Assembly (NCBI GenBank): GCA_016756855.1
Contig: JAESPD010000023.1
Span: 1-53,420, forward strand
Source: a gamma proteobacterium endosymbiont of Lamellibrachia anaximandri
GTDB lineage: Bacteria > Pseudomonadota > Gammaproteobacteria > Chromatiales > Chromatiaceae
DNA: 53,420 nt
Direction of reading: 5' to 3'
Positions within the stretch are counted from its first letter, which is position 1; every line of letters starts with the position of its first letter. Below, one piece after another: positions 1-53,420 of the stretch. Position numbers and translations under genes: made by a program. The notes under the pieces are model-generated. The model was not told the origin of the DNA and ran no database searches. It saw only the letters and a list, made by a program, of their open reading frames with translations.

Positions 1-105
1 AGGGCGCTCAAACGACGACCGAAATCCTTTCCTCTACTCATCAAACCCAGACATGCAGCGAGGGAGGAAGTCAGGAAAAATGGACATCCCAAGAAACTTA
101 AGTAA

Positions 106-648
106 GTGCCATTCGGGTTAGATGGAAAAGAATTAAACCTGATCCCCGGTCTTAAGATGAAGCGGGGAGATACGTTTTCACGATACTTGAATATTACCCT
201 CGCGGGTGTTTCTCTGCTGTTGTTGCTTTTGAATGTTGCATTCCCGATTTGGGAGAAAGCTGTTCAACTGAAAGAACTTGTTCCCATTGAGCAGCAGCTT
301 AAGTCGTATGTGAACGAAGCCCGTGAGTTGAGGGAAAAGGTCGATATGGCCAGACGCAAAGTGGAATTCATCAGTGAACGCAAAACAGGTGCAATACCGA
401 TACTGCAGATAATTGATGAGTTGACCCGCCTGGTTCCCGACGATACCTGGATCGATAACCTGCAGTTTGATGATGAAGAGGTGAATATTCATGGATTCTC
501 TGTTTCGGCTGCATCATTGCTATCACTGGTTGAATCATCTGATCTCTTCAAACATGCACGATTCAGATCGTCAGTAACGCAAAACCGGCTCAATGGTTTG
601 GAGCGTTTCCATCTATCTGCAGAAGTGATGGGGAGAAAGGAGAGATGA
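106..648 (+). CDS. GspL/PilN-like T2SS inner-membrane protein (5' end probably frameshifted)
   Basis: A bitopic assembly-platform protein of the PilN/GspL type. It has a short cytoplasmic N-terminus, one transmembrane helix at about residues 27-47, a periplasmic coiled-coil-like stretch at 50-90, and a ferredoxin-like region with the family-typical LTRLVPDDTWI segment. It lacks the actin-like cytoplasmic domain of classical GspL, so a separate PilM-like partner would be expected. The open frame begins at a GTG at 106 immediately after an in-frame TAA and has no good ribosome site. An ATG at 80 with AGGAAAA just upstream reads MDIPRNLSK and would join this frame if one base were restored near 107 (TGG CCA instead of TG CCA). 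The true start is therefore probably 80. The stop overlaps the next ATG (ATGA). Bases 1-79 may be the end of an upstream gene, but none of the three frames there is recognisable. Confidence 0.7.
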   Translation: MPFGLDGKELNLIPGLKMKRGDTFSRYLNITLAGVSLLLLLLNVAFPIWEKAVQLKELVPIEQQLKSYVNEARELREKVDMARRKVEFISERKTGAIPILQIIDELTRLVPDDTWIDNLQFDDEEVNIHGFSVSAASLLSLVESSDLFKHARFRSSVTQNRLNGLERFHLSAEVMGRKER

Positions 649-1241
649 CGGATAATATGTCGACCGCTTCCAGAAAATTTTTTGCGGCTGCACTGCTGCT
701 ATTGGTCGTGTTTGCCCTTGGCAGCGCTATCGTACTGCCCTACCTGAATCTGAAGAGTGCATATAGTGAAGAGTTGGCCAGTGTTGAGAATCGCATTGAG
801 ATCTACCGGCGATCAGTGGGTGTGGCCGACGAACTCAGGGGGCAGTATCAGAGACTGGAGGGGGTCAACGCCAAGGACAAACGATATCTCAAGAGCCAGA
901 TCGAATCATTGGCTGGAGCAGAGCTTCAGGGAATATTGAAACGAGTGGTCAAGTCTCATGGAGCAGAGGTATTCAGTACACAGGTATTACCTTCTGAACA
1001 GCATGAACAGTTTTCGAATGTCTCTATCAGGGTTCGCATGAAGGGAACAATGGAGTCGATGGTCGGAGTGATTTATGCGTTGGAAAGCAGGAAGCCCTTT
1101 CTCTTTGTTTCCGGGTTGCAGATACGTGGCAAGAGAGGATCTCATCGGCGATCCAGAACCTTTGAACGGAAGCAGAAGATCCAGAAACGACAACTTGATC
1201 TAGACTTTGTGCTGTCCGGATATATGAGGAGCCAATCTTGA
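645..1241 (+). CDS. gspM: T2SS protein GspM (PilO-like)
   Basis: A 198-residue GspM/PilO-type assembly-platform protein. It has a cytoplasmic N-terminus, one transmembrane helix at about 12-32, a coiled coil to about residue 75, and a periplasmic ferredoxin-like domain with the family-typical sequence around LKRVVKSHGAEVFSTQVLP. It should pair with the GspL-like protein encoded just upstream. The ATG overlaps the previous stop by four bases and follows AAGGAG, so translation is probably coupled. An ATG four codons further in is also possible. The C-terminus contains a basic stretch (about 163-182) before the final hydrophobic strand. Confidence 0.8.
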   Translation: MTDNMSTASRKFFAAALLLLVVFALGSAIVLPYLNLKSAYSEELASVENRIEIYRRSVGVADELRGQYQRLEGVNAKDKRYLKSQIESLAGAELQGILKRVVKSHGAEVFSTQVLPSEQHEQFSNVSIRVRMKGTMESMVGVIYALESRKPFLFVSGLQIRGKRGSHRRSRTFERKQKIQKRQLDLDFVLSGYMRSQS

Positions 1242-1813
1242 GTTTAATGGCTGGTCGGATCACTGCACTGACAATCCTGCTGACGCTTACGACGGTAGGA
1301 CTCGCTGTGTTGTTGCACTATCAATGGAATGGCAGTCAGGCAGGCAAGGCAGAATTCTCTGAGCGCTTGCTATCGAACGGAGGCGAAAATAGCGATGCCA
1401 ATCGCAAAAACCATGCCCCTTATGCCGCGCTGCCAAAGAGTGCCTATCGGGAAGTACTGGAACGCCCCCTGTTCACTGAAGGACGTATTCCGCCAGTGAT
1501 AGAGAAGGCACAGATTGTTCCGGTTCAGGAGAATCTGGCTCTTAAGCTTGAAGGCGTCGTCTTTGTAAACGAGCGGCATATCGCCATTGTGCGTGATAAC
1601 AGGAGCAAAGAGTTATTAAGACTTCCTGCTGGTGGAGATTACAAGGGCTGGCAGGTTGCCGAGGTTGGCAAGGGGGATGTCGTTTTACGGAAAGGAAAAA
1701 GAAGTATCACCCTGATATTGGAAGCAGGTACCAGCATGCCTGTGGGAGCAAGCCGTATCTCTCCCAAGCAACTCTTGAGAAAACAGAAGATGCCGATCCT
1801 TGTTCCCAGGTGA
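1238..1813 (+). CDS. GspC/GspN-like T2SS periplasmic linker protein
   Basis: A 191-residue protein with an N-terminal membrane anchor (about 8-27), a low-complexity periplasmic linker, the sequence YREVLERPLFTEGRIPP, and a small beta-rich domain (about 100-165). The ERPLF...RRPP-type motif and beta domain are typical of GspC homology-region or GspN-like proteins that link the inner-membrane platform to the secretin. The start is probably the TTG at 1238, six bases after GAGGAG and overlapping the gspM stop. The ATG at 1247 is the alternative. No PDZ or coiled-coil C-terminal extension is present, so it is shorter than classical GspC. Which of the two names fits cannot be settled from sequence alone. 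Confidence 0.65.
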   Translation: MSLMAGRITALTILLTLTTVGLAVLLHYQWNGSQAGKAEFSERLLSNGGENSDANRKNHAPYAALPKSAYREVLERPLFTEGRIPPVIEKAQIVPVQENLALKLEGVVFVNERHIAIVRDNRSKELLRLPAGGDYKGWQVAEVGKGDVVLRKGKRSITLILEAGTSMPVGASRISPKQLLRKQKMPILVPR

Positions 1814-1866
1814 CCAAGTGAAGGATTGGATTTTAACAGCGGCGGAATCCGCCTGGAGTAAACACC

Positions 1867-3630
1867 ATGGCCTCAATCTATAGGGACTATTTCAGGATTG
1901 ATGAAGATCCGTTCTCGATCACGCCGGATCCGAAATTCCTCTTCCTAAGCAGGAATCATCGTGAAGCTTTGGCCCATCTGCGGTTCGGCATGGAGGAGGG
2001 GGGCGGCTTCGTACTGCTGACAGGTGGCGTGGGGACTGGAAAGACGTTGCTCTGCAGAAATCTGTTGGAGAGTCTGCCGAATGAAGTCGATGTCGCATTA
2101 ATCCTCAATCCCCGGCTTCAGCCGTTTGAACTGGTGGCCTCAATCTGTGATGAGCTGCATGTGGAATATCCGGCTGCTGCCGAAAGTCTCAAGGTGCTGG
2201 TCGACCATCTCAACAGCTATCTGCTAAGTTCCCACGCGGCTGGCCGAAGGACAGTGGTCATTATCGACGAGGCGCAGAATCTTAGCTACGAAGCCCTTGA
2301 ACAGGTCAGGCTGTTAACCAATCTTGAAACCAAAACTGAAAAGCTGATGCAGATATTCCTCATCGGCCAATCCGAACTGAAAGAGATTCTGGATCAACCC
2401 AATCTGCGGCAACTGACCCAGAGGATCACCGCCCGGTATCATTTAGAATCGATGGGTCGACCGGAGACCAAAGAGTACATCAGGCATCGCCTCGAAGTGG
2501 TTGGAATTTCGCAACATCTCTTCACAAATAGCGCGTTGGAGGCGGTGTATCAACTTACCAAGGGTATTCCCCGCCGGATTAATATCTTTTGTGAACGTGC
2601 AATGGTGGCTGCTTATGCGGAACGCAAAAATGAGGTCGACTACTTCTTGTTGAAGCGTGTCGCAGAAGAAGTGGAGGGCAACCGACGGAAGGTTAGATGG
2701 CGCAGCCTGCTCACGGTTTCCGCCGTGGCAGCGGTATTGGTTGTTTTGAGTACAACCCTGTCGCTCAACGACATCACAAGTTTTGGAAACAATGTAGAAC
2801 ATCAGATGCGGTTGTTCTTGGCGGACCTGGCAGTGCATAAAAAAAGCGCTCCTGTTGTTCCAAAAGAGATCGATGCTGCCACTCCCATCCCGAACAAAAA
2901 GTTGGACCTCTCTCCAATTAAGATTGCACAGGCCGGCTATTCCGATTCAGAGGTGGCTGTGCCTGAAAAAGAGGAGCATCCGCTAGTCGATGGAAAAGCG
3001 TTCGAGGCAATGACTGCTGGGGAGGCGTTTTCAGAAAATCGGGCCTTCAGCGCGCTGCTCCGCTATTGGAATGTTGATACTCCTGCCGTAGTAGATGGCT
3101 CTGTATTCTGTAAGACTGCGGATGTCCATAAATTAAAATGTGTCTACGGAAAAGGCACTTGGACAAGTCTGGAGTATTTCAACAGACCGGTGATCATTGA
3201 ACTGGAAACATCTGATGGCCGTTTGGTCAATATGATGGTGACTGAATTGCACGGCAATAGAGTCGTGATTGATAACAAGGGAGTACGCATGCAACTTGAA
3301 CGGGCCACTATTGATCGATTGTGGTCCGGGAGTTATGTACTGCTGTGGAAACCACCGCAACTCAACGAGACTGTTCTGGCTGTAGGTGCGCGCGGTCAGG
3401 ATGTTATATGGCTTAATGACATACTTGACCGGGACGAAGGGATCTACGGGATCCAGACACAGGGCAAACGAAACGACAGATTTGACCAGACTCTTGTTGA
3501 AAGGGTGGTCAGGTTTCAACAAAAACACGGTTTGACGCCAGATGGAATCGTAGGTGAGCAGACCCTTATTCAATTACAGTCCGCATCCGGAGATCCTGAC
3601 GTGCCACTTCTGATGCAGTCGAAAGGATAG
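1867..3630 (+). CDS. gspA: ExeA/GspA-type AAA ATPase with peptidoglycan-binding domain
   Basis: GspA (ExeA) uses ATP and peptidoglycan binding, with GspB, to place the T2SS secretin in the outer membrane. The 587-residue protein has a Walker A GGVGTGKT at residues 53-60, a Walker B VVIIDEAQN at 130-138, a transmembrane helix at about 278-300, a periplasmic region, and a C-terminal peptidoglycan_binding_1 domain (about 510-580, with FQQKHGLTPDGIVGEQT). Length and domain order match ExeA. The ATG at 1867 follows a GGAG. It is followed two bases after its stop by gspB, the usual partner arrangement. Confidence in family is high. Confidence 0.9.
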   Translation: MASIYRDYFRIDEDPFSITPDPKFLFLSRNHREALAHLRFGMEEGGGFVLLTGGVGTGKTLLCRNLLESLPNEVDVALILNPRLQPFELVASICDELHVEYPAAAESLKVLVDHLNSYLLSSHAAGRRTVVIIDEAQNLSYEALEQVRLLTNLETKTEKLMQIFLIGQSELKEILDQPNLRQLTQRITARYHLESMGRPETKEYIRHRLEVVGISQHLFTNSALEAVYQLTKGIPRRINIFCERAMVAAYAERKNEVDYFLLKRVAEEVEGNRRKVRWRSLLTVSAVAAVLVVLSTTLSLNDITSFGNNVEHQMRLFLADLAVHKKSAPVVPKEIDAATPIPNKKLDLSPIKIAQAGYSDSEVAVPEKEEHPLVDGKAFEAMTAGEAFSENRAFSALLRYWNVDTPAVVDGSVFCKTADVHKLKCVYGKGTWTSLEYFNRPVIIELETSDGRLVNMMVTELHGNRVVIDNKGVRMQLERATIDRLWSGSYVLLWKPPQLNETVLAVGARGQDVIWLNDILDRDEGIYGIQTQGKRNDRFDQTLVERVVRFQQKHGLTPDGIVGEQTLIQLQSASGDPDVPLLMQSKG

Positions 3631-3640
3631 GGTGGATGAT

Positions 3641-4534
3641 ATGTCATATATATTAAATGCATTGGATCAGGCAGACCGGGAGAGAAACAAAGGTGGTGAT
3701 GCAGAAAGAACGCCACTCTCCGACAGCCCAAATGCAAACGGCAAGCTGACATGGTTTCTTGCCGCAATGGGGATGCTGTTACTGAGCGGGATTGCCGCGC
3801 TGCTTGCCCTTAACGATATCAATGCCCCTGTCCCTGCTGCGCAAATGAGTGAAACGCAGACGGTCAGGCATCTGCCGCCTAAAAAGGAATTGCCGAAGAA
3901 ACACCTTTCCACACAACAGCGGGGTACCCCTTTGCTGGTCTCGATAAAAAAGGGGGGGCAGCAACAAGAGGCGCCAAGCAAACCTAATGTAATGAGCAGC
4001 CCTGAAATAAGCGTGATGGATTTCAACGAGGCTAAGGCGGCGAATAAAAGTGACGTTCTGACAACAAGTGTTCCGTCGCCGCTAACAGTCAATCGACAGA
4101 GCAATCCGTCCGATACCTCCACTGATCGGAAAATAGTGGAAGTCAGCGATGCTGTTGAAGGCGGTGAGCCGGCCGATCAGCAGATCCCCGTAAGCCTACC
4201 TTTCGTACAGCCACCACCGACAATGGTTGAGAACACTGAGCCTCCCGCGGCTGAGATCCTGGCCAATAAGTCAGACAGTGAAATCCCTTTGATCTTTGAA
4301 TTGCCCTATACAAAAAGACTGCCGATACCCGATATCACAATCAACGTGCATGTCTACAATACCAATGCGGACAAACGCTTTGCCATAATCAATATGCGAA
4401 AGTATCGGGAGGGGGATCAGTTGCAGGGCAGTAGCGTAAAGCTGTCCCAAGTGACGCCGCATGGCATCGTTATCGACTATGGGAGTGGTTTGGTGCGGAT
4501 TGATAAGGATGTGGTCTATCGGAAGTCTACTTAG
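3641..4534 (+). CDS. gspB: T2SS protein GspB (ExeB-like)
   Basis: A 297-residue partner of GspA in secretin insertion. It starts with the family-typical MSYILNALDQADRERN, has one transmembrane helix at about 36-57, a long Pro/Ser/Thr-rich periplasmic linker, and ends in the GspB domain (about 225-297: INVHVYNTNADKRFAIIN...REGD...VTPHGIVIDYG). The ATG at 3641 is preferred over the in-frame GTG at 3632 because the family N-terminus begins at MSYIL. It is the last gene of the T2SS block. A 161-bp MITE follows its stop. Confidence 0.85.
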   Translation: MSYILNALDQADRERNKGGDAERTPLSDSPNANGKLTWFLAAMGMLLLSGIAALLALNDINAPVPAAQMSETQTVRHLPPKKELPKKHLSTQQRGTPLLVSIKKGGQQQEAPSKPNVMSSPEISVMDFNEAKAANKSDVLTTSVPSPLTVNRQSNPSDTSTDRKIVEVSDAVEGGEPADQQIPVSLPFVQPPPTMVENTEPPAAEILANKSDSEIPLIFELPYTKRLPIPDITINVHVYNTNADKRFAIINMRKYREGDQLQGSSVKLSQVTPHGIVIDYGSGLVRIDKDVVYRKST

Positions 4535-4571
4535 TTTGGTTGATGTTTCATCTCTTTTTGCTTGATTCTTC

Positions 4572-4732
4572 GTAACTATTCAGCTCATAGTGGATACGGC
4601 GATATTGTGTAGGATGCTGGTGAGGAACGAACCGCGTCGATCGCGAATGATGCGGTTCGCAAGCTCACCAGCATCCTACGTTATGCATTTTGTACCGGTA
4701 TGGGGTCAATCAAGGGTAAGCTGAATAGTTAC
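4572..4732. mobile_element. 161-bp MITE copy 1, IS66-like signature
   Basis: The element begins GTAACTATTCAGCT and ends AGCTGAATAGTTAC, giving 14-bp perfect terminal inverted repeats. It is flanked by a perfect 8-bp direct duplication GATTCTTC (4564-4571 and 4733-4740). Inside is a second long imperfect palindrome (about 4610-4679), with arms GTAGGATGCTGGTGA and TCACCAGCATCCTAC. There is no coding capacity. Eight-base duplications and GTAA termini are typical of IS66-family transposition; the assignment to that family is inference. The internal palindrome may also end transcription from gspB. Confidence 0.9.
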
Positions 4733-4857
4733 GATTCTTCTTTATAAAACCGGGAAATATTTATCCCATTAAGTTCAGGAGTTTCAGGGCGCTGGCCACT
4801 TGATCCCGTAAGTCTGACGGACTGCCATTTCTTGCCAAATTCAGGATTTGGGTCCAT

Positions 4858-4882
4858 CTTAAATTCACTGCCTAGCTATAAT
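4858..4882 (+). promoter_or_regulatory. Possible promoter of the two-component operon
   Basis: A perfect TATAAT (4877-4882) lies 15 bases before the response-regulator ATG. Upstream, from 4858, CTTAAATTCACTGCCTA closely resembles the block CTTAAGATTCACTGGCTA found at the cytochrome promoter (6951). This suggests weak autoregulation through a half-site. No second CTTAA half-site at the expected spacing is present. Confidence 0.35.
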
Positions 4883-4897
4883 TGGATAACTTATACC

Positions 4898-5557
4898 ATG
4901 ACGCAAATCCTTTTAGTGGAAGATGATGAACTCCTTGGTGACGGTATTAGCAAGGTTCTCTCTCGGAGAGGTGATCAGTTGGAATGGGTTCGTGATGGAC
5001 GCTCTGCGCTCACCGCGATATCTGAGACGGATCCCGATGTGGTGCTGCTCGATATCAATCTTCCCGATATCTCAGGCTTCGACATTCTGAAAATTGTTCG
5101 GTCAGCGGAAAATGATGTGCCGATACTGGTCCTTACCGCTCGCAGTAGCGTCTCCAACCGGGTGTTTGCACTCGATAGCGGTGCTGATGACTACCTGGTA
5201 AAACCCTTTGATACCGATGAGTTATGTGCCCGCGTCCGTGCGCTTCGACGCCGCTCTGCCAGTCAGAACGAAGGTCGGTTGCGTTGCGGGGAGCTGGTGA
5301 TGGATACAGAGGCGCTGACTCTGTCGTTGGCAGGTATACCCGTCAATCTATCGATACGGGAGTTTACCTTGTTGCGGACGCTTATGGCGAACCGGGGGAG
5401 AGTCATGTCGCGTCATCAGTTGGAAGAGGAACTCTATGGATGGGATGTAGAAGTGGCGAGTAACACCATCGAAGTCCATATTCACAACCTGCGCAAGAAG
5501 TTGACCAGCTGCATTATTCGTACTGTGCGTGGTGTCGGCTACATTATTGAAAAATGA
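4898..5557 (+). CDS. OmpR/PhoB-family response regulator, QseB/PmrA-like
   Basis: A 219-residue DNA-binding response regulator. The receiver domain carries phospho-acceptor D52 (LLDINLPD), acidic residues at 9-10 and K102 (LVKPFD). The C-terminal winged helix ends GVGYIIEK. An upstream in-frame ATG (4832) would add 22 residues not expected in the family, so the MTQILLVEDDE start at 4898 is chosen. The stop overlaps the ATG of the kinase gene. The family (QseB, PmrA) binds tandem CTTAA-type repeats. Exactly such a site lies in front of the nine-haem cytochrome gene downstream, making that gene a likely direct target. Confidence 0.9.
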   Translation: MTQILLVEDDELLGDGISKVLSRRGDQLEWVRDGRSALTAISETDPDVVLLDINLPDISGFDILKIVRSAENDVPILVLTARSSVSNRVFALDSGADDYLVKPFDTDELCARVRALRRRSASQNEGRLRCGELVMDTEALTLSLAGIPVNLSIREFTLLRTLMANRGRVMSRHQLEEELYGWDVEVASNTIEVHIHNLRKKLTSCIIRTVRGVGYIIEK

Positions 5558-6924
5558 AACACTCTCTACGGTTTCGTCTGCTCTTCTTTGTCCTTACCAG
5601 TTTTATTGTTGGCTGGTTGATGATTTCCGGGTTTACCTGGTGGCGCGCTGCGGCTGAGGCTGATGCCCTGTTTGATGAACAACTTTTTCAACTCGCCACG
5701 TTGCTGGCTGTCGTAACTTCACATGAGGCGGAAGAGCAGGATCTCGATGAGTTTGCGGAGGATATGCAGGTAAACGGTTATAACGATCCGCCAGTGTTCC
5801 AGGTGTGGTCCTCCAATGGCCAACTGCTGGTACATGGCCCAAATGCCCCCAGGGAACCTTTGTCACTCAATTTCGAAACCGGGTACAGCAATGAGATGAT
5901 GAAAGGCCGTCAATGGCGTGTCTATACCCGTTATACGAGTGATAAACAGCATCGAATCCAGGTGGCGCAGGAGAGCGCCAGTCGGGAAGTCAGAATGCTC
6001 GGTTTTGTTGTGAATATCCTATCCCCCTTACTGCTGGCTCTACCGATGATCGGGGTTCTTTGGTGGGTTGTCGTACGGGCGTTGAATCCCCTGGATAGGC
6101 TGGTTCATCAAATAGGCGCGCGCAGTGCCACCAATCTTGAAGCAATCGACACTGCGATAGTGCCTGTTGAAGCGAAGGTGTTGGTAGATGCCATCAACGA
6201 TCTGTTCCAGAAGCTGCAATTATCCATCGAACGCTACAACAGGTTTACCGCCGATGCCGCCCATGAACTGCGAACTCCACTCGCGGGTTCAGTGGTTCAA
6301 ATCCAAGCGGCACTTGAAAGCAGTGATGAAGGTGAACGGAAACATTCGTTAAATCAGGCATTGAAAGGCCTGTCAAAACTCAATCGCCTGGTGGAACAGT
6401 TGTTGGTGTTTTCTCGTATGGAGCCGGATGTGGCAATGTTGGAATTTGCCTTCTTGGATTTGAAGAAGCTATCGGTTGAGGTGGTATCGGAATATGTTCC
6501 TGGCTACCTTGAAAAGAGCGTTTCCCTTGAACTGGAGGCCCCGCACCCGGTGACACTCAAGGGTAATTGGGAGCTGCTATCCATTGTCTTGCGAAATCTC
6601 TTGGATAATGCGGTTCGGGTTACACCTGCCGGCGGAGTGATCAAGGTTAGTCTCCTGGCCGATGATAATTTTGTCACCCTTATGGTAATCGATGCCGGGC
6701 CAGGTATTGCCGACCAGAACAAGGCGTTGGTTTTCGGCCGGTTTCACCGTCTCCTCGGCACCACTGGTCAGGGTAGTGGTCTTGGCCTGTCGATTGTTCA
6801 TAGCGCGGTGAGGCTGCATGGTGGGACAGTCATGTTGGAAGATGGCGATGAGGGTAAAGGCCTCCGGGTTGTGATTAAAATTCCTATCAGAAGCGCATTC
6901 CCGTCCGAGGTTGAAAATTTGTGA
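5554..6924 (+). CDS. QseC/PmrB-like sensor histidine kinase
   Basis: A 456-residue membrane kinase. It has transmembrane helices at about 9-29 and 152-174 enclosing a ~120-residue periplasmic sensor, a HAMP-like linker, the H-box FTADAAHELRTPLAG with H237, the N-box LRNLLDNAV, and G-boxes VIDAGPGI and GQGSGLGLSIV. The QseC-type N-terminal sensor region (two_component sensor kinase N domain) is the best match. It overlaps the regulator gene by four bases (ATGA). The periplasmic region has no obvious haem or metal motif, so the stimulus is unknown. Confidence 0.9.
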   Translation: MKHSLRFRLLFFVLTSFIVGWLMISGFTWWRAAAEADALFDEQLFQLATLLAVVTSHEAEEQDLDEFAEDMQVNGYNDPPVFQVWSSNGQLLVHGPNAPREPLSLNFETGYSNEMMKGRQWRVYTRYTSDKQHRIQVAQESASREVRMLGFVVNILSPLLLALPMIGVLWWVVVRALNPLDRLVHQIGARSATNLEAIDTAIVPVEAKVLVDAINDLFQKLQLSIERYNRFTADAAHELRTPLAGSVVQIQAALESSDEGERKHSLNQALKGLSKLNRLVEQLLVFSRMEPDVAMLEFAFLDLKKLSVEVVSEYVPGYLEKSVSLELEAPHPVTLKGNWELLSIVLRNLLDNAVRVTPAGGVIKVSLLADDNFVTLMVIDAGPGIADQNKALVFGRFHRLLGTTGQGSGLGLSIVHSAVRLHGGTVMLEDGDEGKGLRVVIKIPIRSAFPSEVENL

Positions 6925-6939
6925 AATAATTCCCAAAAC

Positions 6940-6980
6940 CTTAAGCGATCCTTAAGATTCACTGGCTACTTTGGTATTAC
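6940..6980 (+). promoter_or_regulatory. QseB/PmrA-type box and -10 of the nine-haem cytochrome promoter
   Basis: The direct repeat CTTAAG (6940-6945), five bases, CTTAAG (6951-6956) matches the PmrA/QseB recognition pattern (two half-sites spaced by 5). A -10-like TATTAC (6975-6980) follows with an 18-base gap after the second half-site, so that half-site occupies the -35 position, as at PmrA-activated promoters. It sits between the kinase stop (6924) and the cytochrome ATG (7048). Confidence 0.7.
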
Positions 6981-7047
6981 AGAGCCTGCGGTCTGCCTTT
7001 AGCGACCGAAGACGACTGACTACATTTACCAGAGGTAATAGCCAATT

Positions 7048-9633
7048 ATGTATACAAACTACGTGCGATTTCTAACCAGCGCCGGAGTAGTCTTGTGCCT
7101 TTCGTTACCGGGGATCTCCTCGGCAGGCGGTGACAGATTCAAAATCGAGGAAGCCAAATGGGATAGTGAAATATCCCGTCTGAACGTGAAAGGCAAAGGA
7201 ATGGGGGACAAAACAGTCACCCTGATGTATGCATCTGACCAGACCGTGATCAATAGCAAGACTATCGATGACGACGAATGGAAATTCAAAGAGTACGATC
7301 TGGCTGTGGTTCCCTGCAGTGTGCGGGCAGTTCAATCAGATGGGATGGTTGCCGAGAAGCGGGTCAAGCATGCCCCCGCTGATTGCGACACGGGTGATAC
7401 CGGTGGCGGAACGCCTCCACCGGTTGTGATCCCTCCACCGGTTGGGACGGAGGTCTCGATCAACTCCACCAGCCAGAATGGAACTCCCGGCATTCCGGTA
7501 GCCGAGCAACCCCTGGTCAACCAGAATGGCTATAAGATCTTCGCCATCAACGACCTGGGAATGCACTGCGGCGATTTGGATACCCGTGTATCCAGTATTC
7601 TGCCCCCCTTCAATGTACTGCATGCCACGGTTATCCAACAAGGCAATGACCCGAAAGTCATGCTGCCTGCTGATGGCGTTAGTGTTGTCTATTCGGCGGC
7701 CTCAAACCCGCTTGATCCTATCCTTAGCGGTGAGAACTCAGCCGGTTCAGGTCCTGTTGCTTCCAGCATGCTGCCTGATGGCAGTGTATATAAAACCAAC
7801 TTCTGGGAAGGCGCGCTAGCTGCTTACGATGCCTTCTACCCACAGGGAATCCTGCCGGCCTTCTATCCGCCAGGCGCCAATATCCTGGATCTGGGCCTGC
7901 CCATGCCGAATGTGGAGCAGCTCTATCTGGGTGATGGCAACTTGTATGCGGATCAACAGTCCATGCCCGGTCGCCATGGCGCTTATGCAGACAATCTCAC
8001 CGAGCTGTTCGAAGCATTTGTGATGGATCAGCCCTTCTTTACCAACCCAGCCTTTAAATTCGGTTATGTAAAGGAAGGGGTGAACTGGTATGAAGCGCCA
8101 GGCATACCTTTGACTGCCTATGATGATTACGGCCGTGAAAATCCCTGGCCGCTGTTTCGGGTTCAGGCAATCGATGCAGGCGGAACTGTTCTGGCATCCA
8201 ACGATACGGTTGTTCCGATCTCCGGTGAGGCCAATTGCGGTTCCTGTCACAACGCGCCTGAGAATGGCGGAAATGGCGAGGCAACCAGGAATCTGACAAA
8301 AGTAGCTATAGCAGAGTTTGATGATCCACTATTTGATGCAGTACCCCTGGATGTCAGTCTGGAGTATGCCGCAGACCTCAACCTGGTTCGTCTGCATGAC
8401 CAGAAGCACGGCACCGATCTGGAGAACTCCCAGCCGGTGGTCTGCCAGACCTGCCACTACACGCCGGCGCTTGATCTAGCGCAGTTGGGTCCGCTTGGGC
8501 CTGAGAATGACGGACCGCTGGTACTCAACGGAGTAACCGTATCTGATTCCCTGGCCAACGGACGTGATCAGATCAAACACAAATCCATGTCCAATGTGAT
8601 GCACAGTCATCACGGTAGCGTTAAAGATGCAAATGGCGACAAACTGTTCCCCGATATGCCACCAGCCATCAAGAACGATCTTGGCATAGTTGAGAACTTC
8701 CAACAGCGCCGGGATGCTTTGGAAGCCACCTGCTACCAGTGTCACCCTGGCAGACGTACCGACTGTCTGCGCGGTGCTATGTCCAATGGCGGCATGCTCT
8801 GTCAGGACTGCCACGGCAACATGGAACAGGTGGGTAATGACTTCACCAGAGGCGTCTCTCCCGCCACACCGGGTCAGTTCGAGTTGGGTGGTGGTTTCTA
8901 TAAAACGCCGGAGCTGACGGCAGGTGATGTAGGCAAAAAGCAGCCGCGTGTTCCCTGGGCCAACGAACCTGGTTGCGGCTCCTGCCATACCGGCGATGCC
9001 ATGGATAGTCTGTCAGGTACTGTCGGCACGGTGGTCAACAATGTTGATGCCGATGCGAATGTGGACGGTATCCGTCTGTTTCAGGCCTTCCGCAGTGACG
9101 ATGCCAAGGCCACCCCGATTGTTCCCACCAACAAGCGTTTTGCTGAGAACGTGATCGAAGCGAATAATCCCGCAGTGTCTGGTCCTGATGACTCTCGTAT
9201 CGGTAACCCAATGCTTTACCGGGTCAGCACCGGCCACGAAGGTATCTTCTGCGAGGCATGCCACGGCGCCACTCATGGTATCTGGCCGAACAAGAACCCA
9301 GATGCCAACGATAATGTCGCCGCCGTTCAGTTGCAGGGGCACACCGGCACGATCTCCGAGTGCAGCACCTGTCACACAGGTGACCTGGGCAATACTCTTG
9401 AAGGACCACATGGCATGCATCCGGTTGGAGATACTTCATTCTCTGATGGTGGGCATGAAAGCCTGGCCGAGAAAAATCCCGACGCCTGCCGTGCCTGTCA
9501 TGGTGTGAACGGCGAGGGAACGGTACTCGCCCGTGCGGCGACAGACCGCACTTTGTCCAACGAGGGCGAGTCGATCACCCTCACCAAAGGAGAGCCGGTG
9601 ACCTGCGCGCACTGTCATGAAAACGAACTGTAA
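7048..9633 (+). CDS. Secreted nine-haem c-type cytochrome
   Basis: An 861-residue exported cytochrome. It has a signal peptide (about 1-26), a small beta domain (27-110), a Pro/Gly-rich linker (about 116-135), and a conserved haem-free domain that begins NQNGYKIFAINDLGMHCGD (about 155-385). A haem region then carries nine CXXCH motifs: CGSCH, CQTCH, CYQCH, CQDCH, CGSCH, CEACH, CSTCH, CRACH and CAHCH. The INDLGMHC domain recurs in multihaem proteins of metal- and sulfur-cycling bacteria and has no assigned role. The start has GAGGTAA ten bases upstream. It is placed under the QseB/PmrA-type box and followed by its own terminator, so it is probably a single-gene unit. It may be an extracellular electron carrier; substrate unknown. 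Confidence 0.85.
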   Translation: MYTNYVRFLTSAGVVLCLSLPGISSAGGDRFKIEEAKWDSEISRLNVKGKGMGDKTVTLMYASDQTVINSKTIDDDEWKFKEYDLAVVPCSVRAVQSDGMVAEKRVKHAPADCDTGDTGGGTPPPVVIPPPVGTEVSINSTSQNGTPGIPVAEQPLVNQNGYKIFAINDLGMHCGDLDTRVSSILPPFNVLHATVIQQGNDPKVMLPADGVSVVYSAASNPLDPILSGENSAGSGPVASSMLPDGSVYKTNFWEGALAAYDAFYPQGILPAFYPPGANILDLGLPMPNVEQLYLGDGNLYADQQSMPGRHGAYADNLTELFEAFVMDQPFFTNPAFKFGYVKEGVNWYEAPGIPLTAYDDYGRENPWPLFRVQAIDAGGTVLASNDTVVPISGEANCGSCHNAPENGGNGEATRNLTKVAIAEFDDPLFDAVPLDVSLEYAADLNLVRLHDQKHGTDLENSQPVVCQTCHYTPALDLAQLGPLGPENDGPLVLNGVTVSDSLANGRDQIKHKSMSNVMHSHHGSVKDANGDKLFPDMPPAIKNDLGIVENFQQRRDALEATCYQCHPGRRTDCLRGAMSNGGMLCQDCHGNMEQVGNDFTRGVSPATPGQFELGGGFYKTPELTAGDVGKKQPRVPWANEPGCGSCHTGDAMDSLSGTVGTVVNNVDADANVDGIRLFQAFRSDDAKATPIVPTNKRFAENVIEANNPAVSGPDDSRIGNPMLYRVSTGHEGIFCEACHGATHGIWPNKNPDANDNVAAVQLQGHTGTISECSTCHTGDLGNTLEGPHGMHPVGDTSFSDGGHESLAEKNPDACRACHGVNGEGTVLARAATDRTLSNEGESITLTKGEPVTCAHCHENEL

Positions 9634-9667
9634 TAGATAAACAGTTTCTCCAACTCTATCCCCTTTA

Positions 9668-9696
9668 CCCGCGTTGCTTTGCACGCGGGTTTTTCT
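9668..9696 (+). terminator. Rho-independent terminator of the nine-haem cytochrome gene
   Basis: Stem CCCGCGT / ACGCGGG with an 8-base loop, followed by TTTTTCTTT, 35 bases after the stop codon. Confidence 0.85.
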
Positions 9697-9726
9697 TTGG
9701 GCGCTGTTTTTTTTGTTAAAGTTTTC

Positions 9727-9887
9727 GTAACTATTCAGCTTACCCTTGATTGACCCCATACCGGTACAAAATGCAGAACGTAGGATGCTGGTGAGCTTGC
9801 GAACCGCATCATTCGCGATCGATGCGGTTCGTTCCTCACCAGCATCCTACACAATATCGCCGTATCCACTATGAGCTGAATAGTTAC
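9727..9887. mobile_element. 161-bp MITE copy 2 (inverted relative to copy 1)
   Basis: This is the reverse complement of the element at 4572-4732, of identical length, with the same 14-bp termini. Its own perfect 8-bp target duplication AAGTTTTC lies at 9719-9726 and 9888-9895. Different duplications show that the two copies inserted independently. It separates the cytochrome terminator from the promoter region of the giant beta-helix gene. Confidence 0.9.
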
Positions 9888-9895
9888 AAGTTTTC

Positions 9896-10256
9896 AGCCC
9901 TCCTGCCGTTATGAAAGTACGGCACGTCTGCCCAACCCTTCCTTCTGTCGACTCAACCCTACCACTCAAAGCTACTGTTTTTCTTTGTGTTTTGATTAGA
10001 AGACTGTATTTCTTCCCATCGATACCCTAGCTACAGGGTAGGGGTTCACCTGCCCACTGTCTGCATTTTTTCCTGCTTTTAACTGGGGGAGTCCCACAGT
10101 CAATCATTCTTAGTTCCGCCTGTAGCCTCCGGGACTTGATCATTCTAAATTTTCTACCGTAGTCCAACAAAAATCTTTTTTTACGGGAGATGCGCCGTTA
10201 TGGCGTGGGGAATGATCCTGATTTCAGGGTCTTTCATAGCTCGGAGAGTGAAAGTT
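9896..10256 (+). other. Non-coding leader/promoter region of the giant beta-helix gene
   Basis: There is no convincing gene here. The stretch is T-rich, with a short palindromic segment (ACCCTAGCTACAGGGT, about 10024-10039) and several Pro-codon-free runs. An in-frame ATG at 10200 exists, but its first 19 codons look non-natural and a signal-peptide start lies at 10257. I see no riboswitch consensus I can defend. Confidence 0.4.
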
Positions 10257-10961
10257 ATGAGCAATAATATGAGAAAAGGCAAAACAGGGGTTTTTAACTT
10301 CGCCATTGCCTTGTCTATGTTGGCCGTTTCGGCGGCCCATTCAGGGCAAGTCACACTAAATGTGCAGGATCAAAGCGGAGCGCCTGTGAATGGCTTCCGC
10401 TGGTTGATTCAAGAAGACACAACCTACGCGGTAACGCCTGATGTGAGCACTGGCGATATGCTCTCGCTGGGCTTTCATCGCAGTAACCATCCACCAGCCA
10501 TCAATTCGATTACTGGTGCGGGGTTGAGCGGTTATTCTGACACCGCCCAGGCCGTGGTTGCGGATGTTGAGGACAATAAGAACTATTATATCTCTGTCCT
10601 GCCGTTCTCAGGACACAGTCTCTCCGGTGATTCGGTCTCTATTGATGCCACAGGCACGGATCAGCAGACCGTCACTGTTACGGTTCAGCAGCAGCCGATT
10701 CCCACCGCGCAGATTTCGTTCTATCTTTTCCACGACCACTACCCGGTCAACGGCAACCCCGATCTACCCCAGGAGATTAATCCTCCGGTAGGGAATGCGG
10801 GCCATGTGGACTGGAGCGGCTTCTCGCTCTTCCTGGAAGAGCCAGCCGGTAAGTATGGTCAAAATGGCGGCCAGGTCTCCAGGATGCATTCGCCAACCCG
10901 TTGGGTACGACCTATGATCGGACCTGCGATATCAATGGGAATCCGGACCTCAATCCGCTGA
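10257..10961 (+). CDS. N-terminal fragment of giant secreted beta-helix protein (frameshifted)
   Basis: This is the first ~210 codons of a protein continuing at 10901-16117. The start MSNNMRKGKTG at 10257 has GGAG about ten bases upstream and gives a clear signal peptide ending near SAAHSG. An upstream ATG at 10200 is less likely. The mature part begins with an Ig-like/carboxypeptidase-regulatory fold (VTLNVQDQSGAPVNGFRWLIQ). Near 10877 the frame breaks: restoring one T (GTC TTC CAG GAT GCA) gives QVFQDAFANPLGTTYDRTCD and runs into the following frame. Residues after about 207 in this frame are therefore spurious. It is either a real pseudogene or a one-base sequence error. Confidence 0.75.
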   Translation: MSNNMRKGKTGVFNFAIALSMLAVSAAHSGQVTLNVQDQSGAPVNGFRWLIQEDTTYAVTPDVSTGDMLSLGFHRSNHPPAINSITGAGLSGYSDTAQAVVADVEDNKNYYISVLPFSGHSLSGDSVSIDATGTDQQTVTVTVQQQPIPTAQISFYLFHDHYPVNGNPDLPQEINPPVGNAGHVDWSGFSLFLEEPAGKYGQNGGQVSRMHSPTRWVRPMIGPAISMGIRTSIR

Positions 10962-13900
10962 CCAACTTTGTCTGCATGACTGGTGGCGCACCCGTGGTGG
11001 CTGTGCTGGGTGACGGTACCCTGCACCCCGATCAGAACGGCTTCCTCACGGTGAAGAATCTGGCGCCGGGCAAGTACGGCACCATCATGATTCCGCCAAC
11101 TGCTTCCAATTGGCAGCAGACCACCACCATTGAGGGCACCAAGGTTATTGATGCCTGGGTCAAGGCCAACGAGCCACCGGTGTTCGTTGAATTTGGTCTG
11201 CCTGGTCCGCACGTCTTCGTGGGTTTTACCAAGGCGAGCAGTGAGTACGTCGCGGGGCAAGCGGGTGGGTTCCCACCTCTGCAGCCGCCGCTACCTGGTG
11301 AACAGACTGCAAATATCATAGGTAAGGTGACTGATCAGCACATGTCACGTCCGCCTAATTTCACCTTTTTTAGTGGGCGCGATTTTCCGGCCTGCTGGGT
11401 GGCTTTGAACAGCATGGTTAACGGCGCTTTGGGCAAAGGTCTTTATGCTGCCCCCTGTGCTGCAGATTCAACCTTTGCGATTCCTAATCTCGCGCCGGGC
11501 AGCTACCAGCTTGCAATATGGGACGCGAATCTGACGGCGGTATTCGCCCAGACGGCGTTTTCTGTCGACACGACCGGTGGTACCTGTAACGGTGGTCTAT
11601 CCTGTGATTTTGGTGACGTCTCTGTCTTTAACTGGTTTGGACGTCTGAACACCGCTGTCTTCAACGATGACGACCAGGATGGTTTTTGGGATGCGAATGA
11701 GATAGGTATTGGTCCTGAGAGTCAGGATGTCACCATCCGCTGGCGCGACGGCACCATCTATCAGAACTTCCCCACTGATAACGGTGGCGAGGCGCCTTTT
11801 GATACGGTCTTCCCCTTCTTCCACTGGTTGGTGGCGGAAGCGAGTTTCGCAAACAAGAAGGCGACCGGTGCTACCTTTGTGGTTGACGCCGGTGGTGCGG
11901 TCCTGCCCGATAATGGCTGGACCTACCCCTCCTTCGATCAACTTACTCCACAGCCACAGTGTGTGGCCGGCGTCAGCTATGACCCTGTCACCGGAACTTG
12001 CCCTCCAGGGAGCGAGGCGGCAAATCCGAATACTCCGGACAGCAACAACCTCTCCCGTACGGAGACGGGTGTGGTGTTGACTCAGGCCTTCCAGCAATTT
12101 CTGGGTCAGACCAGCGTGATGCAGTTCGGTAAAACCGACTACAAGACCTTCGAGTTCCCGAGCATTGCGAACGGTTTCACCACGACTTTCGTGGGTGAAA
12201 ACGGTGGCATCTCCGGTATGGTCCACTACGCGATCACTCGCGCTGAGGATGATCCCCGGTTTACCGCTGTAGAGACTTGGGAGCCTGGTATTCCCCGGGT
12301 TCAGTTGAACCTCTACGCTGATGGCGACATCGACTGTTTTCCGCTGAATAATTTTCCTGCTGATTCCTGCGATATTGACTGGGACGGTGATGGCGTATTC
12401 GATGCAGACGACAACTTGATCGATGACGTCAATATGAACGGCTTGGTCGATCTGGCGGATGCAGATAACTATCCCCAGGGTAACTTCCCCGGTCCCGAGG
12501 ACATCGACCGGAATGGCAATTCCACATTCGACTTGGGCGATGCGCTCAATGTGGGCTACTCCGACAGTTGGGATGACAGCCTGCCGACAGGTTGCCAGGG
12601 TGAATCGTTCACTTTCTTTACTGACCCGGCAAACCCGGCCACCGGTACGACCCCTGACTGCTACGATGGTCTGCGCAATTTTAACCAGATCCGTCCCGGT
12701 GTGTTTGACGGTGGCTGGGCCTTCGAAGGATATGACAATGGCTCTTTGCCGGTTGCAATCCAGACCAAGCTCACCGCCTTCTATAACACTCCGGCTGTTG
12801 CCTCGGTCGGCTTCACGGGCATGCTGCCTGGTGACTATATCGTGGAGGCGAATACCCCTGCAGGTTATAAGCTCGTAAAGGAGGAGGACCGCAACGTCGA
12901 CTTTGGCGAAGTGTTCGTGCCTTCTGCACAGGCATTGGCAGTTACCTGCGTGGGTGACGATCGTGTAGTACCGCAACACTTCTCCATGCTGACCAAGGAT
13001 GGCAGTGGTGATACGGCAATGTTGATCGATCCTGCAGTGAACGACCCGGCACCGTTTGCGGGTACGACGCGTCCGCTCTGCGATCGCAAGAAGATAGCGC
13101 TCTCGTCCGGTCAGAATGCGGCTACCGAGTTTCATATGTTCACTGATGTGCCGATTGCGGCCAACATCTCCGGCATGATTCTCAACGATCTGGCCAATGA
13201 GTTCGATCCGAATTCACCGACCTTTGGTGAGAAGTTTGCACCGCCGTGGACCCCTGTCGCCTTCTACGACTGGAACGGCGTTCAGGTTAGTCGGGTCTAT
13301 GCCGATCAGTTTGGCCGCTATGACACGGTGGTTCCCTCCACCTTCAGCGCCAATCTGCCGCAGCCCAGTGGTATGTCGCCCAATATGCTGGTTGCATGTA
13401 TGAACGATGCGGGACCTGTCCCGAATCCGCTTATCGGTACGGTAGATGCCAGCGGTGATATCACTGGTGTTCCAGGGCAGATCATCACTGTGGGCGACGT
13501 ACCTGCAGAGGTGATAGATCCCTTCTTTGATCCTCAGTACAGCCAGTTCTGTTACACCTTCCAGTACATGCCGGGTTCCACTACCTATTTGGATACACCG
13601 GTACTGCCTGTAGCCGCATTCGCCGGTCCCGGCAAGTTCCCGCTGGATTGCAAGAGTCCTGATCTCACACCGACAGTTGCGTCTGTCAGGCGGCATCTGG
13701 GTGACGGTGGTGGTGGTCCCTTTGCACTGGCGGATCAGACGATCATCATCAAATCTATGGGCAGGATGTTGGTGCCAAATCCCGATTGGGACGGTAGTGG
13801 CAACATTCCGAAAAACATCGAGCGTGACTACAGGTTTGGTGCAGGCCAGGGCCGAGTCTTCCTGGAAGATGACGCTGGTATCCGTACCGAACTGACGGTG

Positions 13901-16117
13901 GGCCTCTGGAGGCAAAACCGGATCGAAGCCGATGTCACTTCAGCGCTAGATCCACTAGCCGCAATCCCATTCGGTGCTTACCAAGTGGTTGTGGTGGGTA
14001 TTGACGGCACTGAGTCGCCCATCGGTGCAACCCTTACGGTGGGTATCGAAGAGGGCTGGGGTGCACGGAACAACTGGACCCTGGCTAAATGGACCGATGC
14101 AGGCACCAACTACACCAAGCGGCTCAAATACGCCTACGAGGTGCGTTCAGTTGATGCAACAGCCGTAGCGGGTCCGTTGGTTCATAACACCATTCAGGAT
14201 GCAATCGATGCAGCTAACCTCGGGGATCTGATCCTGGTCACTCCTGGTGTCTACGACGAAATGGTGATGATGTGGAAGCCCGTCAAACTCCAGGGTTGGG
14301 GTGCTGGAGACGTGGTTATCAACGCCCGCCAGGTGCCGACCGAGAAAATCATCGATTGGCGCACCCGGGCCAAGGCCTTGGTCGACAACGGTTTTATCGA
14401 TCCATTGCCTGGGCAGATCGTTGCCAACATTCCATTCGCAGCACTGGCGGAGAATATCTTCCCCACCAGTGAGGGTGCAGGCATATTCGTTGCCGGCCTG
14501 GCGTCTTCGGCTACCTGCCTGGAGGATCTTGACAGGTCGACCTTCTGCCATAACCGCAACAAAGGCTCCCGCGTGGATGGTTTTACCATCGTTGGCGCCA
14601 GTAGCGGTGGTTCCATTGTGGTCAACGGCAATGCCGGTTTCATGGATGTGAGCAACAACCGGGTCACCGCCAACTCTGGTTTCTTCGGTGGCGGTGTCCG
14701 CATCGGCCATCCTCAACTGAGTCACGAGATCGTCAGTGTGAACGACCCAGCCTATACAGGTTTGGCCAACGCTGATATTGGTGACTTCGTCTACGATGAT
14801 GCCCACAACGATAATATCCGTGTCCACCACAACCAGATCTCTACCAATGGTGGGTTTGGCGGCGCTGGTGGCGGTGTCTCCCTGAATACAGGTGCCGATA
14901 ACTATCGAGTCCAGAAAAACTGGATCTGCGGCAACTTCACGCAGGGTGACGGCGGCGGTATCGGCCACTTGGGTTTTTCAGAAAATGGTTTGATCGAGGA
15001 TAACGATATTCTCTTCAATGAGTCGTTCGCCCAGTCCGGTCCCAGGACTGGTGGCGGCATCGCCATCCTCGGCCAGGCGGCACTTGTGCCTGAGACCTTT
15101 ACCGGTGAGCTTCTCACCCCCGGTACCGGCAATGTGACTGTGGATTCCAACCGGATTCGCGGCAACCTGGCTGGCGCGGGTGACGGGGGTGGTATCAGTG
15201 CGGCCCTGGTCAATGGTCATGATGTGGCACGCTACCCTGACCGTAAAGGCAAGTGGAGCCAGGTGCGGATCTACAACAACATGATCGCTAACAACGTGGC
15301 TGGCGCCGCCGGTGGTGGTGTCTCTTTGCAGGACGTGTTGAAGGCCGATATTCGTGCCAACACCGTTGCCAACAACGACAGTACAGCGACTGCGGCGATC
15401 CTGACCTTTGCGCCTGGAAACGTCAATCAGTCCGTTCCGATGCCGGCAGGTATCGTTTCGCGGATCCACAGTGCTGAGTTGGCCAATGTGATGAGCGGCC
15501 ATGTGGATCCGTTGGTTCTTCCCGGTGGTGCAACCAGTGACTGGATTACCTTTTCAGACGCTAAGCTGAAAAACAACATCGTCCATCACAACCGCTCGTT
15601 CTACTGGCTGAACCAGGATCCTGCAGCAAACCCGCCGACGAACTTCGGAATCTTCCCCGCATTCTGCGATCCAGCAGTAGGGGGGCCTGACTGCGACGTG
15701 GCCAACGTGGATCTCTACAGCGTTGATCTGGGAGTGCTCGATGGTCTGGTTACCCGTCTCGATCTGCAGTTGGAGCCTAAGAACTCACTGCTGACCGATA
15801 CCGCGGGTTATGCCACCACCAATGTCATGGGTGATCCCGCCTTTGTGATGGGATATGTCAACATCGCCCGTGACCAAACCCTGGTGCTGCAGGAGACGGC
15901 GGTTCTCCAGACAGCAGGTGCCTTCGATGAGGGAGGCAACTGGCTGCAGGTAAGCTACGGGCCACTGACGATAACTGCGGGTGACTACCACATCACCCCG
16001 GCGTCGGTGGGTATCGACAACGGTGCCAATGTACCGCTCCAACTGGAGATCGACTTTGACAATGAGCCTCGACCGGATGGAGGAAACAACGATATAGGTG
16101 CGGACGAACTGCAGTAG
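10901..16117 (+). CDS. Giant secreted protein: SdrD-like/regulatory domains plus parallel beta-helix, choice-of-anchor Q-type end
   Basis: This is the main part (about 1,738 codons) of the protein begun at 10257. The TTG at 10901 is internal, not a true start. Repeated beta-sandwich segments carry FLTVKNLAPGKYG- and GMLPGDYIVEANTPAGY-type turns, resembling carboxypeptidase-regulatory/SdrD B domains. They also have Ca-binding-like Asp-rich loops (DIDWDGDGVFDADDNLIDD). From about residue 1090 a right-handed beta-helix of the pectin-lyase/NosD type begins (HNTIQDAIDAANLGDLILV). It contains many Gly/Asn-rich rungs such as GGGVRIGHP and GGGISAALV. The C-terminus RPDGGNNDIGADELQ is the choice-of-anchor Q-type ending. 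No catalytic residues can be assigned. It probably sits at the surface or is secreted by the T2SS, and heads the copper-protein operon. Confidence 0.8.
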   Translation: MGTTYDRTCDINGNPDLNPLTNFVCMTGGAPVVAVLGDGTLHPDQNGFLTVKNLAPGKYGTIMIPPTASNWQQTTTIEGTKVIDAWVKANEPPVFVEFGLPGPHVFVGFTKASSEYVAGQAGGFPPLQPPLPGEQTANIIGKVTDQHMSRPPNFTFFSGRDFPACWVALNSMVNGALGKGLYAAPCAADSTFAIPNLAPGSYQLAIWDANLTAVFAQTAFSVDTTGGTCNGGLSCDFGDVSVFNWFGRLNTAVFNDDDQDGFWDANEIGIGPESQDVTIRWRDGTIYQNFPTDNGGEAPFDTVFPFFHWLVAEASFANKKATGATFVVDAGGAVLPDNGWTYPSFDQLTPQPQCVAGVSYDPVTGTCPPGSEAANPNTPDSNNLSRTETGVVLTQAFQQFLGQTSVMQFGKTDYKTFEFPSIANGFTTTFVGENGGISGMVHYAITRAEDDPRFTAVETWEPGIPRVQLNLYADGDIDCFPLNNFPADSCDIDWDGDGVFDADDNLIDDVNMNGLVDLADADNYPQGNFPGPEDIDRNGNSTFDLGDALNVGYSDSWDDSLPTGCQGESFTFFTDPANPATGTTPDCYDGLRNFNQIRPGVFDGGWAFEGYDNGSLPVAIQTKLTAFYNTPAVASVGFTGMLPGDYIVEANTPAGYKLVKEEDRNVDFGEVFVPSAQALAVTCVGDDRVVPQHFSMLTKDGSGDTAMLIDPAVNDPAPFAGTTRPLCDRKKIALSSGQNAATEFHMFTDVPIAANISGMILNDLANEFDPNSPTFGEKFAPPWTPVAFYDWNGVQVSRVYADQFGRYDTVVPSTFSANLPQPSGMSPNMLVACMNDAGPVPNPLIGTVDASGDITGVPGQIITVGDVPAEVIDPFFDPQYSQFCYTFQYMPGSTTYLDTPVLPVAAFAGPGKFPLDCKSPDLTPTVASVRRHLGDGGGGPFALADQTIIIKSMGRMLVPNPDWDGSGNIPKNIERDYRFGAGQGRVFLEDDAGIRTELTVGLWRQNRIEADVTSALDPLAAIPFGAYQVVVVGIDGTESPIGATLTVGIEEGWGARNNWTLAKWTDAGTNYTKRLKYAYEVRSVDATAVAGPLVHNTIQDAIDAANLGDLILVTPGVYDEMVMMWKPVKLQGWGAGDVVINARQVPTEKIIDWRTRAKALVDNGFIDPLPGQIVANIPFAALAENIFPTSEGAGIFVAGLASSATCLEDLDRSTFCHNRNKGSRVDGFTIVGASSGGSIVVNGNAGFMDVSNNRVTANSGFFGGGVRIGHPQLSHEIVSVNDPAYTGLANADIGDFVYDDAHNDNIRVHHNQISTNGGFGGAGGGVSLNTGADNYRVQKNWICGNFTQGDGGGIGHLGFSENGLIEDNDILFNESFAQSGPRTGGGIAILGQAALVPETFTGELLTPGTGNVTVDSNRIRGNLAGAGDGGGISAALVNGHDVARYPDRKGKWSQVRIYNNMIANNVAGAAGGGVSLQDVLKADIRANTVANNDSTATAAILTFAPGNVNQSVPMPAGIVSRIHSAELANVMSGHVDPLVLPGGATSDWITFSDAKLKNNIVHHNRSFYWLNQDPAANPPTNFGIFPAFCDPAVGGPDCDVANVDLYSVDLGVLDGLVTRLDLQLEPKNSLLTDTAGYATTNVMGDPAFVMGYVNIARDQTLVLQETAVLQTAGAFDEGGNWLQVSYGPLTITAGDYHITPASVGIDNGANVPLQLEIDFDNEPRPDGGNNDIGADELQ

Positions 16118-16127
16118 TTAAGCGCTT

Positions 16128-16153
16128 CCGTGGCCCTCGCATGAGGGTCACGG
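16128..16153 (+). other. Intercistronic hairpin
   Basis: Arms CCGTGGCCCTC and GAGGGTCACGG around a GCAT loop (one G-T pair), without a following T-run. It lies between the beta-helix gene and the first copper protein. It more likely stabilises or partly attenuates the transcript than terminates it. Confidence 0.55.
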
Positions 16154-16212
16154 ATACGTGAAAGCAATTCGAAATAACAATGGCAGTTACATATTCATAA
16201 GGAGTAACGCCG

Positions 16213-17544
16213 ATGAAAATCTTCAAAATAAAATTGCTGCCCGCGGCCCTATTGTTGGCTTTGTCAGGTGGCGTGGGAACAGTTAACGCAGCGGTCTTCG
16301 TGCAGTGCCCTGGAGACGATAATGGAAACGCGGTATGGGACGAGGAGGAGGTCCAGCCAGCAGCGAACACCAAGTGTATGCATCTGATCGCCGGTGACAG
16401 CTTTGCCGTAATGTCGGATGACAATCCTCTTTATATCTTCGGTTATGGAGATCAGACCGGTACACTGGCGTCGGAAGTGATCAAGGAGGGTATCCTTGAT
16501 GCGGAGTGGCCAGGCCCCACCGTCGAACTTGAGCAGAATGACGAGTTCTATCTCTCATTGACCAATGTCGGCACGGTGATTCGCCCCGACCTGTTTGATC
16601 CTCATACCATCCACTTTCATGGTTTTCCCAATGCCTCGGCAGTGTTCGACGGGGTGCCGGAGGTCTCGGTCTCCATCAATATGGGCGCCACGCTGACCTA
16701 CTACTATAACGTGGTGGAGCCTGGCACCTATATCTATCACTGCCATGTGGAGGCGACCGAGCACATGGAGATGGGCATGTTGGCCAACCTCTATGTACAT
16801 CCTCTTCAGGATGTGACGGGTTGTGTGGATGCCCTGGGTGTGCCCAATGGCAACTGCTCAGTGGCCACGCGCAAGGGCGGTACCGATCCGGGTGCGCCCA
16901 CGGGTTACACATACAATGACGGTGATGGTACTACCGCCTGGGATGTAGAACAGCCACTCCAGGTGTCCGCCTTCGACAGCGAGTTCCACGATGCCAGTCT
17001 CTTTGTTCAGCCGCTGCCTTTTGCAGCGCTCAAGGGCGACTATCCGCAGATCAACGGCCGCGGTTATCCCGATACGATCAATCCTGGGATTCTGCCGCCA
17101 CCAGCGGATAACTGGGCCTCGATAGTCGGTGCTGATGGTGAGATTCATCCTGCGGGTAAGGTCACCGGTAATCCGGGTGAGACACTCAACAATGATACCC
17201 CGGTTCAGTTGATATCCTCCAATTCGACCGTAACCGCTGGCCAGACCCTGCTGCTACGGCTCTCCAATGTGGGTCTCGACCGCTTCTATACCCTGACCGC
17301 ACCCGGATTGACGATGAAGATTGTCGGTACCGGTGCGCGGCATATGCGTAACGCAGCGGGAGATAAGAACCTCTACCGTGAGGTTGCCTCGGTCAATTTT
17401 GGTGGTGGTGAGACTCATGATGTGTTGGTCGATACCACTGGCGTAGCACCGGGCACCTACTTTCTTCATGCCACAGAACTGCATCAGATGAGCGATCTGA
17501 CGCAGTTGGACGGCGGAATGATGACTGAGATTGTCGTGCAATAG
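16213..17544 (+). CDS. Multicopper-oxidase-like protein 1 (type-1 and half trinuclear ligand set)
   Basis: A 443-residue exported cupredoxin protein with signal peptide 1-26 and AAGGAG eight bases before the ATG. The first cupredoxin domain carries HTIHFHGF (H131, H134, H136) and YIYHCHVEATEHMEMGML (H176, C177, H178, H184, M189). That is a HXHG motif plus an HCH-x5-H-x4-M type-1 site. The C-terminal cupredoxin half has no matching HXH pair and ends YFLHATELHQMSD. Canonical three-domain oxidases (~500 residues) hold four HXH motifs in one chain; here only two are visible. It is probably a copper oxidase subunit that needs a partner. The downstream gene supplies the missing motifs. Substrate is unknown (metal or phenolic oxidation are possibilities). 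Confidence 0.8.
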   Translation: MKIFKIKLLPAALLLALSGGVGTVNAAVFVQCPGDDNGNAVWDEEEVQPAANTKCMHLIAGDSFAVMSDDNPLYIFGYGDQTGTLASEVIKEGILDAEWPGPTVELEQNDEFYLSLTNVGTVIRPDLFDPHTIHFHGFPNASAVFDGVPEVSVSINMGATLTYYYNVVEPGTYIYHCHVEATEHMEMGMLANLYVHPLQDVTGCVDALGVPNGNCSVATRKGGTDPGAPTGYTYNDGDGTTAWDVEQPLQVSAFDSEFHDASLFVQPLPFAALKGDYPQINGRGYPDTINPGILPPPADNWASIVGADGEIHPAGKVTGNPGETLNNDTPVQLISSNSTVTAGQTLLLRLSNVGLDRFYTLTAPGLTMKIVGTGARHMRNAAGDKNLYREVASVNFGGGETHDVLVDTTGVAPGTYFLHATELHQMSDLTQLDGGMMTEIVVQ

Positions 17545-17580
17545 CGTCAAGCCGGAAGACGATCAAAGGAGATAAGCAAA

Positions 17581-19008
17581 ATGATAAAGATAAGACAAAA
17601 AACCGTCCGCCTGCTCAGCATGCTATTGCTGGGTATGGCGATGACGACGATCGTGTCCCAATCCATGGCGGCGGGTCACGACATTCGGGGAATCAAACCT
17701 CAGGGGGGGACTACCTTCAACCTCTATGCCTTTCCCTTCAACATGAATCTGCCGGATGGCTCCAGCATGCATATGTGGGGCTTCGGAGACATGAATGGAG
17801 GGGCCAATGCCAGCCATCCGGAGGGGAACGGCTACAGCCTGCCACAATATCCGGCGCCGACCCTGATCGTAAATGAGGGCGACACCATCACTATCAATGT
17901 GACCAACTTCGGCGTTCCGGAGCCGGTCTCGATGGTGATTGCCGGGCACAAAGCCAATGCGGTGGGGGGTTCTCCTGGACTGGTGGCTCGACAGGCAGCG
18001 CTCAATGAGACGGTCGCCTACACCTTTATAGCGAGTAAAGCAGGCACCTATCTCTATCACAGTATGGGCGGTATCAATCCCGGCCTGCACTCTGAGATGG
18101 GCCTGGTGGGTGCGCTGATCGTCCGACCGACTGGTTTCGATTCTGCCGGCAACCGGATCGCTTATGGCGCCACGACAGAGTATGAGCAGGAGTTCCTCTA
18201 CCTGCTGACTGAGATGGACCCTGACGTCCATCTGCAGATGGAGCGGGGACACTATACCCATTTCACCAACTCTGATCGGCACGCTGCCATCTGGTTTGTC
18301 AATGGCCGGGTCTTTCCTGATCTGTTCCAGGGTGACTACAATCCACTCTTCCCTCACCAGCCCTACCAGTCATTGTCCCTCTCCCATGCAGGCGACAGGG
18401 TGCTGGTGCGTGCGGTCAATACGGGGCACGACAGCCATCCGTTCCACTTCCACGGCGAGAATCTGCGTTTCATCGCCAGAGATGGACGACTGTTGTCTTC
18501 GGATGGTGGTGTAACACCGGATCTGGGGCGCTCTGATAATACCCTCAATTCCGCGCCGAAACAGACCGCTGACATGATCTGGACCTGGACGGGCAAGGAT
18601 CTCAACTGGGATATCTACGGCCCGGTCGCCACCAATGGATGTACTGACAGCGATCACGACATGCTGGATGACGCCACTGGCGCGGCTTGCCATGATGACA
18701 TCTGCAACGATGGAGACGGAGACGGTTTTGACGATGTCAATCACGAGTACTGCGCCGATCACGGCAAGGCCATCCCGGTATCGCTTCCCGGCGTGCAGGA
18801 TCTGACCTTGGGCGGTTGGTGGAGCGGTAGCCCATTCCTCGGTGATACCGGCGACTTGCCTCCGGGTGAGGGTGGTCTCAATCCCTTTGGTGGCTACTTT
18901 CTGGTTTGGCACTCACATGCCGAGAAGGAGTTGACCACCTGGGATATTTTTCCTGGTGGCAGCCTGAGCACGATGGTGGTTGTACCGCCATACGTGCCGA
19001 TCCAGTGA
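17581..19008 (+). CDS. Multicopper-oxidase-like protein 2 (complementary HXH motifs, no type-1 site)
   Basis: A 475-residue exported protein with signal peptide about 1-31 and AAGGAGATAA before the ATG. The N-terminal cupredoxin domain has lost the HXHG ligands (SMVIAGHKAN, YLYHSMGG). The C-terminal domain has HPFHFHG (H286, H289, H291) and, near the end, VWHSHAEKELTTW, an HXH lacking the cysteine and following His of a type-1 site. Between them is an inserted Asp-rich EF-hand-like segment with several cysteines (about 353-392: CTDSDHDMLDD...CNDGDGDGFDD), probably calcium-binding and disulfide-bonded. The ligand pattern complements the preceding gene, 36 bases upstream, suggesting a heteromeric oxidase. 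Confidence 0.8.
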   Translation: MIKIRQKTVRLLSMLLLGMAMTTIVSQSMAAGHDIRGIKPQGGTTFNLYAFPFNMNLPDGSSMHMWGFGDMNGGANASHPEGNGYSLPQYPAPTLIVNEGDTITINVTNFGVPEPVSMVIAGHKANAVGGSPGLVARQAALNETVAYTFIASKAGTYLYHSMGGINPGLHSEMGLVGALIVRPTGFDSAGNRIAYGATTEYEQEFLYLLTEMDPDVHLQMERGHYTHFTNSDRHAAIWFVNGRVFPDLFQGDYNPLFPHQPYQSLSLSHAGDRVLVRAVNTGHDSHPFHFHGENLRFIARDGRLLSSDGGVTPDLGRSDNTLNSAPKQTADMIWTWTGKDLNWDIYGPVATNGCTDSDHDMLDDATGAACHDDICNDGDGDGFDDVNHEYCADHGKAIPVSLPGVQDLTLGGWWSGSPFLGDTGDLPPGEGGLNPFGGYFLVWHSHAEKELTTWDIFPGGSLSTMVVVPPYVPIQ

Positions 19009-19023
19009 CGGGGAGGGATAACA

Positions 19024-21705
19024 ATGAAAAGGTCAATAAAAATGAAGACGTATTTCAAGATGGGGGTTCTGGCCAGTGCTATGGTCCTCGCCACTGGGAA
19101 TGTCTACGCACTGGATGTCTACCTGGCAGCCAAGGTCTATACAAGGACAATGCCGGGTGAGACAACGCCTATTACAGTGTGGGGCTATACTGCTGATCCA
19201 GGTGGTCTCTGCTACAACGAAACCTTTGACGTGGATCGCCTGGCATGCGTGAATGGCTTGGCGGATCCTTCCAACGACCCGACGTCGGCTGACCGGAGAA
19301 TTGATCTCCCTGCTGCCGACAGTACCCTGAATATCCATCTCTCCAATGGTTTGCCGGATCCGACATCCATTATGATCCAGGGACAGAAACTGCCGGTCTC
19401 CACCGGAGGCATGGGACCGACCTGGAATGATAATTCCACGGGTTCAAGAACTAACCTGACCCAACGGGTACGCTCATTCGGTCTGGAAGCCGGGGCTGCA
19501 GGCGGCAAACAGCTCTATTCCTGGAGTGGTGCCAACGACATTGCCCGTACCGGCACCTACATCTATCACAGCGGCACCCATCCTCAAGAGCAGGTCTACA
19601 TGGGGCTTTACGGTGCGATGACCCGCGATACTCCGTTGGGAGAAGCCTATGACGGCGTTGCTTATGACAATGAGGTGATGCTCTTCTATAGTGATATCGA
19701 TCCAGAGCACAATGCTGCCGTCACTGCCGGGACTCATCTGACATCGATCGCTTATCATCCACGCTGGTTTCTCATCAACGGTGAACCCTACGAGAGTGGC
19801 GTGACGCCGGATATAGCTGCCGGCTTTGAAGGTGATCGAATACTGCTACGCATGTTGAGTGCGGCCGCCGAGACTCACGTACCGACCCTGCAGGGTCTCC
19901 ATGCAAATATCCACGCGGAGGATGGCCTGCAGTACAACTACCAGGATGTCGCAACCGGCGTGCCCGGTTACGCTCCCCGTGAGCAATACTCTGTGCAGGT
20001 GCCGCCCCTCAAGACAAAGGACGCCATTATCACCCCCGGTGCAGGACGTTACGCCGTTTATGACGGCAACGGTTACATGACCAATCCCACTGATCCTGCT
20101 GACGCAACCGTAGGTGACGGTCTTGGTGGCATGCTGCGTTTCCTCGCGGTGAGCGGTCCGGCGGTGAACAACCCGCCGACTGCAAATGCCGATTCGGCCT
20201 CCACGACGGTTGATGTTCCGGTGGTCATTACGGTGCTGGACAACGATATCGATCCTGATGGGGATGCACTGAGTATTCTCGGCGTGTCACCACCAGCCAA
20301 TGGTTCTGTTGCGATTGTCTCCAGCACGTTCGGAGGCGCAACAGTGCCTAATTCGGCTGTTGAATATACGCCGGGTCTTGGTTATGTAGGTCCGGATGGT
20401 TTTACCTACACTGTGACTGACGGCGTCAATATCGTTGCCGGCGTCCAGGTTTCGGTGGATGTACTTCCACCCAATGTCGCACCGGTAGTCACCGGTGAAA
20501 ATGTTACCGCTGTCATGGGCACGCCGCTGATCATCGATGTCCTGGCAAATGACACTGATGGGGACGGAGATGTGCTCAGTGTTGCTGCTGTTTCAGTACC
20601 GACATCCGGTCAGGCAACTACGTCTACCGACAACACGACCGTAACCTATACTGCGCAAGCCGGTTTTATCGGCGGCAGTGACAGTTTTACTTACGACGTG
20701 GATGACGGCAACGGAAACGTAGTACCCGGTACGGTCACTGTCACCGTTCTGGCGGTGCCGCCCAATGGTCCGCCTGTTGGAACGAACGACAGCTATAGCA
20801 TCGACGAGGATGCAATCCTCGATGTGGCGGCACCAGGCGTACTCGCCAACGATACCGATCCCGATGGTGATGCTTTGACCGCGCAACTGGTAGCCGGGTC
20901 TGGCCCCGTCAATGGACGCGCCGGTACCTTCGTCCTCAATGCAGATGGTTCATTCCATTATGAACCTGATGTGGATTACTTCGGCGCCGACTCCTTCCAG
21001 TACGAAGTGGTGGATGCTTTGGGTAACGTCACTGGTCCGGTAACCGTGGACATTACTGTCAACTCGATCAACGATGCACCGGTTGCTAGTGATGTCACTG
21101 TCTACCTGACGGAGATCACTTCTTTTGTCGCGGATGCTGAGAGCGTGATAGCACGTACCTATGGGATCACTGCTGCCAACGGCCTTGAGTCTAATGCCCA
21201 CGACGTTGACTCGCTGCCAAACCCAGGCATTACAGCGGTGCTCGATACACTTCCCAATCGCGGGTCCGTGTTGAATCTGATAGATGATGGTTCATTCGAT
21301 TATCAGATCATTCAAGGCAACGCCAGAATCGGTACCTTTGCCACCTTCACCTACCATGTGAACGATGGTGCGGCCGACAGCAATGTTGCCAATGCCACTA
21401 TCATTCGTGAGGTTGCGACCCGGAAGGTGAACTACATCGAACGTGGTGGCGCCGGATTGGATCGCTGGAGGGTTAAAGGCGTGACGATTCCTGCTCATGT
21501 TGGCAAAACAGCTGAAGCCAGACTGAATGGTCCTGGCGGAGCGCTGATCGGAACCGCCACGGTGGGGGTCGATGGTAAGTTCGACATCAGGGTCAACAAT
21601 ACCACTCTGGTAGCCACTCCTGGTGACACCGTTACCTTGAAGGTACTTGGAGCGGGAACCGAGAACGCCGTCCATATCGGCTATCCGGTCTTCTTCCCGC
21701 AGTAA
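19024..21705 (+). CDS. Cupredoxin-fold protein without copper ligands fused to tandem cadherin/Ig-like domains
   Basis: An 893-residue exported protein; signal peptide ends near NVYA. The ATG at 19024 follows GGGGAGGG; ATG 19042 is possible. Residues ~30-375 follow the same two-domain cupredoxin layout as its upstream neighbours (TGTYIYHSGTHPQEQVYMGLYGAM), but no HXH motif remains. From ~385 come four tandem Ig/cadherin-like modules with VLANDTDPDGDAL Ca-binding loops (starting at about 385, 480, 580 and 690). A C-terminal beta domain then carries NYIERGGAGLDRWRVKG. It is probably a structural or docking subunit that anchors the two copper proteins in a matrix. It lies 15 bases after the previous stop, so operon membership is clear. 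Confidence 0.75.
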   Translation: MKRSIKMKTYFKMGVLASAMVLATGNVYALDVYLAAKVYTRTMPGETTPITVWGYTADPGGLCYNETFDVDRLACVNGLADPSNDPTSADRRIDLPAADSTLNIHLSNGLPDPTSIMIQGQKLPVSTGGMGPTWNDNSTGSRTNLTQRVRSFGLEAGAAGGKQLYSWSGANDIARTGTYIYHSGTHPQEQVYMGLYGAMTRDTPLGEAYDGVAYDNEVMLFYSDIDPEHNAAVTAGTHLTSIAYHPRWFLINGEPYESGVTPDIAAGFEGDRILLRMLSAAAETHVPTLQGLHANIHAEDGLQYNYQDVATGVPGYAPREQYSVQVPPLKTKDAIITPGAGRYAVYDGNGYMTNPTDPADATVGDGLGGMLRFLAVSGPAVNNPPTANADSASTTVDVPVVITVLDNDIDPDGDALSILGVSPPANGSVAIVSSTFGGATVPNSAVEYTPGLGYVGPDGFTYTVTDGVNIVAGVQVSVDVLPPNVAPVVTGENVTAVMGTPLIIDVLANDTDGDGDVLSVAAVSVPTSGQATTSTDNTTVTYTAQAGFIGGSDSFTYDVDDGNGNVVPGTVTVTVLAVPPNGPPVGTNDSYSIDEDAILDVAAPGVLANDTDPDGDALTAQLVAGSGPVNGRAGTFVLNADGSFHYEPDVDYFGADSFQYEVVDALGNVTGPVTVDITVNSINDAPVASDVTVYLTEITSFVADAESVIARTYGITAANGLESNAHDVDSLPNPGITAVLDTLPNRGSVLNLIDDGSFDYQIIQGNARIGTFATFTYHVNDGAADSNVANATIIREVATRKVNYIERGGAGLDRWRVKGVTIPAHVGKTAEARLNGPGGALIGTATVGVDGKFDIRVNNTTLVATPGDTVTLKVLGAGTENAVHIGYPVFFPQ

Positions 21706-21717
21706 GAGAGGAGCATG

Positions 21718-21737
21718 CCCCCGCCGTAAGGCGGGGG
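21718..21737 (+). other. Strong GC hairpin after the third cupredoxin gene
   Basis: Arms CCCCCGCC and GGCGGGGG with a GTAA loop, 12 bases after the stop. No T-run follows. It may end part of the transcripts or protect the 3' end of the operon mRNA. Confidence 0.6.
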
Positions 21738-21821
21738 TGCGTATAACCTGCAAATATGTCTGGAACAATAGTCAAATCAATCCATGAGATTTCTATCATG
21801 AGTAAGAAAGAGGGGTCGGAA

Positions 21822-22463
21822 ATGCCACAATCTTCTATATCGGCAGAATCCCCGGAGTCGAATGAATTTAAGGATGATGGCGGATCTGCTGCGTTGATTC
21901 TTATGGTTCTGGCTCTGGTCATATTTGTCTTGGTTCTTCTGTACAACCTTCCCGGTTTGGCTGAAGCAGGTACGTTGTCCTCCGGACAACAGATGGCTGA
22001 TGCCGGAGTGGTGAAGGCAAATGACAATGCAGTGGTGATAAAGGAGAGGAAAATTGAGTGGAAGCCACCTGTTGCACCGGTAGTTGTACAGCCACAGATT
22101 ATCGATGAAAAGCAGGCAAAAATGCTGGAGGAGCGCTGGGGGGTTCGTCTTATCAGCCTCAACCTGAGTGCGGGTGGATACATGATGGATCTCCGTTTCC
22201 GTGTGCTGGATGTGGAGAAGTCACTTCTACTTTTCGATCATCGTATCAAGCCTCATATCATCACCGATCGTACCAACATCAAACTGCCGGTTCCGATGGC
22301 GGCAAAAGTCGGGGCGTTTCGTCCAACCAACCGTGGCCAGAATATCAAGCCTGATCGCAACTACTACATTATGTTCGGCAATCCTGATCGTCATGTTAAA
22401 TCTGGCGAGACGGTAGCGATCGTGATTGGTGACTTTCGCGTTGATGGAGTTAGCGTCAATTGA
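21822..22463 (+). CDS. Conserved membrane-anchored periplasmic protein of unknown function
   Basis: A protein of about 213 residues with one N-terminal transmembrane helix (near ALILMVLALVIFVLVLLYNL) and a periplasmic beta domain. Its sequence, ERWGVRLISLNLSAGGYMMDLRFRVLDVEK followed by NYYIMFGNPDRHVKSGETVAIVIGDF, I recognise as a recurring uncharacterised family, without a named function. ATG 21822 is preferred because GAGGGG lies six bases upstream; in-frame ATGs at 21798 and 21756 have weaker sites. Its place after the copper proteins suggests a role in their maturation or in anchoring a copper/SCO pathway. No metal-ligand motif is visible. Confidence 0.65.
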   Translation: MPQSSISAESPESNEFKDDGGSAALILMVLALVIFVLVLLYNLPGLAEAGTLSSGQQMADAGVVKANDNAVVIKERKIEWKPPVAPVVVQPQIIDEKQAKMLEERWGVRLISLNLSAGGYMMDLRFRVLDVEKSLLLFDHRIKPHIITDRTNIKLPVPMAAKVGAFRPTNRGQNIKPDRNYYIMFGNPDRHVKSGETVAIVIGDFRVDGVSVN

Positions 22464-22824
22464 TGTACGTTCTCTGTAAATGTGTTGTAAAGAAAAAAAG
22501 AATAGCGACGCCAATGGGAGGCGCGACTAAGCATGCGATACAAGTATGCGCAAATGGAATGGGCAACAAATAAATCTTTTAAATAAAAGAGTGTTGCCAT
22601 TGACTGTACGGCGGGGTTGAAGCTTTTTGCTTCTTCCCCGCACAGTTTTTTCGGATAGCTGGAAGTTTTTTGGCACCGGACAAATAACAAGATACCGGCA
22701 GAGTGCCAAGTGGGACTCTGTAAGAACGCACCAAATTGCGGTGGTGCATGAATTTAAATTAAGTATCCAACTCCGTTTAGACTCAGTTGCGGAAGTGTGT
22801 GGTGAGAAGTGTGAGGGTTAGATT
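22464..22824 (+). other. Structured non-coding leader before the Calx-beta gene
   Basis: About 360 bases without a credible gene. It holds a GGCAACA/TGTTGCC hairpin (22562-22599) with an inner TCTTTT/AAAAGA stem. A terminator-like hairpin (22611-22651) and two smaller GC palindromes (about 22505-22550) are also present. The layout could be an intrinsic terminator for the upstream operon followed by a new promoter, or an attenuating leader. Confidence 0.5.
22611..22651 (+). terminator. Rho-independent terminator
   Basis: Stem GCGGGG-TT-GAAGC / GCTTC-TT-CCCCGC with a TTTTT loop, followed by ACAGTTTTTT. It probably ends the copper-protein operon. Confidence 0.75.
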
Positions 22825-25077
22825 GTGATTGGCCAAAGAATAATTTTTACTCTGCTGGGAGCCTCTCTTTTGCTTGGTGCATCCAATGCCCAGGCAGCGG
22901 TAATCACCTATACCGACGAAGCAACGTACCTCGCGGGTCTGGCAACCTTGGGTTGCGAAGTTGCCAGCGAAGGGTTCGACAGTCCTGACTGGTTGGCGAC
23001 TGAAACCTTTCCCGTGCCAAGTCTCACTAACAACGGCCTAACCTGGGCTGAGAGTGACGGCAGCACAAACTTCCTGATGACAACGGCTAGCGGTCTTGAC
23101 GGGTCTGCTTTGCGCACCTTAGATGGCGCCACCGGCGGTCATACGGATCCAGACGGCTTCTACCTGAAGACAGATACTGCGACGACGCCCAACAGTCTCT
23201 GCGGATTTGGTGCCTGGTACAAGGGGAGCCAGAACGGCAGTAAGGTGACTTTCACTACCAACGGTGGGGGAGTCGGTTTTACAGGTGAAGAAGCGACAGT
23301 GCTGACAACCTGGAAGTTTTTGGGTTTTATCGATGATGTCGGGTTTACAACACTTGATGCTCGGGTTGTAGACGATCCTGCTAACACTGATGTGCGTCTT
23401 ATCTTTGTCGACACCGCATCTATCGGCGCCCCTGTGGGAACCTTTCCGGCAGGCACGCTGGATTTAAGTGCAGCAAACTACCCAGTTAATGAAAATGACG
23501 GCAGCGTAAACGTCACGGTAAACCGCACGGGGGGCAGTTTCGGTGCGATAACCGTTGACTACGCCACGTCAAACGGGACGGCGACTTCAGGGAGTGACTA
23601 TCAGGCGATCAATAGTACTCTGTCGTTTGCCGAGAACGAATACAGCAAAGTCATTACCATAAACTTGCTTGACGATTTAGTTTACGAAGGCAGCGAGAGT
23701 TTCACGATTACCCTCTCAAATACAGGGGGGGGAGCGACACTTGGCACCACGACGACCGCTTCCATAGATATCGCCGATAACGAACCCCCACCCAGTCCGG
23801 GTACTCTGGCATTGAGTACTGCGACCATCTCTCTGTTGGAGAGCGGGCCGGCTGTGACGGTAACGGTTGATCGTACCGCCGGCAGTTTTGGCGCGGTGAC
23901 CGTGGACTACGCCACCGCTAATGATACTGCCACTTCGCCCGGTGATTATACTGCGATTAGTGGCATGCTGACTTTCCTGGATGGTGAGTTGAGCAAGACC
24001 CTGACATTGACCCCAATCGGTGACACCGTTTGGGAGCCGAGTGAGACCTTCACCCTGAATTTGTCGAATGTAACCAGCGCCACTCTTGGCCTGGCTACCG
24101 CTACAGTAACCATTACTGACGATGACACCCGTAATGCGGGCACCCTGGCCCTGAGCGCCGCCAGTGCCACCCTGTCAGAAAGTGGTCCTGCGATCACCTT
24201 GACGGTCGATCGCAGCGGCGGTTCAGATGGCACGGTAACGGTTGACTATGCCACAGCGGATGTCACTGCCAATGCACCGGGTGACTACACGGCCATCAAC
24301 GGTACGCTGACCTTTCTCAATGGTGAACTGAGCAAGACCCTGACATTGACCCCAATCGGTGACACCGTCTGGGAGCCAAGTGAAGACTTCACGCTCACCC
24401 TGAGCAATGTGGTGGATGCGAGCCTGGGTCTGTCCGCTGCGACCATTACCATCGCCGATGACGATACACGGGCTGCGGGCACCCTGGCCCTGAGCGCCGC
24501 CAGTGCCACCCTGTCGGAGGGTGGTCCTGCGATCACCTTGACGGTCGATCGCAGCGGTGGTTCAGACGGCACCGTATCGGTCGATTACGCCACAGCGGAT
24601 GTCACTGCCAATGCGCCGGGTGACTACACGGCCCTTAGCGGTACGCTGACCTTTCTCAATGGAGAACTGAGCAAGACCCTGACATTGACCCCAATCGGTG
24701 ACACGACCTGGGAGCCGAGTGAGACGTTTACCCTGACCCTCTCCAACCCGGGGGATGCCACCCTGGGCCTGGCCACTGCGACAGTGACCATCGACGATGA
24801 CGATCCACGCAATGCGGGGATTCTGAACCTGAGTACCGCAACGGAGAGCGTTGCGGAGAATGCGGTCGGTGGACTGACCTTGACGGTGAACCGTACCGGC
24901 GGTTCCGATGGCACGGTATCTGTTGATTATGTGACGGCTGACGGCAGCGCGTTGCAACCGGGTGACTACACCCAAGCTACCGGTACGTTGACCTTCCTCG
25001 ACGGCGAGTTGAACAAGACGATCCCACTGACCCTGACTGATGATGCGCCTGGGAGCCGAGTGAAGACTTCACGGTGA
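22825..25077 (+). CDS. N-terminal part of giant Calx-beta repeat protein (frameshifted)
   Basis: The first 740 codons of a giant exported protein; GTG start with GAGG eight bases upstream, signal peptide ending SNAQA. An N-terminal beta domain of about 200 residues (GFDSPDW...GFGAWYKGS) resembles surface-protein choice-of-anchor regions. From ~residue 211 Calx-beta domains follow, each about 113 residues with the signatures VTVDYATADGTA, PGDYTA and TWEPSETFTLTLSN. Four complete domains and part of a fifth fit here. The frame breaks at about 25047, where GCG CCT GGG replaces GCG ACC TGG. One missing A explains it, and sequence homology resumes in the next frame. Calx-beta domains bind Ca2+ and build adhesive surface proteins. 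Confidence 0.85.
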   Translation: MIGQRIIFTLLGASLLLGASNAQAAVITYTDEATYLAGLATLGCEVASEGFDSPDWLATETFPVPSLTNNGLTWAESDGSTNFLMTTASGLDGSALRTLDGATGGHTDPDGFYLKTDTATTPNSLCGFGAWYKGSQNGSKVTFTTNGGGVGFTGEEATVLTTWKFLGFIDDVGFTTLDARVVDDPANTDVRLIFVDTASIGAPVGTFPAGTLDLSAANYPVNENDGSVNVTVNRTGGSFGAITVDYATSNGTATSGSDYQAINSTLSFAENEYSKVITINLLDDLVYEGSESFTITLSNTGGGATLGTTTTASIDIADNEPPPSPGTLALSTATISLLESGPAVTVTVDRTAGSFGAVTVDYATANDTATSPGDYTAISGMLTFLDGELSKTLTLTPIGDTVWEPSETFTLNLSNVTSATLGLATATVTITDDDTRNAGTLALSAASATLSESGPAITLTVDRSGGSDGTVTVDYATADVTANAPGDYTAINGTLTFLNGELSKTLTLTPIGDTVWEPSEDFTLTLSNVVDASLGLSAATITIADDDTRAAGTLALSAASATLSEGGPAITLTVDRSGGSDGTVSVDYATADVTANAPGDYTALSGTLTFLNGELSKTLTLTPIGDTTWEPSETFTLTLSNPGDATLGLATATVTIDDDDPRNAGILNLSTATESVAENAVGGLTLTVNRTGGSDGTVSVDYVTADGSALQPGDYTQATGTLTFLDGELNKTIPLTLTDDAPGSRVKTSR

Positions 25078-28000
25078 CCCTCTCCAATCCAGTGGCGGCA
25101 AGCCTGGGCACCCAGACGAGCACCACGGTAACCATCACCGATGACGACGTCCGCAATGCCGGTACCCTGGCCCTGAGCAATGCGACTGTCACCCTGTCGG
25201 AGGGCGGTCCCGCGATCACAGTGACGGTAGATCGCACCGGCGGTTCGGACGGCACGGTAACGGTCGATTATGCCACGGCAGATGTTACTGCCACTGCGCC
25301 GGGAGACTACACTGCGCTCAACGGTACACTGACCTTCCTCGAAGGGGAGATCAGCAAGACACTCACGCTGACTCCGACCAACGATGCGACTTGGGAGCCG
25401 AGTGAAGAGTTCACCTTGACCCTGAGCAATGTGGTGGATGCCACTCTGGGTACCCAGACCAGCACCACAGTAACCATCACCGATGACGATACACGGACTT
25501 CAGGCACCCTGGCCCTTAGTAGTGCTAGTGCAACCCTGTCGGAGAGTGGCCCCGCTATCACATTGACTGTAGATCGTACGGGCGGCTCGGATGGTACGGT
25601 AAGTGTGGACTATGTGACCGTGAATGGCACCGCCACAGCGCCCGGTGATTACACTGCCCTCAACGGCTCCCTGACCTTCCTCAATGGTGAACTGAGCAAG
25701 ACCCTGACCTTGACTCCGGCCAATGATGCGACCTGGGAGCCGAGTGAGACCTTTACCCTGACTCTGGGTAATGTGGTTGATGCCAGTCTGGGCTTGTCCA
25801 CCACCACGGTGACCATCGCCGATGATGACACCCGCAATGCCGGTACCCTGGCCCTGAGTACCGCTACGGAGAGCGTTGCGGAGAATGCCGCTGGAGGCAT
25901 TACGCTGACGGTAAGCCGCACCGGTGGCACCGATGGTCCGGTATCTGTTGACTACGCCACTGCAAACGGTACAGCCGCTTCACCTGGTGACTACACTGCG
26001 ACCAGTGGCACGTTAAACTTCCTGCATGGGGAGACCAGCAAGACGATCCCGCTGACCCTGACCAACGACACGACCTGGGAGCCGAGTGAAGAGTTCACCG
26101 TCACCCTGGGCAATGTGGTGGATGCCACTCTGGGCACCCAGACCAGCACCACGGTAACCATCACCGATGACGACACCCGCAATGCAGGCACCCTGGCCCT
26201 GAACAGCACTACAGTGGCCCTGCCGGAGAGCGGTCCTGCGGTGATTATGACCGTGAACCGCACTGGCGGCTCTGACGGCACGGTAAGCGTGGACTATGCC
26301 ACGGCGGATGGTACTGCCACCGCGCCTGGTGATTACACTGCCATCAACGGCACCCTGATCTTCCTCAACGGAGAGACCAGCAAGACAGTCACACTGACTC
26401 CCATCAATGACACGACTTGGGAGCCGAGTGAAGATTTCACCCTGACCCTCTCCAACCCGGTGGATGCATCCCTGGGCCTGGCCACTGCCACGGTGACCAT
26501 CAGCGATGACGATACACGGACTTCAGGCACTCTGGCCCTGAGCAGCGCTACCGCAACCCTGTCGGGGAGCGGCCCCGCTATCACACTGACGGTAGACCGC
26601 ACCGGCGGCTCGGATGGTACGGTAACCGTTGACTATGCCACGGCAGATGGCACTGCCACCGCAGCCGGTGACTACACGGCTATTAGTGGTACGCTGACCT
26701 TCCTCGATGGCGAACTGAGCAAGCCCCTGACCTTGACCCCGACCGGCGATACCGTTTGGGAGCCGAGTGAAGGCTTCACCCTTAATCTCTCCAACCCGGT
26801 GGAAGCATCTCTGGGTCTGGCCGCTGCCACAGTGACCATCACCGATGACGACACCCGCAATGCAGGCACCCTGGCCCTGAACAGCACTACAGTGACCCTG
26901 CCGGAGAGTGGTCCTGCGGTGATTATGACCGTGAACCGCACTGGCGGCTCTGACGGCACGGTAAGCGTGGACTATGCCACGGCGGATGGTACTGCCACCG
27001 CGCCTGGTGATTACACTGCCATCAACGGCACCCTGATCTTCCTCAACGGAGAGACCAGCAAGACGATCCCGCTGACCCCAATCGATGATGCGACCTGGGA
27101 GCCAAGTGAGACCTTCACCCTGACCCTGAGCAATCCAGTGGATGCATCCCTGGGCCTGTCCACTGCCACGGTGACCATCACCGATGATGATCCACGCAGT
27201 GCCGGTACCCTGGCCCTGAGCAGCCCCACAGCAACCCTGTCGGAGAGCGGTCCCGCTATCACACTGACGGTAGACCGCACCGGCGGCTCGGACGGCACGG
27301 TATCCGTTGATTATGAAACAATGGATGGAACAGCTACAGCACCGGGTGACTACACGACAATCAACGGCACCCTGACCTTCCTTGATGGCGAACTGAGCAA
27401 GACTCTCACACTCAACCCAACCGGCGATACCGTTTGGGAACCGAGTGAGACCTTCACCCTGATCCTGAGCAATGCGGTGGATGCATCTCTGGGTCTGGCC
27501 ACTGCGACAGTGACCATCACCGATGACGATACACGAAATGCAGGCACACTGGCTCTGAACAGCACTACAGTGACCCTGCCGGAGAGTGGCCCTGCGGTGA
27601 TCATGACCGTGAACCGCACTGGCGGCTCTGACGGCACGGTAATGGTTGATTACGCCACGGCAGATGGTACCGCCACCGCGCCTGGTGACTACACGGCCAT
27701 CAGCGGCACCCTGATCTTCCTCAACGGAGAGACCAGCAAGACAGTCACACTGACTCCCATCAATGACACGACTTGGGAGCCGAGTGAGGTCTTCACCCTG
27801 ACCCTCTCCAATCCGGTGGATGCATCCCTGGGCCTGGCCACTGCCACTGTGACCATCAGCGATGACGATGCACGGACTTCAGGCACCCTGGCCCTGAGCA
27901 GCGCCACCGCAACCCTGTCGGAGAGCGGTCCCGCTATCACACTGACGGTAGACCGCACCGGCGGCTCGGACGGCACGGTATCCGTTGACTATGCAACAGT

Positions 28001-28885
28001 GGATGGAACAGCTACAGCACCCGGTGACTACACGGCAATCAACGGCACCCTGACCTTCCTTGATGGCGAACTGAGCAAGACTCTCACACTCATCCCAACC
28101 GGCGATACCGTTTGGGAACCGAGTGAGACCTTCACCCTGATCCTGAGCAATGCGGTGGATGCATCTCTGGGTCTGGCCACTGCGACAGTGACCATCACCG
28201 ATGACGATACACGAAATGCAGGCACACTGGCTCTGAACAGCACTACAGTGACTCTGCCGGAGAGTGGTCCTGCGGTGATCATGACCGTGAACCGCACTGG
28301 CGGTTCGGACGGTACGGTGACGGTTGATTACGCCACGGCAGATGGTACCGCCACTGCGCCTGGTGACTACACGGCCATCAGCGGCACCCTGATCTTCCTC
28401 AACGGAGAGACCAGCAAGACAGTCACACTGACTCCCATCAATGACACGACTTGGGAGCCGAGTGAAGATTTCACACTGACCCTCTCCAATCCGGTGGATG
28501 CCACCCTGGGCCTGGCCACTGCCACAGTGACCGTCACTGATGATGATCCACGCAGTGCTGGTACCCTGGACCTGAGCAACGCTATCGCAACCCTTTCCGA
28601 GAGTGGTCCCGCTGTCATGCTGACTGTGGACCGCACTGGCGGCTCGGACGGTACGGTAAGCGTGGACTATGCCACGACGGATGGCACCGCCACCGCGCCA
28701 GGTGACTACACGGCCATCAACGGTACCTTGACCTTCCTTGATGGCGAACTGAGCAAGACTCTCACACTCAACCCAACCGGCGATACCATTTGGGAGCCGA
28801 GTGAGACCTTCACCCTGAGCCTCTCCAACCCGGTGGATGCTACCCTGGGCCTGGCCTCCGCCACGGTAACCATCACCGATGACGA
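23800..28885 (+). repeat. Tandem 339-bp repeats encoding Calx-beta domains
   Basis: Fifteen units of about 339 bp (113 codons). Toward the 3' half the units alternate between two subtypes (ALNSTTVTLPESGPAVIMTV and ALSSATATLSESGPAITLTV). This makes a 678-bp higher-order period, with long identical DNA stretches at 26160-28500. The pattern indicates recent pairwise duplication or gene conversion. Confidence 0.9.
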
Positions 28886-31301
28886 TGACGGGGTTGCACC
28901 GGTCATCACAATTCAGGAGCCGGTGATTTCCGTTCCCTCAACGGGACCGTTCACTTCGGTTGATTTAGGAGTGGTGACAGCGCTGGATGATGTTGATGGT
29001 GTTGTGACTCCTGTGGCCGATCTAACCGGGCCGTTTGCGCCGGGACGTCATCTGATCACCTGGCGCGCTATGGACAGCAGTTCAAATATGGCCTCTGAAG
29101 TCCAGACTGTTGATGTCCTGCCCATGGTCAATTTCGGTATCGACCAGCTGGCAAATCCGGGATCGACGGTTGATATCCCCGTCTTTCTCAACGGCGATGC
29201 GCCCGAGTATCCGGTAGTGATCGACTATCAGATCACGGACTTCGACGCAGCCGGGGGGACAGTGGCGCAAACTGCTGGATCAGTAAACATCGCCGCCGGC
29301 GCAGTGCCTTCCAATCAGGCGAATATTCAATATCTGATTCAGAATGCCGGTGTCGCCAAGGTAGAGGTTACGTCGCTGAATACGGGTGCCAATGCCACCT
29401 TCGGTGCGAATAACGTGCATACCATCAATGTGAATGTGACAGAGATGAACCTGCCTCCTGTGGTCAGCATTACCGGATCGCAGAACAATACGACCACAGC
29501 CACGGTATTTGCTGATGCGGGCCAAGTGACAGTCACTGCCGTAGTGAACGATCCTAATCCGGCTGACACCCACGTTTACGACTGGAGTCAAAGCGATAAC
29601 GGACTGGCTCTACAGTTTGGAGCGCAACCCAATACCGTTGTCTTTGATCCGTCGGGTTTGATTGAGGGAGTCTACAAGGTGGTGGTCAGTGTGACCGATT
29701 TCGCCGGCGATACCACCACGGTGGATAAGTCGGTCAGAGTGCGTGCATCTGCCCTGATTTTCGACGACGACGGTTCCGACTCCGACAGCGATGGTGTCAG
29801 CGACTTTGATGAAGGCGATGAAGATGAGGATGAAGACGGTATCCCGGATTATCTCGATCCCCATGACGACGACTATATCCTCGCCGGTCAGAATGGAGAT
29901 CCTGATGACTTCCTGCTGATCACAGAGCCTGGTCTTAAGCTGGAACTCTCCGAGGAGAAGATCAGAGATGAAGACTACTCTGCCGATCTGGATGAGCAGG
30001 AGTTCATCGATAGGGAGAACAGTTCCGGTGGTGGCGTCGGAGATCCTCAGGATACCCACGCTCATGTGGGCGGCATCTTCGAGTTTGAAATCGAAGGACT
30101 TGCCTATGTCGGTCAGTCGGTACGTATCGTCATACCTGTCCATGAGGCGATTCCCGCCAACGCGGTCTACCGCCTCTATACCGATGATGAGGGTTGGCAC
30201 GACTTCGTGGTCGATGACAGAAACAGCGTCTCCTCAGCACCGGGAGAGTTGGGAATTTGCCCGGCTCCGGGGGATGTGACCTACATTGCTGGACTGCATG
30301 AAGGGCGCTTCTGCGTACAACTGCTGATAGAGGATGGAGGGCGCAATGATGCTGATCGTCGTGCCAACGGCGAGATTGAGGATCCCGGTGGCGTTGCCAT
30401 CGTGCCCACTTCGACACCCACGACGCCCCAGACCTCTTCGGGTGGCGGTGGTGGCATCGGAGGCTGGTTATTGGTCTTGCTGCTAGGGGTATGGTTAAGG
30501 AACATCAGGAGAGAGTCGATGACAGGAATCAGATTGAGTGCGGTAAAGCTGGTGGGCGGCGGATTCAGGACGTTACTCCTGGCTGGGTTATTGAGTGCTG
30601 GCATGGTCTCCACAGTGTCATCGGCAAACGGCCTGCTCTCTCTATACGAAGCGAGTGCGGATAGTGTCGCTGCAACCCTGAAACCGGACTGCGCCTTTCA
30701 CGCACAGGGGGAGGCGGCTGACAAAGAGCGTGAATTCCCCACTATCGTCGGCGGTGTTAGGAGCGAGGAAAATCAACTGCGATATCGTCAGGTTATCGCA
30801 AGTTCCAAGGGCTACAGACGTTCAGAGCATAACTACCGGATGCCGGAGCGTAAGCTGGTCTCCATGGATGGTCAGGCCACATCACTTGCCACAGAACTGG
30901 AGGGTGACAAGCCGGTGATGCTGAATTTCATCTTCACCACATGCACCACTATCTGTCCCGTGTTGTCGGCAACCTTTAGCCAGGTTCGGGAGTCGTTGGG
31001 AGCCGAGAGCCGGAATGTGACAATGGTTTCGATCTCCATCGATCCGGAATATGATACGCCGGAGAGACTGAATGAGTATGCCCGTCTCTATGGAGCGGAT
31101 GATCAATGGCGGTTTTTGACCGGCCGGGTTGAAGATATCATCGCTATCGAGAAGGCTTTTGATGCCTACCGGGGTACGAAGATGAGTCACGAACCCCTGA
31201 CCTTCCTGCGGGCTGATGGAGATTCACCCTGGGTCAGGATTGAGGGAATTGCCAGTGCTGACGATATCGTCAAGGAGTATGAGCAACTGGTTTTACGTTG
31301 A
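25074..31301 (+). CDS. C-terminal part of giant Calx-beta protein with GlyGly-CTERM-like tail, in frame with SCO protein
   Basis: Continuation of the protein starting at 22825; the GTG here is internal. About eleven further Calx-beta domains (to ~28885) give 16 in total. Next comes an HYR-like module (VITIQEP), then other beta domains, a thrombospondin-3-like acidic Ca-binding stretch (DSDSDGVSDFDEGDEDED) and a choice-of-anchor U-like region. The tail is GGGGGIGGWLLVLLLGVWLRNIRR, i.e. Gly-rich, one hydrophobic helix, Arg-rich: the layout of GlyGly-CTERM/rhombosortase sorting signals. There is no stop after this tail. The frame continues through an ATG with a good ribosome site at 30519 into a SCO-type protein (listed separately). 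Probable role is surface adhesion or matrix. Confidence 0.8.
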   Translation: MTLSNPVAASLGTQTSTTVTITDDDVRNAGTLALSNATVTLSEGGPAITVTVDRTGGSDGTVTVDYATADVTATAPGDYTALNGTLTFLEGEISKTLTLTPTNDATWEPSEEFTLTLSNVVDATLGTQTSTTVTITDDDTRTSGTLALSSASATLSESGPAITLTVDRTGGSDGTVSVDYVTVNGTATAPGDYTALNGSLTFLNGELSKTLTLTPANDATWEPSETFTLTLGNVVDASLGLSTTTVTIADDDTRNAGTLALSTATESVAENAAGGITLTVSRTGGTDGPVSVDYATANGTAASPGDYTATSGTLNFLHGETSKTIPLTLTNDTTWEPSEEFTVTLGNVVDATLGTQTSTTVTITDDDTRNAGTLALNSTTVALPESGPAVIMTVNRTGGSDGTVSVDYATADGTATAPGDYTAINGTLIFLNGETSKTVTLTPINDTTWEPSEDFTLTLSNPVDASLGLATATVTISDDDTRTSGTLALSSATATLSGSGPAITLTVDRTGGSDGTVTVDYATADGTATAAGDYTAISGTLTFLDGELSKPLTLTPTGDTVWEPSEGFTLNLSNPVEASLGLAAATVTITDDDTRNAGTLALNSTTVTLPESGPAVIMTVNRTGGSDGTVSVDYATADGTATAPGDYTAINGTLIFLNGETSKTIPLTPIDDATWEPSETFTLTLSNPVDASLGLSTATVTITDDDPRSAGTLALSSPTATLSESGPAITLTVDRTGGSDGTVSVDYETMDGTATAPGDYTTINGTLTFLDGELSKTLTLNPTGDTVWEPSETFTLILSNAVDASLGLATATVTITDDDTRNAGTLALNSTTVTLPESGPAVIMTVNRTGGSDGTVMVDYATADGTATAPGDYTAISGTLIFLNGETSKTVTLTPINDTTWEPSEVFTLTLSNPVDASLGLATATVTISDDDARTSGTLALSSATATLSESGPAITLTVDRTGGSDGTVSVDYATVDGTATAPGDYTAINGTLTFLDGELSKTLTLIPTGDTVWEPSETFTLILSNAVDASLGLATATVTITDDDTRNAGTLALNSTTVTLPESGPAVIMTVNRTGGSDGTVTVDYATADGTATAPGDYTAISGTLIFLNGETSKTVTLTPINDTTWEPSEDFTLTLSNPVDATLGLATATVTVTDDDPRSAGTLDLSNAIATLSESGPAVMLTVDRTGGSDGTVSVDYATTDGTATAPGDYTAINGTLTFLDGELSKTLTLNPTGDTIWEPSETFTLSLSNPVDATLGLASATVTITDDDDGVAPVITIQEPVISVPSTGPFTSVDLGVVTALDDVDGVVTPVADLTGPFAPGRHLITWRAMDSSSNMASEVQTVDVLPMVNFGIDQLANPGSTVDIPVFLNGDAPEYPVVIDYQITDFDAAGGTVAQTAGSVNIAAGAVPSNQANIQYLIQNAGVAKVEVTSLNTGANATFGANNVHTINVNVTEMNLPPVVSITGSQNNTTTATVFADAGQVTVTAVVNDPNPADTHVYDWSQSDNGLALQFGAQPNTVVFDPSGLIEGVYKVVVSVTDFAGDTTTVDKSVRVRASALIFDDDGSDSDSDGVSDFDEGDEDEDEDGIPDYLDPHDDDYILAGQNGDPDDFLLITEPGLKLELSEEKIRDEDYSADLDEQEFIDRENSSGGGVGDPQDTHAHVGGIFEFEIEGLAYVGQSVRIVIPVHEAIPANAVYRLYTDDEGWHDFVVDDRNSVSSAPGELGICPAPGDVTYIAGLHEGRFCVQLLIEDGGRNDADRRANGEIEDPGGVAIVPTSTPTTPQTSSGGGGGIGGWLLVLLLGVWLRNIRRESMTGIRLSAVKLVGGGFRTLLLAGLLSAGMVSTVSSANGLLSLYEASADSVAATLKPDCAFHAQGEAADKEREFPTIVGGVRSEENQLRYRQVIASSKGYRRSEHNYRMPERKLVSMDGQATSLATELEGDKPVMLNFIFTTCTTICPVLSATFSQVRESLGAESRNVTMVSISIDPEYDTPERLNEYARLYGADDQWRFLTGRVEDIIAIEKAFDAYRGTKMSHEPLTFLRADGDSPWVRIEGIASADDIVKEYEQLVLR
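30519..31301 (+). CDS. SCO1/SenC/PrrC-family copper chaperone
   Basis: A 260-residue SCO-type thioredoxin-fold protein that delivers copper to, or reduces, cuproprotein sites. The ATG at 30519 follows AGGAGAGAG, and an N-terminal hydrophobic helix (about 17-36) anchors it. Copper ligands are C142 and C146 in TTCTTICPV plus H224 in KMSHEPLTF. The family's SISIDPEYDTPERL segment is present. The same frame is open upstream through the Calx-beta protein, so a fusion is possible on paper. The internal start and own signal anchor favour a separate gene. A natural partner for the copper oxidases upstream. Confidence 0.8.
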   Translation: MTGIRLSAVKLVGGGFRTLLLAGLLSAGMVSTVSSANGLLSLYEASADSVAATLKPDCAFHAQGEAADKEREFPTIVGGVRSEENQLRYRQVIASSKGYRRSEHNYRMPERKLVSMDGQATSLATELEGDKPVMLNFIFTTCTTICPVLSATFSQVRESLGAESRNVTMVSISIDPEYDTPERLNEYARLYGADDQWRFLTGRVEDIIAIEKAFDAYRGTKMSHEPLTFLRADGDSPWVRIEGIASADDIVKEYEQLVLR

Positions 31302-31326
31302 AGAAGCCGCGAGATAACTTTTCTTG

Positions 31327-32964
31327 ATGTATAAACCAACGCTGTTTTTTTCGCTGGGCTTGCTACCGCTATTACTGTTGATTCAGGCCCAATTTGTTTT
31401 GGCTGACGATGTGGATCCGAGAGAACTTGGCCGCAGGATGTTCTTGGAGGGGGTGCTGCCGTCTGGGAAGTCGATGACCGCTTATATTCAGGGTGACGTC
31501 AAGGTTACCGGCGAACAGGTCAGGTGTGGCGCCTGCCACCGGCGTAGCGGCATGGGTTCCAGTGAGGGACAGCAAGTGGTGCCGGCAGTTACCGGTAAAC
31601 TGCTCTATAACCCGTTACGAATCCCCACCAGCCGACCGCCCGCTGCACCGACATTGCGACCAGCCTACGATGACGAGACGCTGAAGGCAGCCCTCCTCAG
31701 AGGGGTCGATGCCAATGGTGCTGCGCTGGATCCCAATATGCCCCGTTATCTGCTGACGGAAGGGGAACTTGATGTTCTGCTCGGATACCTGAAGGGGTTG
31801 TCCAGTGAACCTTCACCTGGCGTCACCGAAACCGAGGTCCATTTTGCGACCATCGTATCCGACAGGCTACCGAAAGCGGATCGCAAGGCGTTGCTTGATG
31901 TCATGCGGGTTTTCTTCCAGCAGAAAAACACCGAAACCCGATACGAGAGTAAACGCTCAGCCAACCCGCCCTGGCACAAGAAATGGATCATGGGTAACTA
32001 TCGGAAGTGGCGTCACCACGTCTGGGAACTCAAAGGCGAGGAGAGCACCTGGCCGGAGCAACTGGCTGCACACTATCGCAGCCAGCCTGTCTTTGCGGTG
32101 ATCAGCGGCGCGGTCAACGGAGACTGGCGGCCGATTCACGACTATTGCGAGGCTGAACAACTGCCATGTCTCTTTCCGACTACCGATCTTCCGGTGGATT
32201 CTGATCAGGATTTCTACTCCCTCTATTTTTCAAGAGGCGTGATCCTGGAAGGGGAGGGCGTGGCTCGTTATCTGCTGAATGCAGAGCCGGAAAGGAAAAA
32301 GATCGTCCAGCTCTATAATGGCACTGACCGATTGTCGAAGTCGGCCGCCGAAGCCTTTGCAACTCAGTTGGAAAAGGCGGGTGTCGTTATTACGTCTATC
32401 GATGTGGATGCAGGGGGTGGTGATGTGGACTCGATCTCCGCGAAAGGCTGGGCGGGAAGCGTGGCCGTTCTCTGGTTGTCCCATGAAGCCCTGCAGCCAT
32501 ACCAGCCCTGGCTGGAAGGTAAAAATGGACCTGAACAGATCTATCTCTCTACCACCCTCTACCGGGACCGGGCCAGTAGCCTGTCTGAGGGGTTGAAGGA
32601 GAGGACCCGATTTGTTCATCCCCATGAATTACCGTCCCGCATGCGGCGGTTGCTTGTCAGGTCAACGGGATGGTTTCGGGCAAAGCGGATCTATGCGTCA
32701 GATCATCAGCGGATTCAGGCAAACGCTTTTTTCGCGCTCAAGGCCGCCGGCGACGCCATGACACATATTCGGGGTTACTTCTTCAGGGACTACTTCATCG
32801 AACGCATCGAACACATGGTCGATAATGCCCCGTATACCTCGGTCTATCCACGCATCAGCCTTGCCCCGGGGCAGAGATTCCTCTCCAAGGGGTACTACAT
32901 CGCCAGGGTGGCTGCGGGTGAACGGGGTCGGCTTGTACCGATCATGGAGTGGGGTGCGCCCTGA
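31327..32964 (+). CDS. Mono-haem cytochrome c fused to periplasmic substrate-binding-like domain
   Basis: A 545-residue exported protein; signal peptide 1-27. Residues 30-155 form a c-type cytochrome domain with one CGACH (C67, C70, H71). Residues ~165-540 look like a periplasmic ligand-binding protein of the branched-chain amino-acid/peripl_BP_6 fold (VFAVISGAVNGDWRPIHDYCEAEQLPCLFPTTDLP, SRGVILEGEGVARYLL). The ATG at 31327 is preferred over the TTG at 31324. No ABC permease or ATPase is nearby, so transport is unlikely. Sensing, or electron transfer linked to small-molecule binding, is possible. It follows the SCO gene by 25 bases. Confidence 0.75.
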   Translation: MYKPTLFFSLGLLPLLLLIQAQFVLADDVDPRELGRRMFLEGVLPSGKSMTAYIQGDVKVTGEQVRCGACHRRSGMGSSEGQQVVPAVTGKLLYNPLRIPTSRPPAAPTLRPAYDDETLKAALLRGVDANGAALDPNMPRYLLTEGELDVLLGYLKGLSSEPSPGVTETEVHFATIVSDRLPKADRKALLDVMRVFFQQKNTETRYESKRSANPPWHKKWIMGNYRKWRHHVWELKGEESTWPEQLAAHYRSQPVFAVISGAVNGDWRPIHDYCEAEQLPCLFPTTDLPVDSDQDFYSLYFSRGVILEGEGVARYLLNAEPERKKIVQLYNGTDRLSKSAAEAFATQLEKAGVVITSIDVDAGGGDVDSISAKGWAGSVAVLWLSHEALQPYQPWLEGKNGPEQIYLSTTLYRDRASSLSEGLKERTRFVHPHELPSRMRRLLVRSTGWFRAKRIYASDHQRIQANAFFALKAAGDAMTHIRGYFFRDYFIERIEHMVDNAPYTSVYPRISLAPGQRFLSKGYYIARVAAGERGRLVPIMEWGAP

Positions 32965-32982
32965 TTCTCACTGCAAAGCGCA

Positions 32983-33133
32983 GTATCTCTTTAGCCCATG
33001 CTGGATATAGCGATACTGTGTAGGATGCTGGTGAGGAACGAACCGCATCATTCGCGACAGATGCGCATCGCTACGCTCAGTACATCTTATAATTCCTTGT
33101 TTCCGGTACTTTTGTGGGGTAGCTGGAAGTTAC
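32983..33133. mobile_element. Decayed MITE copy 3
   Basis: About 151 bp, aligning end to end with the MITE at 4572. The left end reads GTATCTCTTTAGC (for GTAACTATTCAGC), followed by a well conserved GTGTAGGATGCTGGTGAGGA arm. The right palindrome arm is eroded, and the right end reads AGCTGGAAGTTAC. Flanks AAAGCGCA and AAAACGCG match at six of eight bases, as expected for an old target duplication. It lies between two convergent genes. Confidence 0.7.
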
Positions 33134-33172
33134 AAAACGCGTAGCATATGGATGAAGGCACGTTGAGGGGTG

Positions 33173-36073
33173 TCAGGGTGTCGCTCCATCTTCTGCAGGG
33201 TCTGAAGATTTGCTTTGACGATCCATTTTCCGCTCTTGCCCTTTGCAGGCTTGGTTGATGCCGTCTCCAGCTGTTTCGATATCGTCGGGATGGAGGCTCT
33301 CAGCTTTGCTGCAATCAGTGCCGGGTAGAGGCTCGCCGTCCCCATCGGCTGGAATGGAACCATCGGGATCGACGGAGGATTGCAGTTCGGTGCCCTCGTT
33401 TGGCTTCAACAGCTCATCACCGTTGATATCCAATACACCAAGAAAATTGCCGATGGAGAAGCTGAAAGATCCTGCCTGTCCCTTGCCCCCGTCGGCTTCT
33501 TGTGCCGTGCCGCCGGCTGCAATGCGGCTCTGTGTCCCGACGCTTCCGCTGGTGGAACCGCCGGAAAGACCGCCGCTTACGCCGGCACTGGAGAGCCCGA
33601 CGCCGGGTTGGGCGTCGTCGTCACTGATTCTGATCAGGGTTGCGGAGGTCTGTCCCAGTGCAGACCCGCTGGAGGGATTATAGAGCGTCAGGGAGAAGGT
33701 CTCGGTAGACTCGAAGGTGCCGTCATCCAGAACCTCCACCTCAAACGTGCGGCTGTTCGTTCCCCCAAGAAAGGTAAGGGAGCCGTCTATCTGGGTGAAA
33801 TCGTTCCCTTCCACGGCGCTGCCGGCCGCACTCTTGTAATACACCGAGTAGGAACCTGAACTGTCCCCCAGGCGCTGTACCGTGACTTCGACTCGCCCGT
33901 CAGACTCAGTAACATTGTACTGGGAGGCGGAGAAGGTGAAGGTCGGCAAGGTCTCTCCGGCGTCATCATCCAACAGGCTTACCGTGGACGTAGACGAGAC
34001 TCCCAGCGTGGCTCCGCCGGTGGCATTTGAAAGGATCAGATCGAACGTTTCGTTACCTTCGTATGTGTCGTCGTCCAGCAGGTCTACCGAGATCGAGGTG
34101 CTGGTTACGCCCTCTTCGAAGGTCAGGGTGCCTGTTTTTGGCTCAAAATCGCTCCCCGCTGTCGCCGATCCACCTTGGGTGGCGAAATCAACAGTGATTC
34201 GGCCTGAGCTGCCGCCCAGACGCAGGACGTTGAGAGTGACTTTGGGATGGCTCTCGTTGACCGCATAGGATAAGGCCTCGAACACAAGGCTCCCGGGGCC
34301 GTCGTCATCCAGGATGGTGACTGGGACACCGCTGCGTCCACCCAACACTGCCCCTCCCTGGGGATTGTAGAGGGTGACCTGGAAACCCTCATCCATTTCG
34401 TCTTCGCTATCGTCCAGAATGGTTATGTCAAAACTGCGGGCGGTCTCTCCGTCGCTGAAAACCAGGGTGTCGACTCTTTCCAGGTAGTCGTGGCCCAAAC
34501 CGCCGATGGCAGAGATGTCGCTGGTCTGAAAGTCAACGGAGACCTCGCCTACACTGCCACCAATGCGGTATAGGGTCAGGGTCAGGGTTTTCGTTGTTTC
34601 GTCGATGCTGTATGCCTTCTCCCCAAACATCAGGATGCCGGCCCCGCTCAGGCCGAGATCGTCGATCAGCCAGTCATAGGCACCGGCGACATTGAGCAGC
34701 CCATAGCCGAAGTCTCCGTCTGCGCCGATCGGGCCAATATCGATAGAGGATTCCAGCAGCGAAGTTTCGAGCTGGGAGACGGTGGCAGAGGGGAAGGCGC
34801 TCTTGAGAAGTGCGATAGCCCCGGCTACATGGGGTGCAGCGAAGGAGGTGCCGGAGACTACGTTATAGGTGAGCGGCAATCTGTCGGCAGTAAAGATATT
34901 CTCACCGGGTGCGACCAGTTTGGGAAAGGTCCCGCCGTCGCAGGCTCCGGGACCCCGGCTGCTGGAAATAGCGACGTCGTTATAGCTATCCACTGAGCCG
35001 ACGGAGACTACAGTGGGATCGTTGGCCGGACTGATACTCGACTCGGCATTGGGTCCGAAATTGCCCGCTGCGAAGATAACCGAGATGTCAGCCTCTTTCA
35101 GTAGCCGGATGTCTTCGGCGAACTCCTGGTAGCATTCGTTGATCGTGTTGGCGAAACCCCAGGAGTTGTTGACCACATCCGGCGCATCGTCTGTAGTGGG
35201 ATCGCCGTCGGGATCCAGCATCCACTGAAACGCCTGGTGGATCGCGCTTAGTGTTGCCTGGTTGGTGTCGTCAAAGATTCGGGCGGCGATCCACTCGGCT
35301 TCGGGAGCGGCGCCAATCTGGTAACCGCTGGCGTCGCCGCCAAGAATCACGCCGGTGGCCTGGGTGCCATGACCGGTAAAGTCCACCGGCAGATTGTGCT
35401 GGCCGTAAGGATCGAACCAGCTATTGTCACCGCCTCGCCAGTTATCGATCAGGTCTGGGTGATTCATGTCGACGCCGGAGTCCATGACCCCAACCACGAT
35501 CCCCTGCCCTTCGAGTCCTGTCTCCCAAAGCGACACCGCGTTGATACTCTCCAGGTTCCACAAGGGGAGTCCTGAGATGCGGTTGCCCTCGGGGGCGGCC
35601 AGAGTATAGACGGTATCGATAGAAATACGCTCCACGCCGGGCAGGGCCGCCATCTCCTCGATCAGGTATACCGGGATCTCTCCTGCCATGGCGTTGATGG
35701 CCCATAGCGACTTCAGTGGCCGTGGCTCCCTCTTCTCCTTGAGAAAGCGTCTGAGCAGACGATTGGCCCGGCGCGCCTTACGCTTCATGGTATCGACAAT
35801 CAGCGCCCTTTTGGCATGTTGCCGTTTAACCCGGTGTCCCCGTCTACCTTCCTGGCGATCAGCGCCGAGGAGTGTTTTTACCTCTTTTCGAAGTGCACGG
35901 ATATTCAGTTTGTCGCTAAACTGGATGATTACCGGCAGATCCCCGTTAGAGCGGGCGGCGGTCTGAGAACTTTGCAGGACTGGGGTGAGCGTGGCTGCTG
36001 GAATAGAGGGCGCCACCAGCCACAAGAGCAGCAGCAGGTTGAGTGGGGGGATGGATGTAATCCGCAAAACCAT
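33173..36073 (-). CDS. Secreted subtilisin-family serine protease with three Calx-beta domains
   Basis: A 966-residue exported S8 peptidase with signal peptide about 1-27 and a basic propeptide region (60-125). The catalytic triad is D198 (VVGVMDSGVD), H235 (FTGHGTQ) and S410 (VVSGTSFAAPHVAG), with oxyanion N338 (FAAGN). Three Calx-beta domains follow at about 470-590, 595-705 and 710-820. The C-terminal tail is low-complexity with an EF-hand-like DINGDELLKPNEG, and no sorting signal. The Calx-beta modules resemble those of the giant surface protein next door. The protease could process or co-localise with that matrix; this is inference. It is convergent with the cytochrome-fusion gene. Confidence 0.9.
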   Translation of the reverse strand: MVLRITSIPPLNLLLLLWLVAPSIPAATLTPVLQSSQTAARSNGDLPVIIQFSDKLNIRALRKEVKTLLGADRQEGRRGHRVKRQHAKRALIVDTMKRKARRANRLLRRFLKEKREPRPLKSLWAINAMAGEIPVYLIEEMAALPGVERISIDTVYTLAAPEGNRISGLPLWNLESINAVSLWETGLEGQGIVVGVMDSGVDMNHPDLIDNWRGGDNSWFDPYGQHNLPVDFTGHGTQATGVILGGDASGYQIGAAPEAEWIAARIFDDTNQATLSAIHQAFQWMLDPDGDPTTDDAPDVVNNSWGFANTINECYQEFAEDIRLLKEADISVIFAAGNFGPNAESSISPANDPTVVSVGSVDSYNDVAISSSRGPGACDGGTFPKLVAPGENIFTADRLPLTYNVVSGTSFAAPHVAGAIALLKSAFPSATVSQLETSLLESSIDIGPIGADGDFGYGLLNVAGAYDWLIDDLGLSGAGILMFGEKAYSIDETTKTLTLTLYRIGGSVGEVSVDFQTSDISAIGGLGHDYLERVDTLVFSDGETARSFDITILDDSEDEMDEGFQVTLYNPQGGAVLGGRSGVPVTILDDDGPGSLVFEALSYAVNESHPKVTLNVLRLGGSSGRITVDFATQGGSATAGSDFEPKTGTLTFEEGVTSTSISVDLLDDDTYEGNETFDLILSNATGGATLGVSSTSTVSLLDDDAGETLPTFTFSASQYNVTESDGRVEVTVQRLGDSSGSYSVYYKSAAGSAVEGNDFTQIDGSLTFLGGTNSRTFEVEVLDDGTFESTETFSLTLYNPSSGSALGQTSATLIRISDDDAQPGVGLSSAGVSGGLSGGSTSGSVGTQSRIAAGGTAQEADGGKGQAGSFSFSIGNFLGVLDINGDELLKPNEGTELQSSVDPDGSIPADGDGEPLPGTDCSKAESLHPDDIETAGDGINQACKGQERKMDRQSKSSDPAEDGATP

Positions 36074-36295
36074 GGTTTACGACTTTTCGCGCCTATGTGG
36101 CCCGAGATGGGTGATGGGCGGGAATGGTGCTTTCACCCTTTTGTGACCCATCTCTAACGGGAAAAAAGTGCCTGAGTAGGGATTATAGGCAGTGGGTGAG
36201 TGAGTTTTTATACCGCCAACTACTACTTGTCGGTACGTGTTTCTACTACTTGGCCCACGAGCAAAAAGGATTGGCGCGAACCCAGGTTGAACAGG

Positions 36296-38341
36296 TCAGC
36301 GTGAGAGGCGGAACATATCGAGCCACTCTGACCCGGATCCTGTCTGCTCCAGCCGTTCGACGATGGCAGTGTGGTTATTGAGTCGGGCCAGATCAATTGC
36401 CTTTTCGCGTTTTTTATTTCTCAGATTGGGATTGGCATTGCCGACAAGCAGCCGCTTGATGACTGCCTGGTGTCCCTCCCGCGCCGCGAGCATCAGGGCC
36501 GAGTCGCCGTTGTGGTTTCTCCGGTCGGGATTGCTGCCCTTTTGCAGCAGCATCCCGACGATCTTTTCGTGTCCGAGGTGGGATGCCATCATCAGCGCCG
36601 TATTGCCGGTATTACCTGTCTGGTCGAGGTTGCTGTTGTCCTTGATCAGAATCCCAACCATGCCTGTTTCTCCCCGGGATGCTGCGAGGATTAGCAGAGT
36701 CTCTTTCTGCCGATATTGGCGATGGAGATTAGTTTTCTTTGCCGATAGCAGTTTCAGACCCTCCAGGGTTCCCAGTTTGGCTGCGAACCAAAGGGCATCG
36801 TGCCCAGTGTCGTTGACGTTACCGGGATTGGCCTTGGCATCCAGCAGCATTCGGATAAAGTCAGCCTCTTCCATGCCGGCGGCGAGCATAAGAGGGGTTG
36901 TGCCGTCTCGTTTCCTGCTATCGGCCGTTGCACCATGACCGAGCAGTAACGAAACAATATCCCGATGCGCGTTTGTCACCGCCGCATGTATCGGCGAGGT
37001 GCCGTCATTCAGTGCCGTATCAACCTTTGCGCCTCGGGCGAGCAACTCCCGTACAATCTTGATCTGTCCTTTTTTTGCCGCATGGAATAGGGGGGTGGCG
37101 CCCTCTTCGGTGGCGATTTCGGGATTGGCCCCTGCATTCAGCAGTCGCTGCACGATTTTCATCTGTCCCTGCCAGGCAGCCCGGGCGAGGGCGGTAAGGC
37201 CTTCGGGATCCTGGGCGTTGATGTCGGCACCCTGTTTCAGCAGGGCGTCGACCAGGGAGTCGCTGCCGCGCCAGGCTGCGATATTAAGGGTTGGCCAGCC
37301 TGCAAAGGGTTGTTCCTCTCCCGCAACCATCAGGCCGTCAGAGAAGGCGGAGAGTTGCGGTGTCCGCTTACTGACGCGCTGCTTGGTTTGGGTGGGGGGG
37401 GTTATACCAGCCTGTTCCAGTTGGAGTACCACTTTTTGGTGTTTCCGCTGCCAGGCCAGTTGCATGGCTGACTGCCCCTTTTTGTTGTCGGCTCTTGGGT
37501 TGGCACCCCGTTTTATTAACAGCGTTGTGATGGCAGTCAGCCCCTTGCCGGCGGCAAGGATCAGTGCGGTATTGCCTGCCGGATCCCGCTGCTCGATGTC
37601 GGCGCCGGCATCGAGCAGCAGGCGGGTCTCTTCAAGCCGGTCTAGACGGACGGCGGTATGCAGCGGTGTGTTGCCCAGTCTGTCTCCGATGGAGATATCG
37701 GCACCCATTTTCAACAGTTCGGCGACAGTTTGTGTATGTCCGTTGAGTACCGCCGAGTAGAGGGCGGTGCGCAGATCTGAGTCGGTGGCGTCGATATCTG
37801 CGCCTTGCCGCAGGAGTTCACGCACAAGCCCCAAGTCGCCTGAAGCCGATGCATCGATCAAGCGTGCAGAAATACCTTCACCATTTTTTGCGGCCATGCT
37901 TGCGGTGAGTTGTTCAACCTTTCGCTTAGCCTGGCGATGCCCCTGTTCCGCTGCCGACTGGTACCAGCGCAGGGCCTGTTCCCGGTCGGTGGAGACTCCC
38001 CAGCCATATTCATAGAGATTGCCCAGGTTGTATTGGGCTTTGGCAAAACCCTGCTCTGCTGCCTTGCCGAACCAGAAGAAGGCCTTGGAAAAATCCTTTT
38101 TTACCCCTTTTCCGGCCCGGTACATGCCGGCAACGGCGTATTGAGCCTTCGCATCTCCGGCCTCAGCCAGTTGCTCGTAGATCTCGACCGCTTTCTCGAA
38201 TTGGCGCATCCGCACTGCGGTCCGCGCCTCCTCCAGTGTCTCCGCAGCAACCGACAGGGGCATGATGGAGAGCAGAAGAGAGCAGAGCAGGGTAACGGTT
38301 AAACCCGGGAAATGCCGGAGACTGCGATCATGCGGTGCCAT
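36296..38341 (-). CDS. Exported Sel1-repeat and ankyrin-repeat protein
   Basis: A 681-residue protein with signal peptide 1-33. Two to three Sel1/TPR-like repeats occupy about 40-145 (AQYAVAGMYRAGKGVKKDFSKAF, AQYNLGNLYEYGWGV). About twelve to thirteen ankyrin repeats follow, from 160 to 665, with the typical GNTALMMASHLGHEKIV pattern. It is a periplasmic scaffold by prediction. Its ATG overlaps the end of the upstream Fe-S flavoprotein gene by 14 bases, so the two are translationally coupled. It probably assists assembly of, or interacts with, the electron-transfer proteins of this locus, but no specific partner is visible. Confidence 0.85.
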   Translation of the reverse strand: MAPHDRSLRHFPGLTVTLLCSLLLSIMPLSVAAETLEEARTAVRMRQFEKAVEIYEQLAEAGDAKAQYAVAGMYRAGKGVKKDFSKAFFWFGKAAEQGFAKAQYNLGNLYEYGWGVSTDREQALRWYQSAAEQGHRQAKRKVEQLTASMAAKNGEGISARLIDASASGDLGLVRELLRQGADIDATDSDLRTALYSAVLNGHTQTVAELLKMGADISIGDRLGNTPLHTAVRLDRLEETRLLLDAGADIEQRDPAGNTALILAAGKGLTAITTLLIKRGANPRADNKKGQSAMQLAWQRKHQKVVLQLEQAGITPPTQTKQRVSKRTPQLSAFSDGLMVAGEEQPFAGWPTLNIAAWRGSDSLVDALLKQGADINAQDPEGLTALARAAWQGQMKIVQRLLNAGANPEIATEEGATPLFHAAKKGQIKIVRELLARGAKVDTALNDGTSPIHAAVTNAHRDIVSLLLGHGATADSRKRDGTTPLMLAAGMEEADFIRMLLDAKANPGNVNDTGHDALWFAAKLGTLEGLKLLSAKKTNLHRQYRQKETLLILAASRGETGMVGILIKDNSNLDQTGNTGNTALMMASHLGHEKIVGMLLQKGSNPDRRNHNGDSALMLAAREGHQAVIKRLLVGNANPNLRNKKREKAIDLARLNNHTAIVERLEQTGSGSEWLDMFRLSR

Positions 38342-39647
38342 GTTTTGTGTCGACTTCTACGCCTATCTGTTTTAGGAATCCGGTCGGCAGGATACCGCCG
38401 GCGCAGACGATGGCCGCATCGTTAGGTATCTCGATGAGGTCTTTCTGTTGTTCAATGGTGACATGTTTCTCGGTGAATGACTTGATGTTTGAGTTCATCA
38501 GGACCTGCAAGGTTCCATTCTCATCTGCGGTTTCCACTTTCTGCCGGTTTTTCTTTTTGGCCCGGGAGAAGGAGCCGCTGCGGTAGGAGAGGGTGACCGT
38601 AGTCCCCGGCTGTTCCGCGATGGAGGTGGCAGCCTCCAGGGCGCTGTCACCGCCACCCACCACCAGGACGTGTTCTCCACGGTATTGTTCCGGGTCAATC
38701 AACCGATAGACCACCTTGCTCTGTTCCTCCCCTGGAACGCCGAGTTTGCGTGGAGTGCCACGCCGGCCGATGGCTAGCAATACCTTGAGTGTATTGTACT
38801 CGCCCTTCGAGGTGGTGATCCGGTATCCAGTCTTGCCGTTAGGCTCGATATTTTCCACCTTCTCCTGGTAGTTGATGTGGATCCCGGTCTCCTTTTCCAC
38901 CCGGCTCCAGAATTCGAGGAGTTCCTCCTTAGTGGTTTCGGTAAACTTTACCTTGCCCACCAAGGGAAGTTCCACCGGTGCCGTCATCACCAGTTTGCCA
39001 CGGGGAAACTGAAACACAGTGCCTCCCAGAGAATCCTGCTCCACCACCAGGTATTTCAAGCCCAATTCGTGGGCCCGAAGCGCGGCGGAGAAACCCGCCG
39101 GGCCGGCCCCCACGATGACAATGTCGTAGTCATGGGAGTGGTGCTTGTCGTGGCCTTCCATCAGTGCATCGAGCGCCTTGTATCCCTGTTCGATGGCGTT
39201 GCGGATCAGCCCCATGCCTCCCAGCTCCCCGGCGATGAAGATGTCGGGCATGGTGGTTTCAAAATTGGGTTTGAGCACCGGGATATCGACCCCCCGCCGT
39301 TCGGTGCCGAACACCAGGGTGATGGCATCAAAAGGGCAGGCGATTTTGCAAGCGCCATGGCCGATACAGTTGGTGGGGGCGATCAGCTTGGCTTTGCCGC
39401 CGATCAGTCCGAGAACAGGATGGTTGTTCTGTTCGGGGCAAGCGATGACGCAGGTGCCGCAACCCATGCACCGTTTGGGATCTATCACCGGATGCAGGGA
39501 GGCAGGCTCGGTCAGACCGGCTTCAGATTCCTCTTGCCAGATTGAGTGGCTGTGGCGATGTTTAAGCTTCTTCAGACCCAGGTAGATGCCCCAGATCAGA
39601 AGCAGTGGGGGCAGGTAGTAGCTGAGGAGCAATACGGACTCTTTCAT
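38328..39647 (-). CDS. Membrane-anchored Fe-S/FAD NAD(P)H-type oxidoreductase
   Basis: A 439-residue protein with an N-terminal transmembrane helix (about 8-25). A ferredoxin-like part has C60-x2-C63-x2-C66-x3-C70-P and a second set C94, H97, C100, C104-P, where His replaces a cysteine. A thioredoxin-reductase-like fold follows, with a FAD site VIVGAGPAGFSAA (~177-189) and a nucleotide site VLVVGGGDSALEAA (~336-349). The redox-active CXXC of true thioredoxin reductases is absent (QFPRGKLVMTAPVE at the equivalent place). This family is known beside multihaem cytochromes. Its likely role is feeding electrons from cytoplasmic NAD(P)H into the b-type cytochrome encoded nearby on the other strand. 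Confidence 0.85.
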   Translation of the reverse strand: MKESVLLLSYYLPPLLLIWGIYLGLKKLKHRHSHSIWQEESEAGLTEPASLHPVIDPKRCMGCGTCVIACPEQNNHPVLGLIGGKAKLIAPTNCIGHGACKIACPFDAITLVFGTERRGVDIPVLKPNFETTMPDIFIAGELGGMGLIRNAIEQGYKALDALMEGHDKHHSHDYDIVIVGAGPAGFSAALRAHELGLKYLVVEQDSLGGTVFQFPRGKLVMTAPVELPLVGKVKFTETTKEELLEFWSRVEKETGIHINYQEKVENIEPNGKTGYRITTSKGEYNTLKVLLAIGRRGTPRKLGVPGEEQSKVVYRLIDPEQYRGEHVLVVGGGDSALEAATSIAEQPGTTVTLSYRSGSFSRAKKKNRQKVETADENGTLQVLMNSNIKSFTEKHVTIEQQKDLIEIPNDAAIVCAGGILPTGFLKQIGVEVDTKHGTA

Positions 39648-39705
39648 ATTTTAGCGTAGCTGTAGGGCGGTTACGATGTGATCGGCAGTTTGATGAAAAT
39701 ATTGA

Positions 39706-39762
39706 ATAATCATATACGAGGCGAAGTCGTAATGAGCGGAACTATGTTGAATTCTGTACAAA
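39706..39762 (+). pseudogene. Duplicated 5' end of the b-type cytochrome gene (remnant)
   Basis: Bases 39719-39762 match 41670-41713 at 37 of 44 positions; weaker similarity extends 13 bases upstream. The shared block contains the leader AGGCGAAGTCG, the ATG (39732; 41683) and the first codons: MSGTMLNSV here and MSGIVLNSV in the real gene. After about ten codons homology is lost. It looks like an old partial duplication of the gene start, lying divergent to the Fe-S flavoprotein. Confidence 0.65.
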
Positions 39763-39950
39763 GGGGGTCAGGAATTAAGGGGTTTTGTGGAAGCTATGTG
39801 ATTGTCCCAGGTTCTTGCCGGCAAGCATCAATTTGCGGGTGGTGCTATACATCGGCAAGATAGGGCGGGAGACAATTCTCCCTGTCAGGGTGAATTGTGG
39901 CAACCGCTTGGTTTACACTTTTCTCTCGATCGGCTGTCAAAAAGTAACGA

Positions 39951-40607
39951 TTAGTGGGAGACGATACCTTTATTCAATGCATAAGTGGTAAGCGCCGATG
40001 CATTGTGAAGATCGAGTTTCTTCATCAGATTGGCCCGGTGTTTTTCCACTGTTTTTATACTGATACAGAGGAATTCTGCCATGCTCTTGTTGGTGTGTCC
40101 CTCCGCCACCAATTTCAGGATCTGTTTCTCACGCTTGGTGATGGTGTCCCATTCGGTCGCAGGTTCAGAATTCTTTTGACCGACCAGATAACCCTGTACA
40201 ACTTTGTCGGTGATGTCGGGGCTGAGGTAGGTCTTGCCATTCATTACCCGCTCAACCGCAACCAGGAGTTCAGAATGGGTTGCATCTTTGAGGATATACC
40301 CATTAGCGCCCGCATTCAGGCTTGCCAGGACATACTCCTCCGCATTGTGGACGGTTAATACCAGGATCTTTGTCTCAGGAAACCTTTTACGTATCTCCTG
40401 CACGGCGTCCATCCCGTTCATGCTGGGCATACTCAGATCCATGATCGCCAAGTCCGGTTTCTTGTCCGCGACACAGCGTATGGCTTCGCGTCCGTTCTCC
40501 GCTTCTCCGACAACGCTGTAATCTGTAGTGCCTTCCAGCAGCGATTTTAATCCTGCCCTCAGAATTGTATGGTCTTCAGCGATAATGACTCGTAATTGTT
40601 TTTCCAT
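39951..40607 (-). CDS. Orphan NarL/FixJ-family response regulator
   Basis: A 218-residue regulator with receiver domain D57 (AIMDLSMPSMNG), acidic pair E11-D12 and K107 (YILKDA). A LuxR-type helix-turn-helix covers about 150-205 (ITKREKQILKLVAEGHTNKSMAEFL...KTVEKHRANLMKKL). MEKQLRVIIAEDH at 40607 with a G-rich ribosome site is preferred to the in-frame ATG at 40718, whose extra 37 residues are not family-like. No kinase gene is adjacent. It sits between the divergent flavoprotein/ankyrin and cytochrome gene sets and probably regulates one or both. Confidence 0.9.
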   Translation of the reverse strand: MEKQLRVIIAEDHTILRAGLKSLLEGTTDYSVVGEAENGREAIRCVADKKPDLAIMDLSMPSMNGMDAVQEIRKRFPETKILVLTVHNAEEYVLASLNAGANGYILKDATHSELLVAVERVMNGKTYLSPDITDKVVQGYLVGQKNSEPATEWDTITKREKQILKLVAEGHTNKSMAEFLCISIKTVEKHRANLMKKLDLHNASALTTYALNKGIVSH

Positions 40608-41053
40608 GCACCCCCCACGCGCTGCAATAACGGAATTTAGTACTTGAATCACTGGGCGAAAACGCCCCCCTTCTACCCGATCCTCAAGTTGGCGGAATTG
40701 CCTGTATTCCTTATGCACTAGGGATTATAGCCAAACTTTCTCCGGATTCATTCGACGATATTACGCAGTTTGCTGTTCAGTGCAGCCATGATAATAGGGT
40801 GTTAACTAGAAATATACATGTTCGTAGTTCCAATATTAAGGTAAGTCATTGTTTATCAGTAATATGCTGGATGTACTATTGGCTACTCCCCCAGAAGGAA
40901 ACTACGGTGTTTACCTACCTATTAAATCCATCTTTTTCGATTGGGAAACTAGGAGATTTTCACTCTGATCTTGCCCAATATTACCGGCAGTTATTATTTT
41001 TCTATCACCTAAATTTTCACTGATAGAGAAGAAAAGCTAAGAGGTGCTGGAAG
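40608..41053. other. AT-rich intergenic region between regulator and cytochrome operon
   Basis: About 450 bases without a convincing gene. The composition is clearly more AT-rich than the flanks, as expected for divergent promoters. A 74-codon frame (40799-41023) lacks a ribosome site and recognisable sequence. No exact promoter can be defended. Confidence 0.4.
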
Positions 41054-41245
41054 ATGACGGGAATTGGTAGACCGGAAAAGGTCAATGATGATGCGACAGC
41101 GGTGGCGTTCTATACGATCGCCGCGCTTTTACTCGTATGTGTCGTCGTTGTGGTCATTTATTACTCTTTTGAGAATACCGCAGCTGTACCTGTTACCACT
41201 GCAGAGGCGCAGACGTTGATATTCGAGGATTCGGGGTGCACATGA
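41054..41245 (+). CDS. Small single-pass membrane protein
   Basis: A 63-residue protein with a soluble N-terminus and one strong transmembrane helix (about 19-43, rich in Val/Leu/Ile, ending IYY). The short tail is probably periplasmic. The ATG is preceded by AAGAGG and GGAAG, a convincing ribosome site. I know no family for it. It could be an accessory subunit of the membrane cytochrome encoded 440 bases downstream. Confidence that it is real rests on the ribosome site and helix only. Confidence 0.5.
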   Translation: MTGIGRPEKVNDDATAVAFYTIAALLLVCVVVVVIYYSFENTAAVPVTTAEAQTLIFEDSGCT

Positions 41246-41682
41246 TGCGCTATTTAGATCCAAATACTGCTTATCGATAGGTATTTTCTCTGTTTGGTCT
41301 GGGGTCGTAGCGGGAGGGGCATGCAATCCTGGCCGAGTGGCTCACTCATCCTGCCAGTTCCGTGCGGTGTGGCGTTAATTTGCAATTTCTGCCTCAGATA
41401 GACGCTGTCGCCCATGAACAATGCGAACTGTTTCATGTTTCTGCACTGCACAGCAATCATGGTGTGATCAACGGCTCATGTTTTGGGATTTGTTGCCGAT
41501 CAGGTGTAGGCAGGGAAGATCGGGTCCGTTACAATTTAATCGTAAATTGGTAAAAAATTCCCAATATTGACGGTGGATTTTTCGGGCAGCCGAATCGGCG
41601 TCGCCAAAAAGGCGGTTTCTACACAGAAGCAAGGCGCTATCGATATGGAAACACCAGACAATTATAGACAGGCGAAGTCGCA
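41246..41682 (+). other. Non-coding region with a palindromic operator candidate
   Basis: No gene is recognised. A perfect inverted repeat CAATTTA-ATCG-TAAATTG lies at 41532-41549, about 135 bases before the cytochrome b ATG. The leader block starting at 41657 is the part duplicated at 39706-39762. Confidence 0.4.
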
Positions 41683-42609
41683 ATGAGTGGAATTGTGTTG
41701 AATTCTGTGAAACAGACGGAAAAAAAACGGGCTGCGGCCGACGGTAGCGATGTGCTGCCGGAAAATGGTCAGTTTTCAAGTTTTGGGGGCTGGTTACTTA
41801 CGCTAATTATTACGTTAGTGCTCTATTCGGGCTGGATCAACCGCGATGAACTGATCCTGACGCCTGAAGAGGGATTGGGGTATGCGCTCGGCATCGTCGG
41901 CGGAAGCATGATGCTGTTGCTGTTGCTCTATTCGTTGCGTAAACGGGTTGGGTGGATGAAGCGAATGCTTACCGTGAAATTCTGGTTTCGTTTCCATATG
42001 TTAATGGGTGTGCTCGGCCCGACTCTGGTAATGCTTCACAGCAATTTTCATCTCGGTTCGCTCAATGGCCGGGTGGCCTTGTTCAGCATGATTACCGTGG
42101 CGATCAGCGGTCTGGCGGGCCGTTTTGTCTATTCCAGGATCCACTACGGCCTGCATGGCGGCAAAATCAAATTCGACAGACTGAAATCGGATTCCGAACT
42201 GTTGACCCGTAAGCTTGGCCGGTTGTTCGAACTGGCGCCAGGGACCAAAGAGCGTTTGGCTCGGTTCGAAGGACGGGTCGTCAACGTGCATGAAAGCCTG
42301 TTCAAGAGCTTCGTCAACTGGCTGCGTATCCGCTTCGAGGCCCCTTTACTCTACAGGCACATCCAAAGGGAGTTTAACCGGCAGTTGAAGCAGTCTGCCC
42401 AAGAGTTGGGTTGGAAGCCACAGCGAACCCGCAGCTATAGAAAAACAGTGCGGTTGCTCATCGGTACGCACAAGCGTGCTTCGGTTCGTATTCTTGAGCT
42501 GCATTTTTATGAGCGCCTCTTTTCCCTGTGGCATGTCCTGCATCTGCCGCTGTTTTTCATGATGTTGGTGACTGGAGTCATCCATATCTATGCAGTCCAC
42601 ACTTACTGA
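41683..42609 (+). CDS. Di-haem b-type membrane cytochrome
   Basis: A 308-residue integral membrane protein with helices at about 35-51, 66-84, 102-120, 131-152 and 283-305. The 150-280 segment is basic and cytoplasmic. Candidate haem b ligands are H105 and H119/H123 in helix 3 and H284/H287 and H301/H306 in the last helix; their spacing suits two stacked haems as in cytochrome b561/ferric-reductase-like proteins. It lacks flavin or quinone motifs. It probably moves electrons across the inner membrane, from the Fe-S flavoprotein or quinol, to the multihaem cytochromes encoded immediately downstream. Exact family is uncertain. It is the first long gene of the rightward operon. Confidence 0.75.
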   Translation: MSGIVLNSVKQTEKKRAAADGSDVLPENGQFSSFGGWLLTLIITLVLYSGWINRDELILTPEEGLGYALGIVGGSMMLLLLLYSLRKRVGWMKRMLTVKFWFRFHMLMGVLGPTLVMLHSNFHLGSLNGRVALFSMITVAISGLAGRFVYSRIHYGLHGGKIKFDRLKSDSELLTRKLGRLFELAPGTKERLARFEGRVVNVHESLFKSFVNWLRIRFEAPLLYRHIQREFNRQLKQSAQELGWKPQRTRSYRKTVRLLIGTHKRASVRILELHFYERLFSLWHVLHLPLFFMMLVTGVIHIYAVHTY

Positions 42610-42641
42610 GAGAGAGCCTTGACCGGTTCTGTGACACTGTT

Positions 42642-44210
42642 TTGCGGCTTCCACATACCTTTATTTTGCTGATGTTTGCTCTCGTCCCAAATACAACCGT
42701 CCACGCCTTCGGGGTTTTCGATCGTCTGTTGATGCCCGGTGACGTGATCGAGGGGCATGCGGCGTTCGAGGATGAGTGTGAAAAATGCCACGAAAAACTT
42801 GAACAGAAAAGACAGAGTCAGCTCTGCCTTGGTTGCCATGACCACGAAAATATCGCCAGTGATATTAAGCTGAAGGAGGGTTACCACGGCCGCAAGGCGC
42901 AACCCGACAAGGTTTCCTGCAAGCACTGTCATACTGACCACAAGGGGCGCGGCGCCCGGGTAGTATTGTTCGATGAGGGCTCCTTTTTACACGAAGCGGC
43001 GGATTTCAAGTTGAGGGGGCTGCACAAACAGGTTCCCTGCAACGCCTGCCATGAACAGGGCAAAAAGTATTTAGTAGAGTTTTCCTTATGTGTCGATTGC
43101 CACAAGGAGGCTGATCCCCATCGCGGCGGTCTGGGTGAGAAGTGCGATAAATGTCATGTGGAGCGTGGTTGGAAGCATTTCGATTTCGACCACAACAAAG
43201 ACACCGAATATAAGCTCGAAGGCAAGCACCTGGATCTCAAGTGCAAGCTCTGCCACCCCGGTGAGCGTTACAAGAAGACACCCAAGGAGTGTCATCTTTG
43301 CCATCAGATCAATGACATCCATGGCGGGCAGTTTGGTGAAAAGTGCAAGGAGTGCCACACCACCGAGAAGTGGAACGAAGTCAGGTTCGATCACGACCGC
43401 GATACCAAATACAAGCTGCAATACCGGCATCGCAAGCTTGCTTGCAACAGTTGCCACAAGGAGCCTCTGTACAAGAAAAAACTGGAAAAGGATTGTTACG
43501 CCTGCCACCGCCTGGATGACGTGCATCGAGGTGTAAACGGCAAGGAGTGTCAAAACTGCCACTCCACCAAGGGGTGGGCTGAGATTGGTTTTGATCACGC
43601 AAAAGATACTAAATTCATCCTTGACGGCCGCCATACAAAATTACCTTGTGAGGCCTGTCATACCTCTGCGCAGAAAGAGAAACAGGCGCTGGGAACCACC
43701 TGCATCGCCTGTCATGTCGATGATGACGTGCATAAGGAGCAACAGGGCAAGGCATGTGTCCGGTGCCACAACACTGATGGTTGGGACGCGAAAGTTTTTT
43801 TCGACCATGACCTGACCCATTTCCCCTTGATCGGCCAGCACAACGTGCTGGCCTGCGAAGAGTGCCATCTCTCCAGCGAATACAAGGATGCGAAGACCGA
43901 GTGCGTCGCCTGTCACACCGGTGATGACTCGCACGATGGGCGTTTGTCGGAGCAATGTGAAACGTGCCATTCGCCGAACGGATGGACGCTATGGATGTTC
44001 GATCACAATGCTCAAACCGAATTTAAGCTCGAAGGCAGCCACGAAGGGCTGAACTGCCACGCCTGCCATCGGGAAAAAATCTCGGACAAAAAGCTGGGCC
44101 AGAGTTGTTACAGCTGTCATCGGCAGCAAGATAAACACCGCGGAGCCTACGGCAGAAAATGCAAACGCTGCCATAACAGCGACTCCTTCAGCGAAGTGAA
44201 AATGAAATGA
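42642..44210 (+). CDS. 21-haem periplasmic c-type cytochrome
   Basis: The coding frame is open from a GTG at 42528 inside the cytochrome b gene. The likely start is the TTG at 42642, giving a signal peptide (LRLPHTFILLMFALVPNTTVHAFG); this is a choice, not certain. The mature ~500 residues hold 21 CXXCH motifs in repeats of about 70 residues, each with three motifs plus conserved extra His. The pattern is CxxCH-x3-GW...FDH-x-DTxxxLxGxH-x2-LxCxxCH...CxxCH...D-VH-x-G. It resembles class III-like/doubled-CXXCH cytochromes. It would form a long haem wire spanning the periplasm. Its stop overlaps the next gene's earliest ATG (ATGA). Confidence 0.85.
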   Translation: MRLPHTFILLMFALVPNTTVHAFGVFDRLLMPGDVIEGHAAFEDECEKCHEKLEQKRQSQLCLGCHDHENIASDIKLKEGYHGRKAQPDKVSCKHCHTDHKGRGARVVLFDEGSFLHEAADFKLRGLHKQVPCNACHEQGKKYLVEFSLCVDCHKEADPHRGGLGEKCDKCHVERGWKHFDFDHNKDTEYKLEGKHLDLKCKLCHPGERYKKTPKECHLCHQINDIHGGQFGEKCKECHTTEKWNEVRFDHDRDTKYKLQYRHRKLACNSCHKEPLYKKKLEKDCYACHRLDDVHRGVNGKECQNCHSTKGWAEIGFDHAKDTKFILDGRHTKLPCEACHTSAQKEKQALGTTCIACHVDDDVHKEQQGKACVRCHNTDGWDAKVFFDHDLTHFPLIGQHNVLACEECHLSSEYKDAKTECVACHTGDDSHDGRLSEQCETCHSPNGWTLWMFDHNAQTEFKLEGSHEGLNCHACHREKISDKKLGQSCYSCHRQQDKHRGAYGRKCKRCHNSDSFSEVKMK

Positions 44211-44245
44211 TTATTGCGATAAACGCAAACGGTGAGACTAGACTA

Positions 44246-47200
44246 ATGGCAAAGGTAAAACTGATGAGAAGCAGATCGATCGGCAGAATGGTGACGATGC
44301 TGCTCCTTACCCTCTCCCTGACAGCATTTCAGACTGTTTGGAACAGTACATCCGCTGCGGAGTCCTTCGATCATTTTATGACCGGTTTTCCCCTGACTGG
44401 TGGACACAAGCGGGTCGAGTGCGAGCAGTGCCACACCAATGCCATTTTCAAGGGGACGCCCACCCGTTGCGCGAGTTGCCATAATGGCGCCCGGGCGGAG
44501 GGCAAGGGAGCGAACCACATAAAGAGCGAAGATACCTGCGATAACTGCCATACCTCGTCAACCTGGCGGGTAGCCCGTTTCGATCACGGCAGTGTCACAG
44601 ACGCATGTGAACGTTGCCACGACGGGGGCAAAGCTGCGGGCAAGACGGTTGCCCACATAAGCACTACCAACAACTGTCAGTTCTGTCACTCGTCTTTCAG
44701 TTGGCGCAAGGTGCGTCGGGTCGACCATGTTGCGGTTCTTGGCGCCTGTACCAGCTGCCATAACGGAAGTAGCGCACTGGGCAAGGGCGGCGACCACCCG
44801 CAGACCACTGCGCAGTGCGACACCTGCCACTCCACCGGTCGGTGGGGGATCGCCAAGCTCGATCACACCCAACTTGACACCGCTTCCTGTACACGTTGCC
44901 ACAACGGCGCCAAGGCCACCGGCAAACCGGGCAGACACATCAGGACTACCGAACAGTGCGACACCTGCCACACGACCCAGACTTGGCGTGGCGGTGTCTT
45001 TGATCATGCCAATGTTGCCGGAACCTGTTCATCCTGTCACAACAGCGTCAATGCGTCGGGCAAGGGCGGTAAACACATCAAGACCAGTGCCCAGTGTGAC
45101 ACTTGTCATACGACTCAGACATGGCTTGGCGGCAGCTTTGACCATGCTGACGCAGCGGGTAGCTGCAGCTCCTGCCACAATGGGGCGAATGCCACCGGCA
45201 AGCACTCCTCGCACATTGTGACGACGGGGCAGTGTGACACTTGCCACACGACTCAGACATGGCTTGGCGGCAGATTCGATCACGCCAATGCAACGGGTAG
45301 CTGCAGCTCCTGCCACAATGGAGCGAACGCCGCCGGCAAGCACTCTACACACATAACAACGGTGGAACAGTGCGATACCTGCCACACCACGCAAACCTGG
45401 CGTACCGGCACCTTTGATCATGCAAATGTCACCGGCACCTGCACCTCCTGCCATAACGGCAGCAGCGCCACCGGCAAGCACGGCTCCCATGTGACCACAG
45501 CTTCCCAGTGCGACACCTGCCATATATCGACCAAGGCCTGGACCTCGGTCAACTTCAGGCACGAGAATGCCGCCGGCAGGTGCTCCAGCTGTCATAATGG
45601 TATTACTTCAGCCGGTAAGAGTGCCGGCCATGTGAATACTGCTGCCCAGTGTGATGTCTGCCATACCTCGGAGGCGAACTGGAAGAGCGTGCGCTTCGAT
45701 CATGGGAGTGTGAGCGGTACTTGCTCAAGCTGTCACAACGGAGCCACGGCGACCGGTAAACACTCAAGCCATGTTCAGACCAGTGGCGAATGCAGTCGTT
45801 GTCATATCTCCAACTCGAATTGGACCAGCGTGCGTTTCGACCACGGTGCGGCAAGCGGTTCCTGCAACACTTGTCACAATGGGACGACGGCCACCGGCAA
45901 GAACTCCGGTCATGTGCAGACTACCGCCCAGTGCGATGCCTGCCACACATCCCAGACCTCCTGGAGCAGTGTGCGCTTTGATCACAGCAACGTGACCGGC
46001 AGTTGTGCAACGTGTCACAACGGTTCCACCGCTACCGGCAAGCGCAGTACTCACATCCAGACAACTGCTGCCTGCGATACCTGTCACACCACCACTACAA
46101 CCTGGCTCGTGGGTACCTTCCGCCACGATGGCGTGTCAGGAACCTGTAGCAGCTGTCACAACGGCACATCGGCTACGGGTAAGCACTCCAGCCATGTCTT
46201 AACCACTGGCCAGTGCGATAGCTGCCATATATCGACCAACGCATGGAATACAGTACGCTTCGATCACGGCCTGGTCTCCGGCAGCTGTGCGAGTTGTCAT
46301 AATGGCACCACGGCTACCGGTAAACACAGTGGTCATGTGCAGACGACTGCCGGTTGCGAAACCTGCCATATCTCACAGACGGGCTGGACCGCAGTGCGTT
46401 TTGATCACGCCGGAGTCTCCGGCAGCTGCGCGACTTGCCACAACGGTACTACCGCAACCGGCAAGCACAGCGCCCATGTGCAGACCACCGCCGGCTGTGA
46501 AACCTGCCATATCTCGCAGACGGGCTGGACCGCCGTGCGGTTTGACCACGCCGGAGTCACCGGCAGCTGCGCGAGCTGCCACAACGGCACCACTGCGACC
46601 GGCAAGCACAGTGGCCATGTGCAGACCACCGCTGGTTGTGATACCTGCCATATCTCGCAGACGGGCTGGACCGCAGTGCGGTTTGACCACGCCGGAGTCA
46701 CCGGCAGCTGCGCGAGCTGCCACAACGGCACCACCGCCACCGGCAAAAACAGCGCCCATGTGCAGACCACTGCAGGCTGCGAAACCTGCCATATCTCGCA
46801 GACGGGCTGGACCGCAGTGCGTTTTGACCACGCTGGAGTCACCGGTAGCTGTGCAAGCTGCCACAACGGCACCACTGCCACCGGCAAGCACAGTGGTCAT
46901 GTGCAGACCACCGCAGGTTGCGATACCTGCCATATCTCGCAGACGAGCTGGAGCGCAGTGAGGTTTGACCACGCCGGAGTCACCGGCAGCTGCGCGAGCT
47001 GCCACAACGGCACCACCGCCACCGGCAAGCACAGCAGTCATATCCAGACTTCTGCCGGTTGTGAAACCTGTCATATCTCGCAGACGAGCTGGACCGCAGT
47101 GCGCCTCGACCATACCGGAGTCACCGGGAGTTGTGCGAGCTGTCATAACGGCACCACTGCCACCGGCAAACACAGCAGTCATATCCAGACCACTGCCGGT

Positions 47201-47830
47201 TGCGATACCTGCCATATCTCGCAGACGAACTGGACCGCAGTGCGTTTCGATCACGGAGGAGTTACGGGAACTTGCCAGAGCTGCCACAACGGCACCTCCG
47301 CCACCGGCAAGCACAGCAGCCATGTCCAGACCACGGCGGATTGTGATAGCTGTCACCTTTCGCAAACCACCTGGACTTCGGTGCGCTTCGATCACAGCAC
47401 GGTGACAGGTAGCTGTTCCACCTGCCACAACGGCAATCAGGCGGAGGGCAAGCACGCCGGTCATTTCCAGACCACGCAGCAGTGCGATAGCTGTCACCGT
47501 ACCACCGGTTGGCTGCCGACCCTGGTCTATCGTCATAATTCGGGAAGTTATCCGGGGGATCACCGCGTTAACCTGGCCTGCACCACGTGCCATGCAAGTA
47601 ACAGTCAGGTGGTGACCTGGCGTAACGCAGGTTATGCTCCCGACTGTGCGGGTTGCCACGCCGGGGATTATGAATCGGGTCCGCACAAGAAGCACGAGAA
47701 CCCCGACCGCAAGTATACGGTTACCGAACTCCGTGACTGCAGCGGTCCATGTCATGTCTATACTGACAGTTCAATGACGACGATAAAGAAGTACAGACAG
47801 CGTGAGCACAGTGTGAGCGGAGGCTGGTGA
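44246..47830 (+). CDS. Giant c-type cytochrome with 47 CXXCH motifs
   Basis: Nearly 1,200 residues. ATG candidates are 44207 (overlapping the previous stop), 44246 and 44264 (AAGG upstream); each leads into a signal peptide ending NSTSAA. By hand count there are 47 CXXCH motifs plus one CX3CH (CSGPCH) at the C-terminus. The body is a tandem array of a 47-residue unit with two CXXCH, e.g. CDTCHISQTGWTAVRFDH then CASCHNGTTATGK. Conserved His at FDH and at GHVQTT are probable sixth ligands, so haems would be bis-His. About 21 units occur. The first and last units diverge while the middle ones are nearly identical. An extended filament or wire reaching the outer membrane is likely; the function itself is inferred. 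Confidence 0.85.
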   Translation: MAKVKLMRSRSIGRMVTMLLLTLSLTAFQTVWNSTSAAESFDHFMTGFPLTGGHKRVECEQCHTNAIFKGTPTRCASCHNGARAEGKGANHIKSEDTCDNCHTSSTWRVARFDHGSVTDACERCHDGGKAAGKTVAHISTTNNCQFCHSSFSWRKVRRVDHVAVLGACTSCHNGSSALGKGGDHPQTTAQCDTCHSTGRWGIAKLDHTQLDTASCTRCHNGAKATGKPGRHIRTTEQCDTCHTTQTWRGGVFDHANVAGTCSSCHNSVNASGKGGKHIKTSAQCDTCHTTQTWLGGSFDHADAAGSCSSCHNGANATGKHSSHIVTTGQCDTCHTTQTWLGGRFDHANATGSCSSCHNGANAAGKHSTHITTVEQCDTCHTTQTWRTGTFDHANVTGTCTSCHNGSSATGKHGSHVTTASQCDTCHISTKAWTSVNFRHENAAGRCSSCHNGITSAGKSAGHVNTAAQCDVCHTSEANWKSVRFDHGSVSGTCSSCHNGATATGKHSSHVQTSGECSRCHISNSNWTSVRFDHGAASGSCNTCHNGTTATGKNSGHVQTTAQCDACHTSQTSWSSVRFDHSNVTGSCATCHNGSTATGKRSTHIQTTAACDTCHTTTTTWLVGTFRHDGVSGTCSSCHNGTSATGKHSSHVLTTGQCDSCHISTNAWNTVRFDHGLVSGSCASCHNGTTATGKHSGHVQTTAGCETCHISQTGWTAVRFDHAGVSGSCATCHNGTTATGKHSAHVQTTAGCETCHISQTGWTAVRFDHAGVTGSCASCHNGTTATGKHSGHVQTTAGCDTCHISQTGWTAVRFDHAGVTGSCASCHNGTTATGKNSAHVQTTAGCETCHISQTGWTAVRFDHAGVTGSCASCHNGTTATGKHSGHVQTTAGCDTCHISQTSWSAVRFDHAGVTGSCASCHNGTTATGKHSSHIQTSAGCETCHISQTSWTAVRLDHTGVTGSCASCHNGTTATGKHSSHIQTTAGCDTCHISQTNWTAVRFDHGGVTGTCQSCHNGTSATGKHSSHVQTTADCDSCHLSQTTWTSVRFDHSTVTGSCSTCHNGNQAEGKHAGHFQTTQQCDSCHRTTGWLPTLVYRHNSGSYPGDHRVNLACTTCHASNSQVVTWRNAGYAPDCAGCHAGDYESGPHKKHENPDRKYTVTELRDCSGPCHVYTDSSMTTIKKYRQREHSVSGGW
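46270..47340 (+). repeat. Near-identical 141-bp tandem repeats in the giant cytochrome gene
   Basis: Units of 141 bp (47 codons), seven to eight in a row, differ mostly at synonymous sites. More diverged units of the same length extend back to about 44520. Local homogeneity indicates recent unit expansion or gene conversion, and the copy number may differ between strains. Confidence 0.9.
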
Positions 47831-47911
47831 ATCCTCGTCAGGGGATTCATCGCCTCTTGGGGGTTGTATCGAACCAACATGTTTACAAAACAATAATAGA
47901 CAAGGTATGTA

Positions 47912-50431
47912 ATGAAAAAAATAGCGGGAAAGTTCTGGGCAGCCACTCTGTTGATGCTGCTGTCGCTATCGATAACCACCGGAGCTATGGCCAAGTCGCG
48001 GGTGATGGATCGGATCGATGCCGGGTTCGGGGAGGAGGAGAATCGAATCTCGATCTTTTTCAATCTCCCAGTGCGTGTGGTCAGCGATCTGGTGAACAGC
48101 GCCAGAAACGAGATTGCGATTCGAGTGAAACCGGTTGTCACCCCGGGTACGGAAGAGGAATTTCTCACCGGTGACGAGACCCTCTCCTGGAAGCCGAGCG
48201 CAGAAATCCCGCTGGAACGGGTCGTCTTCACCGGACAGCTGATCGGCAACTCCACCATGTTGCTCTCATTCTCTACCTCGGTTGGTGAGTATGAGATTAC
48301 TCAGGGAAAAGGCTTTTTCTCGATTTCTGTGGTGCTGAAAAAGGAGAAAAAGGTTGAAAGCATAAAGCTTGAGGAGCCGAAGGGGGGGGCGCTGTTCGAT
48401 GTGCCGCCCACGGAGATTCCTGCAGTCTCCGAACTTCCTGCTGTAGTGGTACAGCCGGGAGACAAGCCGGAATTCGTGGACGGAGATTTCGCCCTGAACC
48501 TGCATTCTCAGCAGCAGCCGATCGATTTCAAAAAGGTTGCGCCGGTGCCTGTGCCAACGGGACGACGGCTCTATACCACGCAGACGGAGGTCAACGACCA
48601 GCAGTGGTACCGGCTGCGTCTGGGTTTCTTCCGATCTGCTGCCGAGGCGGAACGGTTCAAAAAGGAGATCCGCCACTTCTATCCCAGTAGTTGGGTGGAT
48701 CGGGTATCGGCCGAAGAGAAGGCCCGTATTCAGGGAGACACCAGTGCGCTACCGGAAGCGGGGGAGGCACCGCTGATGTTACCGAAACAGGAGGTGAAAC
48801 CTGTTCCGGAACGGCTTGCCCGGATGATGGAGAAGGCCAGGGAGATCATGACCGCCCAGGATTATCCAAAGGCTATCCGCATGCTGACGGCGATCCTGGA
48901 GGAACCGGACAATCTATTTGCCAAGGAGGCGCTCGAATTACTTGGTCTGGCGCGGGAGCGCAATGGTCAGATTGCTCATGCCAAGGCGGAGTACCGCCGT
49001 TACCTGGAGCAGTATCCCGAGGGTCCTGACTCTGTGCGGGTGAACCAGCGTCTCGTCGGCCTGATTTCGGCGGCTGAGCAACCCAAGGATAAGCTGCGCG
49101 AGCCGACCCGGGCAGTTGTAGCCGAGCGGGAAGCGGAGTGGGAGATTTTCGGTAGTTTTTTTCAGTCTTATCAGCGGGACGGCATCGAGAGTGATTTTGT
49201 TGACGATGACGAGAGTGTCACCCGTTCTCAGGTCAATAACAGCATCGATCTGAGTGTGCGTCGTTCCAGTGCCGACGTCGACATGCGGGTGCAGTTGAAC
49301 GGCTCCTATGACATCGATCTGTTGGACACTGGGTCGGGCAACCAGGAAGCACTGACCGATGCTTTTTTCGAGGTGGAACGACGCGCCGAGGGCGTGGTCG
49401 GGCGTTTCGGTCGTCAGCGCTTCCGTTCGAGCGGTATCCTCAACCGGTTTGATGGGGGGGTCATCGGTTATCAGTTCTCCGAGGACATCAGGCTTAACGT
49501 CTATTCGGGTATCCCGGTGGAGAAATCCAGCGATGTCTTTATTCGCGACGACAAGTGGTTCGTCGGCGGAAATGCAGAGTTGGCCTCACTCTTCTACGAT
49601 ATCGACTTCACCCTGTTCGCCATCGAGCAACGGGTCGATCACCTGGTGGACCGCAGGGCAGTGGGCGGTGAGGCACGCTATTTTGACGATCAACGCTCGT
49701 TCTTCGGCCTGCTGGATTACGATATCTTTCATAATCGGCTGTCGACCTTTCTGGCGCAGACCAACTGGACGCTGAACAGCGATACCCAGCTCTACTTCAA
49801 TTATGACTATCGCACCAGTCCGATCCTGACCACTTTCAATGCACTGCAGGGGCAGACCGTAGAGACCATCGAAGAACTCGGCCAGACCTATACCGATGAC
49901 GAGATCTACGCTCTGGCTGAGGATCGCTCTGCCCGAAGCCATGTGGTTTCTCTGGGTGGTACGCGCTCGCTGGCGGAAGATTTTCAGCTCAGTGGCGATC
50001 TCACCATCTCCAATGTGGGCGATACACCGGCATCAGGGGGGGTGGAAGCGACGCCTTCGACCGGGAATGAGTTTTTCTATACCCTACAGGTACTCAAGAA
50101 TAATCTGTTGAAGGAGGGGGATATCGGCATCCTCAGCCTGCGCTATTCAGATGCCAATACCTCCAACACCTATTCCATCAGCGCCAACAGCCGTTACCCG
50201 ATTACCAATCTCTGGAGAATCAACCCACGGCTCAATCTCTCGTACCGCGACAATAACGATGGTGGAACCCGTATCACTGCCGGCGGCACTCTGCAGGCGG
50301 ACTACCGCTTCAGAAGCGACCTGGTGTTCGAGGTGGAGGGCGGCGGCAACTGGCATAAAGAGGAGACCTTGCTGTCTACAGATTCCTTTCTCGATTACTT
50401 TTTCTCTGCTGGATATCGCTGGAGTTTCTAA
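47912..50431 (+). CDS. Outer-membrane beta-barrel protein with periplasmic SPOR and TPR domains
   Basis: An 839-residue protein with signal peptide 1-27. An N-terminal beta domain resembling AMIN-type modules lies at about 30-150, a linker follows, and a SPOR-like peptidoglycan-binding domain covers about 220-270 (WYRLRLGFFRSAAEAERFKKEI). TPR repeats cover 305-385 (AREIMTAQDYPKAIRMLTAILEEPDNLFAKEALELLGLA). From ~405 to the end come alternating amphipathic strands ending FSAGYRWSF, with the C-terminal Phe typical of outer-membrane barrels. It lies 81 bases after the 47-motif cytochrome. It probably acts as the outer-membrane porin or docking partner of the cytochromes, analogous to but not homologous by eye with MtrB/PioB. 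AAGG precedes the ATG. Confidence 0.75.
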   Translation: MKKIAGKFWAATLLMLLSLSITTGAMAKSRVMDRIDAGFGEEENRISIFFNLPVRVVSDLVNSARNEIAIRVKPVVTPGTEEEFLTGDETLSWKPSAEIPLERVVFTGQLIGNSTMLLSFSTSVGEYEITQGKGFFSISVVLKKEKKVESIKLEEPKGGALFDVPPTEIPAVSELPAVVVQPGDKPEFVDGDFALNLHSQQQPIDFKKVAPVPVPTGRRLYTTQTEVNDQQWYRLRLGFFRSAAEAERFKKEIRHFYPSSWVDRVSAEEKARIQGDTSALPEAGEAPLMLPKQEVKPVPERLARMMEKAREIMTAQDYPKAIRMLTAILEEPDNLFAKEALELLGLARERNGQIAHAKAEYRRYLEQYPEGPDSVRVNQRLVGLISAAEQPKDKLREPTRAVVAEREAEWEIFGSFFQSYQRDGIESDFVDDDESVTRSQVNNSIDLSVRRSSADVDMRVQLNGSYDIDLLDTGSGNQEALTDAFFEVERRAEGVVGRFGRQRFRSSGILNRFDGGVIGYQFSEDIRLNVYSGIPVEKSSDVFIRDDKWFVGGNAELASLFYDIDFTLFAIEQRVDHLVDRRAVGGEARYFDDQRSFFGLLDYDIFHNRLSTFLAQTNWTLNSDTQLYFNYDYRTSPILTTFNALQGQTVETIEELGQTYTDDEIYALAEDRSARSHVVSLGGTRSLAEDFQLSGDLTISNVGDTPASGGVEATPSTGNEFFYTLQVLKNNLLKEGDIGILSLRYSDANTSNTYSISANSRYPITNLWRINPRLNLSYRDNNDGGTRITAGGTLQADYRFRSDLVFEVEGGGNWHKEETLLSTDSFLDYFFSAGYRWSF

Positions 50432-50472
50432 CAGCGATAATAGACTACCCGGCAGCTTGTCGCGAAGAGGCA

Positions 50473-50539
50473 GTAGGAGCGGTGCCACCGCCGCAGTTTA
50501 CCTATCAACGGAGTCATCGCGGCGGGGCGCCGCTCCCAC
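50473..50539. repeat. REP-like palindrome / bidirectional terminator
   Basis: The left arm starts GTAGGAGCGG and the right arm ends CCGCTCCCAC; the two 21-22-base arms pair almost completely around a 24-base loop. It lies between convergent genes (stops at 50431 and 50574) and resembles widespread gammaproteobacterial GTAGGAGCGG repeats. Confidence 0.7.
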
Positions 50540-50573
50540 AATTAAATGCCCCGTCTGCTTGCAGTGGGGTGGT

Positions 50574-53100
50574 TTAATTGGTCTGCCGGTCTTTCCAGAC
50601 GAAGAAGGCGGCGGGAACCACCACCAGGGTGAGCAGCGCTGCACTCAACATGCCACCTACCATTGGGGCGGCGATCGGACGCATCACATCTGACCCGGCT
50701 CCTCCCGCCAGCAGGATCGGTAACAAACCGAGGATAACGCTGGCCACGGTCATGATCTTTGGCCGCACTCGCAGTACTGCTCCCTTGATGACTGACTCCC
50801 GTAACTCACTCTTTGTCATCTTCCGCCCCTGAGTGGCAGCAGTGTTTGCTGCGGCGGTATAGGACTGATTGAGATAGACGATCATCACCACCGCAGTCTC
50901 CACCGCGATGCCGGCAAGCGCGATGAAACCTATGCCGACAGCGATGGAGAGGTTGAAGTCGAGTAGCCAGAGCATCCATGCCCCGCCGGTGAGCGCGAAG
51001 GGAAGGGTGCCGATCACGATCGCCACCTCAGTCATGTTGTGGAAGGCGAGGTAGAGCAGAATCACGATGATGATCAGGGTCAGCGGCACCACCTGCGCAA
51101 GCCGCGCATTGGCCCGTTGGTAGTGTTCGTACTGGCCCGACCAGGTGATCGAGTAGCCTGTTGGCAGTGTCACTGCCTGGTTTACCCGCTGTTGCGCCTC
51201 TGCCACATAAGAGCCCAGGTCCCGCTCCCCGATGTCGACGTAAACCCAGCCATTGAGACGTGCGTTTTCGCTCTTGATCATCGGCGGACCTTCCTCCACG
51301 GTGATCCTCGTCAGCTGACCGAGAGTGATGTGGCGGCCATCCGGGGTGACGATGGGCAGGTTGCGCAGCTTCTCCTCGCTGTCGCGGATGGTTCGGGGGT
51401 AACGGATGTTCACCGGATAGCGCTCCAGCCCCTCCACTGTCTCAGTGACATTCAAGCCGCCGATGGCGGTTGTGACCACCGCCTGCGCATCCTTGATACT
51501 GAGACCGAAGCGGGCGGCTCGCACCCGGTCGATCTCGACCCGGGAATAACGCCCCCCGGCGACCCGTTCGGCAAAGGCCGACGTGGTACCCGGTACCTCC
51601 CGCAGCACCTCCTCGATCTCTGCGCCGATTCTCTCGATCACCTTTAGGTCAGATCCAGCTACCTTCACCCCCACTGGTGTTTTGATGCCGGTGGAGAGCA
51701 TATCGATACGGGTCTTGATCGGCATTACCCAGGCGTTGGTAACGCCGGGGATATCGACCCGCTGGTCGAGTTCGCGCTTGAGTTTTTCCAGGGTCATGCC
51801 CGGCCGCCACTGATCCTTCGGCTTGAGGCGTATGGTGGTTTCGATCATGGTCAGGGGCGCCGGATCGGTGGCTGTCTCGGCGCGCCCGATCTTGCCAAAG
51901 ACGCGCTCCACCTCAGGAACCTGTCGGATCATGCGGTCTGTCTGTTGCAGCAGTTCCTGGGCCTTGCCGATGGAGATGCCGGGGAAGGTGGTGGGCATAT
52001 ACATCAGGTCGCCTTCATCCAGTTCAGGCATGAACTCGGAACCCAGCTGGGAGAGGGGCCAGACCGCCGTGAGCGTCAGCAGGATACTGACCAGGAAGAT
52101 AGAAAAAGGGTGGCGGAGGGCGATATCGATGAGGGGGCGGTAGCCGCGGATGGCCCAGCGGTTGACCGGGTTTTTCTCCTCTGCTGGCAGTGGGCCGCGG
52201 ATGAGATAACCCATCAGAACCGGCACCAGGGTGATCGACAAACCTGCGGCGGCGGCCATGGCGTAGGTTTTGGTGTAGGCGAGAGGAGAGAAGAGCCGTC
52301 CTTCCTGACCTTGCAGGGTGAAGACGGGCAGAAAGCTCAGGGTAAGGATGATGAGCGAGTAGAAGAGCGGTGGACCAACCTCGAGTGCTGCTGCTTCGAC
52401 CTGCTTCCAGCGATCATGCCCCGTGATCCCTGCGCCATCCCGCTCGGCATGTTTATGCATGTTTTCCAGCATGACAATGGCGGCGTCCACCATGGTGCCT
52501 ATGGCAATGGCGATACCGCCCAGGGACATGATATTGGCGTTGATACCCTGCCACTGCATGATGCCGAAGGCGGCGAGGATGCCCACCGGCAGACTGAAGA
52601 TGATGACGAGAGAGGTACGCAGGTGAAAGAGGAACACGACACAGACCAGGGAGACGATGATGAACTCCTCTATCAGCCGTTGTTGCAGATTATCCACTGA
52701 CTGGTCGATCAGCCGGGAGCGGTCGTAAGTCTCGACGATCTCCACTCCTTCAGGCAGACCCGCCTTGAGGGATTCCAGCCGGCGTTTCACGCCGTCGATG
52801 GTGGTGCGGGCGTTCTCCCCCCAGCGCATGACCACGATGCCTCCGACCACCTCACCGAGTCCGTCAAGCTCAGCGATGCCGCGGCGCATCTCAGGGCCGA
52901 GCCGGATATCGGACACATCCTTCAGCAGGATGGGGGTACCCTTGGAACTCAATCCCAGAGGGATTTCACGCAGATCCTCCACCCCTTGCAGGTAGCCGGT
53001 GGCGTAGACCATGTGCTCCGCCTCGGCGCGCTCGATCACCGACCCGCCGACCTCTTGATTACCGTCGCGAATGGCCTGCTTCACCTTGGAGAGCGGGATG
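50574..53100 (-). pseudogene. CusA-type heavy-metal RND efflux pump, 5' end cut off by a group II intron
   Basis: About 840 codons of a HME-RND transporter (family length ~1,040). Visible parts run from IPLSKVKQAIRDGNQEVGG through the transmembrane block with GGIAIAIGTMVDAAIVMLENM, which includes the proton-relay Asp. They continue through RIDMLSTGIKTPVGVKV and GPPMIKSENARLNG to the last helix and VWKDRQTN. Met residues occur in RIDMLSTG and GPPMIK as in CusA, but ARFGL has Leu where CusA often has Met, so metal specificity is open. Roughly 190 N-terminal residues are missing: at 53100/53101 homology stops and intron sequence begins. The frame runs 39 codons into the intron to an ATG at 53216, which is not a natural start. 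The pump is probably non-functional. Confidence 0.85.
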
Positions 53101-53420
53101 GTGTGCCGTAGAGGCACAGATAAGGCCGGTCGTACGCGACTTGGCTTACTGAGCTGTAAGCTCAGAGAGAGATGGTGGTAGGCCCACCGGAGTCTGCCGT
53201 CGGTGGTCGGCTTCAAACCCCCTCAAGCTGCCGATGTTAAGAGTATCGGTGGTGAGCATTGAGGAAACGATGAGGCAATGACCTCGTCAGGTACGATATC
53301 GAGAGGCGAGTAAAACCGAACCTATGTTGACGCGTCGAGAACCCGATATGACATCAGAACCGGGGTTGCATCCTAACCCCGGGATAAGATTGCGAGTGAA
53401 TGCCGAATGCTGCGCAATCG
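53101..53420 (+). mobile_element. Group II intron, 5' portion (domain I), antisense to cusA, runs off window
   Basis: The sequence starts GTGTG, the GUGYG 5' consensus, exactly where cusA homology ends. The six bases before it, GGGATG (IBS1, 53095-53100), pair with CATCCT (53369-53374, one G-T pair). CATCCT sits in the loop of a perfect 8-bp hairpin (arms CCGGGGTT and AACCCCGG, 53360-53382), the expected EBS1 placement. The remainder is rich in stem-loops with runs such as GAGGCAATGACCTCGTCAGG, typical of domain I. The intron-encoded reverse transcriptase would lie beyond 53420. It is in the opposite orientation to the interrupted gene, so it cannot be spliced from that mRNA. Confidence 0.75.

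What the first reader, a model, noticed from the sequence alone, without database searches (positions are those of the whole stretch)
38328..50431. Candidate undescribed transmembrane-to-surface electron conduit
In 12 kb there is an Fe-S/FAD oxidoreductase, an ankyrin/Sel1 scaffold, an orphan regulator, a small membrane protein, a di-haem membrane cytochrome b, a 21-haem cytochrome, a cytochrome with 47 CXXCH motifs and an outer-membrane barrel with SPOR/TPR domains. The order of parts follows a path from cytoplasm to cell surface. The cytochromes differ in repeat architecture from MtrA/MtrC, OmcS or PioA. Gene content is seen directly; the route is inferred.
Basis: partly seen in the sequence, partly recalled or inferred. 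Interest (0 to 1): 0.87.

Follow-up and report, generated by a model that had tools for sequence, protein, structure and literature searches.

The report
PCC3 electron conduit with flavoprotein partner
A tubeworm-symbiont genome carries a known type of gene cluster (PCC3) thought to wire electrons through the cell envelope, and comparison with other genomes shows that it nearly always comes with a flavin/iron-sulfur enzyme, which suggests it may push electrons out of the cell rather than take them in.

Summary
The genes exist as described, but the conduit is not undescribed: it is PCC3 (porin-cytochrome c complex 3; He et al. 2017, PMC5566968), reported there even in vent tubeworm symbionts. 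The window's genome belongs with seep-tubeworm endosymbionts. Its membrane protein carries the PCC3 fingerprint (two WX3HX13H motifs plus SGXXG), invariant in 13 of 13 aligned proteins. The first cytochrome has 21 haem motifs, the second 47 CXXCH plus one CX3CH; the porin models as a 22-strand barrel.

Not mentioned in the six PCC3 papers I word-searched: the Fe-S/FAD oxidoreductase is a core PCC3 part. In a 369-genome class sample 42 genomes have the membrane protein, 43 the flavoprotein, 41 both. A phylum sample (299) gives the same 4 genomes for both. A Bacteroidota plasmid has the two genes back to back. The ankyrin protein is also usually present and looks exported, so periplasmic. The regulator and small membrane protein look lineage-specific.

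Best mechanism: NAD(P)H, FAD and [4Fe-4S] feed di-haem b, then the 21-haem wire, the porin and the surface cytochrome, i.e. NOX-like electron export, possibly reversible. Direction and surface exposure are inferred.

The parts
38328..39647 (-). Membrane-anchored 2x[4Fe-4S]/FAD/NAD(P) oxidoreductase (439 aa); TrxR/YpdA/FNR-type flavin fold without CXXC, second cluster motif C-x2-H-x2-C-x3-C; core partner of PCC3
   Evidence: Pfam; alignment A2; ligands in 112 aligned rows; co-occurrence; model and fold search
36296..38341 (-). Sel1/ankyrin-repeat protein (681 aa) with predicted signal peptide, so periplasmic; gene overlaps the flavoprotein gene by 14 bases
   Evidence: Pfam; N-termini of 55 aligned proteins; synteny
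39951..40718 (-). NarL-type response regulator (internal ATG at residue 38 probably the true start); lineage-specific neighbour, not a conserved PCC3 part
   Evidence: Pfam; synteny
41054..41245 (+). Small single-TM ORF (63 codons), matched only in the three tubeworm-symbiont loci of 80
41683..42609 (+). PCC3 inner-membrane protein, predicted di-haem b: W101/H105/H119 and W283/H287/H301, SGLAG at 142-146
   Evidence: alignment A1
42528..44210 (+). Periplasmic multihaem cytochrome, 21 CXXCH; open frame given, likely start near 42642 with signal peptide
44207..47830 (+). Repeat cytochrome, 47 CXXCH plus one CX3CH, one site per about 23.5 aa; predicted extracellular PCC3 cytochrome; overlaps the previous gene by 4 bases
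47912..50431 (+). PCC3 porin: N-terminal periplasmic SPOR/TPR part (about 1-400) and predicted 22-strand barrel (410-838), C-terminal Phe

Best explanation
The locus is a PCC3 extracellular-electron-transfer conduit, and PCC3 should be read as a system of usually six genes. A cytoplasm-facing, membrane-anchored flavoprotein takes electrons from NAD(P)H through FAD to its [4Fe-4S] centres. They pass to the di-haem b inner-membrane protein, which carries them across the inner membrane in the way NADPH oxidases and ferric reductases do. A near-fixed-length 21-haem periplasmic wire takes them to the porin, and the 48-haem cytochrome takes them to the surface and an external acceptor. The periplasmic ankyrin/Sel1 protein and the porin's SPOR/TPR part position the wire in the periplasm. 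Shown by computation: gene content, order, motifs, co-occurrence, barrel prediction. Inferred: electron route, outward direction, role of the ankyrin protein, surface location of the large cytochrome.
For: PCC3 identity: in 13 aligned proteins W101, H105, H119, S142, G143, G146, W283, H287 and H301 are invariant, the WX3HX13H x2 plus SGXXG signature of He et al.. Haem counts 21 and 47 and aa/haem near 26 fit their ranges. Partner gene: flavoprotein in 76 of the best 80 relatives' loci, and in 73 of 74 with more than 1.8 kb upstream; of the other four, three genomes hold it elsewhere. In 369 class genomes 42 have the membrane protein (E<1e-50), 43 the flavoprotein (E<=1e-50), 41 both (Fisher p 7e-51, no correction for relatedness). 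In 299 phylum genomes the same 4 have both (G000 and G142 are in both samples). The three discordant class genomes hold broken or cut clusters. G003, same genus, lacks membrane protein, porin and a close flavoprotein match. On an Emticicia plasmid the two genes are 4 bases apart, followed by two multihaem cytochromes. Chemistry: seven Fe-S ligands invariant in 112 rows (110 distinct) and Cys63 kept in 97, no CXXC in the flavin part in any, TM-like N-terminus in 109; YpdA/TrxR/FNR-like fold. A positively charged 102-111-residue loop in the membrane protein (net +6 to +22 in 13 of 13) suggests that loop is cytoplasmic. Direction: in Sideroxydans ES-1 both PCC3 clusters were down-regulated on Fe(II) relative to thiosulfate (PMC8788666 passages).
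Against: I found no experiment that tests the function of a PCC3 part in the papers seen. He et al. propose that the membrane protein exchanges electrons with quinone, in which case the flavoprotein could have another role. Co-occurrence does not prove physical contact. The first [4Fe-4S] cluster has lost one cysteine in 15 of 112 rows, the Emticicia and Nitrospira ones included. In Sideroxydans CL21 one PCC3 membrane-protein gene rose with iron-oxidising activity. The flavoprotein model has mean pLDDT 68 with the Fe-S region poorly modelled; the porin model has pTM 0.49. In one genus (G057, G324) the flavoprotein gene is on another contig with no PCC3 gene in the part fetched. In L063's genome no flavoprotein was found. 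Whether the founding Sideroxydans and Leptothrix clusters have the gene was not tested.
Confidence: 0.6

Rival explanations
1. PCC3 takes electrons in: the surface cytochrome oxidises Fe(II), Mn(II) or another solid donor, the wire passes electrons to the di-haem b protein and then to quinone; the flavoprotein is a side exit or makes NAD(P)H by reverse transport.
For: This is the model of He et al. 2017; 26 Gallionellaceae iron-oxidiser genomes have a complete predicted PCC3 (PMC10734462 passages); one PCC3 membrane-protein gene in Sideroxydans CL21 rose with iron-oxidising activity.
Against: Both ES-1 PCC3 clusters go down on Fe(II). The conserved NAD(P)H-type flavoprotein would have to run far uphill, against the membrane potential, for direct uptake (thermodynamic argument from general knowledge). 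He et al. themselves note that PCC3 is in only a few known iron oxidisers.
Confidence: 0.25
2. The flavoprotein and ankyrin gene serve assembly: they supply reductant or hold the exported chain so that dozens of haems can be attached and the wire threaded into the barrel; they are not part of the electron path.
For: Thioredoxin-reductase-like fold, exported ankyrin protein, and a CcsA cytochrome-maturation gene beside the Emticicia cluster.
Against: No redox-active CXXC in 112 of 112 flavoprotein rows and seven invariant Fe-S ligands point to one-electron transfer; it accompanies the membrane protein even in loci without a detected ankyrin gene (L100, L102, L112, L115, L117, L120, L122, L136).
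Confidence: 0.15
3. The cytochromes store charge (a capacitor) inside the periplasm rather than reach the surface.
For: Storage was suggested as one role of the many haems (passage in PMC10734462); surface location was not testable here.
Against: A conserved porin with a barrel model sits next to it; the second cytochrome varies from 7 to 73 CXXCH among 85 closed frames while the first is almost fixed, 108 of 116 closed frames having 18, 21, 24 or 27, as expected for one part spanning a fixed gap and one free to extend.
Confidence: 0.08

Closest known systems
PCC3, porin-cytochrome c complex 3 (He et al. 2017, PMC5566968)
   Same: Inner-membrane protein with two WX3HX13H and SGXXG, periplasmic cytochrome of about 21 haems, larger repeat-built cytochrome, porin; same four genes together; reported in tubeworm symbionts
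   Different: The published cluster has four genes; the words ankyrin, FAD, pyridine nucleotide and ferredoxin do not occur in the main text; its gene-cluster figure was not visible to me
MtrCAB / MtoAB / PioAB
   Same: Logic of periplasmic cytochrome, barrel and outer cytochrome
   Different: Decahaem proteins of other families; DmsE-family model TIGR03508 hits the 47-motif protein at 181 bits in 8 stretches, below its 192.2 cut-off, and does not hit the 21-motif protein
NADPH oxidase / ferric reductase (FRD); also MsrQ-type di-haem b proteins (recalled)
   Same: Two HX13H pairs in the membrane part (comparison made by He et al.) and an NAD(P)H-type flavoprotein, here a separate protein
   Different: No Pfam hit to a ferric-reductase domain and no convincing solved relative; flavoprotein is of TrxR/FNR type with Fe-S clusters
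YpdA / TrxR-type ferredoxin-NADP reductases
   Same: Flavin/NAD(P) fold of the partner
   Different: 160.7 bits against a 339.9 cut-off, no CXXC, fused membrane anchor and Fe-S module; the last FAD-binding piece appears moved ahead of the Rossmann domain (modest support)

Membership tests
PCC3 | About 300-aa inner-membrane protein with two WX3HX13H motifs and SGXXG | tested here: met
   Invariant in 13 of 13; 308 aa
PCC3 | Five transmembrane helices | tested here: inconclusive
   Simple hydropathy gave four peaks over 1.6; no dedicated predictor run
PCC3 | Periplasmic cytochrome, median 21 haems, aa/haem 22-39 | tested here: met
   21 CXXCH in a 560-codon frame; periplasmic location itself not tested
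PCC3 | Larger low-complexity repeat cytochrome | tested here: met
   47 CXXCH plus 1 CX3CH in 1207 aa, near-regular 23/24 spacing
PCC3 | That cytochrome is extracellular | not testable with these tools
   Needs surface proteomics
PCC3 | Outer-membrane barrel porin in the cluster | tested here: met
   22 strands, mean pLDDT 78.5, pTM 0.49; best fold matches are barrels such as FimD, AlgE and porins
PCC3 | Sequence relation to the founding ES-1 and Leptothrix proteins | not tested
   No named ES-1 or Leptothrix record was reached; Bradyrhizobium sp. STM 3843, which the paper names among PCC3 holders, was reached (L083, 41%)
MtrCAB/MtoAB | DmsE-family decahaem cytochrome above cut-off | tested here: not met
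   Below cut-off or absent
FRD/NOX domain | Pfam ferric-reductase domain hit | tested here: not met
   No Pfam hit at E 0.01; works-like claim rests on the motif comparison of He et al.
YpdA/TrxR disulfide reductases | Curated cut-off and, for TrxR, redox CXXC (recalled) | tested here: not met

The most novel reading that the evidence does not exclude
PCC3 is a widespread NAD(P)H-driven electron exporter: a bacterial NADPH-oxidase-like unit (separate Fe-S/FAD reductase plus di-haem b) wired to a periplasm-spanning 18/21/24-haem cable and an outer cable of up to 133 CXXCH motifs, with a periplasmic ankyrin scaffold. The flavoprotein is a circularly permuted thioredoxin-reductase-type FNR whose second [4Fe-4S] cluster has a histidine ligand. 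The usual treatment of PCC3 as a candidate iron oxidase would then have the direction reversed.
Probability: 0.4. Interest if true: 0.8.

Novelty: new member of a known kind. Interest (0 to 1): 0.55.

Why it matters
PCC3 is a recurring candidate conduit in iron-oxidiser genomes, and its substrate and direction have been open since 2017. A dedicated NAD(P)H-type flavoprotein that is present almost exactly where PCC3 is present gives a concrete entry point on the cytoplasmic side, makes the direction of electron flow testable with one purified enzyme, and offers a specific marker gene. For tubeworm and clam symbionts it suggests a way to dump excess reductant, and it warns that an ankyrin-repeat gene in a symbiont is not by itself a host-directed effector.

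Tried and rejected
Viral collection searched with the membrane protein: 10 pattern stretches, none a relative. PDB profile search with the membrane-protein alignment: only chance-level hits. The 61-residue piece thought to hold the displaced FAD segment had no significant PDB or NCBIfam match alone. With a 55-residue piece placed behind the C-terminus, three of six family models gained 7-9 bits over the same piece reversed (YpdA 168.8 against 160.9, native 158.8; lipoamide dehydrogenase 68.8 against 60.2; MerA 59.1 against 51.8), while the other three gained only 0-3 bits, so circular permutation is supported only modestly. Considered and dropped: that the regulator and the small ORF are conduit parts. 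Considered: that the ankyrin protein is the Riftia symbiont protein EGV51005 discussed as host-interacting (PMC7787665 passages); not assignable, since these 8 genomes have many ankyrin matches (27 matched stretches in G000). Host naming: GC 55% and 94-96% identity to Lamellibrachia and Escarpia symbionts place it with them; the species was not resolved. Tree-distance correlations between the parts (Spearman 0.47-0.66, 0 of 200 permutations as high) show shared descent but have no species-tree control, so I give them little weight.

Full report
What is there. The window (G000:C122, 4.26 Mb genome in 205 contigs) contains, on the minus strand, a Fe-S/FAD oxidoreductase and, overlapping it by 14 bases, an ankyrin/Sel1 gene; facing the other way are a membrane-protein gene, a 21-CXXCH cytochrome, a 47-CXXCH cytochrome and a porin. 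The 21-motif and 47-motif genes overlap by 4 bases, and the porin starts 81 bases after the latter. A response regulator and a 63-codon single-TM ORF lie in the gap between the two gene sets.

What it is. He et al. 2017 (PMC5566968; abstract, section 15 and passages seen) described PCC3: porin, extracellular cytochrome (median 34 haems), periplasmic cytochrome (median 21), and an inner-membrane protein with two WX3HX13H motifs and SGXXG. In an alignment of 13 membrane proteins (window plus 12 from other genomes or places) every one of these residues is invariant. The same paper names PCC3 in Riftia, Tevnia and Ridgeia endosymbionts. The closest named relatives of our gene are symbionts of Lamellibrachia barhami, L. 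anaximandri and Escarpia laminata at 94-96%. So the conduit is a member of a known kind.

How widespread. A scan of the genome collection (84,980 species genomes by the tool's description) returned 269 relatives of the membrane protein, of which the best 80 were kept, so this sample is tilted towards the window's own type. Record titles include Thiodiazotropha clam symbionts, Bradyrhizobium, Thiobacillus, Woeseia, Nitrospira, Nitrospinaceae and Omnitrophota bins.

The flavoprotein is a core part. In those 80 loci a homologue of the Fe-S/FAD gene (120 bits or more) lies near the membrane-protein gene in 76, and in 73 of the 74 with more than 1.8 kb of upstream sequence. It is divergent from it in 67 and co-directional in 9, so the linkage survives inversion; in two loci the gap between them is over 2.5 kb. 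Of the four without it, the genomes of L121, L137 and L128 hold it elsewhere, for L128 on a contig of the same length, about 12 kb away, beside ankyrin and porin homologues; L063's genome showed none and its contig ends just upstream. In a class-wide sample of 369 genomes, 42 hold the membrane protein at E<1e-50 (47 places) and 43 the flavoprotein at E<=1e-50; 41 hold both and 325 neither. A further 26 genomes have only weaker matches to the membrane protein, which I take to be other families and did not count as holders. The three discordant genomes are informative: G233 carries the flavoprotein beside ankyrin, porin and a cytochrome cut by the contig end, G154 carries it in two pieces with cytochrome and ankyrin pieces on a 3.5 kb contig, and G246 carries a shortened flavoprotein frame beside its membrane protein. 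Of the 47 places I fetched 40: 34 have a strong flavoprotein match in the stretch (in G090 in two pieces) and one (G246) the short piece; of the other five, one is on the same contig just outside, two are near the end of another contig next to the porin, and two (one genus) are on another contig with no PCC3 gene in the part fetched. In a phylum-wide sample of 299, the same 4 genomes have both (flavoprotein E<=1e-50, membrane protein E<=1e-30); two of these, G000 and G142, are in both samples. Inside the window's genus, 5 of 6 genomes have the membrane protein; G003 lacks it, the porin and any close flavoprotein match. In the plasmid collection the only flavoprotein match at 1e-40 (1 of 72,556 records) is on pEMTOL02 of Emticicia oligotrophica, a Bacteroidota: there a 281-aa protein with both WX3HX13H motifs and SGXXG is followed 4 bases on by the flavoprotein, then cytochromes with 23 and 40 CXXCH and a 538-aa protein that had no Pfam hit and no match to my porin profile.

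What the flavoprotein looks like. In 112 aligned rows (110 distinct; the two locus sets overlap in genomes): TM-like N-terminal stretch in 109, then C60/C63/C66/C70 (C63 is Ser or Thr in 15) and C94/H97/C100/C104, all other ligands invariant; no CXXC in the flavin part. Profile and fold searches give YpdA, thioredoxin reductase and FNR-type enzymes. The segment that should close the FAD domain seems to sit ahead of the Rossmann fold; moving it back improves three of six family scores by 7-9 bits over the reversed control and the other three by 0-3. The model itself is weak in the Fe-S region.

The ankyrin protein. Found in 64 of 80 loci, 53 of 62 with more than 4 kb upstream. All 55 aligned proteins (500-800 aa, the window's included) have a signal-like hydrophobic N-terminus by a simple hydropathy test on stop-to-stop frames. 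It is therefore most likely periplasmic. Thiobacillus loci (L120, L122, L136) lack a match, so it is common but not universal.

The cytochromes. Among 116 closed periplasmic-type frames in the two (overlapping) locus sets, 82 have 21 CXXCH, 13 have 24, 12 have 18, one has 27 and 8 have other numbers (113 distinct frames, 105 of them with those four numbers): steps of three haems, as in a rod of repeated units of about 67 residues. The 85 closed surface-type frames range from 7 to 73 CXXCH (typed by Ser+Thr above 16%, my own cut, not curated, so pieces and at least one wrong-frame ORF in L080 are included). In 77 of 85 a CX3CH or CX4CH lies within the last 45 residues (CX3CH in 56) and in 80 an aromatic residue lies within the last four. 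The longest frame seen has 133 CXXCH in 4086 codons (L207), above the 85 that He et al. reported. One near-fixed and one free length fits a periplasm-spanning rod and a surface extension.

The porin. AlphaFold2 model, mean pLDDT 78.5 but pTM 0.49, 22 strands between residues 410 and 838, with a separate N-terminal SPOR/TPR part; SPOR found in 16 of 22 and TPR_16 in 18 of 22 aligned porins; best solved matches are usher and porin barrels.

Mechanism. Positive charge of the long loop of the membrane protein (+6 to +22 in 13 of 13) and the basic stretch after the flavoprotein's anchor put the loop and the flavoprotein on the cytoplasmic side (positive-inside rule, recalled). A cytoplasmic NAD(P)H flavoprotein beside a membrane protein with two haem b sites is the arrangement of NOX and ferric reductases, which move electrons outward (recalled). 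The reverse would need to lift electrons from iron-level potentials to NAD(P)H against the membrane potential. Expression data fit: both PCC3 clusters of ES-1 go down on Fe(II) relative to thiosulfate (PMC8788666 passages). Against: a PCC3 membrane-protein gene in CL21 goes up with iron-oxidising activity (PMC12442390 passages).

Novelty check. The words ankyrin and FAD do not occur in the main texts of PMC5566968, PMC8788666, PMC12016527, PMC13386937 and PMC12442390; in PMC10734462 ankyrin is absent and FAD occurs only inside an author name. Paper searches pairing ankyrin with porin-cytochrome, or with multiheme cytochrome and porin, found nothing, nor did Thiodiazotropha or Emticicia with multiheme. 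Supplements, figures and papers outside the open library were not searchable, and the gene-cluster figures of He et al. could show these neighbours.

Noticed in passing
L207:77-12334 (G268:C17): PCC3 surface-type cytochrome frame of 4086 codons with 133 CXXCH motifs, beyond the 85 reported by He et al. 2017.
   Followed up: partly
L229:13088-21784 (NC_018749.1, Emticicia oligotrophica pEMTOL02): Compact PCC3-like gene row on a Bacteroidota plasmid: membrane protein, Fe-S/FAD protein, 23- and 40-CXXCH cytochromes, an unassigned 538-aa protein where the porin would be, with a CcsA gene just upstream.
   Followed up: partly
L058 and L060: In the L. barhami symbiont the surface cytochrome and porin are each in pieces, and in the E. 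laminata symbiont the 21-haem gene is; G003 of the same genus lacks the cluster. Decay in symbionts or assembly error.
   Followed up: no
window 7048-21705: A 9-CXXCH 861-aa cytochrome and, further on, two multicopper-oxidase-like proteins plus a third with a match below cut-off (16213-21705); looks like a second metal- or electron-related cluster upstream of PCC3.
   Followed up: no
window 22825-31301: Two long repeat ORFs overlapping by 4 bases in different frames with the same repeat; the second ends in an SCO1/SenC-like stretch (recognised from memory), perhaps a fused or mis-joined gene.
   Followed up: no
window 50574-53216 (-): CusA/CzcA-type RND pump ORF that matches its family model only from position 205, so about 200 N-terminal residues are missing near the contig end.
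   Followed up: no
C-termini of surface-type cytochromes: Conserved tail: CX3CH or CX4CH in the last 45 residues in 77 of 85 frames and an aromatic residue in the last four in 80 of 85, while repeat number varies; may dock to the porin or serve export.
   Followed up: partly
window 38328-39647 (-), residues 94-104: Ferredoxin-like motif in which the second cysteine is an invariant histidine (112 of 112 rows), so a possible His-ligated [4Fe-4S] cluster.
   Followed up: partly
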